Part shown: positions 1 to 64,000 of the stretch, piece by piece
Position numbering within the stretch: the stretch's first letter is position 1
Layout: each line of letters opens with the position of its first letter
Assembly: GCA_028868995.1 (NCBI GenBank)
Contig: JAGWTH010000004.1
Span: 62,001 to 126,000, forward strand
Length of the DNA: 64,000 nt
From: Burkholderiales bacterium
GTDB taxonomy: Bacteria; Pseudomonadota; Gammaproteobacteria; Burkholderiales; Burkholderiaceae_C
Direction of reading: 5' to 3'
The notes under the pieces: generated by a model
Told to the model about the DNA's origin: nothing
Seen by the model: only the letters and a program-made list of their open reading frames with translations
Database searches by the model: none
Program-made: the position numbers and the translations under genes

Positions 1-786
1 GACCAGCGAGGTGAGGCTGAACACGATGCCCACCAGCAGTCCGGCGGCCACCGCGCCGGGCAGCGAGCCCATGCCGCCCACCACCGTCACGACGAAGGAC
101 TCCGCCAACACGCTCACGCCCATCTCCGGGGTGACCGCGCGGGTGGGCGCCGCCAGCGCGCCCGACAGGCCGGCGATCGCGGTGCCGATGCCGAACACCA
201 GCCACCACACCCGCGAGACGTCGACGCCCAGGATGCGCACGATCTCGGGGTCGCGCGAACCGGCGCGGATGATCAGGCCGTAGCGGGTCTTCTCGATGAA
301 CAGCCACAGCGCCGCCACCACGACCGCGGTGGCGCCGATCAGGGCCAGCCGGTACAGCGGGAAGTGGCCGAAGCCCAGGTTCACCGCGCCGCGCAGCGCC
401 GGCGGCGTGCTCGAAGGCAGGCCCTCGACGCCGAACACCATGCGCACGCCTTCGATGAGCACGTAGCTCAGGCCGAAGGTGAGCAGCAGCGGATAGTCGA
501 TGCCGCGGCCGTACAGCGGCCGCACCAGGAAGCGCTCGCAGGCCAGCCCCACGGCGCCCACCGCCAGCGGCGTCACGACCAGGCTCAGCAGGAAGCTGCC
601 GGTGGCGGCCTGGAAGTACACGCCGAGGAAGGCGCCCACCATGAAGAAGGCGCCGTGCGCGAAGTTCACCACCGTCAGCATGCCGAAGATCAGCGACAGG
701 CCGACCGCCAGCAGCGCGTACACCGCACCCAGGGCGAGGCCGGTGACGAGCTGCAGCGCCAGCAGCGACGGCGTGATCTGGTCCAC
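1..786 (-). CDS. Branched-chain amino acid type ABC transporter permease (LivH-like), partial
   Basis: This is the inner-membrane permease of a Liv-family (HAAT) ABC importer. The 262 visible residues run off the left edge, so the C-terminus is missing. The start is a GTG at 784-786, seven bases after the stop of the binding-protein gene. The first hydrophobic segment (GLALGAVYALLAVGLSLIFG) is followed by VNFAHGAFFM, the typical LivH N-terminal pattern. A later segment with VVGGMGSLPGAVAAGLLVG matches the conserved cytoplasmic loop that contacts the ATPase. It lies directly downstream of the periplasmic binding protein, so the two probably form one importer whose livM and ATPase genes lie outside the window. 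The substrate is unknown; the neighbours suggest an aromatic or N-heterocyclic acid rather than an amino acid. Confidence 0.85.
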   Translation of the reverse strand, partial: MDQITPSLLALQLVTGLALGAVYALLAVGLSLIFGMLTVVNFAHGAFFMVGAFLGVYFQAATGSFLLSLVVTPLAVGAVGLACERFLVRPLYGRGIDYPLLLTFGLSYVLIEGVRMVFGVEGLPSSTPPALRGAVNLGFGHFPLYRLALIGATAVVVAALWLFIEKTRYGLIIRAGSRDPEIVRILGVDVSRVWWLVFGIGTAIAGLSGALAAPTRAVTPEMGVSVLAESFVVTVVGGMGSLPGAVAAGLLVGIVFSLTSLV

Positions 787-793
787 CGGCGCC

Positions 794-2053
794 TCAGGCC
801 TTGAAGCCCAGCTCCGTGCAGCTGCGCAGGTTGGCCTCGCTCGCCGGATCGACGTGCACGATGTCGAAGACGTCGTCCTTGCCCTTCATCGCGCTGGCGG
901 GCTTGGACTCGACGATGATCACCGACTGCACCGACTGGTGGTCGCACTCGCGGTAGAACTGCGGGCCCTTGTACCAGTCGTACTTGAGGCGGCGCATCGC
1001 GTCGGCCACCTTGGTGTTGTCGGTGGACTGGGCGTTCAGCACGCCCTGCAGCAGGCTGCGCACGCCGGCGTAGCCGAGCGCGCCGTAGTCGGAGGGCACC
1101 GCGCCGCCGTAAGCCTTGCGGAACTTGTCGTTGAAGACCTTGGCCGAGGGAATCGTGCTTTCCATCCCCCAGTAGTACGAGGTGCCACCCACCACACCCT
1201 CGAACACGTCCGCCCCGCCGGCCAGGCGCGCGGTGAAGAGCAGCACCGGCGTGATGATGCGGGTGGTGGACTTCAGGCCGAAGTCGGTGGCCTGCTTGCA
1301 GGAGTTGACCAGGTCCTTGCCGAAGTTGCACAGGACCAGGATGTCGGGCTTGAGCGCCTGGATGCGCGGCAGGAAGGCCGAGTAGTCGGCCGTGCCGAGC
1401 GGGTGGCGGATGTCGGCCAGCGTGGTCGCGCCGAGCGCCTTGCCGGCGCGCTCGAAGCCGCGGACCATCTCGTGCCCGTAGGCATAGTCGGCGGTCAGGT
1501 AGACGATCTTCTTGCCGTACTTGGGGAAGGCATAGCGCGCCACGGCCCCGGAGGTCAGGTGCGGGTTGAGCGCCTCGTGGAAGGTGTAGGGGCTCCAGTC
1601 CTTGGCCTCGTTGATCGCGTCGGACTGGCTGATCGAGACGAAGATCACCTTGCGCTCGCGCGTGACCGCGTTCATCGACAGCTGGGTCGCGGCGGACAGC
1701 GAGCCGGCGATGAAGTCCACCTTGTCCTTCTCGATCAGCTCCAGGGTGCGGGTCGCGGCCTCGCCCGGGTTGAGCTTGTCGTCGCGCACCAGCAGTTCGG
1801 CCTTGCGGCCGTTGAAACCGCCCGCGTCGTTGAAGTCCTTGATCGCCAGCTGCGCGGACCGCACCTGGTCCTGCGCCTCGGTCGCGTACGGGCCGGTGAG
1901 CGGGGCCAGGAAGCCGATCTTGATGCTGGCGCCCTGGGCGCGCGCGATGTTCGCGGCGAAGGGCGTTGCCGCCAGGGTGGCCCCGGCCGCGCCGGCCTGG
2001 AGCAGGCGGCGCCGGGACAGCTCAGGCGATGGTTTGCGTTGCGGTGCGTTCAT
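794..2053 (-). CDS. ABC transporter substrate-binding protein (Liv type, Peripla_BP_6), Tat-exported
   Basis: This 419-residue periplasmic binding protein should capture the solute for the adjacent LivH-type permease. The N-terminus has a twin-arginine signal (SRRRLLQAGAAGATLAA, about residues 13-29) ending near an A-R-A cleavage site. The mature part begins SIKIGFLAPLTGPYATEAQD, the usual start of type I Liv-family binding proteins. The start codon lies 32 bases inside the upstream FAD monooxygenase gene, so the two are probably translationally coupled. Proteins of this class in Burkholderiales often bind aromatic acids. With a monooxygenase and a molybdenum hydroxylase upstream, uptake of an aromatic or heteroaromatic substrate is a reasonable inference but is not shown by the sequence. 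Confidence 0.88.
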   Translation of the reverse strand: MNAPQRKPSPELSRRRLLQAGAAGATLAATPFAANIARAQGASIKIGFLAPLTGPYATEAQDQVRSAQLAIKDFNDAGGFNGRKAELLVRDDKLNPGEAATRTLELIEKDKVDFIAGSLSAATQLSMNAVTRERKVIFVSISQSDAINEAKDWSPYTFHEALNPHLTSGAVARYAFPKYGKKIVYLTADYAYGHEMVRGFERAGKALGATTLADIRHPLGTADYSAFLPRIQALKPDILVLCNFGKDLVNSCKQATDFGLKSTTRIITPVLLFTARLAGGADVFEGVVGGTSYYWGMESTIPSAKVFNDKFRKAYGGAVPSDYGALGYAGVRSLLQGVLNAQSTDNTKVADAMRRLKYDWYKGPQFYRECDHQSVQSVIIVESKPASAMKGKDDVFDIVHVDPASEANLRSCTELGFKA

Positions 2054-3275
2054 GGGGGGTCTCCTCGCTGAAGTTCGCTTGGTCCGGGTCGATCGCGGTT
2101 TCGGCCATCACCGCCAGCGCGTCGCGCGGCTGGGCGGTGTTGCCGTCGCGGCCGCAGGCCTGCATGTAGGCGCCCAGCCGGCGGCTGCGCAGCACCACGG
2201 CCCGGCTGGCCGGCACGCGCTGGTCGGAATACGCCTGCAGCGCCTGCGGCGTCGCGCCGTGGTCGCGCAGCGCATCCGCCAGCGCCAGGGCATCCTGCAT
2301 GGCCTTGGTCACGCCCATGCCGACATGCGGGCGCGCCACGAAGGCGGCGTCGCCCAGGAGCGCGACCCGGCCCTGGACGATGGATGGCGAGATGAAGTCG
2401 TGGATCGGCTGCAGGAAGGGCTGCGCGCACTTCTCCACCACCTCGGCGAAGGCGGGGGCGAGCAGGCGCCGGCCGTCGGCGCGCATGGCCGCGACCTCCC
2501 GCCAGGACACCTTGTTGGGCGGGATGCCCTGCGCGTGGAGCACGCCGTCGGCATCGGTGAGCAGCTGCTGGAGCCGCCCGGGCGCCGGCGCGGGGCGATA
2601 CCAGACGAAGTTCCAGGACCGCTCGCCGGGGCGGGTGCCGTTGCCGGGGCCGGCGACCGGATAGCCCAGCATCTGCTCGCCGGGCGGCAGGCAGAAGCCG
2701 AAGCGCTCGAAGATCGCCTCGTGCGCACCGCGCGAGAGCACGGCCTCGTCGACCAGCCCGCGCCAGGCGACATAGCCGGCGTATTCCGGCTGCACCCCGG
2801 GCCAGTACTGCTGGCGCACGGCGGAGCGGATGCCGTCGGCCGCGACGAGCAGGTCGCCCTCGAAGGTTCCGGCGCTGGTGCGCAGGCGCACGCGGTCGCC
2901 CGCCTGCTCCACTGACTGCACGGCGACACCCTGGCGGTACTCGATCTGCGGCAGCTGCGGCAACAGGCCGTGCAGCAGCTGGTACAGCCGGCTCCAGGAG
3001 GTGAGCACCTGCGGCAGGTCCATCGCGCCCAGCTCACGGCCCTCGCCGTCGAGGGTGACGCGGCCCGCCACCGGGATGCCCAGCGCGAAATCGCGCGCCA
3101 TGCCGCAGCGGCGCAGCCCCTCCTCGAGCGCGGGATGGGTGATGATGCCGGCGCCGCGGCCCGTCATGGGGCCGGCGACCCGTTCCAGCACGGTGACGGT
3201 GTGGCCGGCGCGGGCGGCCAGGTTGGCCGCCATCAGTCCGCCGAGCGAGCCCCCGGCCACGAGCAGGTGGGCCAT
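2022..3275 (-). CDS. FAD-dependent aromatic monooxygenase (2,6-dihydroxypyridine 3-monooxygenase-like)
   Basis: This 417-residue class A flavoprotein hydroxylase would use NAD(P)H and O2 to hydroxylate an activated aromatic ring. The N-terminal Rossmann motif is VAGGSLGGLMAANLAARAGH (residues 6-25), followed by an ER pair binding FAD ribose and by GRGAGI. An AADGIRSAVR motif lies mid-protein, and the second FAD motif LLGDAAFVARPHVGMG lies near residue 300. The GGSLGGL start and the GAGI stretch resemble the 2,6-dihydroxypyridine hydroxylase group more than the UbiH group; this is from memory. The ATG sits three bases after the VOC gene's stop codon. Together with the molybdenum hydroxylase upstream, it could be the second hydroxylation step in degradation of an N-heteroaromatic compound. 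Confidence 0.8.
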   Translation of the reverse strand: MAHLLVAGGSLGGLMAANLAARAGHTVTVLERVAGPMTGRGAGIITHPALEEGLRRCGMARDFALGIPVAGRVTLDGEGRELGAMDLPQVLTSWSRLYQLLHGLLPQLPQIEYRQGVAVQSVEQAGDRVRLRTSAGTFEGDLLVAADGIRSAVRQQYWPGVQPEYAGYVAWRGLVDEAVLSRGAHEAIFERFGFCLPPGEQMLGYPVAGPGNGTRPGERSWNFVWYRPAPAPGRLQQLLTDADGVLHAQGIPPNKVSWREVAAMRADGRRLLAPAFAEVVEKCAQPFLQPIHDFISPSIVQGRVALLGDAAFVARPHVGMGVTKAMQDALALADALRDHGATPQALQAYSDQRVPASRAVVLRSRRLGAYMQACGRDGNTAQPRDALAVMAETAIDPDQANFSEETPHERTATQTIA

Positions 3276-3278
3276 GCG

Positions 3279-3737
3279 TCAGGACCCGGCCGCGGCCCGT
3301 TCCGCCGCCGGATAGTTCAGCTCGATGACCACGCCATTCGGGTCGTCCAGGAACAGCTGGTGCAGGCCCAGGTCGGGCACCGTGCGCTCGCGCACCGGCA
3401 CGCCCTGCCTGCGCAGGTGGGCCAGCATGTCGGCCAGCCCGGTGGCGAAGAAGGCCACGTGATCCACCGCGCCGCTGCCGCGCAGGGTCGAGGCGTCGCG
3501 GTCGCCGAGGTACTTTTTCAGTCCTTCGGGGTCGTTGCGGTCGATGCCGATGACGTGCACCACCGCGTTGGCGGTGTCGGCAGGGTCGCCCCGGTACAGC
3601 CACAGGCCCGGGAAGGGAAAGTTCGGGCGCGGGCCCACCGTCAGCCGCAGCACGCGCTCGTAGAAGTCGCGCGTGGCCTCCAGATCCAGCGTGCGGATGG
3701 AGAAATGGTTGAGGGACAGCGCCACCTTATTGATCAA
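3279..3737 (-). CDS. VOC (glyoxalase/bleomycin resistance) family protein
   Basis: This 152-residue single-unit vicinal oxygen chelate protein has two beta-alpha-beta-beta-beta modules. The first begins LNHFSIRTLDLEATRDFYERV (about 9-29) and the second begins VDHVAFFATGLADMLAHL. It ends in LFLDDPNGVVIELNY, where the Glu is the usual last metal ligand. Candidate metal ligands are the His of LNHFSI, the His of VDHVAF and that Glu. The family includes isomerases, lyases and small ring-cleaving enzymes, so the reaction cannot be named. It lies between the Mo hydroxylase genes and the FAD monooxygenase and is probably co-transcribed with them, which suggests action on an intermediate of the same pathway. 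Confidence 0.82.
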   Translation of the reverse strand: MINKVALSLNHFSIRTLDLEATRDFYERVLRLTVGPRPNFPFPGLWLYRGDPADTANAVVHVIGIDRNDPEGLKKYLGDRDASTLRGSGAVDHVAFFATGLADMLAHLRRQGVPVRERTVPDLGLHQLFLDDPNGVVIELNYPAAERAAAGS

Positions 3738-3819
3738 TCGTTAAAGTAGTGAGGCCATTGTTGGAGCGGGGTCGACCCCCTGCATCGGGACCAACCCGTA
3801 GGCGGGCGCACGCCGCGCC

Positions 3820-6246
3820 TCAGGGAACCCGGCCCAGCGCGCGCAGGATCTTTTCCGGCGTGATCGGCTGCGACCCCACCTGCGCCCCGAGCGGCGCGAG
3901 CGCGTCGTTGATGGCGTTCATCACCGCCGCCGGCGCGCCGGCCGTGCCGGCCTCGCCCGCGCCCTTGGCGCCCAGCTGGCTGCTGCGCGTGGGCGTCTGC
4001 ACGTGCCCGACGACGATGTCGGGCATCTCCGCGCTCATCGGCACGAGGTAGTCCGCGAGCGTCGCGTTGCGCATGAGCCCCTGCTCGTCGTACAGGCATT
4101 CCTCGAGCAGGGCGCCGCCGATGCCCTGCACGATGGCGCCTCGAATCTGCTCGTCCACCAGCCGCGGGTTGATCACGCGCCCGCAGTCCTCGACCGCCCA
4201 GTGCTTGAGCAGGCGCACGAAGCCGGTGTCCGGGTCGACCTCCACGTACGAAGCCTGCACGCCGTTGGTGAAGATGAAGGGGTAGTCGCGCTGTGCGTAG
4301 TGGCGCGTCACCATGAGCTCGGGGGTGAAGTCGCCCGGCAGGGTGTCGGAGCGGTAATAGGCCACGCGCCCCAGTTCCGCGAAGGGCAGCAGACCCTCCT
4401 GCGTGGCCGCGTCGATGACCTGGCCGCGCCGCACGGCCAGGCCCGAGGCCTCGCGCTTCAGGATCAGGGCGGCGAGCTTGAGGATGTTCGCGCGCAGCGC
4501 CTGGCCCGCCAGCAGCACCGCCTCGCCGCCGATGCCGGCGCCGCGGGAGGCCCAGGTCCCGCCGCCGTAAGGCGTGACATCGGTGTCGCCGGTGATCACG
4601 CGCACCTGTTCGAGGTCCACGCCCACCGCGTCGGCCGCGATCTGCCGGTAGATGCCCTCGTTGCCCTGCCCCTGTTCGCCCACGCTCACCATGACGGCCA
4701 CGCCGCCGGCCGGGTCCAGGCGGAGGGTGGCGCCGTCCTGCGAGGCGATGCGCGCGCCCCCCACGCCATAGAAGGCGGCGCTGGGATTGGTGAGCTCGAT
4801 CAGCGTGGCGAAGCCGATGCCCCGGTGGATGCCGCGCTGGCGCAGCGCCGCCTGCTCGGCCCGCAGCGCGCGGTAGTCCATCATCTGCGCGATGCGGCGC
4901 AGGCAGGCCTCGTGCGACAGCACCTCCAGCTGGATGCCGCTGGCCCCGGTGGCCGGGTAGGCGTCGTCGGGGATGACGTTGCGCAGGCGGAACTCCAGCG
5001 GGTCCATGCCCAGCTTGCGGGCGGCCAGGTCCACCAGGCCCTCGGTCACCGCGCAGGCGATCGGGTGGCCGACGCCGCGGTACTGGCAGGTCGGCGTCTT
5101 GTTCTGGAACACCACCTTCAGGTCGGCCCGGTAGTGGCGATGGCGGTAGGGGCCGCCCACCAGGTTCACCACCTGGTTGCCCTCGATGGCGCTGGTGCGG
5201 GGGAACACCGAATAGGGCCCGATGCCAGTCAGGTCGTCGATCTCGAAGGCGAGGATCTCGCCGTCGCGGCTGGCCGCCAGCCGCGCCTTCACCCGGTGGT
5301 GGCGCGCATGGATGTCGCTGGTGAAGGACTCGATGCGATCGGCCACGAACTTCACCGGCCGGCGGCACAGCATGGACAGCGCCACCGTCGCGAAGTCGTC
5401 CGGGTAGGCGTGCACCTTGATGCCGAAGGACCCGCCGACGTCCTTGCAGACCACGCGCACCGCCGATTCGGGCAGGTCGAACTGGCGCGCGTACAGGTCC
5501 TGCATCATGTGCGGGGCCTGGAAGGAGTGGTAGACCGTCAGCCGCTGTTCGGCGGCGTTCCAGTCGGCGAGCTGGCTGCGCGGCTCCAGCGTGACGCCCG
5601 TGTGGCGGCCGAACTGGAACTCGGTCTCGACCACCGCGTCGGCCCGCGCGAAGGCCTCGTCGACTCCGCCGGTGTCGAGGTGGCGGGCGAAGCACAGGTT
5701 GTCGCCCAGCTCGGGGTGGATGAGCGGCGTGGCCGCGTCGAGCGCGGTTTCCATGTCGACCACCGGCTCCAGCATCTCGTAGTCGACCTCCACCTTCTGC
5801 AGCGCGTCCTCCGCCTGCTCGCGCGTTTCGGCCACCACCGCGACCACCGGCTCGCCCTGCCAGCAGGCGCGCTCGATGGCCAGGGGGTACTGCGGCGCCG
5901 ACTTCATGCCGGCCAGGTGGGCCAGCGTGGCGACCCAGGGCTTGCACACGGTGGCGATGTCGCGGCCATCCGCGACCATGACGACGCCCGGCATGCGGCG
6001 CGCGTCCTCCGCGCGGATGCCGAGGATGCGGCAGTGCGCCACCGGGCTGCGCCAGAACACCACGTGGCACAGCCGGGGCAGCTCGATGTCGTCGACGTAC
6101 ACGCCCTGGCCCTGGACCAGGCGCCGGGCGCTCGGGCGCTCGTGGCTCGCGCCGATGTAGCGCGGGTCCTCGGTCAGCGCATGCAGGGGCGCTTCGCCCT
6201 GCTCCGGGCGCTCGACCACCTCGCCGGCGGCGCGGGGGCCGCTCAC
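3820..6246 (-). CDS. Molybdopterin-binding large subunit of a xanthine dehydrogenase/aldehyde oxidase family hydroxylase
   Basis: This is the large catalytic subunit (about 808 residues) of a three-subunit molybdenum hydroxylase, which inserts water-derived oxygen into a C-H bond of an aldehyde or N-heterocycle. The start is a GTG at 6244-6246 that overlaps the TGA of the 2Fe-2S gene (GTGA). Near the N-terminus, DPRYIGASHERPSARRLVQG and GVYVDDIELPRL match the aldehyde oxidase a/b hammerhead domain. KDVGGSFGIKVHAYPDD and TCQYRGVGHP match molybdopterin-contacting loops, and AKGAGEAGTAGA near the C-terminus carries the catalytic Glu of the family. The CO dehydrogenase active-site loop with its selenocysteine-analogue Cys (AYxCSFR) is absent, so this is not a CO dehydrogenase. 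The substrate is unknown; the neighbouring DHPH-like monooxygenase suggests an N-heteroaromatic ring. Confidence 0.87.
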   Translation of the reverse strand: MSGPRAAGEVVERPEQGEAPLHALTEDPRYIGASHERPSARRLVQGQGVYVDDIELPRLCHVVFWRSPVAHCRILGIRAEDARRMPGVVMVADGRDIATVCKPWVATLAHLAGMKSAPQYPLAIERACWQGEPVVAVVAETREQAEDALQKVEVDYEMLEPVVDMETALDAATPLIHPELGDNLCFARHLDTGGVDEAFARADAVVETEFQFGRHTGVTLEPRSQLADWNAAEQRLTVYHSFQAPHMMQDLYARQFDLPESAVRVVCKDVGGSFGIKVHAYPDDFATVALSMLCRRPVKFVADRIESFTSDIHARHHRVKARLAASRDGEILAFEIDDLTGIGPYSVFPRTSAIEGNQVVNLVGGPYRHRHYRADLKVVFQNKTPTCQYRGVGHPIACAVTEGLVDLAARKLGMDPLEFRLRNVIPDDAYPATGASGIQLEVLSHEACLRRIAQMMDYRALRAEQAALRQRGIHRGIGFATLIELTNPSAAFYGVGGARIASQDGATLRLDPAGGVAVMVSVGEQGQGNEGIYRQIAADAVGVDLEQVRVITGDTDVTPYGGGTWASRGAGIGGEAVLLAGQALRANILKLAALILKREASGLAVRRGQVIDAATQEGLLPFAELGRVAYYRSDTLPGDFTPELMVTRHYAQRDYPFIFTNGVQASYVEVDPDTGFVRLLKHWAVEDCGRVINPRLVDEQIRGAIVQGIGGALLEECLYDEQGLMRNATLADYLVPMSAEMPDIVVGHVQTPTRSSQLGAKGAGEAGTAGAPAAVMNAINDALAPLGAQVGSQPITPEKILRALGRVP

Positions 6247-6737
6247 GACGAGGCTCCCGGTCGGCTGCGCCGCGCGGCCAGCGTCTCGCAGACGGCGTCG
6301 ACGATCGCGTGGTAGCCGGTGCAGCGGCAGTAGTTGCCGCTCATCCACTCGCGCACCTCCTCGCGGCTTGCGTCCGGCTTGTGCTGCAGCAGCTCCTTGG
6401 CCGCCATCACCATGCCCGGCGTGCAGAAGCCGCACTGCAGCGCGTTGTGGCGCACGAAGGCTTCCTGCAGGTCGCGCACGTCGCCGTCGGCGCTCACGCC
6501 CTCGATGGTGCGCACCTGGCGACCGTCGGCCTGCACGGCCAGCGTGAGGCAGCCCCGCACGATGCGGCCGTCGACCTCCACGGTGCAGGCGCCGCAGACG
6601 CCGTGCTCGCAGCCCAGGTGGGATCCCTTGAGTCCCAGCGCGCCGCGCAGGAAGTCCGCCAGGTGCTGGCGCGGCTCGACCGCGCGCCTCTGGGCCTGGC
6701 CGTTGACGGTGAGTTCGATGGTGTGCAGCTCGGGCAT
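6243..6737 (-). CDS. 2Fe-2S small subunit of molybdenum hydroxylase
   Basis: This 164-residue electron-transfer subunit passes electrons from the molybdenum site to FAD. The N-terminal ferredoxin domain has Cys43, Cys48, Cys51 and Cys63 (GCEHGVCGAC plus GC). The C-terminal helical domain has Cys102, Cys105, Cys137 and Cys139 (QCGFC and YCRC). These are the two complete [2Fe-2S] clusters of the family. An in-frame ATG exists 48 bases upstream (6785), but it overlaps the 3' end of the FAD-subunit gene. The ATG at 6737 gives the usual length and a standard beta-strand start (MPELHTIELTVNG). It sits between the FAD and Mo subunit genes, in medium-small-large order as in coxMSL. Confidence 0.9.
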   Translation of the reverse strand: MPELHTIELTVNGQAQRRAVEPRQHLADFLRGALGLKGSHLGCEHGVCGACTVEVDGRIVRGCLTLAVQADGRQVRTIEGVSADGDVRDLQEAFVRHNALQCGFCTPGMVMAAKELLQHKPDASREEVREWMSGNYCRCTGYHAIVDAVCETLAARRSRPGASS

Positions 6738-6756
6738 GGGTGTCTCGAAGGGGGAA

Positions 6757-7632
6757 TCAGGCGGCGAGCGCCGCCCGGCTGGCATGGGCCGCGGTGAGCA
6801 GGCGGCGCACCAGCACCACGGCGAGGTGCCGCTTGGTGGCGGCCTCGTGGTGCAGGTCGGGCAGCGGGTCGAGTTCGGCCTTCAGCGAGGCGAGCGCGAT
6901 CTCGATGGTGGCCGGGGTGAGTTCCTTGCCGGCGAGCAGGGCCTCGGTGCGCGGGGCGCGCACCGCGGTCGTGCCGAGGGCCAGCAGGCCCAGGTTCACC
7001 TGCCGCGCCACCGTGCCGTCGAAGCGTGCCGCCACCGCGACCCCGGCGGCGGCGTAGTCCCCACGCCGGCGCGCCAGTTCGTCGAAGCCGTACCAGTCGG
7101 CGGCGGTCGCCACCGGCACTTCCGTGCCGAGCAGCACCTCGTCGGGCTCCATCGCGGTGGTGAGGATCGCGCGGAAGAAGGAACGCGCCGGCACGGTGCG
7201 CCGTCCGCGCGGACCCTGCAGGTGCACCTCGCCGTCCAGGGCCAGCAGGCACGCCGGCCACTCCGCCGCCGGGTCGGCATAGGCGAGCGAGCCGCCCCAG
7301 GTGCCGGCATTGCGGATGGCACGGTGCGCGATGTGGGGCGCGGCGGCCGCCAGCAGGGGCGCGCATTCGGCCACCAGGGGCGAGGATTCGATGTCCGCAT
7401 GGGTGGCGAGCGCGCCGATCCAGAGCCGGTGGCCGCGCCGCTCGATGCCTTGCAGCTCCGGGATGCCGGTGATGTCCACGAGCAGCGCCGGTTCGGACAG
7501 GCGCAGGTTGAGCGTCGCCAGCAGGGTCTGGCCGCCGGCGAGGATGCGCGCGCCGTCGCTATGCCGCACGAGCAGCGCGACGGCCTCGTCCACCGTGCGG
7601 ACCCGGGCGTAGTCGAAGCGGGGTGCCTTCAT
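6757..7632 (-). CDS. FAD-binding medium subunit of molybdenum hydroxylase
   Basis: This 291-residue subunit carries FAD and hands electrons to the final acceptor. It begins MKAPRFDYARVRTVDEAVAL, typical of the FAD_binding_5 domain. The FAD-pyrophosphate motif is ILAGGQTLLATLNLRL (about 31-46). The second motif, AIRNAGTWGGSLAYADPAAEWPA (about 104-126), corresponds to the family's T-x-GG-x-x-x-x-x-DPAxD region, with Glu where Asp is common. It is the first gene of the operon and faces the TetR regulator across a 102-base spacer holding a candidate operator. The subunit order and lengths agree with a complete, intact enzyme. Confidence 0.88.
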   Translation of the reverse strand: MKAPRFDYARVRTVDEAVALLVRHSDGARILAGGQTLLATLNLRLSEPALLVDITGIPELQGIERRGHRLWIGALATHADIESSPLVAECAPLLAAAAPHIAHRAIRNAGTWGGSLAYADPAAEWPACLLALDGEVHLQGPRGRRTVPARSFFRAILTTAMEPDEVLLGTEVPVATAADWYGFDELARRRGDYAAAGVAVAARFDGTVARQVNLGLLALGTTAVRAPRTEALLAGKELTPATIEIALASLKAELDPLPDLHHEAATKRHLAVVLVRRLLTAAHASRAALAA

Positions 7633-7707
7633 CGCGGCTGCATGCCTTCTTCGTTCAGCGCCGGACCGGATGGGAAGCGGCCGGGCTTCGGTTTACTATT
7701 TTTGGTA

Positions 7708-7723
7708 TTGACCAGGTGTTCAA
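7708..7723. promoter_or_regulatory. Candidate operator palindrome between Mo hydroxylase operon and tetR
   Basis: This is a 16-bp imperfect palindrome of the form TTGAnCAnnTGnTCAA, with 12 of 16 positions symmetric. It lies in the 102-bp spacer between the divergent FAD subunit gene (start 7632) and the TetR-family gene (start 7735). Its position 12 bases upstream of the regulator's start codon and the symmetric arms fit autorepression and control of the divergent operon. No experimental site is known to me for this regulator. Confidence 0.45.
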
Positions 7724-7734
7724 CAATCATAGGA

Positions 7735-8439
7735 ATGGCCGACAGATCGGTGAATGGGCGCGCCCCCCGGACAAACCCTAGCGGGCGAAAGTCCTCGCCT
7801 GCCGCTGCGACGCAGCCGCTGGCGCGCCGCCGCATGCCGGTGGCCGAGCGCGAGCGGCACATCGTGGACGGGGCGATCACCTTCTTCTCCGAGCACGGCA
7901 TGGACGCGCAGTTGCGCGAGCTGGCCGGCGCGATCGGCGTCGCCCACACGCTCGTCTACCACTACTTCCCCACCAAGCAGGCGCTGGTGGACCGCGTGTA
8001 TCAGGAGGTGTTCGCCGGACGCTGGAAGAAGGAGTGGGAGGCGCTGCTCGACGACCGCTCCCTGGGCGTGGAGGACAAGCTCGTGCGCTTCTACGTCGAC
8101 TACGCGCGCACCGTGCTCACGCGCGACTTCGTGCGCATCATGGTGTTCTCGGGCCTGAGCGACCGCAGCATCCCCGACCGCTTCTTCGCCCTGCTGGGCG
8201 AGCGGCTGTTCCCGCGCCTGGTCCGCGAAACGCGCCGGCACCGGGGCAGCCGCGCACGCGGGAGCGCGAGCGTGCGCGAGTTCGAGCTCCTGATGGGGCT
8301 GCACGGCGGCATCTTCTACGGCGGCGTGCGCTGGTTCGTCTACGGCCAGCCCATCCATCCGCGACGGCCGCCGCTGGACGACCCGGCCATCATCGCCGAC
8401 CGCGTGCGCAGCTACCTGGAAGCGAGCCTGGGGCTGTAG
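7735..8439 (+). CDS. TetR/AcrR family transcriptional regulator (Mo hydroxylase cluster)
   Basis: This 234-residue repressor-type regulator has a Lys/Arg-rich N-terminal extension. The helix-turn-helix follows (about residues 45-85: ITFFSEHGMDAQLRELAGAI then VAHTLVYHYFPTKQALVDRV), with the family-typical YHYFPTK recognition-helix end. The C-terminal ligand domain is unclassified. The ATG at 7735 was chosen because the upstream reading frame crosses the spacer; ATG 7834 (MPVAERERH) is a shorter alternative. It is divergent from the molybdenum hydroxylase operon, with a palindrome between them, so it probably controls that operon and itself. The inducer is unknown. Confidence 0.82.
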   Translation: MADRSVNGRAPRTNPSGRKSSPAAATQPLARRRMPVAERERHIVDGAITFFSEHGMDAQLRELAGAIGVAHTLVYHYFPTKQALVDRVYQEVFAGRWKKEWEALLDDRSLGVEDKLVRFYVDYARTVLTRDFVRIMVFSGLSDRSIPDRFFALLGERLFPRLVRETRRHRGSRARGSASVREFELLMGLHGGIFYGGVRWFVYGQPIHPRRPPLDDPAIIADRVRSYLEASLGL

Positions 8440-8489
8440 CGGCCCTCGCCCTCCGTTGCGCGGCCGCCGGCGGCCCCTATACTGGCAGC

Positions 8490-8507
8490 ATGAACGAACT
8501 GGTACAT
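8490..8507. promoter_or_regulatory. Candidate TetR operator overlapping the regulator's start codon
   Basis: This 18-bp imperfect palindrome has arms ATGAACGA and TGGTACAT around a 2-bp centre, with 6 of 8 arm positions paired. The right arm TGGTACAT recurs at 9269-9276 upstream of the TRAP gene. The overlap with the start codon would suit tight autorepression. Confidence 0.4.
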
Positions 8508-9176
8508 AAGAGGCGTCCCGCCGGCCGCTCGGCCAAGCCGCCCGCCAAGGAGACGACCCGCACCAACGACCCCGAACGGACCCGGGCCAACATCCTGGAG
8601 GTGGCGGCCGCGGAGTTCGGCGAGAAGGGCCTGGCCGGCGCGCGCATCGACGAGATCGCGGCGGCGACCCGGACCAGCAAGCGGATGATCTACTACTACT
8701 TCGGCAGCAAGGAGGGCCTGTACCTCGCGGTGCTGGAGGAGTCGTACCGGAAGGTGCGCGACATCGAGGCGGAGCTGCACCTGCAGGACCTCGCGCCCGA
8801 GCAGGCCCTGCGCCGGCTGGTGGCCTTCACCTTCGACCACCACCTGACCCACGAGAACTACATCCGCCTGGTGATGTCCGAGAACATCAACCGCGGCCAG
8901 TACATCGCCCAGTCCCGGCACATCCAGGAGCTGAACGTCCCGGCGATCGCCGCGATCCGCCAGCTCTATCAGCGCGGCGTGAAGGCGGGCGTGTTCCGCC
9001 CGGGGCTGGACCCGGTGGACATCCACGCCTCGATCTCGGCGCTGAGCTTCTTCAACGTCTCCAACCGCCACACCTTCGGCGTGATCTTCAAGCTCGACAC
9101 GCGCTCGCCCGCGTACATCGCGCGCCGGCGGGAGAACGTGATCGAGATGATCGTGCGCTTCATGCGGGCGGACTGA
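8490..9176 (+). CDS. TetR/AcrR family transcriptional regulator (TRAP/hydroaromatic cluster)
   Basis: This 228-residue regulator has its helix-turn-helix at about residues 33-80 (ANILEVAAAEFGEKGLAGAR then TSKRMIYYYFGSKEGLYLAV), followed by a TetR C-terminal domain with many aromatic residues. The first codons lie inside an 18-bp imperfect palindrome. Its right half is repeated exactly upstream of the TRAP transporter gene, which points to autoregulation and control of the downstream cluster. It is transcribed in the same direction as the TRAP, aroQ, aroE-like and quiC-like genes. A product or substrate of that hydroaromatic pathway is the likely effector, by inference from context only. Confidence 0.85.
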   Translation: MNELVHKRRPAGRSAKPPAKETTRTNDPERTRANILEVAAAEFGEKGLAGARIDEIAAATRTSKRMIYYYFGSKEGLYLAVLEESYRKVRDIEAELHLQDLAPEQALRRLVAFTFDHHLTHENYIRLVMSENINRGQYIAQSRHIQELNVPAIAAIRQLYQRGVKAGVFRPGLDPVDIHASISALSFFNVSNRHTFGVIFKLDTRSPAYIARRRENVIEMIVRFMRAD

Positions 9177-9258
9177 GCGGCCACCGAACCCCAGGGTTTT
9201 CCCTGAATCGCGCAGACCAGGGCGGCCCTGGCATTAGGGTCAACCTGGATAGCCACCC

Positions 9259-9276
9259 ACTAACCAGATGGTACAT
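9259..9276. promoter_or_regulatory. Candidate TetR operator upstream of the TRAP transporter
   Basis: This 18-bp element has arms ACTAACCA and TGGTACAT around a 2-bp centre. Five of eight arm positions pair, with a perfect ACCA-nn-TGGT core. It lies in the 152-bp spacer before the DctQM gene, and its right arm equals that of the site at 8490-8507. It is the second predicted site of the same regulator. Confidence 0.4.
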
Positions 9277-9328
9277 TTTGAGCTCCAGCTTGCGGGGGTG
9301 CTCCCCGCATCCAGAACAACCCACCAAG

Positions 9329-11227
9329 ATGAATCCTGCTGTCGCGGCTCCCGAGCCCGATCCGTCCATCTCAGGCGCGGCCGCCCACGTCGATTTGCCC
9401 CATCGGCCCTTCGCCCCGCGCATCGAGCACGCGTTCGACGTGCTGCTCGCGCTCGTCCTGTTCCTCGAACTGGTGCTGCTGTTCGGCAACACGGCGCTGC
9501 GCGCGCTGTCCAACACCTCGCTGGTCTGGGCCAACGAGGTCGCCGAATACTCTCTGACCAGCCTCGCCTTCATCGGCGGCGCCGTGGCCTACCACCGCGG
9601 CCTGCACTTGGTGGTACGTGTAGGCATCGACCGGCTGCCCAGGCGCTGGCGGGAATACGCGGAGTGCGCCCGCCACTACTTCGTGATCGCGGTGGCCGTC
9701 ATCGGCCTGGGGTACGCCCTGCCGATGTGGCGTGACTCCTGGACCAACCTGACCGTGGTGCTTCAGATCCCCAAGTCGTGGACCCTGCTGCCCTTCTTCG
9801 TGGGAATGGGCCTCACCGTGGTGTTCGCGCTGGCGGAGCTGCGCCGCCACACCGGCAAGGAGAACCTCGTCGCCGGCGCGCTCGTCGCCGTCCTGGCGCT
9901 GGCCTGGTTCCTGGCCCAGCACTTCACCGGTCCGTGGCAGGGCTCCCCCGGCATCGCGTTCGCGCTGCTGCTGCTGCTGTTCCTGGTCTTCGCCGGGGTG
10001 CCGATCGCATACGTGCTCTCGGTCACCGCCTACATCTTCATCTACAGCTCCGGCGAGGACCCGATGGCGGTGTCGCTGGCGATGTCCAACGGGATCAGCA
10101 GCTTCATCCTGCTGGCGGTGCCCTTCTTCATCCTGGCCGGCAACGTCATGACCGACGGCGGCCTCACCCAGCCGCTGGCCGACTGGGTCACCGGCATGGT
10201 CGGTCGCATGCGCGGCGGCCTGCTGCAGGCGCTGATCGTCGCGATGTACATCTTCTCCGGCATCTCAGGCTCCAAGATCGCCGACGTGGCGGCGGTGGGC
10301 ACCACGCTCAAGGGCATGCTCAGGCAGCAGGGCTACGATCCGGCCGAGAGCGCCGCGGTGCTGTCGGCCGCCGGCATCATGGGCGAGACCATCCCGCCCA
10401 GCCTGGTGATGATGGTGCTGGCCTCGATCACGACGCTGTCCGTGGCCACCTTCTTCGTGGCGGGCGTGGTGCCCGCCGCCGTCCTGGGCCTGTGCCTGAT
10501 GGGCATCGTCCACCGCCGCGCGAAGAAGTTCGACTGGCCGCGCTGCCCGGCGATCTCCTGGCGCGAGCGGATGCGACTGAGCTTCCGCGCGCTGCCCGCC
10601 CTGCTGGTGCCCATCATCCTGATCATCGGCATCGTCGGCGGCATCGCGACGACCACCGAGGTCTCCTCGATCGCGGTGGTTTTCTCGATCCTGGTGTCGG
10701 TGTTCATCTACCGCGGCATGAACCCGCGCACCTTCATCCGCACGCTGGCCGGATCGGGCGCCATGGCCGGCATGGTGCTGTTCATGGTGAGCGCGGGCAG
10801 CGCCTTCTCGTGGACCCTGGCCCTCAGCGGCCTGCAGTCGGTGGTGGCCGACTTCCTGGCCCTGCTGGGAGGCTCGGCCTTCGCCTTCATGGTCTTCTCC
10901 GTGGTCCTGATGGTGGTGATGGGTTCCATTCTGGAAGGCCTGCCCTCCCTGCTGATCTTCGGCCCGATGCTGCTGCAGCTCACGCACAACTACGGCATCG
11001 ACCCGATGGCCTTCGGCATCGTGATCATCATCGCCATGGGCGTGGGCACCTTCATTCCCCCCTTCGGCGTGTGCTACTTCGTGACCTGCTCGGTGATGGA
11101 CACCTCCGTGGAGCGGGTCACGCCGCGCTTCCTGCCCTACCTGGCCGTGCTGCTCGTCGGCCTGGTGGTCATCGCCCTCTTTCCCGCGGTGAGCCTCGCC
11201 TTGCCGCACGCCTTCAACCTTCACTGA
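9329..11227 (+). CDS. TRAP transporter fused small and large membrane subunits (DctQM)
   Basis: This 632-residue fusion contains both membrane components of a tripartite ATP-independent periplasmic transporter. The N-terminal part (about 30-200) has the four-helix DctQ pattern, including WANEVAEYSLTSLAFIGGAV and the conserved Trp and Glu. The remainder is DctM, with multiple transmembrane helices and motifs such as GGLTQPLADWVTGMVGRMRG and SGSKIADVAAVGTTLKG. The protein uses the Na+ or H+ gradient to import an organic acid. The ATG at 9329 gives a sensible cytoplasmic N-terminus; an upstream in-frame ATG at 9278 would overlap the candidate operator region. The DctP partner follows after 47 bases. 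Downstream aroQ, aroE-like and quiC-like genes suggest quinate, shikimate or dehydroshikimate as substrate. Confidence 0.88.
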   Translation: MNPAVAAPEPDPSISGAAAHVDLPHRPFAPRIEHAFDVLLALVLFLELVLLFGNTALRALSNTSLVWANEVAEYSLTSLAFIGGAVAYHRGLHLVVRVGIDRLPRRWREYAECARHYFVIAVAVIGLGYALPMWRDSWTNLTVVLQIPKSWTLLPFFVGMGLTVVFALAELRRHTGKENLVAGALVAVLALAWFLAQHFTGPWQGSPGIAFALLLLLFLVFAGVPIAYVLSVTAYIFIYSSGEDPMAVSLAMSNGISSFILLAVPFFILAGNVMTDGGLTQPLADWVTGMVGRMRGGLLQALIVAMYIFSGISGSKIADVAAVGTTLKGMLRQQGYDPAESAAVLSAAGIMGETIPPSLVMMVLASITTLSVATFFVAGVVPAAVLGLCLMGIVHRRAKKFDWPRCPAISWRERMRLSFRALPALLVPIILIIGIVGGIATTTEVSSIAVVFSILVSVFIYRGMNPRTFIRTLAGSGAMAGMVLFMVSAGSAFSWTLALSGLQSVVADFLALLGGSAFAFMVFSVVLMVVMGSILEGLPSLLIFGPMLLQLTHNYGIDPMAFGIVIIIAMGVGTFIPPFGVCYFVTCSVMDTSVERVTPRFLPYLAVLLVGLVVIALFPAVSLALPHAFNLH

Positions 11228-11274
11228 GCGCCCGCTCGCCCTTCCCGCACATACCAACCCAAGGAGACCCACCC

Positions 11275-12303
11275 ATGAAGCCCTCTTCCAGCCTGCTGTC
11301 CGCCGTCGCGTTCGCGGCGCTCCTGTCCTGTGCCGGCACGCCGGCCCTGGCCCAGGCCAAGTTCGTCCTGAAGCTGGCGCACTCCGACTCCGTCGACATG
11401 GCCACCTCGCGCAAGGCGGTGATGGCCGACACCTTCGCCAAGGAGGTCAAGGCCAGGAGCGGCGGCCGCATCGACGTGCAGGTCTTCGGCGCCGGCGCCC
11501 TGGGCGGCGAGCGCGAGCTGGTGGAGGGCGTGAAGAACGGCTTCATCCAGGCCGGCCTCGCCTCCGGCGTGATGGCCAACTTCTACCCGAACGCGATGGT
11601 CACCGACATCCCGTACCTGTTCCCGAACAACGAGGTCGCGGACAAGGTGATGGACGGCCCCTTCGGCCAGAAGCTGTCCGCCGACTTCCAGGCCGCCACC
11701 GGCATGCACAACCTGTGCTTCGGCGAAGTGGGCTTCCGTCACTTCAGCACGGGCAAGACGCCCGTCCATTCGCCCAAGGACCTGGCCGGCCTGAAGATCC
11801 GCGTGCAGGAAACCCCCCTGTACGTCACCGAGATGAAGGCCCTCGGCGCGCAGCCCACGCCGATCGCCTTCCCGGAGACCTACACGGCGCTGCAGACCGG
11901 CGTGGTCGACGGCGAGGAGAACCCGCTGCCGACGATCATCTTCGCCAAGTTCTACGAGGTGCAGAAGCATGTGACGCTCGACGGCCACAACTACGGCGTC
12001 GACTGGTTCGTGATGAGCGACAAGTTCTACAAATCGCTGCCGGCCGACCTGCAGAAGGTCGTCACCGACTCGGCCAAGTCGGCTTGCGCCGCGGAGCGCA
12101 AGGCCAACCGCACCTTCACGGCCAACGGTGCCAAGATCCTGGCCGAGAAGGGCGTCACGGTCTACACGCCGACGGCCGCGGAGATGGGTCAGTTCCGCGC
12201 CGCCGCCCAGCCGCCGGTGATCGACTTCCTGAAAACCAAGATCGACCCGAAGCTGATCGACAGCATCCAGGCCGCGGTCAAGCAAGCCGAAGGCGGGAAG
12301 TGA
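11275..12303 (+). CDS. TRAP transporter substrate-binding protein (DctP family)
   Basis: This 342-residue extracytoplasmic binding protein has a Sec signal peptide ending ALA-QA (about residues 1-25), followed by KFVLKLAHSDSVDMATSRKA, the usual DctP start. The central part contains FRHFSTGKTPVHSPKDLAGLKIRVQETP; the invariant Arg in LKIRVQ (family position near 170) forms the salt bridge with a substrate carboxylate. Also present is NPLPTIIFAKFYEVQKH. A strong AAGGAG site lies at 11261-11266. The conserved carboxylate-binding Arg agrees with an acid substrate. It is co-transcribed with the fused DctQM gene and precedes the hydroaromatic enzymes. Confidence 0.9.
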   Translation: MKPSSSLLSAVAFAALLSCAGTPALAQAKFVLKLAHSDSVDMATSRKAVMADTFAKEVKARSGGRIDVQVFGAGALGGERELVEGVKNGFIQAGLASGVMANFYPNAMVTDIPYLFPNNEVADKVMDGPFGQKLSADFQAATGMHNLCFGEVGFRHFSTGKTPVHSPKDLAGLKIRVQETPLYVTEMKALGAQPTPIAFPETYTALQTGVVDGEENPLPTIIFAKFYEVQKHVTLDGHNYGVDWFVMSDKFYKSLPADLQKVVTDSAKSACAAERKANRTFTANGAKILAEKGVTVYTPTAAEMGQFRAAAQPPVIDFLKTKIDPKLIDSIQAAVKQAEGGK

Positions 12304-12388
12304 AGCGGGACGCGGTACGTCCTGAAGGCCACTGTCCGCCGGGGCGTCCCGGGCGCAAGACGCCGGCCATGCACGAATTCAGCCTGCC

Positions 12389-12862
12389 ATGAAGAAGGTC
12401 CTCGTCCTCAACGGCCCCAACCTGAACCTGCTCGGCACGCGCGAGCCGGCGCTCTACGGCTCGACAAGCCTGGCCGACGTGGAGGCGCTCTGCCGCGCGG
12501 CGGGGGAGCGCCTCGGCTACGAGGTCGAGTGCTTCCAGAGCAACTGGGAGGGGGCGCTGATCGACAAGATCCACGAGTACGGGCGCCTGTTCAAGCAAGG
12601 GCTGGCGCTCGGATGCGTGTTCAACCCGAGCGCCTTCACCCACACCTCGGTGGCCCTGCAGGACGCGATCAAGGGCGTCGACGGGCTGCCGGTGATCGAG
12701 TGCCACATCTCCAACGTGCATGCGCGCGAGGCTTTTCGCAACCACTCCTACATCTCGCCGGCCGCCGCCGGCATCGTCGTCGGCTTCGGCGTGCCGGGCT
12801 ACGTGATCGCGCTGGAAGGCCTGGCGCGCAAGCACGACCCGGACAACCCCCGGCTGCCATGA
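12389..12862 (+). CDS. aroQ: Type II 3-dehydroquinate dehydratase
   Basis: This 157-residue enzyme interconverts 3-dehydroquinate and 3-dehydroshikimate. It begins [20 protein letters not shown]. The catalytic Tyr is Tyr23 (LYG), the substrate-binding Asn is Asn79 ([10 protein letters not shown]), and His106 and Arg113 lie in [17 protein letters not shown]. All are in family order, so it should be active. One difference from most homologues is SNWEG at 51-55, where SNHEG is usual. The gene overlaps the next one by four bases (ATGA) and sits in a catabolic setting with a TRAP importer and dehydroshikimate dehydratase-like genes. It is therefore probably a catabolic (quiB-like) copy rather than the housekeeping aroQ, which normally sits beside accBC. 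Confidence 0.9.
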
Positions 12863-13719
12863 GTGCCCGCATCCCCCGACCCATGCTCATCACCGGCCGC
12901 ACCGAGTTCATCGCCCACCTGGGCTGGCCCACGCACGCCTTCAAGGCGCCGATGATCTACAACCCGTACTTCGAATCGGCCGGCATCGACGCGGTGGTCG
13001 TGCCCATGGGCTGCAAGCCGGAGAACTTCGCGCCGGTGCTGCGCGGCCTGTTCGCGCTGGAGAACATCCGCGGCGCGCTCATCACCATGCCGCACAAGGT
13101 CAGCGTGGTGGACCTGCTGGACGAGGTCACGCCCACGGTGAAGGTGGCCGGCTCCTGCAATGCGGTCAGGCGCGCGCCCGACGGCCGCCTGGTGGGCGAC
13201 ATGTTCGACGGCGAGGGCTTCGTGCGCGGGCTGGCGAACAAGGGCCTGGTGCTGCGCGGCGCGCGTGCCCTGGTGGTGGGCAGCGGCGGTGTCGGCTGCG
13301 CGATCGCCGCTTCGCTGGCGGCCGCCGGGGTGGCGGCGCTGGCGTTGTACGACACGCAGCCGGGCGCCGCCGAAGCGCTGGCGCAGCGCCTGCGCGCGCA
13401 CTACCCCGCCATCATGGTGAGCACGGACAGCCGCGACCCGGCCGGCTGCGACCTGGTGGTCAACGCCACGCCCCTGGGCATGGACCCGGGCGACCCGCTG
13501 CCCATCGAGATCGATCGCCTGGAGGCCCGCACCTTCGTGGGCGAGGTGGTCATGAAGACCGAGAGGACGGCCTTCCTGCGTGCGGCGCAGGAGCGCGGCT
13601 GCCGCATCCAGGTCGGCACCGACATGCTGTTCGAGATGATCCCGGCCTACCTGGAGTTCTTCGGCTTTCCCACGACCACCGCCGACCACCTGCGGTCGGT
13701 GGCGCGGCTGGAGTATTGA
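12859..13719 (+). CDS. Shikimate/quinate dehydrogenase family protein (AroE-like, divergent)
   Basis: This 286-residue AroE-fold NAD(P)-dependent dehydrogenase should oxidise or reduce a hydroaromatic acid. The catalytic Lys80 (MPHK), Asn101 (SCNAV) and Asp117 (MFDGEGF) are present, as is the nucleotide loop [21 protein letters not shown]. The shikimate-carboxylate Ser pair of AroE (HSKSP) is replaced by A-F-K-A-P at 27-31, so both serines are gone. A paralogue at 18854-19708 has the same kind of change. It is therefore probably not the biosynthetic shikimate dehydrogenase. In this operon a quinate-type dehydrogenase or a related role is likely. The start overlaps the aroQ stop (ATGA). Confidence 0.82.
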
Positions 13720-13722
13720 AAG

Positions 13723-14640
13723 ATGTCCGACCTGCTGCTGCAACCCGAACTCGCGCGCGAGCCCCTGCAGGACTCGTTCAGCGACGAGGACAACCCCATC
13801 GGCCTCGACGGCGTGGAGTTCGTCGAGTACGCCACCGCCAAGCCCCAGGCCCTGGGCCAGGTGCTGGAGATGATGGGTTTCCGGCCCGTGGCCCGCCACC
13901 GCTCGCGCGAGGTGCTGCTGTACCGCCAGGGCGGCATCAACATCGTGGTCAACGCCCATCCGCGCGACGCCGACGGCGCCACGCACGGGGAACAGGCGCC
14001 CGCCATCAGCGCGGTGGCCCTGCGCGTGCGCGACGCCCGCGCGGCCTACCGCTACGTGCTGGAGCACGGCGGCTGGGAGGTGCCCACGCATCCGGAGGCG
14101 ATGGAGCTGAACATCCCCGCCATCCACGGCGTGGGGGGCAGCCGCATCTACTTCGTCGACCGCTACCGCGAGTTCTCGATCTACGACGTGGATTTCGTGC
14201 CCATCCCCGGCGTCGAGCGCAACCCGCCGGCCACCGCGGGCGTGCACTTCTTCGGCATCGTGCAGTACATCGGGCCGGGGCGCAGCTACGACTGGCTGGA
14301 GTTCTACCGCGAGCTGTTCGGCATCCAGGCGATCCCGGACGAGCAGCGCTTCGGCATCATGCCCGCGGGCAAGCTGCTGCGGGCGCCCGCGCTGCAGCCG
14401 GCCAACCGCTTCATGCTGCAGGTGATCGAGCCGGAGGCCGACTCGCTGGACGACAGCGAGCGCCTGCAGCGCATCGGCCTGGGCGTGCCCGACGTGCTGG
14501 CGGCGGTGCGGGCGCTGCGCGCCCTGGGCATGGAGTTCGTCGAGACCGAGGCGGCGCACACCGAACGCCGCGGCGCGATCACCCGGACCTACCTGGGCAG
14601 CGTGGTGTTCGAGCTGGTGCACAGCGAGCCGGAATCATGA
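13723..14640 (+). CDS. HPPD-like VOC family protein (stand-alone QuiC C-terminal-type domain)
   Basis: This 305-residue protein has two VOC modules resembling 4-hydroxyphenylpyruvate dioxygenase. The N-terminal module contains EFVEYATAKPQALGQVLEMM; the C-terminal module contains VHFFGIVQYIGPGR and WLEFYRELFGIQAI. By alignment from memory, HPPD iron ligand one is His175 and the last is Glu297 (VVFELVHS), but the second His falls at Arg250 (LQRIGL), and the HPPD C-terminal gate helix is missing. True HPPD activity is therefore unlikely. In pseudomonads such a domain is fused behind the dehydroshikimate dehydratase of QuiC1; here it is a separate gene just before the dehydratase-like gene, coupled by an ATGA overlap. 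The two products may associate. Confidence 0.75.
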   Translation: MSDLLLQPELAREPLQDSFSDEDNPIGLDGVEFVEYATAKPQALGQVLEMMGFRPVARHRSREVLLYRQGGINIVVNAHPRDADGATHGEQAPAISAVALRVRDARAAYRYVLEHGGWEVPTHPEAMELNIPAIHGVGGSRIYFVDRYREFSIYDVDFVPIPGVERNPPATAGVHFFGIVQYIGPGRSYDWLEFYRELFGIQAIPDEQRFGIMPAGKLLRAPALQPANRFMLQVIEPEADSLDDSERLQRIGLGVPDVLAAVRALRALGMEFVETEAAHTERRGAITRTYLGSVVFELVHSEPES

Positions 14641-15542
14641 ACCACCGGCGCAGCCTGCACCAGGCGATCCAGGCGTTCGGCATGGACACGATCACGCTGG
14701 CGGGCCCCCTGGAAGCCAAGCTGGAGGCGATGCAGGAGGCCGGCTTCAGCCAGGTGATGCTCAAGGCCAACGACCTCGTGGGCCATCCGCAGGGCTGGCG
14801 GGCCGCGGTGAAGGCGGTGCGCGCCAGCGGCCTGCGCGGCACCGGCTTCCAGGTGCTGCGCGACTTCGAGGGCCTGTCGGGCCACCTCCACCAGTACAAG
14901 GTGGACATCGCGAAGACGATGCTGGAGATGTGCGCGGCGCTGGAGTGCAAGGTGCTGCTGGCGTGCTCCTCCACCTCGGCGCACGCCAGCCAGGACCTGG
15001 ACCCCATCGCGCGCGACCTGCGCAAGCTGGCGATGCTGGCCGTCCCGCTCGGCATCCGCATCGCCTACGAGGGCCTGTCCTGGGGCCGCACGGTCAACGA
15101 GTTCACCACCGCCTGGGACGTCGTGTGCCGCGCCGACTGCCCCAACCTGGGACTGGGCATCGACTCGTTCCACATCCTGGCGGCGAAGACACCGCTGGAC
15201 GCCATCGACGATCTCGACCCGTCCCGGATCTTCCTGGTGCAGCTGTCGGACTTCATGTGGCAGGAGACGCGCACCTTCGAGGAGCGCATGGCCACGGCGC
15301 GCACCTTCCGCGTGTTCCCCGGCGAGGGGGTGCACACGCGGGAGCTGGTGCAGCTGGTGCTGAAGCTCGACGCCCTGGGCTACGCGGGCGACTACAGCTT
15401 CGAGGTCTTCAACGACGACTACGTGCAGATGCCCCTGCCCATGGTGGCGCAGCGCGCGCTGCGCTCGGCCATGTGGCTGGGCGAGGACGTGCTGCGCCGC
15501 TCGGCGCCGCTGCCGGGGCAGCTGCGCCTGCGTCCGACCTAG
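14637..15542 (+). CDS. 3-dehydroshikimate dehydratase-like TIM-barrel protein
   Basis: This 301-residue AP endonuclease 2/sugar phosphate isomerase-fold protein probably converts 3-dehydroshikimate to protocatechuate. The metal-binding set of the family is visible as Glu145 (AYEGLSWG), Asp176 (GIDSFHI), Gln202 (LVQLSD) and Glu256 (SFEVFND), with His179 next to the Asp. AsbF- and QuiC-type dehydratases use the same Glu-Asp-Gln-Glu set. Sugar isomerases of this fold share it too, so the call leans on the AroQ, AroE-like and HPPD-like neighbours. The start overlaps the preceding stop (ATGA). The stop shares the palindrome CTAG with the convergent GST gene, so the two genes overlap by four bases. 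Confidence 0.78.
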   Translation: MNHRRSLHQAIQAFGMDTITLAGPLEAKLEAMQEAGFSQVMLKANDLVGHPQGWRAAVKAVRASGLRGTGFQVLRDFEGLSGHLHQYKVDIAKTMLEMCAALECKVLLACSSTSAHASQDLDPIARDLRKLAMLAVPLGIRIAYEGLSWGRTVNEFTTAWDVVCRADCPNLGLGIDSFHILAAKTPLDAIDDLDPSRIFLVQLSDFMWQETRTFEERMATARTFRVFPGEGVHTRELVQLVLKLDALGYAGDYSFEVFNDDYVQMPLPMVAQRALRSAMWLGEDVLRRSAPLPGQLRLRPT

Positions 15543-16246
15543 CTTTCCTTCCTCGGGATCTCGAGCCCGCGCTGCACCGCGGGCCGCGCGACGAACGCGT
15601 CGAGCACCCGCCGCACCTCGCCGAACGCCTCGAAGCCCACCAGCTCGCCCGCGCCGTAGAAGCCGACCAGGTTGCGCACCCAGGGAAAGATCGCGATGTC
15701 GGCGATCGTGTACTCGTCGCCCAGCATCCACTCGCGGCCGCGCAGGTGGCCATCGAGCACCGCCAGCAGCCGCTTCGCCTCGCCCGCGTACCGGTCGCGG
15801 GGACGCTTGTCCTCCCAGTCCTTGCCCGCGAACTTGTGGAAGAAGCCCAGCTGCCCGAACATGGGCCCGACGCCGCCCATCTGGAACATGAGCCACTGGA
15901 TCGCGTGCCAGCGCGCCTGCGGGTCGCGCGGCAGCAGTCGGCCGGTCTTGTCCGCCAGATAGAGCAGGATGGCGCCGGACTCGAACAGGGCCAGGGGCTT
16001 GCCGCCCGGACCGTCCGGGTCGATGATGGCGGGGATCTTGTTGTTCGGATTGAGCGCCAGGAACTCAGGCGACATCTGCTCGCCGGCCTCGAAGGCGACG
16101 CGGTGCGCCTCGTAAGGGAGACCCAGCTCCTCCAGCGCGATCGACACCTTCACGCCGTTGGGCGTCGGCAGCGAGTAGAGCTGCAGCCGGTCCGGTAACG
16201 CGGCAGGCCATTTCTGGTTGACAGGGAAAACGGAGAGATCGCTCAT
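15539..16246 (-). CDS. Glutathione S-transferase family protein (YfcG-like)
   Basis: This 235-residue cytosolic GST-fold protein has an N-terminal thioredoxin-like domain with LYSLPTPNGVKVSIALEELG (about 23-42) and the glutathione-binding segment NNKIPAI followed by LFESGAILLYL. The C-terminal helical domain has YTIADIAIFPWVRN, the usual N-capping box with Asp. The TPNG start of helix one, with Asn in place of catalytic Tyr or Ser, is typical of the YfcG/YghU (Nu) group, known for disulfide-bond reductase activity. The start is set at ATG 16246; the upstream extension in the same frame has no family match. No functional link to the neighbouring catabolic genes is visible. Confidence 0.87.
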   Translation of the reverse strand: MSDLSVFPVNQKWPAALPDRLQLYSLPTPNGVKVSIALEELGLPYEAHRVAFEAGEQMSPEFLALNPNNKIPAIIDPDGPGGKPLALFESGAILLYLADKTGRLLPRDPQARWHAIQWLMFQMGGVGPMFGQLGFFHKFAGKDWEDKRPRDRYAGEAKRLLAVLDGHLRGREWMLGDEYTIADIAIFPWVRNLVGFYGAGELVGFEAFGEVRRVLDAFVARPAVQRGLEIPRKES

Positions 16247-16431
16247 GGCAAACCCTTGCGGCAAAGCCGCGAGTGTGCCGCGTTTGCGACGGATAGGCGT
16301 TGACAGGGATGTCCCTGCCCCGGCCCAGTTGCGCTCGCGCCGCCTCTGAGGCAGCATCCGGACACTGGTTCATAATTCGCCAGTCCCGCATTCCACGTCC
16401 AACCACACCACGAACCGAAGAGGCACCTGAC

Positions 16432-16761
16432 ATGATCAAGACCCTGCTCGCCGCCATCGCCGCGGCCGTCGCCCTGATGGCTTCCAGCGCCTACGCCCAG
16501 GCCGACAAGGCCGGCGAAGCCCGCGCCCAGCCCAGCGCGCCCGCCACCAAGGAAGAGAAGAAGGCCGCCAAGGAGCACCGCAAGACCACCGGCAAGAAGG
16601 TCGCCAAGGAAGCCAAGGCCGGCGACGACCAGCCCGGCACCACCGCGAGCAAGAAGACTTCCAAGGAAGAGAAGGCCGCCGCCAAGGCGCACCGCAAGGC
16701 CGAAGGCAAGAAGGCCGTCAAGGAAAACAAGACCGGCGACGCCCAGCCCACCACCAAGTAA
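16432..16761 (+). CDS. Small exported Lys/Ala-rich protein with two tandem repeats
   Basis: This 109-residue protein has a clear Sec signal peptide (1-23, ending AYAQA). The mature chain is built from two repeats of about 30 residues: K40-T70 (starting KEEKKAAKEHRK and ending AGDDQPGT) and K78-T107 (starting KEEKAAAKAHRK and ending TGDAQPTT). The repeats are very rich in Lys, Ala and Glu, carry no Cys, and should be helical and strongly basic. I do not recognise a named family. It is a single gene with a strong bidirectional terminator directly behind it. A CATAAT at 16371-16376 could be a -10 box, without a clear -35. Binding to nucleic acid, polyanion or lipopolysaccharide is possible but unsupported. 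Confidence 0.75.
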   Translation: MIKTLLAAIAAAVALMASSAYAQADKAGEARAQPSAPATKEEKKAAKEHRKTTGKKVAKEAKAGDDQPGTTASKKTSKEEKAAAKAHRKAEGKKAVKENKTGDAQPTTK

Positions 16762-16779
16762 GAGCCGCCTGCGGGCACG

Positions 16780-16808
16780 AAAAAGCGGACCTCCGGGTCC
16801 GCTTTTTT
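16780..16808. terminator. Bidirectional rho-independent terminator
   Basis: A perfect 7-bp GC stem (16785-16791 with 16796-16802) and a TCCG tetraloop are flanked by five A and six T residues. The A/T tracts extend the pairing and supply a U-tract in both directions. It separates the small repeat protein gene (ends 16761) from the convergent amidohydrolase gene (ends 16823). Confidence 0.9.
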
Positions 16809-16822
16809 CTTGGCCAGGCGCG

Positions 16823-17653
16823 TCAGCCCTCGATGCGCAGCCAGCGCCGCGGCGTGTCCCACAGGATGCGGCGGCGGTCAGCCGCCGCGGGCACCAGCCG
16901 TTCCAGCTGCCGGAGCAGCGGCCCCACGTCCAGGTGCACCGGCGACTTCAGGAAGGGCCAGTCCGAGGCCCACAGGCAGGCGTCGGGCGTGTACGCGTCG
17001 AGCAGCGCCCGCACGAACACCCAGGCGTCCTCGTACGGTGGCGGCAGGGCGGAGAACTTCTGGTAGCCGGAGAGCTTGACGGCCGCCCTCCCCGTGCGCG
17101 CCAGCGCGAGCAAGGCCTGGAATCCGGGCTGGGCGATCCCGCCGCCGGCGCGGGGCCGGCCGCAGTGGTCGAACAGCATGCGCACCCCGCTGGCCTCCAG
17201 CAGCGGCCGCAGCGCCACCAGCTGGTCGTGCTCGACCTGCACCGAGACGAACAGGTCCAGGTCCGCCAGGTGGCGCAGCAGCGGGCCCGCCTGCAGGTAG
17301 TGCTCGACTCCGAGCACCGTGGCGTTGAAGGCCACGCCCAGCACGCCGGCCTCGCGCAGGCGCACGAGCTCGTCGCGTCCGATGTCGTTGCGCACCACCG
17401 CCACGCCGCGGAAGCGGCCGCCGCCCCGTGCCACCGCATCCAGCAGGCAGCGGTTGTCCAGCCCGTAGCCGGAATTGGGTCCGACCAGCAGGGCGTGGAC
17501 GATCCCGTAGGCATCCATCACCTGCAGGTACTGCTCCAGCGGCCCGATCTCCTGGCCCGAGGGCCGGTAGGCCACGTCGGGCGCATAGGGAAAGCGCGCG
17601 GGATCGAGCACGTGGCAGTGCGCGTCGACCTTGGGTTCGTCGAAGATGCTCAC
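16823..17653 (-). CDS. Amidohydrolase family protein (2-pyrone-4,6-dicarboxylate lactonase-like)
   Basis: This 276-residue TIM-barrel hydrolase of the amidohydrolase_2 (COG3618) group has the metal-site motif DAHCHVLDPARFPYAPD (about 10-26). FDHCGRP lies near residue 160, and ASDWPFLK with the catalytic Asp lies near residue 230. Relatives include LigI (2-pyrone-4,6-dicarboxylate lactonase) and other lactonases of aromatic catabolism, so hydrolysis of a lactone is the best guess. It is followed by the bidirectional terminator. Upstream, 22 bases away, is the Liv-type binding protein gene, so it may be the last gene of the importer operon. The exact substrate cannot be read from the sequence. 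Confidence 0.8.
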   Translation of the reverse strand: MSIFDEPKVDAHCHVLDPARFPYAPDVAYRPSGQEIGPLEQYLQVMDAYGIVHALLVGPNSGYGLDNRCLLDAVARGGGRFRGVAVVRNDIGRDELVRLREAGVLGVAFNATVLGVEHYLQAGPLLRHLADLDLFVSVQVEHDQLVALRPLLEASGVRMLFDHCGRPRAGGGIAQPGFQALLALARTGRAAVKLSGYQKFSALPPPYEDAWVFVRALLDAYTPDACLWASDWPFLKSPVHLDVGPLLRQLERLVPAAADRRRILWDTPRRWLRIEG

Positions 17654-17675
17654 GGCGCAGATCCCGGCCCGGTCC

Positions 17676-18821
17676 TCACTTCGCGCCCAGGGGCGGCAGG
17701 ATTTCCTTGATCACCTGCTTGCCGCCCCGCACCTCCACCAGGAAGCTCTCGCGGTCGAGGTCGCCGTTGTTGTCGAAGGCCACGTCCATGATCACGCCGG
17801 GATCCTTGGCGGCGGAGAGCTTCAGGCCGTGCATCGCCTGCGCGACGGCCTTGCGATCGAGCTTGCCCACCTTCTCGATGGCCGCCTTCAGCACGTAGAT
17901 GCCGGTGTAGCCCTTGATGCCGTTGTGGTCGGGCGTGTAGCGGTACTCCTTCTCGAAGCGGGCGCGGAAGGCGCGCATCGCCGGGATCGGGGCGTCCACC
18001 GTGAGGCCGACGTGGGCGACCGCGCCGTTGGCCGCCTCGCCCGCGAGCTCGATCACCTTCTGGCCCACCAGCGTGGTCTCGCCCACGATCGGCTTGGTCA
18101 CGCCCTGCTTGCGCAGCTCGCGCAGCGCCCGCGCCGACTCGTCCTCGTTGAGGTAGACGAAGATCGCGTCCGCGTTGCTCTGCTTGGCCTTGAGCACCGC
18201 GGCCGAGAAGTCCAGCTGGTTCTGCTCGGTGGAGACATCGGCCACCACCTTGATGCCCAGCGGCTGCAGCGCCTTCATCAGCGACTCGCGCCCGCCCTTG
18301 CCGTAATCATTGTTCACGTAGATCAGCGCGATCGACTTCACCTTCAGGCCGTCGGCCATGTAGCGGGCGATCTTGGGCATCGCCGCGTCCTGCGTGAAGC
18401 TGGTGCGGAAGATGTAGGGGTTGCCCTGCTTGGTGATCGCCGCCGCCTCGCCGCCGGTGAAGTTGGGGATCCCGGCGCGCCGCGTCTCGGCCATGCTCAC
18501 CATGATCGAGCCGGAGAACACCGGGCCGAACACGGCGAACACGTCGTCGTCGACCGCCTTCTGGGCCAGGCCCTTGGCCACGCCGGGGTTGCTCTGGGTG
18601 TCGGCCGTGGTCGTCTCGATCTTGTGGCCCAGGATGCCGCCGGCGGCGTTGATCTCCTTGACCGCCAGCAGCACGCCGTCGCGGAAATTGGTGCCCGATG
18701 TGGCGCCGGCGCCGGACAGCTCCACGATATTGGCGATCTTGATCGGCTGCGCCCAGGTGGGCGCCTGCAGCGCGAGCGCCGCCGCGGCGGCGGCGAGCCA
18801 GTGGGTGGGTCGGAAGGCCAT
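17676..18821 (-). CDS. ABC transporter substrate-binding protein (Liv type)
   Basis: This 381-residue periplasmic binding protein has a Sec signal peptide (about residues 1-24, ending TWA-QP), then IKIANIVELSGAGATSGTNF, the standard start of the mature Liv-type fold. GFNGxK-like and NDYGKGG motifs follow (the latter near 174). It probably serves the LivFGMH transporter encoded upstream at 19737-23091, from which it is separated only by the AroE-like gene. The two are on the same strand with short spacers, so one operon is likely. The IclR regulator at the far end of the operon and the LigI-like hydrolase suggest an aromatic or hydroaromatic acid as ligand. Confidence 0.88.
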   Translation of the reverse strand: MAFRPTHWLAAAAAALALQAPTWAQPIKIANIVELSGAGATSGTNFRDGVLLAVKEINAAGGILGHKIETTTADTQSNPGVAKGLAQKAVDDDVFAVFGPVFSGSIMVSMAETRRAGIPNFTGGEAAAITKQGNPYIFRTSFTQDAAMPKIARYMADGLKVKSIALIYVNNDYGKGGRESLMKALQPLGIKVVADVSTEQNQLDFSAAVLKAKQSNADAIFVYLNEDESARALRELRKQGVTKPIVGETTLVGQKVIELAGEAANGAVAHVGLTVDAPIPAMRAFRARFEKEYRYTPDHNGIKGYTGIYVLKAAIEKVGKLDRKAVAQAMHGLKLSAAKDPGVIMDVAFDNNGDLDRESFLVEVRGGKQVIKEILPPLGAK

Positions 18822-18853
18822 GTCTTGTCTCCTGGTTGTGGTGACGATGGGTA

Positions 18854-19708
18854 CTATTTTTTCGGGTAAAGCAGGGCGCGGATCGGCCCGAGGTCGGCCT
18901 GCAGCTGGTCGGCCAGCGCCGGCTGGCCGAAGAAGCGCAGGTACTCCGGCACCTGCTGCACGAGCATCTCGAAGCCCGCCTCGGCACGCAGTCCGCGCGA
19001 GCGGCAGGCACGCAGCAGCGGCGTGGGCTCGCGCGTCATGATGATGTCGACCACCGCCGCGCCCGCGTCCACCCGCCGGGCGTCGAACGGCAGGGGATCC
19101 TCGGGCTTCAGGCCCTGAGAGGTGCAGTTGACGACGAGGTCGTAGCCGGCCGGATCGTTGCTCTCGGCGACCACCGCCGCCGCGCCGGCCAGCGGCTGCA
19201 GGCGCAGCACGAGGCCGGCGGCGCGCTCCCGAGTGCGGTTGTGGATCGCCAGGGTGGCGGGGCCGCGCTGGGCGATCGCCGCGGCGACCGCATGGCCGCC
19301 GCCGCCGGCGCCCACCACCAGCACGCGCTTGCCGGCCACCGGAATGCCGAAGTGGTCCAGCCCCTTGACGAAGCCGATGCCGTCGAACAACGCGGCCTCC
19401 AGCCGGCCGTCCGGCAGGCGGCGCACCGCGTTGACGGCGCCGGCGATGGACGCCACCGGATCGCCGGGCTTCAGCAGCTGCGCCAGCGCCGACTTGTGCG
19501 GGATGGTGGCCCAGAAGCCGCCGATGTTCTCGGCCGCCATGCCGTGCTGCAGGAAGCCCGCCAGCGCCGCCGCCGGCAGCTTGAGCGGCACCAGCACCGC
19601 GTCGATGCCGTGCTCGCGGAACAGGTGGTTGTAGACCTCGGGGGCGCGCACCTGGGCGACCGGGTCGCCGAGGATGTAGAAGACCCGGGTGGTCCCGGTG
19701 ATGTTCAT
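18854..19708 (-). CDS. Shikimate dehydrogenase family protein (AroE-like, divergent, second copy)
   Basis: This 284-residue AroE-fold dehydrogenase has catalytic Lys72 (TIPHK), Asn93 (GAVNAVRR), Asp109 (LFDGIGF), the nucleotide loop RVLVVGAGGGGHAVAAAIAQ and the C-terminal Gln in EMLVQQVPEY. As in the copy at 12859-13719, the AroE serine pair (HSKSP) is lost: here it reads Q-V-R-A-P at 19-23. The start ATG 19708 has an AAGGAG site 7 bases upstream; the longer frame to 19858 overlaps livF and is not supported. It lies inside a Liv-type import operon, between livF and the binding-protein gene. This suggests it processes the imported compound, perhaps a quinate- or shikimate-like acid. Confidence 0.83.
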   Translation of the reverse strand: MNITGTTRVFYILGDPVAQVRAPEVYNHLFREHGIDAVLVPLKLPAAALAGFLQHGMAAENIGGFWATIPHKSALAQLLKPGDPVASIAGAVNAVRRLPDGRLEAALFDGIGFVKGLDHFGIPVAGKRVLVVGAGGGGHAVAAAIAQRGPATLAIHNRTRERAAGLVLRLQPLAGAAAVVAESNDPAGYDLVVNCTSQGLKPEDPLPFDARRVDAGAAVVDIIMTREPTPLLRACRSRGLRAEAGFEMLVQQVPEYLRFFGQPALADQLQADLGPIRALLYPKK

Positions 19709-19736
19709 GGGAAGGCTCCTTGCATTCTGGTCGGTG

Positions 19737-20486
19737 TCAGGCGAGGGCGGACGGCACGTGGCCGCCGCCCAGGAACAGGCGTTCGATGTCGGGGTCGGCC
19801 AGCAGCTCGCCGGCCGGCTTGTGCAGAACCAGGCGGCCGGCCTCCAGCGCGATCGCATCGTCGGCCGTCTTGAGCGCGCTCTTCACGTTCTGCTCCACCA
19901 TCAGCACGGTCACGCCCTGCTCGTCGGCCAGCTTGCGCAGCAGCCGGAACACGTCCTGCACGACCAGGGGCGACAGGCCGATGGAGGGTTCGTCGATCAA
20001 CAGCACGCGGGGCCGCAGCAGCAGCGCGCGGCCGATTTCGAGCTGCTTCTGCTCGCCGCCGGACAGCGAGGCGGCGGCGCTGTGCAGGCGTTCGCGCACG
20101 CGCGGGAACAGCTCCAGCACCTGCGGGATGCGCTCGCGCGCGGTCTTCATGCCCAGGGTGATGCCGCCCAGCTCCAGGTTCTCGTAGACGGACAGCTGGC
20201 CGAACAGGTTGCGGCCCTGGGGCACGAAGGCGATGCCGTGCCGCGCCAGCAGCTCGCGGGCGCCGGCGCCGGTGATGTCTTCGCCGTGGAGGCGGATGCG
20301 ACCGTGCCGCACCCGCGCCAGGCCGAACAAGGCCTTGAGCACCGTGCTCTTGCCGGCGCCGTTGGGCCCGATCAGCAGCGTGATCTTCCCGCGCGCGGCG
20401 CGCAGGTTCAGCCGGTCGAGGATCGTCAGCTCGCCGTAGCCGGCGACCACGTCCTCGAACTCGATGGCGGTGTCCTGCGCCTCCAT
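19737..20486 (-). CDS. livF: Branched-chain type ABC transporter ATP-binding protein LivF
   Basis: This 249-residue ATPase has Walker A GPNGAGKS (about 40-47), the Q-loop FVPQGRNLF, the signature SLSGGEQKQLEIGRALL and Walker B VLLIDEPSIGL, followed by the H-loop region where LivF has EQN (VEQNVK). The length and the GYGELTIL start match LivF. It energises import together with LivG on the cytoplasmic face. The start lies immediately before the livG stop codon, so the genes are co-transcribed in the order livH-livM-livG-livF. Confidence 0.93.
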   Translation of the reverse strand: MEAQDTAIEFEDVVAGYGELTILDRLNLRAARGKITLLIGPNGAGKSTVLKALFGLARVRHGRIRLHGEDITGAGARELLARHGIAFVPQGRNLFGQLSVYENLELGGITLGMKTARERIPQVLELFPRVRERLHSAAASLSGGEQKQLEIGRALLLRPRVLLIDEPSIGLSPLVVQDVFRLLRKLADEQGVTVLMVEQNVKSALKTADDAIALEAGRLVLHKPAGELLADPDIERLFLGGGHVPSALA

Positions 20487-21236
20487 TCAGCTTCCCAGGT
20501 AGGCGTCCAGAACCTGCTTGTTGGCGCGGATCTCGGCCGGCGTGCCCACGGCCATCACCTTGCCCTCGACCATCACCAGGATGCGATGACACAGGTCCAT
20601 GACGAACTCCATGTTGTGCTCGATCACGACGAAGCTCGCACGCCGGTTGGCGTTGAGCGCCTTGAGCAGCGAGGAGATGCCCCCCACCAGCGAAGGGTTG
20701 ACGCCGGCGCAGGGCTCGTCGAGCAGCACCAGGGCGGGATCGCTCATGAAGGCCATCGCGATGTCCACCAGCTTCTGCTGGCCGTAGCTCAGCTCGCCGG
20801 CCTTGCGCTGCGCGACGTGGCCGATGCGGAACTGCTCGATCAGCGCGTCGGCCTTGGCGCCCAGGCCCGAATCGCCCGGGGCGAACATGCGGCCGAACAT
20901 GCTGCCGCGGTGCTCCTGGGCCGCCACCAGCAGGTTGTCGCGCACGGTCATCCTGCCGAACACCTGCAGCGTCTGGAAGGTGCGGCCCACGCCCCGGCGA
21001 TTGAGCTGCACCGGCGACAGGCCGGTGATGTCGCGGCCCTGCAGCTCGATGCGGCCGGTGTCCGGGGCGATCTGCCCCAGCACGCTGTTGAACAGGGTCG
21101 TCTTGCCCGAGCCGTTCGGGCCGATCACGCCGAAGATCTCGCCGGGCAGCACCTCGAAGCTGACGCCGTCGACGGCGCGGATCGCGCCGTACGACTTCGA
21201 CACGTCGCTCACCTTGAGCAGGGGCGCGGCGCTCAT
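20487..21236 (-). CDS. livG: Branched-chain type ABC transporter ATP-binding protein LivG
   Basis: This 249-residue ATPase has Walker A GPNGSGKTT, RRGVGRTFQTLQVFGRMTVRDN (the LivG-specific Q-loop region), the signature ELSYGQQKLVDIAMA, Walker B VLLDEPCAGVNP and EHNMEFVMDL, all characteristic of LivG. The ATG at 21236 overlaps the livM TGA (ATGA). The reading frame extends upstream to 21833, but that part lies inside livM in another frame. It pairs with LivF to drive the importer. Confidence 0.93.
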   Translation of the reverse strand: MSAAPLLKVSDVSKSYGAIRAVDGVSFEVLPGEIFGVIGPNGSGKTTLFNSVLGQIAPDTGRIELQGRDITGLSPVQLNRRGVGRTFQTLQVFGRMTVRDNLLVAAQEHRGSMFGRMFAPGDSGLGAKADALIEQFRIGHVAQRKAGELSYGQQKLVDIAMAFMSDPALVLLDEPCAGVNPSLVGGISSLLKALNANRRASFVVIEHNMEFVMDLCHRILVMVEGKVMAVGTPAEIRANKQVLDAYLGS

Positions 21237-22219
21237 GAGCGTCCTCCCGTCGTGCGCACGACCCCCGCGGCGGCGCGCGCCTGCCTCGCCTGCCGGCGCG
21301 CCTGCAGCCGCTGCGGGAGGCTCAGCAGGCCGTCGGGCAGCCACAGCATCAGCGCGACCACCGCCATCCCGAACACGAACAGGTACCAGGCCTGGGCGAA
21401 GCGCAGCCATTCGGGCAGCAGCACGCCCACGGCGGCTCCCACGAGCGGCCCGAAGAAGGAGCCGGCGCCGCCCACCACCACCATCAGGTACATCATGATC
21501 GACGCGCTCACACCGAAGGGCGCGGGCTCGATGAACTCCACCAGCGGCGCGAACAGGGCCCCCGCCACGCCCGCGTAGACGGCGCCGATGGCGAAGGCCA
21601 GCAGCGTGTAGGCGCGCGTATCGATGCCCAGGCTCTCGGCGCGGATCGGGTTGTCGCGCAGGGCGGTGAAGGCCTTGCCCCAGGGCGAGGCGAGCAGGCG
21701 CCACAGGGCCAGCGCCAGCAGCACCGTGACCGCGAGGATGAAGTAGTAGAAGGGCAGAGGCTGGTCCAGCGACAGGCCGAACAGGCCGGGCCGCGCGATG
21801 TTGTTGATGCCGAAGGTGCCGCCGGTGAGCCACTCCTCGTTGCGCAGCACCAGCCAGACGGCGGTGTTGAAGCCGAGGGTGGCGAAGGCGAGGTACAGCG
21901 TCTGCACGCGCAGGGCGGGGAAGCCGAGCGCCAGGCCGACCACGAAGCAGCCGGCCATCGCCATCGGCAGCCCCAGCCAGAAGCTGAATCCGGCCTTCAT
22001 GACGATCGCCACGGTGTACGCGCCGATGCCGAAGAAGGCCGCATGCCCCAGCGACTTCTGGCCCGCATAGCCCACCGTGAGGTTCAGGCCCATGGTCGCG
22101 ATCACGAACAGCAGCCAGTAGGAAAAAAGGTAGACCCCGTAGCTCTTGAGGAAGGGCGGCACGGCCAGCAGCACGAGCGCCATCGCCAGGGCGAGCGGGA
22201 GCGTGCGCCGGGCGGTCAT
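21233..22219 (-). CDS. livM: Branched-chain type ABC transporter permease LivM
   Basis: This 328-residue inner-membrane permease has about ten hydrophobic segments. The family motif LTVGYAGQKSLGHAAFFGIGAY lies near residues 48-69, and VVGGAGSFFGPLVGAAVG is the C-terminal cytoplasmic loop that meets the ATPases. It forms the transmembrane pore with LivH. It overlaps both neighbours by ATGA junctions (with livH at 22216-22219 and livG at 21233-21236), showing tight translational coupling. Confidence 0.92.
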   Translation of the reverse strand: MTARRTLPLALAMALVLLAVPPFLKSYGVYLFSYWLLFVIATMGLNLTVGYAGQKSLGHAAFFGIGAYTVAIVMKAGFSFWLGLPMAMAGCFVVGLALGFPALRVQTLYLAFATLGFNTAVWLVLRNEEWLTGGTFGINNIARPGLFGLSLDQPLPFYYFILAVTVLLALALWRLLASPWGKAFTALRDNPIRAESLGIDTRAYTLLAFAIGAVYAGVAGALFAPLVEFIEPAPFGVSASIMMYLMVVVGGAGSFFGPLVGAAVGVLLPEWLRFAQAWYLFVFGMAVVALMLWLPDGLLSLPQRLQARRQARQARAAAGVVRTTGGRS

Positions 22220-23091
22220 ACTTTCCGTTCCACCTTACGTCCCAGCAGCCCCTGCGGCCGGAACAGGATCACGCCCATGAACAGGACCAGCGCCACGGCG
22301 TCCTTGTAAGCCGGCGAGATGTAGGCGGCCGCGAGGTTCTCGCAGACGCCCACGACCAGGCCGCCGACCAGGGCCCCGCGGCTGTTGTTGAAGCCGCCGA
22401 TGATGGCCGCGAAGAAGGCCTTGGTGCCCAGCGATTCCCCCATGTCGAACTTCGCCAGGTAGGTGGGCGTGACCAGCAGCGCCGCGGCGCAGGCCAGCAC
22501 CGCGTTGATCGCGAAGGTGTAGAACACCATGCGCGGCACGTCGATCCCCAGCACGGTGGCACTCTCGGAGTTCTGCGCCACGGCCTGCATCGCGCGGCCC
22601 GTGACGGTGCGGGCGAGGAAGGCCTGGGTACCCAGCACCAGCACCAGGGCGAAGGCCAGCGTGCCTGCGTCGGCCAGGCTCAGGGTGACGCCGGCCAGCT
22701 GGTAGACCTTGTCGGGAAACAGGCCGGGGAATGGAAACGCCTGGGCGCTGTAACCGGCGCGCACGCCGTTGCGCAGGGCGATCGCCAGGCCGATGGTGGC
22801 CACCACGACGGGCATCAGGCCCGACTTCAGAAGAGGATCCGCGATGCCGCGCTTGAACCCCCAGCCCAGCACGACGACGGCCAGCGCGCAGGTCGCGAGG
22901 AAGGCCAGCGGCAGCGGCAGGCCGAAGTGCCCGAACGCCAGCATCGCGAAGGCCGGGAGCATCACGAACTCGCCCTGGGCGAAGTTGACGGTGCCGGAGG
23001 CCTGCCAGAGCAGGGTGAAGCCCAGCGCCGCCAGGGCGTAGATGCCCCCCGTGGCCATGCCGGAGAAGAGGAGCTGGAGCAGTTCGGTCAT
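22216..23091 (-). CDS. livH: Branched-chain type ABC transporter permease LivH
   Basis: This 291-residue permease begins MTELLQLLFSGMATGGIYAL. It continues with the LivH hallmark VNFAQGEFVMLPAFAML (near 35-51) and has IIGGFNNSRGALVGGLVVG near the C-terminus. The ATG at 23091 was chosen because the longer frame upstream crosses the divergent IclR gene. It is the first gene of a five- or six-gene operon that reads livH-livM-livG-livF-aroE-like-binding protein. The operon is divergent from an IclR-type regulator across 94 bp. Confidence 0.92.
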   Translation of the reverse strand: MTELLQLLFSGMATGGIYALAALGFTLLWQASGTVNFAQGEFVMLPAFAMLAFGHFGLPLPLAFLATCALAVVVLGWGFKRGIADPLLKSGLMPVVVATIGLAIALRNGVRAGYSAQAFPFPGLFPDKVYQLAGVTLSLADAGTLAFALVLVLGTQAFLARTVTGRAMQAVAQNSESATVLGIDVPRMVFYTFAINAVLACAAALLVTPTYLAKFDMGESLGTKAFFAAIIGGFNNSRGALVGGLVVGVCENLAAAYISPAYKDAVALVLFMGVILFRPQGLLGRKVERKV

Positions 23092-23185
23092 GGAGGCAGC
23101 CCGCGGACCCGGGCCGACGCATGGTACTGGGGCCTCCGGGCCGGCTCCAGCAAGACGATCGGGAATCGCCCAGAATGCGCGATAG

Positions 23186-23983
23186 ATGAACGAAACAAGG
23201 GTAATTCCGGGGCCGGCCGGGGCGTCCCGGGTCCAGCCGCAGGACCTGGTGGAGGGCCTGGCCAAGGGCCTGCGGGTGATCGAGTCGTTCGACGACGAGC
23301 ACCCCACGCTGACCGCCACGGAATGCGCCGGGCGCTGCGGGATCACGCGGACGGCGGCGCGGCGGCACCTGCTGACGCTGGTCCACCTGGGCTACGCCGC
23401 CACCGACGGCAAGCGCTTCTGGCTGTCGGCCCGCGTCCTGCGCCTGGCCAACAGCTTCCTCGACGCGACACGCCTGCCACGGCTGGTGCAGCCCTTCCTG
23501 CAGGAGCTGGCCGAGGCGACCCACGAAACGGTGAACCTCAGCGTGCTGGACGGGCACGAGATCACCTACCTCGCGCGCAGCCACAGCGCCCGGGTGCTGT
23601 CGGTCGGCTACCAGCGCGGCGCCCGGGCGCCGGCGCACGTGGTGGCGCCCGGGCCGCTGCTGGCGGGCATGCTGGCGGACGAGGAACTGGAGGCCTGGGT
23701 CCGCCAGCACGACTTCGCCGTGCACACACCGAACACCATCACCGACCCGGCGCTCTTCGCGCGGCACGCGCGCACCGCGCGGGCGCGGGCCTGGTGCATC
23801 TGGGAGCAGCAGTTCAAGCCCGGCTACAGCGGCGTCGCCGCGGCGCTGGTCGACCGCCGCGACCGCTGCCACGGCGCCATCGGCATGGCGGTGTCGTCCT
23901 CGACCTGGAGCCGCGCCGACATCGAGGCCCGGCTGGTGCCGCCGCTGCTGGCGACGGTGGCCAAGCTGCGCGCCGTGCTGTGA
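23186..23983 (+). CDS. IclR family transcriptional regulator (PcaR/PobR-like)
   Basis: This 265-residue regulator has an N-terminal winged helix (about 20-85), beginning VEGLAKGLRVIESFDDEHPTLT and including ITRTAARRHLLTLVHLGYA as the recognition helix. The C-terminal IclR effector domain (about 100-260) starts VQPFLQELAEATHETVNLSVL. The VEGLAKGLRVIE start is typical of PcaR/PcaU/PobR regulators of protocatechuate and hydroxybenzoate catabolism. Those respond to aromatic acids and can activate or repress. It is divergent from the liv/aroE-like operon, which is its probable target. No clear palindrome was seen in the 94-bp spacer. Confidence 0.87.
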   Translation: MNETRVIPGPAGASRVQPQDLVEGLAKGLRVIESFDDEHPTLTATECAGRCGITRTAARRHLLTLVHLGYAATDGKRFWLSARVLRLANSFLDATRLPRLVQPFLQELAEATHETVNLSVLDGHEITYLARSHSARVLSVGYQRGARAPAHVVAPGPLLAGMLADEELEAWVRQHDFAVHTPNTITDPALFARHARTARARAWCIWEQQFKPGYSGVAAALVDRRDRCHGAIGMAVSSSTWSRADIEARLVPPLLATVAKLRAVL

Positions 23984-24086
23984 CCGCCGGCGGCTCGCGA
24001 ATAGTTCTTCGGGCAGGCCCGGCATACTCCGCGACCATGATGGAAACCGGAACCTTGGCCGCGCGGCGGCCCCACCCCCCGCGGGG

Positions 24087-24917
24087 ATGGACCCGATGAA
24101 CCCCACCCTTTCGATCGGCCCCCTGGCCCTGCCCTGGTCCGTGCTGGTGGTGTTCGCGGCGGTCGCCCTCGGCTGGTGGCTCGGCGAGCGGCTGGGCCGA
24201 CGGCGCGGCCTGGCCATGGAAGCCGCCCTCTACACGATGCTCGCGGGCGGCCTGCTCGGCGCGCGCGCACTGTTCGTGCTGGTGAACCAGGCGGCCTATC
24301 TCGAGGCGCCCTGGTCCATCCTCGACGTGCGCGACGGCGGCTTCAGCCCCGTCGGTGCCCTGCTGGGCCTGGTGACGGCAACCGCCGTGCTGGTCGCGCG
24401 ACAGCGCGTGCTGGCCGCACCCGCCCTCGCCGCGGCCGGCGGCGGTGCAGGGCTCTGGCTCGCGGGAACGCTCGCGCTGTCTGCGCTGGCTCCGCCCCCC
24501 GCCGCGCTGCCGGACCTCACGCTGACGTCCCTGGACGGCCAGCCGGTGCGCCTGGCCGCGCTGGCCGGCAAGCCGGTGGTGCTGAACCTCTGGGCCACCT
24601 GGTGCCCGCCCTGCCGGCGCGAGATGCCCGTGCTGCAGCAGGCCCAGCAGCGGCGGACCGACGTGCAGTTCGTGTTCGCGAACCAGGGCGAGGGGCCGGC
24701 GCAGGTCAGCCGCTTCCTCGCCGCGAGCCGACTGGACCTGCGCAACGTGCTGCTGGATGCGCGAGGTGAAGCCGGCGCTCGGCTGGGGCTGCATGCCCTG
24801 CCCGCCACCCTGCTGTTCGACGCGCGGGGCCGCCTGGTCGCGTCGCACGTCGGGGCGCTCTCGCCGGCCACGCTGGAGGAGCTCCTCGCCAGGCTCGGCC
24901 CGGCCCACCCGTCCTGA
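24087..24917 (+). CDS. TlpA-type disulfide reductase with N-terminal LGT-like membrane domain
   Basis: This 276-residue fusion has two parts. Residues 9-135 carry four or so membrane segments with the layout of prolipoprotein diacylglyceryl transferase (IGPLALPWS, GARALFVLVN, ILDVRDGGFSPVGALLG). Residues 142-272 form a periplasmic thioredoxin-like TlpA domain with Cys173-x-x-Cys176 (WATWCPPCRREMP) and cis-Pro239. The LGT catalytic His in GGxSFHGG is replaced (GGFSPVGA), and the second half of LGT is absent, so no lipid transfer is expected. It probably reduces periplasmic disulfides, with the membrane part as anchor or redox partner. ATG 24096 is an alternative start three codons later. Confidence 0.82.
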   Translation: MDPMNPTLSIGPLALPWSVLVVFAAVALGWWLGERLGRRRGLAMEAALYTMLAGGLLGARALFVLVNQAAYLEAPWSILDVRDGGFSPVGALLGLVTATAVLVARQRVLAAPALAAAGGGAGLWLAGTLALSALAPPPAALPDLTLTSLDGQPVRLAALAGKPVVLNLWATWCPPCRREMPVLQQAQQRRTDVQFVFANQGEGPAQVSRFLAASRLDLRNVLLDARGEAGARLGLHALPATLLFDARGRLVASHVGALSPATLEELLARLGPAHPS

Positions 24918-25065
24918 AGCCGCGCTCGCCGCCATCCCGGCGGCGGGGAACCCCGGCGCCCTGCCGGTCATCGAATCCAATCAGCATGCAACCCGCGAGG
25001 CATCGGGGCGGATGGGCCGCGCCCCGGCCGGCATGCACGTCGCGGCCCGTCCTTCGGAGATCCTC

Positions 25066-25311
25066 ATGCACGGTCAGAACACGAGCCTGCGCAGACCGTT
25101 CGCGTCGCCCCGATGCGGGCGGCATCAGCGCGGGCGCGCCTCCGGCCTGGCTGCGGTCATCGCGGTCGCGGCCGTCGCGCTCACGGTCTATTACGTGGGC
25201 TCCGGCCTGTCGTTCGAGCGCTCGCTGCACGAACCGGTGGCCGGCACCGCCACTGCACCGGCCGCGACCGCCGCGACGAGCGCAACCGCGGGCACCGCGC
25301 CCGGGACCTAG
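25066..25311 (+). CDS. Small single-span membrane protein, unknown function
   Basis: This 81-residue predicted protein has a basic N-terminus (about 1-26, many Arg) and one transmembrane segment (GLAAVIAVAAVALTVYYVG, about 27-45). An Ala/Thr-rich tail follows, presumably periplasmic. A GGAGA ribosome-binding site lies 5 bases before the ATG. No family was recognised. The low-complexity tail and small size leave some doubt that it is a gene. It lies alone between the LGT/TlpA fusion and the convergent JDVT-CTERM protein gene. Confidence 0.5.
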   Translation: MHGQNTSLRRPFASPRCGRHQRGRASGLAAVIAVAAVALTVYYVGSGLSFERSLHEPVAGTATAPAATAATSATAGTAPGT

Positions 25312-25339
25312 CCGGCACAGCCGGGCCCCGGGTGCGCGA

Positions 25340-27694
25340 TCACCGGCGCTGCCGCGTGCGGGCACGCACGCGCCGCAGCGCGAGACTCAGGGCGCCGAGC
25401 GCGGCCAGCAGGGGCAGCAAGGGGTCGACCGAGCGCGGACCGCTGGCCAGGGTGCAGCCGCCGCCCCCGCTGCTTTCGGTCGCGGACACCATCGGCGTGG
25501 CCCCCACCGACGGCACCGAGACGTACACGGTGGTGCTGTTGTCGGCCGGTTCGACATCGTCGACGGCGCTGGTGACCGACGCGGTCAGGGTGAATTCGCC
25601 CACGGCCGTCGAGCTCACGGCGAGGTCCGCCGAGGCAGTCGCCCCGGCCACCAGCATCGGCCAGGTGCAGGTGAAGGTCTCGCCGCTGGCCGTGCAGGAG
25701 CCGTCGCCGGACGCGCCCGCCACCGTGAACGCCGGGGGCAGGTTGCCGGTGAGGACGACCTGCGGCGCGTCGCCAGGGCCCTTGTTCGCCACGACGATGC
25801 TCACGGAGTGCTGGCCGCCGGGCAAGGTCGGGCCGACGCGCCCGCTGAGCCCGAGGTCGGGATGGGCCACCGAGGCGAGGGCGAACATCGCGTCCTTGGT
25901 CTGCGCGTCGCCGAGCGTCTGCTCCTCCATCCACAGCGCCATCATGCCCGAACCGTCCGGCGTGGGCCGCAGCTGCGACTCCGACTGCCCGCCCGTCACC
26001 GGGGACACGGGGGTGAAGGCACCGAAGCTGGCGCCGAAATCGATCGAACGGGAAACGTAGATCCGCCCGGAGGGCGCGGCGAGCGAATTGCCCTCGGTAC
26101 CGTAGGCCACGTAGAGCACGTTGGTGTTCTGCGTGTCACCCGGGTCCGGCGTGCCGGTCAGGGGGTTGACGATCGTTCCGGGCGTCGCCACCAGGCGCGG
26201 CTCGACCACCCGCCAGTCGTTCACGGTCACGCCCGACAGGTTCACGGGCTGCGTCCAGCTGCCCGGCGCGCCGCCCGCGAGCGAGCGGACGATGAACAGG
26301 TTGTAGGTGGCCGTCGGCACCGCGGTGTGCGACGGGTCGGAGCCCACCGCGTCCGGGGTGCTGTCGTAGGCCAGCGCGATGGAGTCGCCGCGGATCACGG
26401 CGCGATGCGCATTGGCGTTGCCCCCGGTCGCGACCACTGACGTCAGCATCTGCGGGCTGTCGGCGAGCAGGTCCGAAGGCAGGAAGCCGGTGGAGCCCGG
26501 ACGCGCCACGGTGTCGACCAGGCCGCGCCGGATCATGATGTCGGCCGGCGCGCCGGGCGCGGCGGTCGGCGACTCGCGCCACAGCAGCAGGGCGCGCAGG
26601 GGCGAGCTGCCGGCTGCCGCGGCGCCCTGCAGCACGATGCGCACGCGCCGCGCGCTGTGGGTCACGTCGCTCATCACCGTTCCGGGCGAATTGGTGTCCG
26701 GGGTCGAGTAGGGGAACGAGTGGTAGACGATGCACTTGCCGCCGCTGCCGCCGGCGCAGGAGCTCTCCTCGTAGGCCACCACGGCGGTGGAGCCGCTGAA
26801 GGACAGGTTCGGCCGGGAGGCCCCCGGCTGGCCCGTGCCCGTCGTGTTGTTGTCGCTCAGCTGCACGATGTTGGCACGCAGCGTGGTGCCGACGGGGGAG
26901 CTGGCGTAGGTGTACCAGATGTTGGTGCCGCCGCTGACGTTCGCCCCGCTGCCGCCGTCGCCGGGGCCTTCGGCCTCGCCCGGCTGCAGGCCCAAGGGAT
27001 CCTCCTGCCACACGATGCCGAGGCCCGCACCGGTGGCATTGCCCGCCACGGCCTCGTTGATCACGTCGCGGGTGCCGTCGGTGAGCTGCGCGACGTTCCA
27101 GGTCGCGAGCGCGGGGTCGGTGGTCGAGGCGACCCACAGGCAGTGATAGGGCCGGTCGGGGATGCCATCCTGGTTGAAGTCGCCCGTGCCCTGCACCGTG
27201 CTGGTGTAGGAGCCGGTCGCCCCCACTGCGGGATTCTGCGGGCAATAGGCGCTGTTCCAGGAGATCGTCACCTTGGGCCCCGAGGTCGTCGGCGGCGCGA
27301 AGATGATGGGCATGTCGTTGTCCGCCACGAAGGTGCCGGCAGGGGTCGTGATGTTCTGCCCGCCGGTGGGCGCTCCCCCCAGGTCACGCGACAGCAGGAT
27401 GGGCGCCTGCCAGCTCGCGCCTTCGTTGAAGGACACGCGGGCGTAGATGTTCTGGCTGCCGGCCACGCCGTCCAGGTAGGTGTACACCCAGGCCTTGCGG
27501 AACGTGCCGCTGTCTGCATAGGCCAGGCGCACCACCTTGGCCTTCTCCGTGGCCGTGGGCGTCTGGCTGACGTTCACCGGCGAGGCCAGCGTGAGCGCCG
27601 CGCCCCAGGCCGAAGCCAGCGGAAGCGCCAGCCCCAGCAGGCCCGCGCAAACTGCTCGCACCGCGCCCTGGCGCGTCTTGGTTCTTCCGTTCAT
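25340..27694 (-). CDS. JDVT-CTERM sorted surface protein (choice-of-anchor O type)
   Basis: This 784-residue exported protein has a Sec signal peptide (about 1-32, ending SAWGAA). A large body with repeated sialidase/beta-propeller-like strands follows (SFNEGASW, SIDFGASF, RLVATPG). A DUF11-like beta-sandwich (about 605-735, SVSIVVANKGPGDAPQVVLT) leads to a C-terminal sorting tail. The tail has GGGGC (743-747) and TLASG, then a hydrophobic helix (PLLPLLAALGALSLAL) and an Arg-rich end. This is the JDVT-CTERM tripartite pattern. The signal is thought to be cleaved by the glutamic protease MrtJ, encoded divergently 63 bases away. A strong GGAGGAAGG site precedes ATG 27694. The role is unknown; it is probably surface-anchored or released. 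Confidence 0.8.
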   Translation of the reverse strand: MNGRTKTRQGAVRAVCAGLLGLALPLASAWGAALTLASPVNVSQTPTATEKAKVVRLAYADSGTFRKAWVYTYLDGVAGSQNIYARVSFNEGASWQAPILLSRDLGGAPTGGQNITTPAGTFVADNDMPIIFAPPTTSGPKVTISWNSAYCPQNPAVGATGSYTSTVQGTGDFNQDGIPDRPYHCLWVASTTDPALATWNVAQLTDGTRDVINEAVAGNATGAGLGIVWQEDPLGLQPGEAEGPGDGGSGANVSGGTNIWYTYASSPVGTTLRANIVQLSDNNTTGTGQPGASRPNLSFSGSTAVVAYEESSCAGGSGGKCIVYHSFPYSTPDTNSPGTVMSDVTHSARRVRIVLQGAAAAGSSPLRALLLWRESPTAAPGAPADIMIRRGLVDTVARPGSTGFLPSDLLADSPQMLTSVVATGGNANAHRAVIRGDSIALAYDSTPDAVGSDPSHTAVPTATYNLFIVRSLAGGAPGSWTQPVNLSGVTVNDWRVVEPRLVATPGTIVNPLTGTPDPGDTQNTNVLYVAYGTEGNSLAAPSGRIYVSRSIDFGASFGAFTPVSPVTGGQSESQLRPTPDGSGMMALWMEEQTLGDAQTKDAMFALASVAHPDLGLSGRVGPTLPGGQHSVSIVVANKGPGDAPQVVLTGNLPPAFTVAGASGDGSCTASGETFTCTWPMLVAGATASADLAVSSTAVGEFTLTASVTSAVDDVEPADNSTTVYVSVPSVGATPMVSATESSGGGGCTLASGPRSVDPLLPLLAALGALSLALRRVRARTRQRR

Positions 27695-27757
27695 TTTGCT
27701 TCCTTCCTCCGAAAATCTCCGGCGCGCCAACCGGGCCAGCCGTGCGACGATGCGGGC

Positions 27758-28273
27758 ATGAAGTCGACGCCCCTTCGTCGCGGCCTCGCGCGCATCACCG
27801 ACCAGTGGGGTCTCGCCCTGCCGCCGGATCGCGGCTGGCGGGGCTTCATCGATACGCACCTGGCGCTGGCCGCCGCGGCCGCGCTCCCGGTCCTGTGGGT
27901 GCTCTCCACGGTCTTCGGTCCCGCCATGCACGCTCCGGCCGGTTGGCCGGCCTGGGCCTCCTTCGTGCTCGCGCAGCCGGTGCTGGAGGAACTGGTCTTT
28001 CGCGGCATCTTGCAGGGTGAGTTGCTGCAGTGGACCGGCGGGCGCCAGGCCGGCCCGGTCACGCAGGCCAACCTCTGGACTTCCCTGGCTTTCACGGTGG
28101 CCCACTTGCTGGTCCAGCCTCCCGCCTGGGCTCTGGCCGTCGCCGTCCCTTCGCTCGTGTTCGGGCACCTGCGCGATCGCCTGCGCAGCATCTGGCCGGC
28201 GGTGGTTCTTCATGGTGGGTACAACCTGGGATTCGCGCTTGTCGCGACATGGGTGCGCTCCAGTTCGGGATGA
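27758..28273 (+). CDS. mrtJ: JDVT-CTERM system glutamic-type intramembrane protease (CPBP family)
   Basis: This 171-residue CAAX-protease/bacteriocin-processing (CPBP) family membrane protein contains all three family motifs: Glu77-Glu78-x3-Arg82 (LEELVFRGIL), His116 (FTVAHLL) and His152-x3-Asn156 (LHGGYN). It has about four transmembrane helices. Short CPBP proteins next to a single JDVT-CTERM substrate are the defining arrangement of the MrtJ system, so it should cut or process the tail of the divergent 784-residue protein. ATG 27758 was chosen: the only nearer ATG (27750) is out of frame and closes at once. The gene ends before a bidirectional terminator. Confidence 0.82.
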   Translation: MKSTPLRRGLARITDQWGLALPPDRGWRGFIDTHLALAAAAALPVLWVLSTVFGPAMHAPAGWPAWASFVLAQPVLEELVFRGILQGELLQWTGGRQAGPVTQANLWTSLAFTVAHLLVQPPAWALAVAVPSLVFGHLRDRLRSIWPAVVLHGGYNLGFALVATWVRSSSG

Positions 28274-28300
28274 CCGGCTCCTCGGCCCCATGCAGAAGGT

Positions 28301-28328
28301 GAAAGGGCACGCGTCAGCGTGCCCTTTC
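28301..28328. terminator. Rho-independent terminator between mrtJ and the lipoprotein gene
   Basis: A perfect 12-bp stem (28301-28312 with 28317-28328) and a GTCA loop end in AAA/TTT pairs. It sits in the 63-bp gap between the convergent ends of mrtJ (28273) and the FN3 lipoprotein gene (28337). The U-tract is short, so strength is moderate. Confidence 0.75.
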
Positions 28329-28336
28329 TGCCCCCG

Positions 28337-29962
28337 TCAGTTCACCGTGATGATGACCGACGAACTCAGGCCGTCGGGCGAGAGCGTCGCGCCGGCGTCG
28401 GCCTTGTTGACCATCAGCACGTGGTTCGGCACGGTCACGCCGTTGACGACGACGTTCGGGTCGAGGCTGAACGTGATGCGGTACTGGCCGGTCTTGGAAG
28501 CCACGCCGCTCACGTTGGACACGCGGAAGTTCATGCCGTAGACCAGCGAGCCGCCCTGGTTGATCTCGGAGCTGAACGGGCTGACCGCGACGGAGCCGCC
28601 GGAGCCGCCCGAAGAACCGCCGCCTTCCGTGCTGGTGCCGAAGTTCTGCGCCACCGCGTGGTCGTAGACCACCGCGTCCACGGAGCCGTCGGTGTTCAGC
28701 TTCTCGATCTTCAGGTGCGCGTTGATGGCGAACACATTGCGAGTGCTGCTGTCGTAGGTCTGGCCGCTGGTGCCCTGCAGCTCGTTGATGCCCGTGCCGG
28801 AGATCAGCGCCATGGTGTAGCCCTTCATGGTGTCGGTCACGCCGGTCGTGGCGTCCTGCTTCAGCACGGTCTCGATGCGCACCAGCGAGCTGCTGGTGTA
28901 GGTCTTGCTCAGGAGCGAGTCACCCCAGTCGACCACCACGTTCTCCGTGGCGCCGGTCGTGTTGCTGCGCCATTCGGCCTGCCAGGTGCTGGCGGTCGCC
29001 TGCGGATAGTAGGTCGTGCCGCCGATCGACACCGCCGTCGACGGGTCGTAGTACGGCAGGCTGGGCGGCGTTTCCGTCGTGAGCGGACGCAGGCCCGTGC
29101 TGTAGTCGATCGCGGGCATGGGGGTGAACGGGCCCACTCCAGGCCAGGTGCCGATGATCGGCAGGCCGGTCGTGCCGTAGCCGTCGGCGTACACCAGCGG
29201 GAAGGACAGGTTGGAGCCGTAGGCCGATTCACCGCCACCGCCACCGGCGCCGCCACCGCCACCGCCACCCGCGCGGGCCGTGGTCACCGCGATCTCGCCG
29301 GAGGGCGCGCTCTCGTTGCCCGACGCGGGATCGACAGCCGTCACCACGTAGTAGTAGGTGGTTTTGCTGGAAACGGCGGTATCCAGGTAGGGCGCGGTGA
29401 CGTTCGCGAACTTCACGGCGCGCGTCGCATCCTGGAAGTAGGTGGCCAGACCGGCCTGGGTGCCGCGATACAGGTTGTACTGCACCGCCGTCGGGTAGGT
29501 CACGTCGAACCACTGGACGGTGATCGCGGGCGTATCACGCGCGGCGATCGCCGTGAGGCCGGCCGGGGAAGGCGGCACCGTCGCCGAGCCGGGGCTGGGA
29601 ATGTTCGGGGTCGCGCCCACCTCGCCGGACAGGGCACTTTCTCCCGCGGAGTTCACCGCGGTGACGGCGTAGTAATAGATCTTGCCGTTCGTGAGCCCTG
29701 TGTGCACGAAAGGTGCCACGGCGCCCGTGACCTTGTTCGAACTGGTCGTCACCGGTGAGGTGTCGGACCAGTACAGGTTGTAGGAGGTCGCGCCCGGAAC
29801 CGCATCCCAGGCCACGGTGACCTGGCTGTCGGCGGCGACCGCGGAAAGCTGAATCGGCGTCGCGGGGGGCTGGAGACCTCCGCTGCTGCCGCCTCCGCAG
29901 GCGGACAACATGGCTGCGACGACCCATCCGGCCAGCAGCAAGAACCACTTCCTGATTGTCAT
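28337..29962 (-). CDS. Fibronectin type III domain lipoprotein
   Basis: This 541-residue predicted lipoprotein has a signal with lipobox LSAC (Cys22), followed by GGGSSGG. Two fibronectin type III domains follow, at about 35-120 (VAWDAVPGATSYNLYWSD, YYYAVTAVNSAGES) and 130-228 (VQWFDVTYPTAVQYNLYRG, YYYVVTAVDPASGNES). An almost pure Gly linker at about 233-246 precedes a C-terminal region of about 295 residues that I do not recognise. That region ends in a repeat-like beta domain with a second Ser/Gly-rich spacer. A consensus AGGAGG site lies before the ATG. It is probably anchored in the outer membrane and extracellular or periplasmic. No enzymatic motif was seen; adhesion or a structural role is possible. 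Confidence 0.75.
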   Translation of the reverse strand: MTIRKWFLLLAGWVVAAMLSACGGGSSGGLQPPATPIQLSAVAADSQVTVAWDAVPGATSYNLYWSDTSPVTTSSNKVTGAVAPFVHTGLTNGKIYYYAVTAVNSAGESALSGEVGATPNIPSPGSATVPPSPAGLTAIAARDTPAITVQWFDVTYPTAVQYNLYRGTQAGLATYFQDATRAVKFANVTAPYLDTAVSSKTTYYYVVTAVDPASGNESAPSGEIAVTTARAGGGGGGGAGGGGGESAYGSNLSFPLVYADGYGTTGLPIIGTWPGVGPFTPMPAIDYSTGLRPLTTETPPSLPYYDPSTAVSIGGTTYYPQATASTWQAEWRSNTTGATENVVVDWGDSLLSKTYTSSSLVRIETVLKQDATTGVTDTMKGYTMALISGTGINELQGTSGQTYDSSTRNVFAINAHLKIEKLNTDGSVDAVVYDHAVAQNFGTSTEGGGSSGGSGGSVAVSPFSSEINQGGSLVYGMNFRVSNVSGVASKTGQYRITFSLDPNVVVNGVTVPNHVLMVNKADAGATLSPDGLSSSVIITVN

Positions 29963-30324
29963 GAGATACCTCCTGGATGAGAGTCAGGTCAAGGTCGGAA
30001 CCACTGCAGGACCTCGGGGACTCCCTTCGGAGATCAGCCAGCCCACAGTAGAACTTCGTATGCATTGGCATGCTGAGTGGAACGGGCGAAGGCAGGTTTG
30101 ATCTGGCACAAGCGGCGCCTGTTTTGCTCCAGGGAAGAGAACGGACGGCGCCCGGCGGCCTCGTGACTGTCGGGTTGCGCGCGTGCCGCTGCGCCCGCCG
30201 CTGGGCACAGCCGGTCGATCTCCCGCGGCTTGCCAGGGCCGGCGCGCAAATAAATCATCGTCCGCTTATGATTGCTTCATCGGCGCCCTGGTCGCGGCGA
30301 CGCTTTCCATCCGTATCCACGCAT
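29963..30324. other. Gene-free intergenic region between divergent genes
   Basis: This 362-bp spacer separates the FN3 lipoprotein gene (minus) from the thioredoxin-like gene (plus). On the plus strand TATGAT at about 30267-30272 resembles a -10 box and would give a leader of about 45 bases to ATG 30325; no good -35 partner is visible. On the minus strand the only clear signal is the AGGAGG ribosome-binding site next to 29962. No coding-like codon pattern, repeat or strong hairpin was seen in the rest. Confidence 0.5.
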
Positions 30325-30894
30325 ATGAAAACAACCGCCTCGCCGACTCCGGCGCCTGTCTCCGTCTGGACGCGTCGCGCATGGCTGGGTGGAGCGGCGA
30401 CGCTCCTGGCCGCCCCGTGGGAAGCCAGCCGCGCCCAGTCGGCGGCGGCGGCCGAGGAGGAAGCCCACGCCCCCGGGCTGCCCGCGCTGGGCAGCAGGCT
30501 GGTGGTGCCGCCGGTGAAGTTGCTCGATGGCAGCTCGTTCGATCCGGCGCAGGCCGAGGGCAAGGCGCTGCTCATCTATTGGTGGGCCAGCTTCTGCCCC
30601 TTCTGCGCACTGCAGAGCCCTGCCATGGAGGCCTTGTGGCGGGCCCAACGCGACAAAGGCCTGGTCATGCTGGCCTTGTCGATTGACACCAGGCCGCAGG
30701 ACGCGACCGCCTACCTCCACAAGAAGGGCTACACCTTCCCCGCGGCCTGGACTTCCCCGGCGTGGCGCCGCGCCTTTCCCAAACCCAAGGGCCTGCCTGT
30801 CACGCTGGTGCGCGGGCGCGACGGCCGGGTGGCGCTGGCTGAAGCAGGACAGATGTTCGACGAGGACGTGGCCGCGATCTCCCGCTTGGTCTGA
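30325..30894 (+). CDS. TlpA-family thiol-disulfide oxidoreductase, Tat-exported
   Basis: This 189-residue periplasmic thioredoxin-like protein has a twin-arginine signal (WTRRAWLGGAATLLAA, about 15-30). The thioredoxin fold starts near residue 58, with the active site Cys91-Pro-Phe-Cys94 (WWASFCPFCALQSP). The cis-Pro loop is KGLPVTLVRGRDGRV. The CPFC dipeptide differs from the CPPC of the LGT/TlpA fusion at 24087-24917, so the redox properties should differ. ATG 30325 was chosen because it begins the Tat signal; ATG 30268 lies inside a possible -10 box. No dedicated partner is adjacent. Confidence 0.8.
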   Translation: MKTTASPTPAPVSVWTRRAWLGGAATLLAAPWEASRAQSAAAAEEEAHAPGLPALGSRLVVPPVKLLDGSSFDPAQAEGKALLIYWWASFCPFCALQSPAMEALWRAQRDKGLVMLALSIDTRPQDATAYLHKKGYTFPAAWTSPAWRRAFPKPKGLPVTLVRGRDGRVALAEAGQMFDEDVAAISRLV

Positions 30895-30970
30895 CGGGCC
30901 GGGCGAGGCCCCGGACCGTCGTTGAGACGCTGTCGGCGGCGAGACCGCCCCCCCGGCGCCCGGAACCTGG

Positions 30971-31366
30971 TTACGCGTTGCCGAGTGCGCTGCAGACCCG
31001 GCGCAGCCTGGCCGAGGCGTCCTGGGCGACTTCCCGCATGCCCGGGTTGCTGGTCAGTTCGACCATCATGTCGGGGTTCAGGAAACCCACGATCACCTGG
31101 CCGTTGCCGTCGTCGCGCACGGTCACGTTGCACGGCAGGAGCAGGCCGACGTTCGCTTCCGCCTGCAGCGCCTTGAAGGCCAGCGGCGGATTGCAGGCAC
31201 CGAGGATGCGCTGCGCGGGAACATCCTTGTCCAGCTTCTCCTTCATCGCCTTCTGGATGTCGATCTCGGTGAGGATGCCGAAGCCTTCCTTCTTGAGTTC
31301 ATCGATGACGCGTTGCCGGGCGGCATCGAAGGGTCCGGAAATCGTTGCGTAGAAACCGTAATCCAT
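30971..31366 (-). CDS. DUF302 domain-containing protein
   Basis: This 131-residue protein matches the DUF302 pattern: FDAARQRVIDELKKEGFGILTEIDIQKAMKEKL at about 13-45, then RILGACNPPLAFKALQAE and GLLLPCNVTVRDD with two conserved Cys (in ACNP and PCNV). No signal peptide is present, so it should be cytoplasmic. The family's function is unproven; members are often linked to stress or heavy-metal settings. An AAGGAG site precedes ATG 31366; the longer frame to 31441 runs through the tRNA terminator and is rejected. It is read after the terminator of the ribosomal/tRNA unit. Confidence 0.82.
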   Translation of the reverse strand: MDYGFYATISGPFDAARQRVIDELKKEGFGILTEIDIQKAMKEKLDKDVPAQRILGACNPPLAFKALQAEANVGLLLPCNVTVRDDGNGQVIVGFLNPDMMVELTSNPGMREVAQDASARLRRVCSALGNA

Positions 31367-31402
31367 GAAGGTCTCCTTGGAAAGGTGCGAGTGGACCACA
31401 AA

Positions 31403-31431
31403 CAAAAACGCCCACTGCAAAGTGGGCGTTT
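31403..31431 (-). terminator. Terminator of the rplQ-tRNA transcription unit
   Basis: A perfect 11-bp stem (31406-31416 with 31421-31431) and a 4-nt loop, read on the minus strand, are followed by TTTTTGTTT. It lies just downstream of the initiator tRNA, so it should end the long ribosomal operon or the tRNA transcript before the DUF302 gene. Confidence 0.88.
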
Positions 31432-31457
31432 GATGAAGCAATGAACCGCTTCGAATT

Positions 31458-31534
<77 letters not shown>

Positions 31535-31553
31535 TCAGAACAGAAATTATAGC

Positions 31554-31952
31554 TTATTCAGCGGCGCCCTGCTCCGTGCCGGCTTCGCTCGGCTCGGGGC
31601 GGTCCACCAGTTCGACCAGCGCCATGGGCGCGTTGTCGCCGACGCGGAAGCCCATCTTCAGGATGCGGGTGTAGCCGCCGGGACGGGTCTTGTAGCGCGG
31701 GCCCAGTTCGTTGAACAGCTTGGCCACCATGTCGCGATCGCGCAGGCGGTCGAAGGCCAGGCGCTTGTTCGCCAGGGTGGGTTCCTTGCCCAGGGTGATC
31801 ATCGGCTCGACGACGCGACGCAGTTCCTTCGCCTTCGGCACGGTGGTCTTGATGGCCTCGTGCTGGATCAGCGAATTCATCATGTTGCGCAGCATCGCGA
31901 GGCGGTGCTCGCTGGTGCGGTTGAGTTTACGGAGGCCGTGGCCGTGACGCAT
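31554..31952 (-). CDS. rplQ: 50S ribosomal protein L17
   Basis: This 132-residue large-subunit protein begins [20 protein letters not shown], the L17 signature, and contains [17 protein letters not shown]. It is the last protein gene of the alpha operon, 71 bases after rpoA. The C-terminus ends in an acidic, low-complexity tail ([13 protein letters not shown]) longer than in E. coli, as is common in Burkholderiales. Confidence 0.97.
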
Positions 31953-32023
31953 GGTGCTTTCCTTTCCTTAGCTTGAACGGGGAGCCGTGTGAGGTACTCC
32001 CCGGTGCACGTGCGGTTGATCGA

Positions 32024-33013
32024 TTAACGCTTGTCCAGGCCGGCGGGCGGCCAGGACTCGAGCTTCATGCCCAGCGTGAGACCGCGGGAAGCCAGGACTT
32101 CCTTGATCTCGTTGAGCGACTTGCGACCCAGGTTCGGGGTCTTCAGCAGCTCGTTCTCGGTGCGCTGGATCAGGTCACCGATGTAGTAGATGTTCTCCGC
32201 CTTCAGGCAGTTGGCGGAACGCACAGTCAGTTCGAGCTCGTCGACCGGGCGCAGCAGGATCGGGTCGAACTGCTGCGAGCTGCGCTGCGCCGGGGCCTCG
32301 AAGGCCGCCAGCTCGCTGCCTTCCAGCTGGGCGAACACCGCCAGCTGTTCCACCAGGATCTTGGCGGAGGCGCGCACGGCGTCCTCGGCGGTGATGGCGC
32401 CGTTGGTCTCGATCTCCATCACCAGCTTGTCCAGGTCGGTGCGCTGCTCGACGCGGGCGCTCTCCACCGTGTAGCTCACGCGCTTGACCGGCGAGAACGA
32501 GGCGTCCAGCACGATGCGGCCGATGGACTTGGTGGGCTCGTCGCCGTAGCGGCGCACGTTGCCCGGCACGTAGCCGCGGCCCTTCTCGACCTTGATCTGC
32601 ATGTCGATCTTGCCGCCCTGGGAGAGCGTCGCGATCACGTGGTCGGGATTGATGATCTCGACGTCATGCGGGGTCTGGATGTCGGCGGCCGTGACGACGC
32701 CCTCGCCGTCCTTGCGCAGCGACAGGGTCACCTCGTCGCGGTTGTGGAGCTTGAACACCACGCCCTTGAGGTTCAGCAGGATGCCGACCACGTCTTCCTG
32801 CACGCCGTCGATCGACGAGTACTCGTGCAGCACGCCGGCGATGGTCACCTCGGTCGCCGCGTAACCCACCATCGACGAGAGCAGGACCCGGCGCAGCGCG
32901 TTGCCCAGCGTGTGGCCGTAGCCACGCTCGAACGGCTCCAGGGTCACCTTGGCGCGGTTGGTGCCAAGCTGTTCCACGTTGATGGACTTGGGTTTCAGCA
33001 GGTTGGTTTGCAT
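32024..33013 (-). CDS. rpoA: DNA-directed RNA polymerase subunit alpha
   Basis: This 329-residue subunit has the same length as E. coli alpha. The N-terminal assembly domain contains [19 protein letters not shown] (about 31-49), the dimerisation core. The C-terminal domain includes [20 protein letters not shown] and [19 protein letters not shown], the DNA UP-element and activator contact surface. It is encoded between rpsD and rplQ as in other proteobacterial alpha operons. Confidence 0.98.
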
Positions 33014-33155
33014 TCAGGACTTCCTCTCAATACCCCCGGCTCGTTACACCGGTAAGGCTGGTGAAGTGCCCGGATCCGATGCCTCGAACACGGGTACGAA
33101 AACTTCTCGGGGACGAGGCGCCTCGGGCAGCCTCGCCCTCACCTCGCACCCGCGC

Positions 33156-33779
33156 TTAGCGCGAGTACAGTTCGACGATCAGCGCTTCCTTGATGTCGGC
33201 GCCGAATTCGTCGCGGTCGGGCACCTTCTTGAACGTGCCTTCCGCCTTGTCGGCGTTGACTTCCACCCAGGCCGGGAGGCCGACCTGCTGGGCCAGCTGC
33301 AGCGCCTCGACGACGCGGTTCTGCTTCTTCGACTTGTCGCGCACCGCCACCACGTCGCCCGGCTTGACCAGGTAGGACGGGATGTTGAGGACCTGGCCGT
33401 TCACCGTGATCGCCTTGTGCGACACCAGCTGGCGGGCTTCCGCGCGCGTGGAGCCGAAGCCCATGCGGTACACCACGTTGTCCAGGCGGGACTCCAGCAG
33501 GAACAGCAGGTTGGCGCCGGTGTTGCCCTTGCGGCGGTCGGCTTCCTCGAAGTAGCGGCGGAACTGGCGCTCGAGCACGCCGTACATGCGCTTGACCTTC
33601 TGCTTCTCGCGCAGCTGCAGGCCGAAGTCGCTGGTGCGCTGGCCGGAGGTACGGCCGTGCTGGCCGGGCTTGGAGTCGAACTTGGCCTTGTCGCTGATGG
33701 AGCGGCGGGCGCTCTTCAGGAACAGGTCGGTGCCTTCGCGGCGGGAGAGTTTGGCCTTGGGGCCGAGGTAACGTGCCAC
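33156..33779 (-). CDS. rpsD: 30S ribosomal protein S4
   Basis: This 207-residue primary 16S rRNA-binding protein begins [20 protein letters not shown], lacks the N-terminal zinc Cys set, and has the S4 RNA-binding domain ([20 protein letters not shown]). In E. coli S4 is the translational repressor of its operon. The spacer in front of this gene (33780-33909) holds three consecutive hairpins, which could take part in such control. Confidence 0.97.
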
Positions 33780-33803
33780 TTTTCTCTTTCCTTCAAAAAA
33801 CTA

Positions 33804-33901
33804 CCGCGGCCTGCTGCCGCGGGAGCCGGCAGCGCATGCACTGCCGGCGGTGGGCTTGGTCATGAGACCCTCTAGGCCACGGCTTGCGTGAGCAAGCCGT
33901 G
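33804..33901 (-). promoter_or_regulatory. Three consecutive hairpins in the rpsK-rpsD spacer
   Basis: Three perfect inverted repeats follow each other in the 130-bp spacer. They are 33804-33810 with 33816-33822 (7 bp), 33825-33832 with 33841-33848 (8 bp), and 33878-33887 with 33892-33901 (10 bp, 4-nt loop). None has a U-tract on the minus strand, so they are not classical terminators. An mRNA control element (for example S4 autoregulation) or an RNA-processing site is possible. Confidence 0.45.
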
Positions 33902-33909
33902 TCTTCACC

Positions 33910-34314
33910 TTAAATCCTACGACGCTTCTGGGGACGGCAGCCGTTGTGCGGCACCGGCGTGACGTCCGAGATCGAGTTGATCCGGATGCCCAGCGCGGCC
34001 AGCGCACGGACCGACGACTCGCGGCCCGGGCCGGGACCGCGGATCTCGACGTCCAGGGTCTTGATGCCCTGCTCCATGGCAGCGCGGCCGGCCACTTCCG
34101 ACGCCACCTGGGCGGCGAAGGGGGTCGACTTGCGCGAGCCCTTGAAGCCCTGGCCGCCGGAGGAGGCCCAGGACAGCGCATTGCCCTGGCGGTCGGTGAT
34201 CGTGATGATCGTGTTGTTGAAGGAGGCGTGCACGTGGGCGACGCCGTCGTTCACGTTCTTGCGGACCTTCTTGCGCACGCGCTGGGCGGCGTTGCTGGCG
34301 GGAGCTTTTGCCAT
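33910..34314 (-). CDS. rpsK: 30S ribosomal protein S11
   Basis: This 134-residue small-subunit platform protein contains [22 protein letters not shown] and the [14 protein letters not shown] region ([17 protein letters not shown]). The C-terminus is [17 protein letters not shown], nearly invariant in the family. It is placed between rpsM and rpsD in the standard alpha-operon order. Confidence 0.97.
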
Positions 34315-34338
34315 GTCTTGACTCTCTTCCTTGATGTG

Positions 34339-34380
34339 AGGGGTCCGAGCAGCGCGCTACGCGCTCCGGGTCCGACCCCT
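34339..34380 (-). other. Hairpin in the rpsM-rpsK spacer
   Basis: An outer 7-bp stem (34339-34345 with 34374-34380) encloses an inner 6-bp stem (34351-34356 with 34360-34365). It fills most of the 71-bp gap between rpsM and rpsK. There is no U-tract. It is probably an mRNA structure of the operon; its role is unknown. Confidence 0.4.
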
Positions 34381-34385
34381 GGCAC

Positions 34386-34751
34386 TTATTTCTTCAGGGC
34401 GGCGGCGGCCTTGCGCGGGCCCTTGCGGGTGCGCGCGTTGGTGCGGGTGCGCTGGCCGCGCATCGGCAGGCCGCGGCGGTGGCGGAAGCCCCGGTAGCAC
34501 CCGATGTCCATCAGGCGCTTGATGTTCATCGTGGTCTCGCGGCGCAGGTCGCCTTCGATCGTGAACTGGGCGATCTGGTCGCGGATCTTCTCCAGGTCGG
34601 CGTCGGTCAGGTCCTTCACCTTCTTGGAGTAGGGAATGCCCGTCGCTTCGCAGATCTGGCGGGCGCGCGTGCGGCCGATGCCGTAGATCGCGGTCAGGCC
34701 GATCTCGGCGTGTTGATGCGGCGGGATGTTGATGCCAGCAATACGTGCCAT
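34386..34751 (-). CDS. rpsM: 30S ribosomal protein S13
   Basis: This 121-residue head protein of the small subunit begins [20 protein letters not shown] and ends with the basic tail [19 protein letters not shown] that contacts tRNA in the P site. It is the first gene of the alpha segment, just downstream of rpmJ. Confidence 0.97.
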
Positions 34752-34772
34752 GTCTTTACCTCTGAAGTCCTA

Positions 34773-34886
34773 TCAGCCCTGGCGCTGCTTGTGGCGCGGG
34801 TCGGTGCAGATCACGCGCACGACGCCCTTGCGGCGGATGATCTTGCAGTTGCGGCAGATCTTCTTGACGGAAGCCGAAACTCTCAT
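34773..34886 (-). CDS. rpmJ: 50S ribosomal protein L36 (zinc-binding type)
   Basis: This 37-residue protein begins [20 protein letters not shown] and ends RHKQRQG. The zinc ligands Cys11, Cys14, Cys27 and His32 are all present, so this is the zinc-containing form. The gene lies between infA and rpsM, as expected for the spc-alpha junction. Confidence 0.95.
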
Positions 34887-34914
34887 TTGCTTTCTCCTAA
34901 TCTCTCTGCGGCGC

Positions 34915-35133
34915 CTACTTGGCCCGAAACACGATCCGTGCCCGCGACAAGTCGTAGGGCGTCAATTCCACGGTGACCTTGTCACCCGGCAGGATGCGGA
35001 TGTAGTGCATCCGCATCTTTCCCGAAATATGTCCGAGCACCACGTGCCCATTCTCCAGCTTGACCCGGAAGGTCGCGTTGGGAAGGTTTTCCACGACCTC
35101 CCCTTGCATCTGGATGACATCGTCCTTCGACAC
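34915..35133 (-). CDS. infA: Translation initiation factor IF-1
   Basis: This 72-residue OB-fold factor binds the 30S A site during initiation. The start is a GTG at 35131-35133, two bases after the secY stop; the product begins [20 protein letters not shown] and contains [18 protein letters not shown]. The placement between secY and rpmJ is the usual one in Burkholderiales. Confidence 0.95.
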
Positions 35134-35135
35134 GA

Positions 35136-36452
35136 TCAGCCACCGAGCGAAGTCTTGAAGTTGGCTTTCTTCAGCAGCGATTCGTATTGCTGGCTCATCA
35201 GGTAGTTCTGCACCTGGGCCATGAAGTCCATGGTCACCACCACGATGATCAGCAGGGAGGTCCCGCCGAAGTAGAACGGCACGCTGTACTTCAGGATCAG
35301 GAACTCCGGCAGCAGGCAGACGAAGGTGATGTAGATCGCGCCGGCCAGCGTCAGGCGGGCCAGGATCTTGTCGATGTACTTCGCCGTCTGCTCGCCCGGG
35401 CGGATGCCCGGCACGAAGGCGCCGCTCTTCTTCAGGTTGTCCGCGGTCTCCCGGCTGTTGAACACCAGGGCCGTGTAGAAGAAGCAGAAGAAGACGATCG
35501 CGCTGGCGTACAGGATGACATAGATCGGCTGGCCCGGGCTGAGCGTGGCCGCAATGTCCTTCAGCCAGCGCATGGAATCGCCCGTGGAGAACCAGCTGAC
35601 CACCGTGGCGGGCAGCAGGATGATCGACGAGGCGAAGATCGGCGGGATCACGCCGGCCATGTTCAGCTTCAGCGGCAGGTGCGAGGACTGGCCTCCGTAG
35701 ACCTTGTTGCCCACCTGGCGGCGCGCGTAGTTGACCAGGATCTTGCGCTGGCCCCGCTCCACGAACACCACGAAGTAGGTCACCAGCATCACGACCGCCA
35801 CCACGATGATCGCCGTCAGCGGGTTCATCGCGCCGGTGCGCACGAGCTCCAGCAGGCCGCCGATGGCGTTCGGCAGGCCCGCGGCGATGCCCGCGAAGAT
35901 GATGATCGAGATGCCGTTGCCCAGGCCGCGCTCGGTGATCTGCTCGCCCAGCCACATCAGGAACATGGTGCCGGCCGTCAGGCTCACCACCGCGTTGACG
36001 CGGAAGGCGAACCCGGGGTTCAGCACCAGGCCGGCGGAGCCCTCCAGCGCCATGGCGATACCCAGGGACTGGAACAGCGCCAGGGCCACCGTGCCGTAGC
36101 GGGTGTACTGGGTGATCTTGCGCCGGCCGGCCTCGCCCTCCTTCTTCAGCTGCTCCATCGACGGCATCACGTAGGTGAGCAGCTGCATGATGATGGAGGC
36201 CGAGATGTAGGGCATGATGCCCAGGGCGAACACCGTGAAGCGCGACAGCGCCCCGCCCGAGAACATGTTGAACAGGCTCAGGATGCCGCCCTGCTGGCCC
36301 TTGAACAGCTGCGCGAGCTGGTCGGGGTTGATGCCGGGCACGGGGATGTGCGCGCCGATGCGGTAGACGATCAGCGCGAGCAGCAGGAACACCAGCCGGC
36401 GACGCAGGTCGCCGAACTTGCCGGTCTTCGCGATCTGGGCTGCGGATGCCAA
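35136..36452 (-). CDS. secY: Preprotein translocase subunit SecY
   Basis: This 438-residue central channel subunit of the Sec translocon has ten transmembrane helices. It contains the conserved N-terminal [12 protein letters not shown]-like segment ([20 protein letters not shown]), the plug region [20 protein letters not shown] and the C5 loop [16 protein letters not shown]. The gene is coupled to infA (two-base gap) and follows rplO. Confidence 0.97.
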
Positions 36453-36465
36453 GTGCTTGCGCCTC

Positions 36466-36897
36466 TTAGTTCAGGGAGCCGCCGGCGGCCTCGATGGCAG
36501 CCTTCGCGCCCGCCGTCGCGCCGATGCCGGTCAGCTTGACCGCGCGCTTCAGCTCGCCGGACTTGATGACCTTCACGTTCTTCACGATCTGGGGCACCAG
36601 TTTGGCGGCCTTCAGCGCCAGCAGGTCGACTTCGGCCGCGCCCAGCTTCTCCAGCTGCGCCAGCGTCACTTCGCCGTTGAACTGCAGGTTGGCGGACTTG
36701 AAGCCGCGCTTGGGCAGGCGGCGCTGCAGCGGCATCTGGCCGCCTTCGAAACCGACCTTGTGGTAGCCGCCCGCGCGGGACTTCTGGCCCTTGTGGCCGC
36801 GACCCGCGGTCTTGCCCAGGCCGGAACCGATGCCGCGGCCGACCCGGCGGCGCGCCTTCTTCGAGCCCTCGGCGGGCTGGATGGTGTTCAGTTCCAT
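36466..36897 (-). CDS. rplO: 50S ribosomal protein L15
   Basis: This 143-residue large-subunit protein begins [20 protein letters not shown] and carries the Gly-rich [20 protein letters not shown] segment that threads into 23S rRNA. The C-terminal globular domain contains [20 protein letters not shown]. It lies one base from rpmD. Confidence 0.97.
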
Positions 36898-36898
36898 G

Positions 36899-37087
36899 TC
36901 AGAGCACCTTCACCAGGTAGTCGATCTTGTTGATCATCCCGCGCACGGCCGGCGTGTCTTCCAGCTCGCTCACGGAATTGAGCTTGCGCAGGCCCAGGCC
37001 GCGCACGGTATCGCGGTGGGACTGCTTGGTGCCGATGGGGCTGCGCACCAGCTGCACCTTCACCGTCTTCTTCTGTTCGGTAGCCAT
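36899..37087 (-). CDS. rpmD: 50S ribosomal protein L30
   Basis: This 62-residue protein contains [20 protein letters not shown] and [20 protein letters not shown], the L30 fold signature. It is the short bacterial form. It is located between rpsE and rplO in the spc order. Confidence 0.96.
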
Positions 37088-37097
37088 TGCGTTTCCT

Positions 37098-37619
37098 TTA
37101 GGCGGCGAAGATGTCTTCGACCGACTTGCCGCGCTTGGCCGCCACTTCCGAGGGGGTCGTGGCGTTCTTCAGGGCGTCGAACGTGGCGCGGACCATGTTG
37201 TAGGGGTTCGTCGAACCGTGGCTCTTGGCCACGATGTCGGTGATGCCCATCACCTCGAACACGGCGCGCATCGGGCCGCCGGCGATGATGCCGGTACCCT
37301 TGGGGGCCGGCGCCATCATGACGCGGGCCGCACCGTGCTGGCCGAACACGTTGTGGTGAATGGTGCCGTTCTTCAGGGACACCTTGGTCATGTTGCGGCG
37401 GGCTTCTTCCATCGCCTTCTGCACGGCCAGGGGCACTTCCTTGGACTTGCCCTTGCCCATGCCGACGCGGCCGTCGCCGTCGCCGACCACGGTCAGCGCG
37501 GCGAAGCCGAGGATGCGGCCGCCCTTCACCACCTTGGTCACGCGGTTCACCGCGATCATCTTCTCGCGCAGGCCGTCTTCCGGACCGTCACCCTGCGTCT
37601 TCGCTTGGATCTTTGCCAT
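37098..37619 (-). CDS. rpsE: 30S ribosomal protein S5
   Basis: This 173-residue decoding-fidelity protein contains [20 protein letters not shown] (double-stranded RNA-binding-like domain) and [20 protein letters not shown]. The C-terminal domain has [16 protein letters not shown]. It is placed after rplR. Confidence 0.97.
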
Positions 37620-37637
37620 GTTGCTTATCCGTGTCCG

Positions 37638-38003
37638 TTAGAACTGCAGGCCCGCCTCACGGGCGGCGTCGGCCAGCGCCTTGACGCGGCCGTGGTAGGC
37701 GAAGCCGGCACGGTCGAAGGCGACCTTGTCGACACCGGCGGCCTTGGCCTTCTCGGCGATGCGCTTGCCCACCGAAGCGGCGGCAGCCACCGTGGCGCCC
37801 TTGCCGGCGCCACCGAGCTCCTTGCGCACGTCGGCCTCGGCGGTGGAGGCGGAGGCCAGCACCTTGGAGCCGTCGTCGGAGATCAGCTGGGCGTAGATAT
37901 GCAGGTTGGTGCGGTTGACCGTCAGGCGGGCCACACCTTGCTGCGCAATGCGGATGCGGGTCTGGCGCGCACGGCGCAGACGCTGCTCTTTCTTGTTCAA
38001 CAT
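37638..38003 (-). CDS. rplR: 50S ribosomal protein L18
   Basis: This 121-residue 5S rRNA-binding protein contains [19 protein letters not shown] and [20 protein letters not shown] at the end. There are two adjacent ATG codons; the second (38003) gives the usual family start (MLNKKEQ) and better spacing from the AAGGAG site, while 38006 would add one Met. Confidence 0.96.
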
Positions 38004-38014
38004 CATGCGGCTCC

Positions 38015-38548
38015 TTACTTCTTCTTGGTCTCTTTGATGACGACCTTCTCGTCCGCGTAGCGGATGCCCTTGCCCTTGTAGGGCTCGGGCGGGCGGACCG
38101 CGCGGATTTCCGCGGCGATCTGGCCCACGCGCTGGCGGTCCGCGCCCTTGACGATGATTTCCGTCGGGGCGGGGGTCGCGACCGTGATGCCCTGGGGCAT
38201 CTCGATGTTGACCGGGTGCGAGAAACCGATGGCGAGGTTCAGCTTGTTGCCCTGGGCGGCGGCGCGGAAGCCCACGCCGACGAGGGTCAGCTTCTTCTCG
38301 AAGCCGTTGGTGACGCCCTGCACCATGTTGTTCACCAGCTGGCGCATGGTGCCGGACATGGCGTTGGCTTCACGCGATTCGTCCACGGGGGTGAACGTCA
38401 GCTTGCCACCCTCGTTGTTGACCTTCACCAGGGCGTTCTGCGCGAGCGACAGGTTGCCGCCCTTGCCCTTGACGCTGATCTGGTCTTCCTTGATGGCCAC
38501 GTCGACGCCCTGGGGGACGGCGACCGGCGACTTTCCGACTCGGGACAT
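38015..38548 (-). CDS. rplF: 50S ribosomal protein L6
   Basis: This 177-residue protein of the factor-binding region has two similar domains. It begins [20 protein letters not shown] and ends with the signature [20 protein letters not shown]. The order rpsH-rplF-rplR is standard. Confidence 0.97.
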
Positions 38549-38563
38549 GTTCCTATCCTTCCC

Positions 38564-38959
38564 TTAAGCGACGTAGCACAGGACTTCGCCGCCCACGCCG
38601 GTGGCGCGCGCCTTGCGGTCGGTCATCACGCCCTTGGGGGTGGTGACGATCGCCACGCCCAGGCCGTTCATGACCTGGGGAATGTCGTTGCGGCCCTTGT
38701 AGACGCGCAGGCCGGGACGGCTCACGCGCTCGATGCGCTCGATCACGGGACGGCCGGCGTAGTACTTGAGGGCGATCTGGAGCTCGCTCTTGTTGCCCTC
38801 GGTCTTCACCTGGAAACCGTCGATGTAACCCTCGTCCTTCAGCACCTGGGCGATGGCCACCTTCACCTTGGAAGAGGGCACCGTCACCGTCGCCTTGGAG
38901 ACCATCTGCGCGTTGCGGATGCGCGTCAGCAGGTCGGAGATGGGATCACTCATGCTCAT
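38564..38959 (-). CDS. rpsH: 30S ribosomal protein S8
   Basis: This 131-residue central-domain 16S rRNA-binding protein begins [20 protein letters not shown] and contains the C-terminal signature with [15 protein letters not shown]-like sequence ([20 protein letters not shown]). In E. coli S8 represses the spc operon at the rplX-rplE junction; no matching structure was tested here. Confidence 0.97.
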
Positions 38960-38980
38960 ATCTGTCTCTCCTGCCCGGGC

Positions 38981-39286
38981 TTACCAGCTGGCCTTGATCA
39001 CGCCGGGGATGTCGCCGGTGAAGGCCATCTCGCGGATCTTGTGGCGCGCGATGCCGAACTGGCGGAACGTGCCGCGGGCACGGCCGGTCAGTTCGCAGCG
39101 GTTGCGCTGGCGGGTCGGGTTGGCGTTGCGCGGGAGCTTCTGCAGCGCCAGGCGGGCCGCCATGCGCTCGTCGTCGCTCTTCTTCGCGTCGTTCGCGACG
39201 GCCTTCAGTTCCTCGTACTTCTTCGCGTACTGGGCGACCAGCTTGTCACGCTTGAGTTCGCGCTGGATCAAAGCAGTTTTAGCCAC
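38981..39286 (-). CDS. rpsN: 30S ribosomal protein S14
   Basis: This 101-residue long-form S14 lacks the CxxC zinc pairs. It contains [20 protein letters not shown] and ends GVIKASW, typical of the zinc-independent proteobacterial protein. It lies between rplE and rpsH. Confidence 0.97.
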
Positions 39287-39295
39287 GGTGCAACC

Positions 39296-39835
39296 TCAGT
39301 TCTTGAACGGGAAACGGAAGCCCGCGAGCAGCGCCTTGCACTCCTCGTCGGTCTTGGCCGTCGTGGTGATGGAGATGTTCAGGCCGCGCAGGGCGTCGAC
39401 CTTGTCGTACTCGATCTCCGGGAAGATGATCTGTTCCTTGACACCGATGTTGTAGTTGCCGCGGCCGTCGAAGGCACGGGCCGACACGCCGCGGAAGTCG
39501 CGCACGCGGGGCAGGGCAACCGTCACGAAACGGTCCAGGAATTCGTACATGCGCTGGCCGCGCAGGGTGACCATGCAGCCGATGGCCTGGCCTTCGCGGA
39601 TCTTGAAGCCGGCGATGGCCTTCTTGGCCTTGGTCACGACGGGCTTCTGGCCGGCGATCTTGGTCAGGTCGCCGACGGCGTTCTCCATGACCTTCTTGTC
39701 CGCCACAGCCTCGCTCACGCCCATGTTCAGCGTGATCTTGGTGATGCGCGGCACCTGCATCGGCGACTTGTAGCCGAACTTCTCGGTCAGCTGCGCGACG
39801 ACCTTCTCGCGGTAGTGTTGTTGCAGTCGGGACAT
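39296..39835 (-). CDS. rplE: 50S ribosomal protein L5
   Basis: This 179-residue 5S rRNA-binding protein contains [20 protein letters not shown], the [18 protein letters not shown] loop, and [20 protein letters not shown]. It is full length, and the gene starts two bases after the rplX stop codon. Confidence 0.97.
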
Positions 39836-39837
39836 GG

Positions 39838-40155
39838 TCAGGCCACCTTGATTTGTTCGCCGGACGACTTGAACACGCGGGTGCGCTTGTCGCCGTCGAC
39901 CTTGATGCCCACGCGGTCAGCCTTGCCGGTGGCGGGGTTGAAGATCGCCACGTTGGACTGGTGGATCGGCATGGCCTTCTCCACGATGCCGCCGGTGGTC
40001 CCCTTCATGGGGTTGGGCTTGGTGTGCTTCTTCACCAGGTTGATGCCCTCGATGACCAGGTACTGGTCGTCCTTGCGCAGCGTCACGCGACCGCGCTTGC
40101 CCTTGTCCTTGCCGGCCAGGACGATGACTTCGTCACCCTTGCGGATCTTGTTCAT
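39838..40155 (-). CDS. rplX: 50S ribosomal protein L24
   Basis: This 105-residue assembly-initiator protein begins [20 protein letters not shown] (KOW motif). It contains [20 protein letters not shown], the family signature. It is located between rplN and rplE. Confidence 0.96.
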
Positions 40156-40164
40156 GGCGGTTCC

Positions 40165-40533
40165 TTACAGGACTTCCGGGGCCAGCGACACGATCTTCAT
40201 GAACTTCTCGGTGCGCAGCTCGCGCGTGACCGGGCCGAAGATGCGGGTGCCGATGGGCTCCAGCTTGTTGTTGAGCAGCACGGCGGCATTGCCGTCGAAC
40301 TTGATGAGGGAGCCGTCGCCGCGGCGAATGCCCTTGGCGGTGCGGACCACCACTGCGCTGTAGACCTCGCCCTTCTTGACGCGGCCACGCGGAGCGGCTT
40401 CCTTGATGCTCACCTTGATGATGTCGCCGACGCTCGCGTAGCGACGCTTGGAGCCCCCCAGCACCTTGATGCAAAGGACGGACTTCGCGCCGGTGTTGTC
40501 GGCGACTTCGAGCCGGGATTCAGTCTGGATCAT
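40165..40533 (-). CDS. rplN: 50S ribosomal protein L14
   Basis: This 122-residue intersubunit-bridge protein begins [20 protein letters not shown] and ends [19 protein letters not shown] 40533 gives the universal start; an in-frame ATG five codons upstream (40548) is unlikely. It is the first gene of this ribosomal block. The S10-operon genes (rpsQ, rpmC, rplP) that usually precede it are not here; a strong promoter and then glpD lie upstream. Confidence 0.97.
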
Positions 40534-40654
40534 TTCATTTGTTCCCAACTTGACCCGAAGGCACCCTGCAGGACGATCCGGCAGGACATCGGGTCAGTCT
40601 TGGGCCCGCCGTCGCCGCCAGGCACATGCCTGGGAGGCTCCGAATGGGCAGAAG

Positions 40655-40676
40655 CTCGCCTCCAAAAAGGCGAGCC
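40655..40676 (-). other. 5' leader hairpin of the spc operon transcript
   Basis: A perfect 8-bp stem (40655-40662 with 40669-40676) has a 6-nt loop. On the minus strand it begins about four bases after the -10 box, so it would be at or near the 5' end of the rplN transcript. It may stabilise the mRNA. It lacks a U-tract and lies downstream of the promoter, so a glpD terminator role is less likely. Confidence 0.5.
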
Positions 40677-40680
40677 CGCG

Positions 40681-40708
40681 ATTATGGCAGAAGTCCCCCG
40701 TTTGTCAA
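40681..40708 (-). promoter_or_regulatory. Sigma-70 promoter for the spc-alpha ribosomal operon
   Basis: On the minus strand TTGACA (40703-40708, perfect -35 consensus) is followed after 16 bp by CATAAT (40681-40686, five of six matches to TATAAT). It lies 20 bases past the glpD stop and about 148 bases upstream of the rplN start. This near-consensus strength fits a ribosomal operon. Confidence 0.85.
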
Positions 40709-40727
40709 GCGGGGGGCGCGGACGGCC

Positions 40728-42322
40728 TCATTCCGGCAGCCGCAGGTAGCCCCGGGCGAGTTCCTGGAAGGGTGCCACCTGGGGCTCCAGGCCCGTTTCC
40801 TGGTGCAGGAGGTCGCCGACCTCGGGCGCGAGGGCGGCGGCCAGGGCGGCGTCCGTGAACAGCAGGCGGCTGCGCCGGGCCAGGACGTCCTCCGCCGTGC
40901 GCGCATATTCATGGCGGGCGGCGAAGCGCACCATGGCTTCCGTCAGGCCGCCCCCCAGCTGCCGGCCGGCGCCGGGGAGCGATGCGACCTCGGCCGCCTC
41001 CGTTGCGTAAAGATGGAGGCCCGGCGCGGCACTGATGGGGGTTTCCGCTCCCGCGGAGGGCGCGCCCACCAGCGGCAAGTTGGCGGTCACTCCCTTGGGA
41101 AGCCTTTCCAGCAATCGCGTCTCGAAGCACTTCTCCAGGACGTCTTCGGCCATCGCCCGGTAGGTCGTCCACTTGCCCCCGGTGACCGTCACCAGGCCGC
41201 TGCGGCTGGCCAGGACGGTGTGCTCGCGGCTGAGGGCCCGCGTCGGTTCGTCCTCGTCGCCGGCCGGCTTGACCAGCGGCCGCAGCCCGACCCACAGGCT
41301 GCGGATGTCGCCGGGCGCCGGTGCCCGGACCAGGTAACGGGCCGCCTCACCGAGGATGAAGTCCAGTTCTTCCCGGAACGGCCGGGGCTCGCGCGGCAGG
41401 TCGTCCCGGGGGGTGTCGGTGGTCCCCAGGATCAGCTTGCCCATCCAGGGCACGCCGAACAGCACCCGGCCGTCCGCGGTCCGGGGGACCATCAGGGCAT
41501 GGTCGCCGGGCAGGAAGGCGCGGTCGACGACCACGTGGACCCCCTGGCTGGGGGCGACCAGGGGACGCACGGTGCGGCCCTGGGCCTCGGCATCCTGGCG
41601 CCGCAGTTCGTCCACCCACACCCCGGTGGCGTTGACGACGCAGGCCGCCTGCACCGTGAATTCGCGTCCGGTCTCGGCATCCCGGCACGCCAGGCCGGCC
41701 ACGCGGCCGTCCCGGTAAAGCAGCCGGGTCACCGGGCAGTAGTTCAGCACCAGGGCGCCATGGGCCGCCGCCGTTCGCGCCAGGGCGAGGGCCAGCCGGG
41801 CATCGTCGAACTGGCCGTCCCAGTACTTGACCCCGCCCTTCAGGCCCTGGGGCCGGGCGGTGGGCAGGCAGGCCAGCGTCTGCCGGCGGTCCAGGAACTC
41901 CGTGGCGCCCAGTCCGGCGGCGCCGGCGAGCAGGTCGTACATCTTGAGGCCCAGGCCGTAGAACGGCTGCTCCCACAGCCGGTAGGAGGGCATCACGAAG
42001 GGCAGCGGCTGCGCCAGGTGGGGCGCATTCCTCAGCAGCGTGGTCCGCTCGTGCAGTGCCTCGCGCACCAACCCGATGTTGCCCTGGGCCAGGTAGCGCA
42101 CGCCGCCATGCGCCAGCTTGGTGGCGCGCGACGAGGTGCCCTTGGCGAAGTCGTGCGATTCCAGCAGCACCACGCGCAGGCCGCGCGCCGCCGCGTCGAG
42201 CGCCACGCCCAGGCCGGTGGCGCCGCCGCCCACCACCGCGAGGTCCCAGCGCCCGCCTTCGGCCAGGCGCGTGAGGAGGTCCTCGCGCCGCGTCTGGGCG
42301 GCGCCGCGATGGATGGCGGCGG

Positions 42323-42326
<4 letters not shown>
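40728..42326 (-). CDS. glpD: Glycerol-3-phosphate dehydrogenase (aerobic, FAD)
   Basis: This 532-residue membrane-associated flavoenzyme oxidises sn-glycerol 3-phosphate to dihydroxyacetone phosphate and passes electrons to ubiquinone. The FAD motif is [20 protein letters not shown] (about 28-47), followed by [15 protein letters not shown], the GlpD signature. Mid-protein [16 protein letters not shown] and [15 protein letters not shown] are also conserved. The start is a GTG overlapping the glpK stop (GTGA at 42323-42326), so the two are translationally coupled. The glpK-glpD pair forms the glycerol utilisation pathway; no glpF or glpR is in the window. Confidence 0.94.
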
Positions 42327-43825
<1,499 letters not shown>

Positions 43826-43876
43826 GGCCGCGCAGCGTACCGCATGGCCGTGACAAGCGGCTAGACTGCCGCTCCC

Positions 43877-45027
43877 ATGGTCTTCCCGCATGCCCCACTC
43901 ACCCGCCGGGCGCTGCTGCGCGGCGTCGCTTCCGCCTGTGCCCTGGCAGCCGCCGGCTGCGCCGACCGCGCGCTGCGGCCCTCGGCGTCCGGCTCTCCCG
44001 GCCTGCGCCTGCTGGGCGAGAAGATCCTGCCGCACGGGATGGTGTTCAAGGGCACCACGGTCGGGGGGCTCTCCGCGCTCGACCACGACCCGGCGACGGG
44101 ACGCTGGGTGACGCTGAGCGACGACCGCTCCGAGCTGCAGCCGGCGCGCTTCTACACGCTGAAGGTGGACGTGCGACCCGAAGCCCTGGACGTGCGCCTG
44201 CTGGACGTGGTCACCCTGCGCGCGGCCGACGGCCAGCCCTACCCGCCTCGGCGCTCTCGCGGCAACGTGGTCGACCCCGAGGCCATCCGCCTGCTGCCCG
44301 GCGGCCGCGGCATCCTGTGGACCAGCGAGGGCGACCCCAGGTCGGGCCAGCCGCCCGCCGTGCGCGAGGCGCGCCTGGATGGCGCCTACGTGCGCGACTT
44401 CCACGTGCCGGCCATGTTCCGCTTCGCGCCGCAGGCGGGCACCGGTCCGCGCAACAACCTCACCTTCGAGGGCCTGGCGCTCAGCCCCGATGCCCGCACG
44501 GCCTGGGTGGCCATGGAAGCCGCCCTGCAGCAGGACGGGCCCGAGCCCGGCGTGGGCCGCCCCGGCGGTCCCTGCCGCTTCACCGCCTTTGACGTAGCCG
44601 GCGGCCGGGCGCTGCGCCAGGTGGCCTACCTGCCCGACGCGGTGCCCCATGCGCCCGTGCTGCCCGGGGGCCCCGCCGAGAACGGCGTCAGCGACATCCT
44701 CATGATCGACACCTCGCGCATGCTGGTGCTCGAACGCGCCTATGCACTCGGCATCGGCACCTCGCTGCGCCTCTACGAGATCGACACCCGCGAGGGCAGC
44801 GACACCCTGGGCCTGCCGCGGCTGGAGGCCGGCGGCTTCCGGCCGGTGACCAAGCGCCTGGTCGCGGACTTCGCCGACCTCGGCCTCTCGCGCCTGGACA
44901 ACACCGAAGGCATGTGCTGGGGCCCTCGCCTGCCGAGCGGCCACCGCAGCCTGGTGGTCGTGAGCGACGACAATTTCAACCCGCTGCAGGTCACGCAGTT
45001 CGCAGCCTTCCAATACCGGGAATCGAC

Positions 45028-45031
<4 letters not shown>
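43877..45031 (+). CDS. Esterase-like activity of phytase family protein, Tat lipoprotein
   Basis: This 384-residue exported protein has a twin-arginine signal with a lipobox-like end ([20 protein letters not shown], Cys28), so a Tat-dependent lipoprotein is likely. The body is the phytase-like beta-propeller domain, with [20 protein letters not shown] (about 64-83), [40 protein letters not shown] and [10 protein letters not shown]. These Asp/Glu-rich blade motifs are typical of calcium-binding propellers. Proteins of this family hydrolyse phosphate or phosphonate esters in a few cases; the substrate is unknown. The stop overlaps the proC start (ATGA). Confidence 0.85.
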
Positions 45032-45849
<818 letters not shown>

Positions 45850-46003
45850 GGCCGGCATCGGCTGACCACGAGGCCAGCCCAGGGAGCGCAACACCCGCCC
45901 AGGGGCGCCGATGTCTGCTTCGGCCTGGCGCAGGCCCGTGCTAGGATTTCCTGCCGATGATAGGACATGGACAACCACATGCCGGAGAGCGCACGACGCG
46001 CGA

Positions 46004-46831
46004 ATGAGCACCGCCGTGGGTGAGTCGTTCCTCGATGTCCTTCTCAGGAGACGGCGCAAGGCGCCCGACGACACGCCGGCCGCAAGTGCCCGTTGCCAAG
46101 TCTGCCAGTCCCCGGCCCCGCTGCTCGACACAGTGGACTTCAACAAGTCGTGCGGGGACATCACGGGCAGACGCCTGCCTCCGAGCGGCACATCGGTGCG
46201 CTATCACTTGTGCTCGGTGTGCGGCTTTTGCTTCGCCCCCGAAATCCAGGCGTGGAGCCGCGAGCAATTCGCCGACTCCATCTACAACGACGACTACCGG
46301 TTCGTGGATCCGGAATACGTTCGCGATCGTCCCCTGGGCAATGCGCGCACACTGAACGACGCATTCGGCGGCAGCAAGCAACACCTGCGCCATCTCGATT
46401 ACGGCGGCGGCTCCGGCCTGCTGAGCGCTACGCTCCGGGAACTGGGTTGGAATTCGGCCAGCTACGACCCATTCGTCGACGTGTCGACAAACGCGCGCGA
46501 CCTCGGTACGTACGACCTTGTCACAGCTTTCGAAGTGTTCGAGCATGTCCCGGACATTCAGGTGCTCCTCGAGGAATTGGACGCCCTGTGCCGGCCGGAT
46601 GGGCTGATTCTCTTCAGCACGCTGCTTTCGGACGGCCAGATCGCCTTCGGGCGCAAGCTGACCTGGTGGTACGCGTCGCCGCGCAACGGGCACATCAGCC
46701 TGTTCTCAACGAACAGTCTCACCCGCTGGTTGTCCGGCAAGGGCCTGCAGGTCGCGAGCATGAATGCGAACGTCCATGTCGCGTGTCGCACCCTGCCGCA
46801 GTGGGCCGAGCACCTCGTCGGCCGGGCGTGA
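46004..46831 (+). CDS. Zinc-ribbon class I SAM-dependent methyltransferase
   Basis: This 275-residue protein has an N-terminal zinc ribbon with Cys31-x2-Cys34 and Cys70-x2-Cys73 (RCQVC, LCSVC). A Methyltransf_23-type domain follows, with motif I HLDYGGGSGLLSATLRELG (near 127-145), then YDLVTAFEVFEHV and LILFSTLL. The layout resembles methyltransferases of glycan or small-molecule pathways, but no sugar genes are nearby. The codon use is visibly less GC-biased at third positions than the neighbours, and it sits alone between proC and ubiA, so recent transfer is plausible. ATG 46004 was chosen; the longer frame from 45911 lacks family similarity. Confidence 0.75.
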   Translation: MSTAVGESFLDVLLRRRRKAPDDTPAASARCQVCQSPAPLLDTVDFNKSCGDITGRRLPPSGTSVRYHLCSVCGFCFAPEIQAWSREQFADSIYNDDYRFVDPEYVRDRPLGNARTLNDAFGGSKQHLRHLDYGGGSGLLSATLRELGWNSASYDPFVDVSTNARDLGTYDLVTAFEVFEHVPDIQVLLEELDALCRPDGLILFSTLLSDGQIAFGRKLTWWYASPRNGHISLFSTNSLTRWLSGKGLQVASMNANVHVACRTLPQWAEHLVGRA

Positions 46832-46843
46832 TCCAGCTCGCCA

Positions 46844-46939
46844 ATCCCGTACGGCAGCATCGCCCGGGTGGGCCTCAACCTGCTCGCCGTCCACGACAGC
46901 GACCCGGCACGCCATGATTTCCAGGTGCAGGGCAGCTGA
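46844..46939 (+). pseudogene. Possible 3' remnant of an unidentified gene
   Basis: Directly after the methyltransferase stop and in the same frame, about 30 codons (from IPYGSIARVGLNLLAVHDSD to the stop TGA at 46937-46939) have third positions that are almost all G or C. That is the host pattern, in contrast to the methyltransferase itself. It may be the tail of a gene displaced when the methyltransferase arrived. No family was recognised, and in GC-rich DNA such stretches can be chance. Confidence 0.3.
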
Positions 46940-46951
46940 GAGCTTCGGGGC

Positions 46952-47809
46952 TCAGGCGAGCGCGTAGCCCAGGGCGGTGCCCGCGAACACCGCGAAGCCG
47001 AACCAGTGGTTCAGCCGGAAGGCCCGGAAGCAGCCCTCTCGCGAGCGTCCGCGGATCAGCGTGTAGTGCCAGGCCGCCTGCACACCCGCGGCGGCCACGG
47101 TGAGCGCGATCACGGCGACAGGGATGCGCGAGGCCATCACGGCGGCCCAGACCGCCAGCGCCGCGGCGTAGCAGGCCATGATCACCGGCACGTCGGCGCG
47201 GCCCAGCGTGATGGCCGAGGTCCTGATGCCGATGCGCAGGTCGTCGTCGCGGTCCACCATCGCGTACTCGGTGTCGTAGGCCAGCACCCAGAACAGGTTG
47301 CCCAGCAGCAGCACCCAGGCCAGCAGCGGCACCTCGCCCCGGACCGCGGCGAAGGCCATGGGAATGCCGAAGCTGAAGGCCACGCCCAGCACCGCCTGCG
47401 GCATGGAGACGAAGCGCTTGGCGTAGGGATAAGCGATGGAGATGGCCAGCGCCGCGAACGACCACGCGATCGCCGCCGCATTGGTCGTGAGCACCAGGAC
47501 GAAGGCCAGCAGCGCCAGCACCGCGCCCAGCACCAGCGCCTCGCGCACCGACACCGCGCCGGTGGTGACCGGCCGCCGCGCCGTGCGCTTGACGTGGCGG
47601 TCGAACTCGCGGTCGGCGACGTCGTTGACGCAGCAGCCGGCGCTGCGCATGAGGACGGTGCCCAGCGTGAAGACGGCGACCAGGTGCCAGCCCGGGAAGC
47701 CGCCGGCGGCGATCCACAACGCGGCCAGCGAGGGCCACAGCAGCAGCAGCCAGCCCGCCGGCCGGTCCCAGCGGACGAGGTCGAGGTAGAGCTTCAGCTT
47801 CCCGGTCAT
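46952..47809 (-). CDS. ubiA: 4-hydroxybenzoate octaprenyltransferase
   Basis: This 285-residue integral membrane prenyltransferase attaches the polyprenyl tail to 4-hydroxybenzoate in ubiquinone synthesis. The first Asp-rich motif is [19 protein letters not shown] (about 62-80), and the second is [18 protein letters not shown] (about 180-197). Several hydrophobic helices are present. It is full length for UbiA. The start overlaps the DyP peroxidase stop (ATGA), so it is translated in a chain oxyR-DyP-ubiA. Confidence 0.93.
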
Positions 47810-48720
47810 GCCGCGGTGACACCCAGCCGGCGCAGGTCCAGCCGGCCGGCGCGCAGGGGCGGACACCAGTAATAGGCGCCGTTGACCGGCCGGGAGAAGT
47901 CGAACAGCGCGTCCACCAGCCTGTCCTCGTGGCCGGTCATGCGCCGCATCTGCTGCTCGAAGGCCTGGAAGGACTTGCCGAAGCACACGAACATCAGGCC
48001 GGCCTGCAGGCTCAGCGCCCAGGGCATGGAGCGGCGCACGACGAAGGCCTCGGGGTCGAAGCTTTCCTGCGCGGTGCGCTTCACGTGCGCCGTCTGGGGC
48101 GCCTCCTCCAGTTCCGCATTGTCCGACAGGCGCCGGCCGATGGCGAAGTCGCGGCCCCGGGCATCCTTGGCCTCGAACGCCGCGAAATCGTGCACCCACT
48201 GCTGCACCGCCACGTAGCTGCCGCCGTCGAGTCCCTCGCCGAGGCCGTGAGCCAAAGCGGCCTCCTCGGCGGCCTCGCCCTCGGGGTTCTCCGTGCCGTC
48301 CTCGTAGCCGGTCAGGTCGCGGCCGTGGCCGGTTTCGCTGCGGTGGTGGCAGAAGCCGTCCACCACGTGGCCGGGCACGAAGGCCGGCGCCAGCGCCTCC
48401 TGCACGGCGCGCGTGGCCGGCAGCAGGTCGCCCGGCTCGTCGCCGCGCAGCCAGCACCACAGGCCGCCGGGCGTCACCGGGATCTTCAGCGCGCCGCGCG
48501 AGAAGTCCGGGCATTCGTGCAGGCCGGGGATGGCGGCGCCCAGCGACTGCACCACGGACGGCGCGATGCCGACCACCACGCCGCGGCCGTCGGCCAGCGG
48601 CACGAGGCGCGCGAGCGCCTGCCGCACGGCCTGCGTGCCGGCCGAAGCGGCCAGGTGGAACGGCAGGTAGCGGCCGGCCGCCGGGATGGGTTCGAGGATG
48701 CCGGGCTGGCAGGGTGTCAT
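47806..48720 (-). CDS. Dyp-type peroxidase
   Basis: This 304-residue heme peroxidase has the family motif GxxDG as GYEDGTENP (139-147), with the catalytic Asp141. The proximal heme ligand is His212 (AHVKRTAQ). An [12 protein letters not shown] segment lies near the C-terminus. There is no Tat signal, so it should be cytoplasmic like YfeX-type enzymes. It is placed between oxyR and ubiA with ATGA overlaps on both sides, so it is probably part of the OxyR peroxide response. Its natural substrate is unknown. Confidence 0.92.
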
Positions 48721-49670
48721 GACAGTCTCTTCACTCCGGGCAGTTCGCAGGCATAGATGGAATTGCGCAGGGCGGCGATGGCTTCGTAGCGGGTGAAGCT
48801 GCGGCGCCAGGCCAGCACCACGCGGCGGCTGGGCGGCTCGCCCTCGAAGGGGATGTACTTCACGAAGGCCTGGTCGTCCGTGCGGCGCCTGGGCTTCGCG
48901 GCGAACGCGTCCCGGGGCACGGACAGGCGGGGCACCAGCGTGACGCCCATGCCCGCGGCCACCATGTGCTTGATGGTCTCCAGCGAGGAGCCCTCGAAGC
49001 TCTTGCGGATGCCCTCGGCGTCGCTGGAGAAGCGCGCGAACTCCGGGCAGACCTCCAGCACGTGGTCGCGGAAGCAGTGGCCGGTGCCGAGCAGCAGCAT
49101 GGTCTCCTTCTTCAGCTCCTCGGCGTTGATGGCCTTGTGCTGCGCCAGCGGGTGGTTCACCGGGACGGCGGCCAGGAAGGGCTCGTCGTACAGCGGCGCG
49201 ATCGCCAGGCCCGTGTCCGGGAAGGGCTCGGCCATGATGGCGCAGTCGATCTCGCCGGTGCGCAGCATCTCCAGCAGCTTGACCGTGAAGTTCTCCTGCA
49301 GCATCAGCGGCATCTGCGGCGTACGGGCGATCGCCTGGCGCACCAGGTCGGGCAGCAGGTAGGGGCCGATGGTGTAGATCACGCCCAGGCGCAGCGGGCC
49401 GGCCAGCGGGTCCTTGCCGCGCTTGGCGATCTCCTTGATGGCGGCCGCCTGCTCCAGCACGCTCTGCGCCTGCCGCACGATTTCCTCGCCCAGGGGCGTC
49501 ACCGACACCTCGTTGGCGCTGCGCTCGAACAGCTTGACCTCCAGCTCCTCCTCGAGCTTCTTGATCGCCACCGACAGGGTCGGCTGCGAGACGAAGCAGG
49601 CTTCGGCGGCGCGGCCGAAGTGCTTCTCCCTGGCGACGGCGACGATGTATTTGAGTTCGGTCAGCGTCAT
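48717..49670 (-). CDS. oxyR: LysR-family peroxide-sensing regulator OxyR
   Basis: This 317-residue regulator has a winged helix (residues 2-60, [20 protein letters not shown] and [16 protein letters not shown]). A LysR effector domain carries the redox pair Cys199 and Cys208 ([17 protein letters not shown]), at the same residue numbers as in E. coli OxyR. Peroxide forms a disulfide between them and switches the protein to its activating form. It overlaps the Dyp peroxidase gene (ATGA) and begins 23 bases after recG. Confidence 0.95.
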
Positions 49671-49693
49671 GTTCTGGGTCGAGAGGGCCCTGG

Positions 49694-51760
49694 CTAAGCC
49701 TTCAGGTAGTCCGATTTTCCACCCAACCAGCGCGCCACGTGCTGGGACGCGAGGCCCGGGTGCCGGTCCAGCATCGAGGGCGCCAGCTCGCGGGCCCATT
49801 CCAGCAAGGCCGTGTCGGTCGCGAGGTCGGCAAAGCGCAGCAGCGGCGCCCCCGACTGGCGGGATCCCAGGAACTCGCCCGGGCCGCGGATTTCCAGGTC
49901 GCGCCGGGCGATCTCGAAGCCGTCGGCGGTCTCGGCCATCGCCTTCAGGCGGGCCCGAGCCGTCTCGCCCAGGCGGCCGTTGTCGCCGGCGGCATACAGC
50001 AGCACGCAGGCCGAGGCGGCGGCGCCCCGGCCCACCCGTCCACGCAACTGGTGCAGCTGCGACAGGCCGAAGCGCTCGGCATGCTCGATCACCATCAGCG
50101 AGGCGTTGGGCACGTCCACCCCCACCTCGATCACCGTGGTGGACACCAGCACGCCCATCTGCCCGCCGGTGAACAGCGACATCACCGCCTTCTTCTCCGG
50201 CGCCGGCATGCGCGAGTGCAGCAGGCCCACCATCACGCCCGGCAGCGCCGCGCTGAGCTGCTCGTGGGTCGCGGTGGCGTTGCTCAGGTCCAGGGTCTCG
50301 CTCTCCTCGATCAGCGGGCAGACCCAGTACACCTGCCGGCCCTGCGCCAGCTGGCCGCGGATGCGCTCGACCACCTCGTCGCGCCGGCTGTCGGAGATCA
50401 GCTTGGTCACCACCGGCGTGCGGCCCGGCGGCAGCTCGTCGATGGTGGAGACGTCCAGGTCGGCGTAGTAGCTCATGGCCAGGGTGCGGGGGATGGGCGT
50501 GGCCGACATCATCAGCAGGTGAGGCTCGCCGCCGGCCTCCTTCATCTTCCCGCGCAAGGCCAGGCGCTGTTCGACGCCGAAGCGGTGCTGCTCGTCGATC
50601 ACCGCCAGCGCCAGCGCCTTGAACTGCACCTGCTCCTGGATCACCGCATGGGTGCCGACCACCAGCGCGGCCTGGCCGCTGGCCACCAGCTCCAGCATCT
50701 GCGAGCGCTCCTTCTTGCGCTGGCTGCCCGTGAGCCAGGCCACGCGCAGGCCACGGGGCGCCAGCAGCGGCTCCAGCCAGCCGATCAGCTTGCGGAAGTG
50801 CTGCTCCGCCAGGATCTCGGTGGGTGCCATCAGCGCGCACTGCCAGCCGGCATCGATCGCGATCGCGGCGGCCAGCGCCGCGACGATCGTCTTGCCGGAG
50901 CCGACGTCCCCCTGCAGCAGGCGGTGCATGGGACGCTCGCGGGCCATGCTGCGCGCGATCTCCTCGCCCACCCGGCGCTGGGCGCCGGTGAGCTGGAAGG
51001 GCAGCGCGGCCAGCAGCTGCTCGTGCAGGCCGCCTGGCCGCGGCAGCAAGGGCGGCGCCCGCAGGGCGTCGTGGGCGCGGCGGCTTTGCTGCTGCGACAG
51101 CTGCTGCGCCAGCAGTTCCTCCGCCTTCAGCCGCAGCCAGGCCGGATGCGTGCGGTCCTCCAGGGCCGCCAGCGACACCTCGGGCGTCGGGTGGTGCAGG
51201 AACTGCAGGGACTGGCGCAGGCTCCAGCGGGTGGCCTGGCCGGGCGCCGGCGGCGCATCGGGGGGAATCGTCTCGGTGAGGTCGGCGCGCGACAGCCCGC
51301 TCGTCACCGCCTTGCGCAGGTAGGCCTGCGGCAGTCCGGCGACCGTGGGATAGACCGGGGTGAGCGCATCCGGCAGCTCGCCTCCGGCCGCGTGGTAGCT
51401 GGGGTGCACCATCTGCCAGCCGAGGAAGCCGCCCTTGAGCTCGCCGCGGATGCGCAGGCAAGCCCCCGGCGCCAGGGCCTTCTGCTGCGAGGGATAGAAG
51501 CTGAAGAAGCGCAGCACGCAGGTATCGCTGCCGTCGTCCACCGTCACCACCAGCTGGCGGCGCGGCCGGTACTGCACCTGGCTGTCGGTGACCGTGGCTT
51601 CGATCTGCGCCACGTCACCCTCGCGGGCGTCGCGCAGCCGCACGATGCGCGTCTCGTCCTCGTAGCGCAGCGGGATGTGCAGGGCCAGGTCGATGTCCCG
51701 CTCCAGTCCCAGCTTGCGCAGGGCTTTCTGAGGTCCGGACAGCGCCTGGGTCTGAGCCAT
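49694..51760 (-). CDS. recG: ATP-dependent DNA helicase RecG
   Basis: This 688-residue superfamily 2 helicase regresses stalled forks and branch-migrates junctions. The N-terminal wedge/OB domain (about 50-200) is followed by Walker [12 protein letters not shown] (near 300), Walker B-like [24 protein letters not shown] (motif III), and [19 protein letters not shown] (motif VI). The frame extends upstream to 52774, but that part lies over queA and is not expected to be translated. It is divergent from queA across 51 bases. Confidence 0.96.
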
Positions 51761-51811
51761 GGGACAATTCTGCCCTCTTGTTTGGAACGGGTCTGTCCGG
51801 CCCTCAAGCGC

Positions 51812-55065
<3,254 letters not shown>

Positions 55066-55069
<4 letters not shown>

Positions 55070-57009
55070 GCCGCCTCCGCCAGCAATTGCGCCACCCGCT
55101 GCTGCAGCAGCTGCGGCTCCACCTGGCCGGGCGGCAGCGCCGCGCCGACGTTCAGCCCGACCCGGCTGAACATGCCGCGGCGGAACGGCCGCGTCATCGC
55201 GCCTTTGCGCTCGATGCGGCTGAAGAACGAGCCCCACAGGTTGGTCAGGGCCATCGGCACCACGGGCGCAGCGATGCCGTCGGCGCGCGCCAGCTCCAGC
55301 ACCTTCATGATCCCGCCCTTGAACGGCTGCAGCCGGCCGTCGCGCGTGATGGCGCCCTCGGGAAAGATCGCCAGCAGGTCCCCCTCGCGCAGCACCTGCG
55401 CCGCGCGGGCAAACGCCACCTCGTAGGTGGCCGGGTCCTCCTGCTGCGGCGCCACAGGGATCGCCTTGGCCAGGCGGAACAGCCAGCCCAGCACCGGGAT
55501 GCGGAAGATGCGGTGGTCCATCATGAAGCAGATCGGCCGGGGGCTGGCCGCCATCAGCAGCACCGCGTCGACGAAGCTCACGTGGTTGCAGGCCAGCACG
55601 GCGGGCCCGGCCACCGGGATGTTCCGCTCCCCGCGCACCCGGAAGCGGTAGAAGACGTGCGTCGCCATCCAGGCCACGAAGCGCAGCAGGTATTCCGGCA
55701 CCAGCAGGAAGATGTAGCCGGCCACGATGGCGTTGGCGATGCCGGTGAACAGGAAGATCTGCGGGATGGTGAAGCCCGCCTGCAGCAGCGCCCCGGCGAT
55801 CACCGCGCTGGCGATCATGAACAGCGCGTTGAGGATGTTGTTGGCGGCGATGATGCGCGCGCGGTGGGTCGGCTGGGCGCGCAGCTGGATCAGCGCGTAC
55901 ATGGGCACGGAATACAGGCCGGCGAACAGCGACAGCAGGGCCAGGTCGGCCATCACGCGCCAGTGGGCCGGCGCCGCCACGAACTGCGCCAGCGTGAGCA
56001 GGCCCGAGGGCGGCAGGGCGCGCGAGGCGAAGTACAGGTCCACGGCGAACACCGTCATGCCGATCGCGCCCAGGGGCACCAGGCCGATGTCCACGTGCCG
56101 GCGCGACAGGATCTCGCACAGCAGCGAGCCGATGCCGATGCCCACCGAGAACACCACCAGCAGCAGCGAGGCCACGTGCTCGTCGCCGTGCAGGACCTCC
56201 TTGGCGAAGCTGGGGAACTGGCTGAGGAATACCGCACCGAAGAACCACATCCAGCTGATGCCCAGGAGCGAGCGGAACACCACGACGTTGCCGTGGGCCA
56301 GCTTCAGGTTGCGCCAGGTCTCGCTGACCGGGTTCCAGTTGATCCTCAGCCGCGGGTCGGTGGCCGGCGACACCGGGATCCACTGCGCGGCCAGCCGGCC
56401 CACCATGGCCAGCGCGATGCAGCTCGCGCCCACCCAGTGCGGCCCCACCTCGGGGATCGCGATGAGCAGGCCGCCGGCGACGTTGCCCAGCAGGATGGCC
56501 ACGAAGGTGCCCATTTCCACCATGCCGTTGCCGCCGGTGAGCTCGCGCTCGCCCAGGTGCTGCGGCAGGTAGGCGTACTTGACCGGTCCGAACAGCGTGG
56601 AGTGCAGGCCCATGAGGAAGACGCAGGCCAGCAGCACGGGCACGTGCGCGCCGAAGAACCCATAGGCCGCCAGCACCATGATCGCGATCTCGAGCCACTT
56701 CACGAAGCGGATCAGGCGGCGCTTCTCGAACTTGTCCGACAGCTGGCCGCTGGTCGCCGAGAACAGCAGGAAGGGCAGGATGAACAGCGCGCCGATCACC
56801 AGGCCGGCCATTTCGGGCCGCAGCCAGGCCACCTGCAGCTGGTAGGTCACCAGCACGGTGAAGCCGAACTTGAACAGGTTGTCGTTCGCCGCGCCGCAGA
56901 ACTGCGTCCAGAAGAAGGGGGCGAAGCGGCGCTGCCCGAGCAGCGCGAACTGGTTGGGATGGGCTTCGGTGCCCGCGGGCAGGACGGCTTCGGTGGCCAC
57001 GGTCTCCAT
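55066..57009 (-). CDS. LplT-like MFS transporter fused to PlsC acyltransferase
   Basis: This 647-residue fusion has an MFS domain at about 20-440 resembling the lysophospholipid flippase LplT (FFWTQFCGAANDNLFKFGFT, LSDKFEKRRLIRFVKWLEI, FGPVKYAYLPQHLGERELTG). A 1-acylglycerol-3-phosphate acyltransferase domain follows at about 450-647. It carries the HX4D motif His476-Asp481 (NHVSFVD) and FPEG (549-552). It should move lysophospholipid across the inner membrane and re-acylate it. In E. coli, LplT and Aas are separate and Aas also has an acyl-ACP synthetase domain, which is absent here. It is coupled to the downstream zinc-ribbon protein. Confidence 0.87.
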
Positions 57010-57147
57010 GCGATCTCCTCCTCGTTGCGATCATCGCCCGATCGGCGACGGACGGGACGGACTCTGGGCCCTGCGCCCAGGCAAAGTGCGGCGATTCCGC
57101 TACATTCGCGCCAGGCAACCCTGCCGGTATCGGATTCCTGTACTCCC

Positions 57148-57882
57148 ATGAGCACCACCGCCGACCTGGTCGCAGCCCTCAAGAAGGAACTGAAGTCCGC
57201 GCAGATGACCTACGCGGACCTGGCCGCAGGGCTGGGCATGGCCGAATCGAGCGTCAAGCGCATGCTGGCCAAGGGCGACATGGCGCTGTCGCGGGTCGAC
57301 GCGATCTGCCGGGTGCTGAAGGTGGACTTCGCCGAGCTGTCGCGGCGGGTGGCCGACGCCCAGCCCCTGCTGACCGAGCTGACCCAGGAGCAGGAGAAGG
57401 CGGTGGTGTCGGACAAGAAGCTGCTGCTGTGCGCGATCTGCGTGCTGTCGCAGTGGACCCTGGAGCAGATCACCTCCGAGTACCGCGTGAGCGAGGCCGA
57501 GTGCGTGAAGTACTTCGTGCAGCTCGATCGCCTGGGCATCATCGAGCTCAAGCCGCTGAACCGCTACCGGCTCAAGCTCGCCAAGACCTTCCGCTGGCGG
57601 CCGCACGGCCCGGTGATGAACTACTTCCGCGACCACGTGGTGCTGGACTACTTCGGCGGCGGCTTCGACAGCCATGGCGAGACGCTGATGCTGGTGCACG
57701 GCCAGGTGAGCCGCGCCATCGCGCCCACCTTCGTCGACCGCATCCAGCGCGTGGCGCAGGACTTCGCGCAGCAGCACCTGGCCGACCAGAAGCTGCCGGC
57801 GAAGGAGCGCCGGGGCTACACGCTGGTTCTGGCGATGCGCGACTGGGAGTTCTCGGCCTTCACGCAGCTGCGCCGGTCCTGA
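57148..57882 (+). CDS. Xre-type helix-turn-helix regulator with C-terminal unknown domain
   Basis: This 244-residue protein has an N-terminal HTH at about 8-65 (LVAALKKELKSAQMTYADLA then LGMAESSVKRMLAKGDMALS). A C-terminal region with a second winged-helix-like stretch follows (LEQITSEYRVSEAECVKYFV then LDRLGIIELKPLNRYRLKLA). It is typical of a conserved betaproteobacterial regulator family without known target. It is divergent from the LplT/PlsC gene across 138 bases and convergent with the FIST gene. Regulation of the lipid gene is possible, but no operator was found. Confidence 0.78.
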   Translation: MSTTADLVAALKKELKSAQMTYADLAAGLGMAESSVKRMLAKGDMALSRVDAICRVLKVDFAELSRRVADAQPLLTELTQEQEKAVVSDKKLLLCAICVLSQWTLEQITSEYRVSEAECVKYFVQLDRLGIIELKPLNRYRLKLAKTFRWRPHGPVMNYFRDHVVLDYFGGGFDSHGETLMLVHGQVSRAIAPTFVDRIQRVAQDFAQQHLADQKLPAKERRGYTLVLAMRDWEFSAFTQLRRS

Positions 57883-57889
57883 AGGGCCC

Positions 57890-59137
57890 CTACCCGAACA
57901 CCGTCAGCACGCCCGTATAGCCGTACAGGTGGTTGCGGGCGATCTCGCCGCCGGCGAAGAAACCCACCAGCGGCACGTCGCCGAGCGCGCGGCGCACGAT
58001 CTGCATCTCGGCGCTGGGGCCGCCGAAGTGCGAGCCGCCGCGGCCGGCGCAGCTCACGTAGACGGCCCCGGCGATCCGCCGCGCGGGGGTCGGCGCGGCC
58101 AGTCCCTCGGAGGCGGCCAGCGCGCTGGCCACGGCCAGCGGCAGTTCCTGCGGCTCCAGCTCCTCGCGGATCTCGGCGCAGATGCGCACCAGGTCCGCCC
58201 GGGCGGCCTCGACGTTGCGCCGGCAGAAGGCCAGCCGCATCCCCTCCTCGACCTTCTCGGCCAGCGCCACCCCCCGCCGGCGCGGATCCAGCCCGATGAT
58301 GTGCCGCACGACCACGTCGGCGCCGAAGTGGCCGGCGCGGCCCACCGCGTCGCCGGAGGCCTGCGTCAGCCCCACCAGCGTGGAGCGCAGCGCGGCCATC
58401 GCGGCCTGCGGTTCGTCCAGGGAGATCTTCAGGTCGTCCAGCAGCACGTCCAGGGCCGGCTCGCCATCGATCTCCAGCACGAGGTTGGCCTCGGCGCCCG
58501 TGATGCGGCGCGCGGGCGCCACCGGCTGGCAGCCCTGCGTCACCCGCGACACCAGGTGCACGCCCTCGCCGAAGGCGACGCCCGACAGGCCGCCGCGGAA
58601 CACGCCGCCGGCCTTGCCGTGCCCGCGCAGGTTGCCGTTGCCGCCGACGGCGAACTGCACGGCGTCGCCGCGGCTGGAGGCCAGGCCGCCGACCAGGTAG
58701 CCGGTGGCCGTGCGCTCGGCCATCTCCGCGATCAGCTCGCCCAGGTCCGGCGTCGCGGCGTCCGCATGCACCAGCGCCGTATGCGGCCGGAATCCGGCGG
58801 GCAGCGGCGCCACGCCGGAGAACACGCGGTACTGTTCGGGCGGCACGGCGCACAGCATCACGGCAAGCGCCGGCTCGTCGAAGTACTCCACGTTGGAAGA
58901 CGCGATGCCCACGCCCACCGTGCCGGACCAGTCGGTCACGGTGGGCAGCTCGGCGCCCAGGTGGTCCAGGATGTCCTGGGCGGCGCCGACGTAGTGGTCG
59001 GTGATGTACAGCAGCCCCAGCGTGGGCTGGGACGCGTAGTCCGGCAGCGTCATCTGCGCGCGCAGCTGCGCGAGCACGAGCCCGGCCGCCATCTGCCACT
59101 GCGGATGCGTGGCGTGGCCGAAGGGGAACAACTGCAC
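57890..59137 (-). CDS. FIST N- and C-domain sensory protein
   Basis: This 415-residue predicted small-ligand sensor has an N-terminal FIST domain (about 10-220, with [50 protein letters not shown]) and a FIST C domain (about 240-390, ending [24 protein letters not shown]). FIST proteins are proposed to bind small ligands such as amino acids. The start is a GTG at 59137 with an AGGAG site 7 bases upstream and just after the PhaM gene's stop; the frame further upstream lies over phaM in another frame. Confidence 0.83.
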
Positions 59138-59145
59138 GGCGGCTC

Positions 59146-59811
59146 CTAGCTGGCGCTGGCGCGCTTGCGCGCGGCCGTCCTGCGCGCGGCGCTCTTCTTC
59201 GCCGCCTTGACGGTTTCCCTGGCCACGCCGGCGGCCATGTTCTTCGCGGTGTCGACGGCGGTCTTCTGCGCCACGTCCTGCATCGCGCTGGCGGCGATCT
59301 CCTGGAACTGCTGCGTGAGCGCCCCCCACCACTGCAGCGGGTCGACCGGCGGCGTCGCGGCCGCACCGGCGGCGGCCTTCTTCGCCGCGGGTTTCACCTT
59401 CTCGCCCGTGACCTTGCGTCTGGCCGCGCCGGCGACGCCGACCGCGGTGCCGGCCGCGGCCGCGACCTTCTGCACGCCCTCGGACACCGTCTCGGCGGTC
59501 TTGAGCTTCAGTGCGTTGGCGACGTCGCCCATGTTGAAGTTCATGCCCTGCAGCGTGGCGAGCGTCATCTTCTGGACTTCCAGCGCCTGGATGGTGGCCC
59601 CCAGCGCCTTGGCGTTCTGCTCCAGCCAGAAGTGGACCGCCTTGAGGTCGGCGACGCGCTTTTCCAGCTCCTCGACGTTGAGCGTGGGCGCGATCCAGTT
59701 GGACAGGTTGGGCAGCTGAGGCAGGCTCTGCGACGCACCCTTGGCGAGGTTCTGCAGGAAGTCGAAGCCCGGGACCATCCTGGCAAAGCCGAAGTTCGTG
59801 GTGTCGCTCAT
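59146..59811 (-). CDS. phaM: PhaM-family polyhydroxyalkanoate granule regulatory protein
   Basis: This 221-residue protein has an N-terminal domain with the PhaM pattern: [25 protein letters not shown] (about 43-67) and [20 protein letters not shown] long Ala/Lys-rich C-terminal region ends in [20 protein letters not shown], resembling histone H1 tails. In Ralstonia/Cupriavidus PhaM activates PHA synthase and tethers granules to the nucleoid through such a tail. The protein suggests that this organism makes PHA, although no phaC is in the window. Confidence 0.85.
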
Positions 59812-59873
59812 CGCGCGCTCCTGGGGTGCATTGGCGCAAAGCTTACCCCAGGCGCCGCCCGCCGGGGGTCCGT

Positions 59874-60674
59874 TCAGAACTTCGGCGCGCGCCGCTCCCG
59901 CAGCGAGGCGATGCCTTCGCGCACGTCCGGCCCGCCGAAGCCCATGAATTCCAGCGCCAGCGAGGTGTCGAAGTTCGGGCCCGCCTGGCGCAGCCAGTTG
60001 TTGAGGGCGTACTTGGTCCAGCGGATGGCCCCCTGGCTGCCCTGGGCCAGCCGGTCGGCGATCGCGTAGGCCCGGGGCAGCAGCTCGCCGGCGTCCACCG
60101 CCAGCGACACCAGGCCGATGCGCTCGGCCTCCTCGCCGCTGACCGGGTCGCACAGCAGCAGGTAGTACTTGGCCTTGGCCAGGCCGCACAGCAGCGGCCA
60201 GACGATGGCCGCGTGGTCGCCCGCGGCGACGCCCAGGCGGGTGTGGCCGTCGACGATCTTCGCGTCGCGGGCGGCCACCGAGATGTCGGCCAGCAGCCCG
60301 GCCACCAGGCCCGCGCCCACCGCCGGCCCGTGCAGCGCGCTGACGATGGGCTTGTCGCAGTTGATCACGTTGTAGACCAGGTCGCGCGCCTCCTTCCAGA
60401 CCCGGCTGCGCACCTCGAAGTCGCTGGCCATGTCCTGCACCAGCGCCAGGTCGCCGCCGCCGGAAAAGCCCATGCCCTCGCCGCGCAGCACGGCGCAGCG
60501 CACGGAATCGTCGGCGCCGACGTCGCGCCAGATCTCCGCCAGCTCGCGATGGCCGGCATGGCCCGCCGTCGGCAGCTTGCCGTTGGCGGCCTTCATCTGG
60601 ATGTCCAGGACGGTGTCGTCCGGCCCGCGGCGGGTGATGCGCAGGGTCTCGTAGCGGCTGTAGTCGATGTTCAT
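59874..60674 (-). CDS. Enoyl-CoA hydratase/isomerase family protein
   Basis: This 266-residue crotonase-fold enzyme has the oxyanion-hole region [18 protein letters not shown] (about 65-82) and the second helix start [20 protein letters not shown] (about 112-131). [20 protein letters not shown] follows, where Asp in AGDHAA is in the place of the second catalytic acid. The usual Glu of hydratases (EVxxG) is not evident, so the reaction may be isomerisation, hydrolysis or another member of the superfamily. The start overlaps the TraB gene's stop (ATGA). Confidence 0.85.
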
Positions 60675-61642
60675 GGCTGGTCCCGGCGGGAAGGGAAGGG
60701 AACGCGCTCGACGGCGAAGCCGCGCGCGCGCAGCAGTTCGGTCAGGGCCTGCGGCCCGGTCATGTGCAGGGAGCCGACGGCGGCAAAGAAGGTCCGGCCG
60801 GAAGCCGCCAGCGCCGCCAGCTTGCCGGCCATGGGGCCGTTGCGCCCGTCGTTGAGCGTGCGCAGGTAGCGGCGCTCTTCCTCGGTGTCCATGCAGTGGC
60901 ACCAGTCGGCATAGGTGGCCAGGGCGTGGCCGTCGCTGTCGGCCCAGGCCTGCAGCAGCTTCAGCGTCGCCTGGCGGTCACTGCCGGACTCGATCTCGTC
61001 CAGGCCCTCGACCAGCAGCTCGTGCTCCTCCGCCTCGCTGGCCGGCACCAGGGCGGCGAGCTGCGAGGCCGGCGTCTCCAGCGCCACCACCGGCTTGCCC
61101 AGGGCGCGCGCGCGGCCCCACAACATGACGTCGATCGCCAGTTCGGGATGAAAGCCGTCGCGGCGGGTCTCGGCCAGGCCCAGCGTGCTCACCTGCAGCA
61201 GCGGCGGCAGGGCCGCCAGCGCCGCCGCCGGCACGCATTCGTGCGCGGCGACACGGGCGATGCGGGGCCCGAGCCCGGCCAGCACGCGCTGCGCCCGCGC
61301 AGCGTCGGCGGGGGCGGAGAAGACGCGGGCCAGCTCCGGGTCGGCAGGATCGAGTTCCAGGGCCAGCACGTCGCTGGCCGCCAGCGCGGCCTGCACCCGC
61401 TCGCCCGGCAGCAGCCACTCGGGCCGGCTCACGTGGATGGTGCCGTACAGCCAGGAGGTGCGGCCGTCGCGCGTGAGGCGCCACAGGAAGCCGCGGTCGC
61501 GCACGTCGGCCTGCAACTGCTGCTGGCTGAGCGTCCCGGGCGCGGGCGCCGGGGGCGGACAGGAGTCCCGGGCCGCAGCCAAGCCGGCCGCGAAGAGCAG
61601 CAACACGGCCAGGGCGGACCGCACGAAACGAACGAGAGCCAT
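60671..61642 (-). CDS. TraB/GumN family protein
   Basis: This 323-residue exported protein has a Sec signal peptide (about 1-25), then the family motif [13 protein letters not shown] (near 63-75). A C-terminal GxxH motif is [20 protein letters not shown]. The family is thought to be a metal-dependent protease-like fold related to the Tiki group. No clear lipobox was seen. ATG 61642 gives the best signal peptide; ATG 61666 would add eight residues. It is coupled to the enoyl-CoA hydratase gene, and the link is unclear. Confidence 0.83.
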
Positions 61643-61759
61643 GGGCGGACATTGTGCTTCACGCACGCCGCGCCGCCTGCGCGCGTAGGATGCTGCCTAC
61701 CCGCAGCAATACCCGACCGGCCTGGCGGGCCATGGCCGGGTTTGCTACGGTCTCGTTCC

Positions 61760-62497
61760 ATGACATTTCCGGAGATCCTCTCCCCCTCCTGCGCCCTGTT
61801 CCTGGACTTCGACGGCACCATGGTCGATCTCGCCCCGCAACCGGCCGCGGTGGAAGTCCCCGCGCCCCTGATCCCCCTGCTGCGCCACCTGGAGCGCGAC
61901 CTGCAGGGGGCGGTGGCCGTGATTTCCGGCCGGCCGATCGCGCAGATCGATGCCTTCCTGCAACCGCTCAAGCTGCCGGTGGCCGGCGTGCACGGGGCCG
62001 AGCGACGGGGCGGGGACGGGCGCCTGCACCTGCTGGACACCCATCCACTGGACCACGTCGAGGAGGCCGCCTGCGACCTGGCCGCGCAGCACCCCGGCCT
62101 GCTGGTGGAGAACAAGCGCGGCTCGATCGCGCTGCACTATCGCCAGCGCCCCGAACTGGAGGCGCTGTGCCTGCGTGCGATGCAGCAGGCGGTCGACGAG
62201 TCGCCGGGGCTCACCTTGATGCGGGGCAAGATGGTGCTGGAGGCCAAGCCCGGCGGCGCGACCAAGGGGTTGGCGATCGAGGCCTTCCTGGCCGAGGCCC
62301 CGTTCGCCGGCCGCACGCCCGTGTTCATCGGCGACGACGTCACCGACGAGGCCGGCTTCACCACCGTGCAGAGGCTGGGCGGCGTGGGCGTGAAGGTGGG
62401 GGAGGGCGAGACGGCCGCCCGGCTGCGCCTGACCGACCCCGCGGCGCTGCGCCGCGAACTGGAGGCCGCGGTCGCCGCGCGCGAAAGGAACCCATGA
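61760..62497 (+). CDS. otsB: Trehalose-6-phosphate phosphatase
   Basis: This 245-residue HAD-superfamily phosphatase releases trehalose from trehalose 6-phosphate. Motif I is LFLDFDGTMVDL, with the nucleophile and acid Asp (residues 16 and 18). The Lys motif is in LEAKPGGATKGLAIEAF, and motif IV is FIGDDVTDEAGF. The cap domain contains VAVISGRPIAQID and VHGAERRG. It overlaps the glucoamylase gene (ATGA). otsA is not in the window and is often the next gene after such a pair. Confidence 0.94.
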   Translation: MTFPEILSPSCALFLDFDGTMVDLAPQPAAVEVPAPLIPLLRHLERDLQGAVAVISGRPIAQIDAFLQPLKLPVAGVHGAERRGGDGRLHLLDTHPLDHVEEAACDLAAQHPGLLVENKRGSIALHYRQRPELEALCLRAMQQAVDESPGLTLMRGKMVLEAKPGGATKGLAIEAFLAEAPFAGRTPVFIGDDVTDEAGFTTVQRLGGVGVKVGEGETAARLRLTDPAALRRELEAAVAARERNP

Positions 62498-64000
62498 GCA
62501 ACGACGCCGGCTTCGCCACGCCCAACACGCTGCAGCTGGGAATGATCGGCAACTGCGCGTACAGCGCGCTGGTCGACCCGCAGTCGCGCATCGTCTGGTG
62601 CTGCCTGCCCCGGTTCGACGGGGATCCGGTGTTCAATGCCCTGCTGGACCCGGGCGAGAACGGCGGCCTTTGGGCCTTCGAGCTGGAGGACTACGAGCGC
62701 AGCGAGCAGTTCTACGAACCGAACACGGCGGTGCTGCGCACGCGCATGTTCGACCGCCGGGGCCACGGCATCGAGGTGACCGACCTGGCGCCGCGCTTCT
62801 GGAGCCGCGGTCGCACCTTCCGGCCGCTCACCCTGATCCGGCGCGTGCGGGTGCTGTCGGGATCGCCGCGCATGCGCGTGCTGCTGCGGCCGCGCTTCGA
62901 CTGGGGCCGGGCCAAGCCCATGATCACCCAGGGCAGCACGCACATCCGCTATTTCTCGGGCAACAGCGTGGTGCGCGTCAACACCGACGCGCCCATCTCC
63001 TATGTGCTGGCCGAGACGCCGTTCGTGGTCGACCGGCCGATGAACTTCATCCTGGGCCCGGACGAGACCCTGGCCTCCGGCATCGAAGACACCGCCCGCC
63101 TGTTCGAGCAGGAGACCATTTCCTACTGGCGGCAGTGGACCCGCGCCCTGGCGCTGCCGCTGGAGTGGCAGGAGGCGGTGATCCGGGCGGCCATCACCCT
63201 GAAGCTGTCGCTGTACGAGGACACGGGCGCCATCGTCGCGGCCATGACCACCAGCATCCCGGAGGCGCCGGGCAGCGGGCGCAACTGGGACTACCGCTAC
63301 TGCTGGCTGCGCGACGCCTTCTTCGTCGTGCGGGCGCTGAACTCCATCTCCGAGGTCGCGACCATGGAGGAGTACCTGCGCTGGCTGATGAACGTGGTGA
63401 TCCGCTCCGGCGGCGGCCACATCCAGCCCCTGTACGGCATCGGCCAGGAGGAAAAGCTGCCCGAGCACATCATGGATCACCTGCCCGGCTACCGCGGCAT
63501 GGGCCCGGTGCGGGTGGGCAACCAGGCGCAGGAGCACTTCCAGCACGACGTCTACGGCAACATCCTGCTGGCCGCCGCCCAGGCCTTCCACGACCACCGC
63601 CTGTTCAAGCGCGCGGGCCGGGCGGAGTTCGAGCACCTGGAGGCGGTGGGCGAGCAGGCCTTCCGCGTCTACGACACCCCCGACGCCGGCATGTGGGAGC
63701 TGCGCACGCGCGCGCGCATCCACACCTCCTCGGCCCTCATGAGCTGGGTGGCCTGCGACCGGCTGGCCAAGATGGCCGCGACCCTGGGCCTGCCGCAGCG
63801 CATCCGCTTCTGGCGCGAGCGCGCCGACACCATCCGCGCGCGCATCCTCCAGGAGTCCTGGAACGAAGAGCGCCAGGCCTTCGCCGAGAGCTTCGGCGGG
63901 CGCGACCTCGACGCCAGCGCGCTGCTGATGGCGGAGGTGAACATGATCGACCCCAACGACGCCCGCTTCATCGCCACGGTGGACGCGCTGGAGAAGTCGC
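62494..64000 (+). CDS. Glycoside hydrolase family 15 protein, partial
   Basis: The first 502 residues of a GH15 glucoamylase/trehalase-like enzyme are visible; the gene runs off the right edge (family length about 600). The N-terminal beta domain starts LQLGMIGNCAYSALVDPQSR and includes WCCLPRFDGDPVF. The (alpha/alpha)6 barrel begins near 230 and has RNWDYRYCWLRDA (about 268-280), the diagnostic active-site motif, with LEYLRWL-like helices. A GAAAGGAA ribosome site precedes the ATG, which overlaps the otsB stop. Otsb-GH15-otsA clusters are common, so trehalose or glycogen metabolism is likely; the true substrate in such clusters is not settled. Confidence 0.92.
   Translation, partial: MSNDAGFATPNTLQLGMIGNCAYSALVDPQSRIVWCCLPRFDGDPVFNALLDPGENGGLWAFELEDYERSEQFYEPNTAVLRTRMFDRRGHGIEVTDLAPRFWSRGRTFRPLTLIRRVRVLSGSPRMRVLLRPRFDWGRAKPMITQGSTHIRYFSGNSVVRVNTDAPISYVLAETPFVVDRPMNFILGPDETLASGIEDTARLFEQETISYWRQWTRALALPLEWQEAVIRAAITLKLSLYEDTGAIVAAMTTSIPEAPGSGRNWDYRYCWLRDAFFVVRALNSISEVATMEEYLRWLMNVVIRSGGGHIQPLYGIGQEEKLPEHIMDHLPGYRGMGPVRVGNQAQEHFQHDVYGNILLAAAQAFHDHRLFKRAGRAEFEHLEAVGEQAFRVYDTPDAGMWELRTRARIHTSSALMSWVACDRLAKMAATLGLPQRIRFWRERADTIRARILQESWNEERQAFAESFGGRDLDASALLMAEVNMIDPNDARFIATVDALEKS

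Follow-up and report, generated by a model that had tools for sequence, protein, structure and literature searches.

A JDVT-CTERM surface protein with its divergent MrtJ protease, and the placement of mrtJ in or near type II secretion genes in part of the order

We find that a divergent gene pair in the window (the whole stretch of 64,000 nucleotides that was analysed) is a further member of the published MrtJ/JDVT kind, in which a surface protein with a JDVT-CTERM tail stands next to the intramembrane protease MrtJ (Table 1). New here is the placement of mrtJ in or near the type II secretion cluster in part of the order. The host genome has one tag, one protease, a single CPBP protein above its cut-off and a type II cluster with gspN, a near-minimal test bed, and the linkage of mrtJ to gsp genes gives a specific, testable prediction.

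Table 1. Features of the pair in window coordinates
Feature	Position	Strand	Remark
Choice-of-anchor O / DUF11 surface protein with JDVT-CTERM tail	25340..27694	-	784 aa (stop included in coordinates)
Probable Sec signal peptide, residues 1 to about 30	27605..27694	-	cleavage site judged by eye
JDVT-CTERM sorting signal, residues 742-777: GGGGC, hydrophobic helix, Arg cluster	25364..25471	-	NF033191
Cys747 codon (the signature's invariant Cys)	25454..25456	-	read from sequence
Divergent intergenic stretch, 63 bases	27695..27757	no strand	between the two ATGs
mrtJ, 171-aa CPBP/Rce1-like glutamic intramembrane protease	27758..28273	+	NF033192, PF02517 (stop included in coordinates)

The pair and its parts

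An earlier note, made from the letters alone, had filed the two genes as a JDVT-CTERM/MrtJ pair, and rightly so; both NCBIfam models score over their curated cut-offs and the assignment is practically certain. Translation bears out the layout that it gave, divergent genes of 784 and 171 residues with 63 bases between their ATGs, as well as its description of the tail. The protease reaches 110.4 bits against the MrtJ equivalog model (NF033192, cut-off 75) and 67 bits against PF02517 (cut-off 22.4), whereas it stays under the cut-offs of Mrt_core (NF040914, 69.1 bits against 100) and of the MrtX, MrtC and MrtP models. It is a CPBP protease with EExxxR, a His and HxxxN, as had been noted; the six catalytic residues (E77 E78 xxx R82, H116, H152 xxx N156) do not vary across an alignment of 17 MrtJ or near-MrtJ proteins, nor across a second alignment of 24 proteins. 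The AlphaFold2 model (pLDDT 90.6) consists of about five core helices and short N-terminal ones, and comparison with the PDB returned no Foldseek match at E <= 0.001 and no sequence match at E <= 1. Our literature search found no biochemistry on MrtJ itself.

The 784-residue protein carries the complete tripartite tail, with the Cys signature, the hydrophobic helix and the Arg cluster. An NCBIfam scan places JDVT-CTERM (NF033191) at residues 742-777 of 784 with 34.6 bits against a cut-off of 27, and tail profile A3, which includes this very tail, matches with E 3.8e-13. The tail reads GGGGC(747)TLASGPRSVDPLLPLLAALGALSLALRRVRARTRQRR, and its hydrophobicity peaks at residues 755-773 (Kyte-Doolittle mean 1.74, 19-residue window). 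Its Cys is invariant in 23/23 aligned JDVT tails, which were chosen partly by that Cys. The mature protein has seven Cys, six of them close in sequence as 151/185, 313/321 and 667/676 and a lone Cys747; the six are probably disulphide pairs, which would leave Cys747 unpaired. The body matches choice-of-anchor O (NF040591, 270.6 bits against 125) and DUF11 (51.7 bits against 24.6). A structure predicted for it from three sequences is too poor for use (mean pLDDT 37), and the earlier wording of a beta-propeller is left without confirmation.

Targets of MrtJ across genomes and known systems

A profile search of the host genome finds a single JDVT tail and a single CPBP protease above its cut-off, making it a clean one-enzyme/one-substrate case. 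After the target the next-best tail-profile match in the genome has E 0.34, and no gene with a JDVT tail was found there beyond the 784-residue protein; the raw GGGGC DNA pattern gives 17 matches in the genome, against 52 for a reversed control pattern. Many unrelated genes bearing the same tail, a case raised beforehand against the assignment, do not occur here. The idea that one protease serves one neighbouring target thus holds in this genome, but it fails as a general rule, as 8 of the 15 genomes of the order in which both families pass their cut-offs have at least two targets, some of them distant or on other contigs. A target was seen within 1 kb of mrtJ in only 6 of these 15, a count from which contig breaks may hide some.

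Co-occurrence of the two families is nevertheless strong. Among 399 genomes of the order, 15 have both over cut-off, one has MrtJ only and one JDVT only (Fisher p 4e-25, phylogeny uncorrected; at most 18 candidates scored per genome). With the tail profile, tails appear in 15/16 MrtJ genomes and in 0/36 chosen genomes without MrtJ over cut-off, at most 146 candidates being scored per genome. One genome (G013) has mrtJ inside its gsp cluster, yet no tail was detected in it. Nineteen target proteins were scanned, among them five subtilases, one galactose-oxidase-like and one glucose/sorbosone-dehydrogenase-like protein, and three without a Pfam match; the enzyme-like domains would fit exported enzymes.

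The MrtJ/JDVT-CTERM two-gene neighbourhood is reported in PMC11980579, which cites an earlier in silico paper. Our pair agrees with it in having both models (NF033192, NF033191) over cut-off, adjacent genes and, here, a single target, and this genome shows no difference from it. Related genomes do differ, by several dispersed targets per mrtJ and by mrtJ within a gsp cluster, two features absent from the part of PMC11980579 drawn on here. The MrtX/MYXO-CTERM system (TraA, Myxococcus xanthus) has in common a Cys-bearing tripartite tail, a CPBP core with EExxxR and HxxxN and a type II link; MrtX has seven helices, against about five core helices in the model of the 171-residue MrtJ, and 35 targets in M. 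xanthus, against one for MrtJ here (PMC11980579). Rhombosortase/GlyGly-CTERM shares the tripartite tail and co-occurrence with type II secretion; most of its single-target genomes have dedicated adjacent pairs, and its authors found it tied to no one type II subclass (PMC3237569). Rhombosortase is an unrelated serine protease, unlike the CPBP-type MrtJ. The GlyGly-CTERM tail, unlike JDVT-CTERM, is not known to carry the Cys signature. Clients of Lgt/LspA and of type II export with GspN, such as pullulanase and InvL, are lipid-anchored, as we propose for the present target; they carry the lipid on an N-terminal Cys, whereas it would sit here at the C-terminal end.

mrtJ and the type II secretion cluster

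Of the 16 genomes of the order with MrtJ, five have mrtJ between gspF and gspG in their type II cluster, and eight have either mrtJ or a target gene within or next to the gsp cluster, a class that was defined after the data had been seen. A Zetaproteobacterium has mrtJ in the same gsp position (95.7 bits for its MrtJ). All 16 MrtJ genomes have gspD over cut-off, against 201/399 overall (hypergeometric p 1.3e-5, phylogeny uncorrected). As a control, none of the 63 below-cut-off CPBP matches listed, from 46 genomes of the order, falls within 20 kb of gspD, the nearest being 41 kb away. Within the gsp stretches examined, gspN was seen in 11 of the 16 genomes; in the other five the stretches ended early or had few gsp genes. 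In the literature searched, a set without the original MrtJ paper, we found no earlier mention of the mrtJ-gsp linkage. The presence of mrtJ inside the type II cluster of relatives suggests how JDVT proteins reach the surface.

The linkage is lineage-restricted. Universal linkage is rejected, given that 0/39 MrtJ loci from the class outside the order show it, although some could be missed in this survey since many of the 39 stretches end at contig ends (shortest 3.1 kb). Among named MrtJ loci listed, outside the order survey, 2/21 are linked. In the host genome too the pair is without gsp linkage, lying on contig C44 with gspD (609 bits) on contig C75. The host gsp cluster has the domains T2SSG, I, K, L, N, secretin and E, its gspN scoring 92.6 bits against PF01203; the stretch around gspD yielded no gspF, so the host type II system is accounted for in part. 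A tentative reading, to which we give slightly less than even weight, is that MrtJ serves the type II pathway as a maturation protease, making C-terminally lipid-anchored clients that are displayed by GspN-bearing systems, and that the pair in the window is a detached single-client form. If true, the pair is a minimal system for finding the lipid and its transferase.

A proposed route to the surface, its rivals and the neighbouring genes

How might the target reach the cell surface? Judging by its signal peptide, recognised by eye, the choice-of-anchor O protein would exit via Sec and, as the tail suggests, would halt in the inner membrane through the C-terminal helix, the Arg cluster staying inside. 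The unpaired Cys747 would gain a lipid, most likely from the housekeeping Lgt, a step already hypothesised in print for MYXO-CTERM, the sister tag. MrtJ would cut just after the Cys, taking the helix off, and the processed protein would reach the surface by GspN-assisted type II export. We lean, by a little, towards this pathway as a whole. Its steps differ in strength. Cleavage of the tail by MrtJ is very likely, given the family, the co-occurrence and the intact active-site residues, and is shown in print only for MrtX/MYXO-CTERM. Lipidation of Cys747, by analogy, is somewhat more likely than not, and export by the type II system is favoured to a like degree. For JDVT tags the lipid and its transferase are, to our knowledge, hypothetical. 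For MYXO-CTERM tags lipidation is proposed to come first, with Lgt as the leading candidate; lipid and transferase are still hypothesis there, and MrtX cleaves the tail Cys-dependently, in E. coli too (PMC11980579). The earlier statement that the biochemical outcome is not described is outdated, as the same paper carries both the MrtJ/JDVT neighbourhood and a lipidate-then-cleave hypothesis. In two other species, type II lipoproteins need GspN to be transported to the surface (PMC12802150).

Instead, MrtJ could cut an unlipidated tail and release the protein, by shedding or secretion, the Cys serving recognition only. MrtX does cut its target in E. coli, where no cognate partner is present, and the authors of that work leave room for cleavage without modification while judging it unlikely (PMC11980579); beside mrtJ, moreover, no transferase gene was recognised among the 45 largest neighbour groups. 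Yet all 23 aligned tails, which were selected partly by the Cys, have it, and loss of MrtX renders surface localization of its targets defective, if not absolutely abolished (PMC11980579); we regard release as unlikely. Equally improbable is that the processed protein gets to the surface without type II secretion, for example by another lipoprotein route or a partner outer-membrane beta-barrel. The 0/39 linkage outside the order and the separate contigs of pair and gspD in the host speak for such a route, as does an OmpA-type beta-barrel gene by mrtJ in 9/39 class loci (one of these barrels was checked with Pfam), five of the nine having a JDVT gene immediately upstream of the barrel gene; against it stand gspD in every MrtJ genome of the order, gsp linkage in half of them, and 0/5 barrels among the neighbour genes scanned in the window. 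Rce1-like glutamic proteases are regarded as hydrolases that form no acyl-enzyme, which counts against MrtJ joining the cleaved C-terminus to a membrane amine by transpeptidation, instead of cutting as an endopeptidase at a lipidated Cys. Transpeptidation would also leave the invariant Cys unexplained; we find it hardly credible, its one attraction being a functional analogy with rhombosortase, where such transfer is proposed (PMC11980579).

The gene at 24087-24914 was considered as a cognate acyltransferase and rejected. It encodes an N-terminal half that resembles LGT (PF01790, 45.4 bits, profile positions 4-107 of 240), joined to a thioredoxin-like domain; Lgt's second half is absent and so, by eye, is the His of the HGGLIGG-type motif. 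Its full-length relatives (E < 1e-39) occur in 6/16 genomes with MrtJ and 11/36 without (Fisher p 0.75), a similar share, and the gene is therefore not tied to MrtJ. Open frames within 7 kb of matches were clustered at 59 MrtJ or MrtJ-like loci, namely the 39 class loci and 20 matches from the order (four below cut-off), the window's own locus being left out. A general accessory gene beside mrtJ was likewise rejected, with no acyltransferase recognised among the 45 largest groups, most of which are without tool annotation. Apart from the protease itself, what recurs among these groups are targets (7, 5 and smaller groups), the OmpA-type barrel (9 genomes), gsp genes (up to 5 genomes), antisense frames and, by eye, FAD/NAD-oxidoreductase-like (5 genomes) and shikimate-dehydrogenase-like (4) proteins.

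One protease and one tailed target in the host genome

We find that in the host genome (81 contigs, 3.76 Mb, completeness 99.67%) the JDVT-CTERM model, run on all 69 candidates, has a single site. A profile built from 23 tails, including the window's, matches the same site (E 3.8e-13) and finds no second tail in this genome, with no other match below E 0.34; the search for further tails that the earlier note had proposed thus returns one site. The window's MrtJ is the only Rce1-like protein over the Pfam cut-off, and choice-of-anchor O occurs in one frame. Therefore, in this genome one enzyme has one substrate, and the value of the pair lies in its being a clean single-substrate system. Both genes exceed the NCBIfam cut-offs (JDVT-CTERM 34.6 bits versus 27, MrtJ 110.4 versus 75), which establishes the family membership that the earlier note had claimed, and the layout it described is confirmed, 784- and 171-residue proteins encoded on divergent strands with 63 bases between the genes. 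Its claim to novelty was somewhat overstated, as the MrtJ/JDVT two-gene neighbourhood is already in print.

The target is assigned to choice-of-anchor O (270.6 bits, cut-off 125, NCBIfam) and contains DUF11 (Pfam). Its tail (residues 742-777) runs from GGGGC, in which the cysteine is residue 747, through a hydrophobic stretch to an Arg cluster. Because the six further cysteines of the mature protein fall into three sequence-close pairs, Cys747 is left unpaired by position. The protease has an Rce1-like domain (Pfam) and the motif residues E77 E78 xxx R82, H116 and H152 xxx N156, invariant among 17 aligned relatives and among 24 in a second alignment; its AlphaFold2 model (pLDDT 90.6) predicts about five core helices plus short N-terminal ones. 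The neighbouring LGT-like/thioredoxin fusion occurs also in genomes without MrtJ over the cut-off.

Features of the pair, its surroundings and related loci
Feature	Location	Strand	Basis or remark
Choice-of-anchor O protein with JDVT-CTERM tail, 784 aa	window 25340-27694	minus	NCBIfam, Pfam
MrtJ, 171 aa	window 27758-28273	plus	NCBIfam, Pfam
LGT-like half domain fused to thioredoxin/Redoxin domain	window 24087-24914	plus	convergent with target gene
Fn3 protein, lipoprotein-like start	window 28340-29959	minus	start by eye; beside pair
Second Redoxin protein	window 30325-30891	plus	beside pair
Ribosomal protein/rpoA/secY operon	window 31557-40533	minus	names by eye; near pair
Longer JDVT/thioredoxin frame	L097 (genome G386) 4268-6910		Pfam-scanned
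Longer JDVT/thioredoxin frame	L093 (genome G245) ~7584-10361		
mrtJ within gsp cluster	L133 (Zetaproteobacterium) ~6300-6760		MrtJ 95.7 bits
Host gsp cluster	L184 (G000:C75:4000-23900)		Pfam

Co-occurrence of MrtJ and tails across the order

Among 399 genomes of the host's order, MrtJ and JDVT-CTERM each exceed the cut-off in 16, and both do so in 15. The exceptions are G013, with MrtJ and no JDVT-CTERM over cut-off, and G040, whose tail adjoins a protein that resembles MrtJ but, at 57 bits, falls short of the cut-off. Sub-cut-off tails occur in six further genomes; in two of these they adjoin a sub-cut-off MrtJ-like protein (G145, 74.5 bits; G291, 49.3 bits), and in the remaining four MrtJ over cut-off is absent. 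The tail profile, built partly from tails of the MrtJ-positive genomes themselves, has matches in 15 of these 16 genomes versus none of 36 chosen MrtJ-negative ones. All four order genomes with choice-of-anchor O (4/399) also have MrtJ and a tail, and BLAST relatives of the target body in two loci (L112 and L121) likewise end in JDVT-type tails.

At most 18 JDVT candidates were scored per genome, so that target counts are lower bounds: at least two targets over cut-off are present in eight of the 15 genomes having both families (five in G015; four each in G245 and G025; two each in G027, G032, G076, G099 and G117). A target is seen within 1 kb of mrtJ in six of the 15 (G000, G245, G099, G015, G365, G386). 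For rhombosortase, an unrelated sorting protease, the available text of PMC3237569 states that most single-target genomes have adjacent pairs and multi-target genomes hardly ever do, whereas MrtJ/JDVT genomes show a mixed pattern. Pfam matches on 19 targets include five subtilases and one each of galactose-oxidase-like, glucose/sorbosone-dehydrogenase-like and Agd3-deacetylase-like domains; Ig-like or Calx-beta repeats are present in several, and three have no Pfam match. In two genera the frame that holds the tail continues beyond it into a further signal-like stretch (by eye) and then a thioredoxin domain (Pfam on the L097 frame); in G365 a gene of its own encodes the thioredoxin-like protein.

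Linkage to type II secretion genes

All 16 MrtJ-positive genomes have gspD over cut-off, versus 201 of 399 order genomes overall (p 1.3e-5, uncorrected for phylogeny). In five, mrtJ lies between gspF and gspG (G013, G225, G252, G027, G015), and in G015 a tailed subtilase gene sits between gspF and mrtJ. In G025 one target lies between gspF and gspG and another after gspN, and in G032 and G076 a target adjoins gspC. Altogether mrtJ or a target is in or beside a gsp cluster in eight of the 16, spanning five families. The gsp calls come from BLAST against proteins of the same loci, which were first named by their motifs and gene order; gspD has an independent call (TIGR02517), and Pfam upholds the names in the host cluster. 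gspN is seen in 11 of these genomes; the stretches of the remaining five end early or hold few gsp genes.

A wider listing gave at least 23 strongly matching MrtJ loci, two also in the order survey and one (L122) also in the class survey. Two of the 21 outside the order survey are gsp-linked, a Rhodoferax MAG (L112) with three JDVT proteins and gspG-H-I-J, and L133, with the order gspF-mrtJ-gspG. As controls, none of 63 sub-cut-off CPBP matches listed from 46 order genomes lies within 20 kb of gspD, and among the matches listed one of 50 weaker CPBP loci has a gsp-like frame (a single, weak match to GspG); many of the 50 come from phyla outside the type II survey. In the class survey MrtJ exceeds the cut-off in 40 of 268 genomes, one being the window's; no gsp genes were found around mrtJ in the 39 other loci, many of whose stretches end early. 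A literature search that did not reach the MrtJ source paper returned no mention of mrtJ/JDVT genes in gsp clusters.

The host's own gsp cluster lies on contig C75, apart from the pair's contig C44, and has T2SSG, I, K, L, N, secretin and E domains; gspF was not found in the fetched stretch. A group II intron reverse transcriptase lies immediately upstream of its gspG.

Proposed course for the target, and barrel-type loci

In the available text of PMC11980579, cleavage of MYXO-CTERM by the sister protease MrtX requires the cysteine, MrtX suffices in E. coli, and lipidation before cleavage is proposed, with Lgt as candidate enzyme. Type II lipoproteins of A. baumannii and K. pneumoniae require GspN (PMC12802150, available text). 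On the basis of these two bodies of work, we infer that the target is most likely exported by Sec and halts in the membrane, where Cys747 would gain a lipid and MrtJ would then cut the tail; type II export, aided by GspN, would leave the protein anchored at the surface. The type II link in related genomes makes export of the target open to testing.

At the 39 other class loci, a tail is found in the fetched stretch at 16 (E up to 0.05), within 1 kb of mrtJ at nine, and not found in the fetched stretch at 23. An outer-membrane beta-barrel/OmpA gene lies near mrtJ at nine of the 39 (Pfam on one of the nine); directly upstream of it is a JDVT gene in five, the contig end in two and a different gene in two. 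The order JDVT gene, OmpA-type beta-barrel gene, mrtJ is seen in L254, L242, L241, L249 and L231. These loci resemble TraA/TraB of Myxococcus, a tagged protein with a barrel/OmpA partner (PMC11980579), and present a TraA/TraB-like layout with its own protease gene. The MrtJ hosts named in the available text of that paper are beta- and gammaproteobacteria; MrtJ over cut-off is seen also in Nitrospira/Nitrospirae MAGs (L114, L115, L126, L129).
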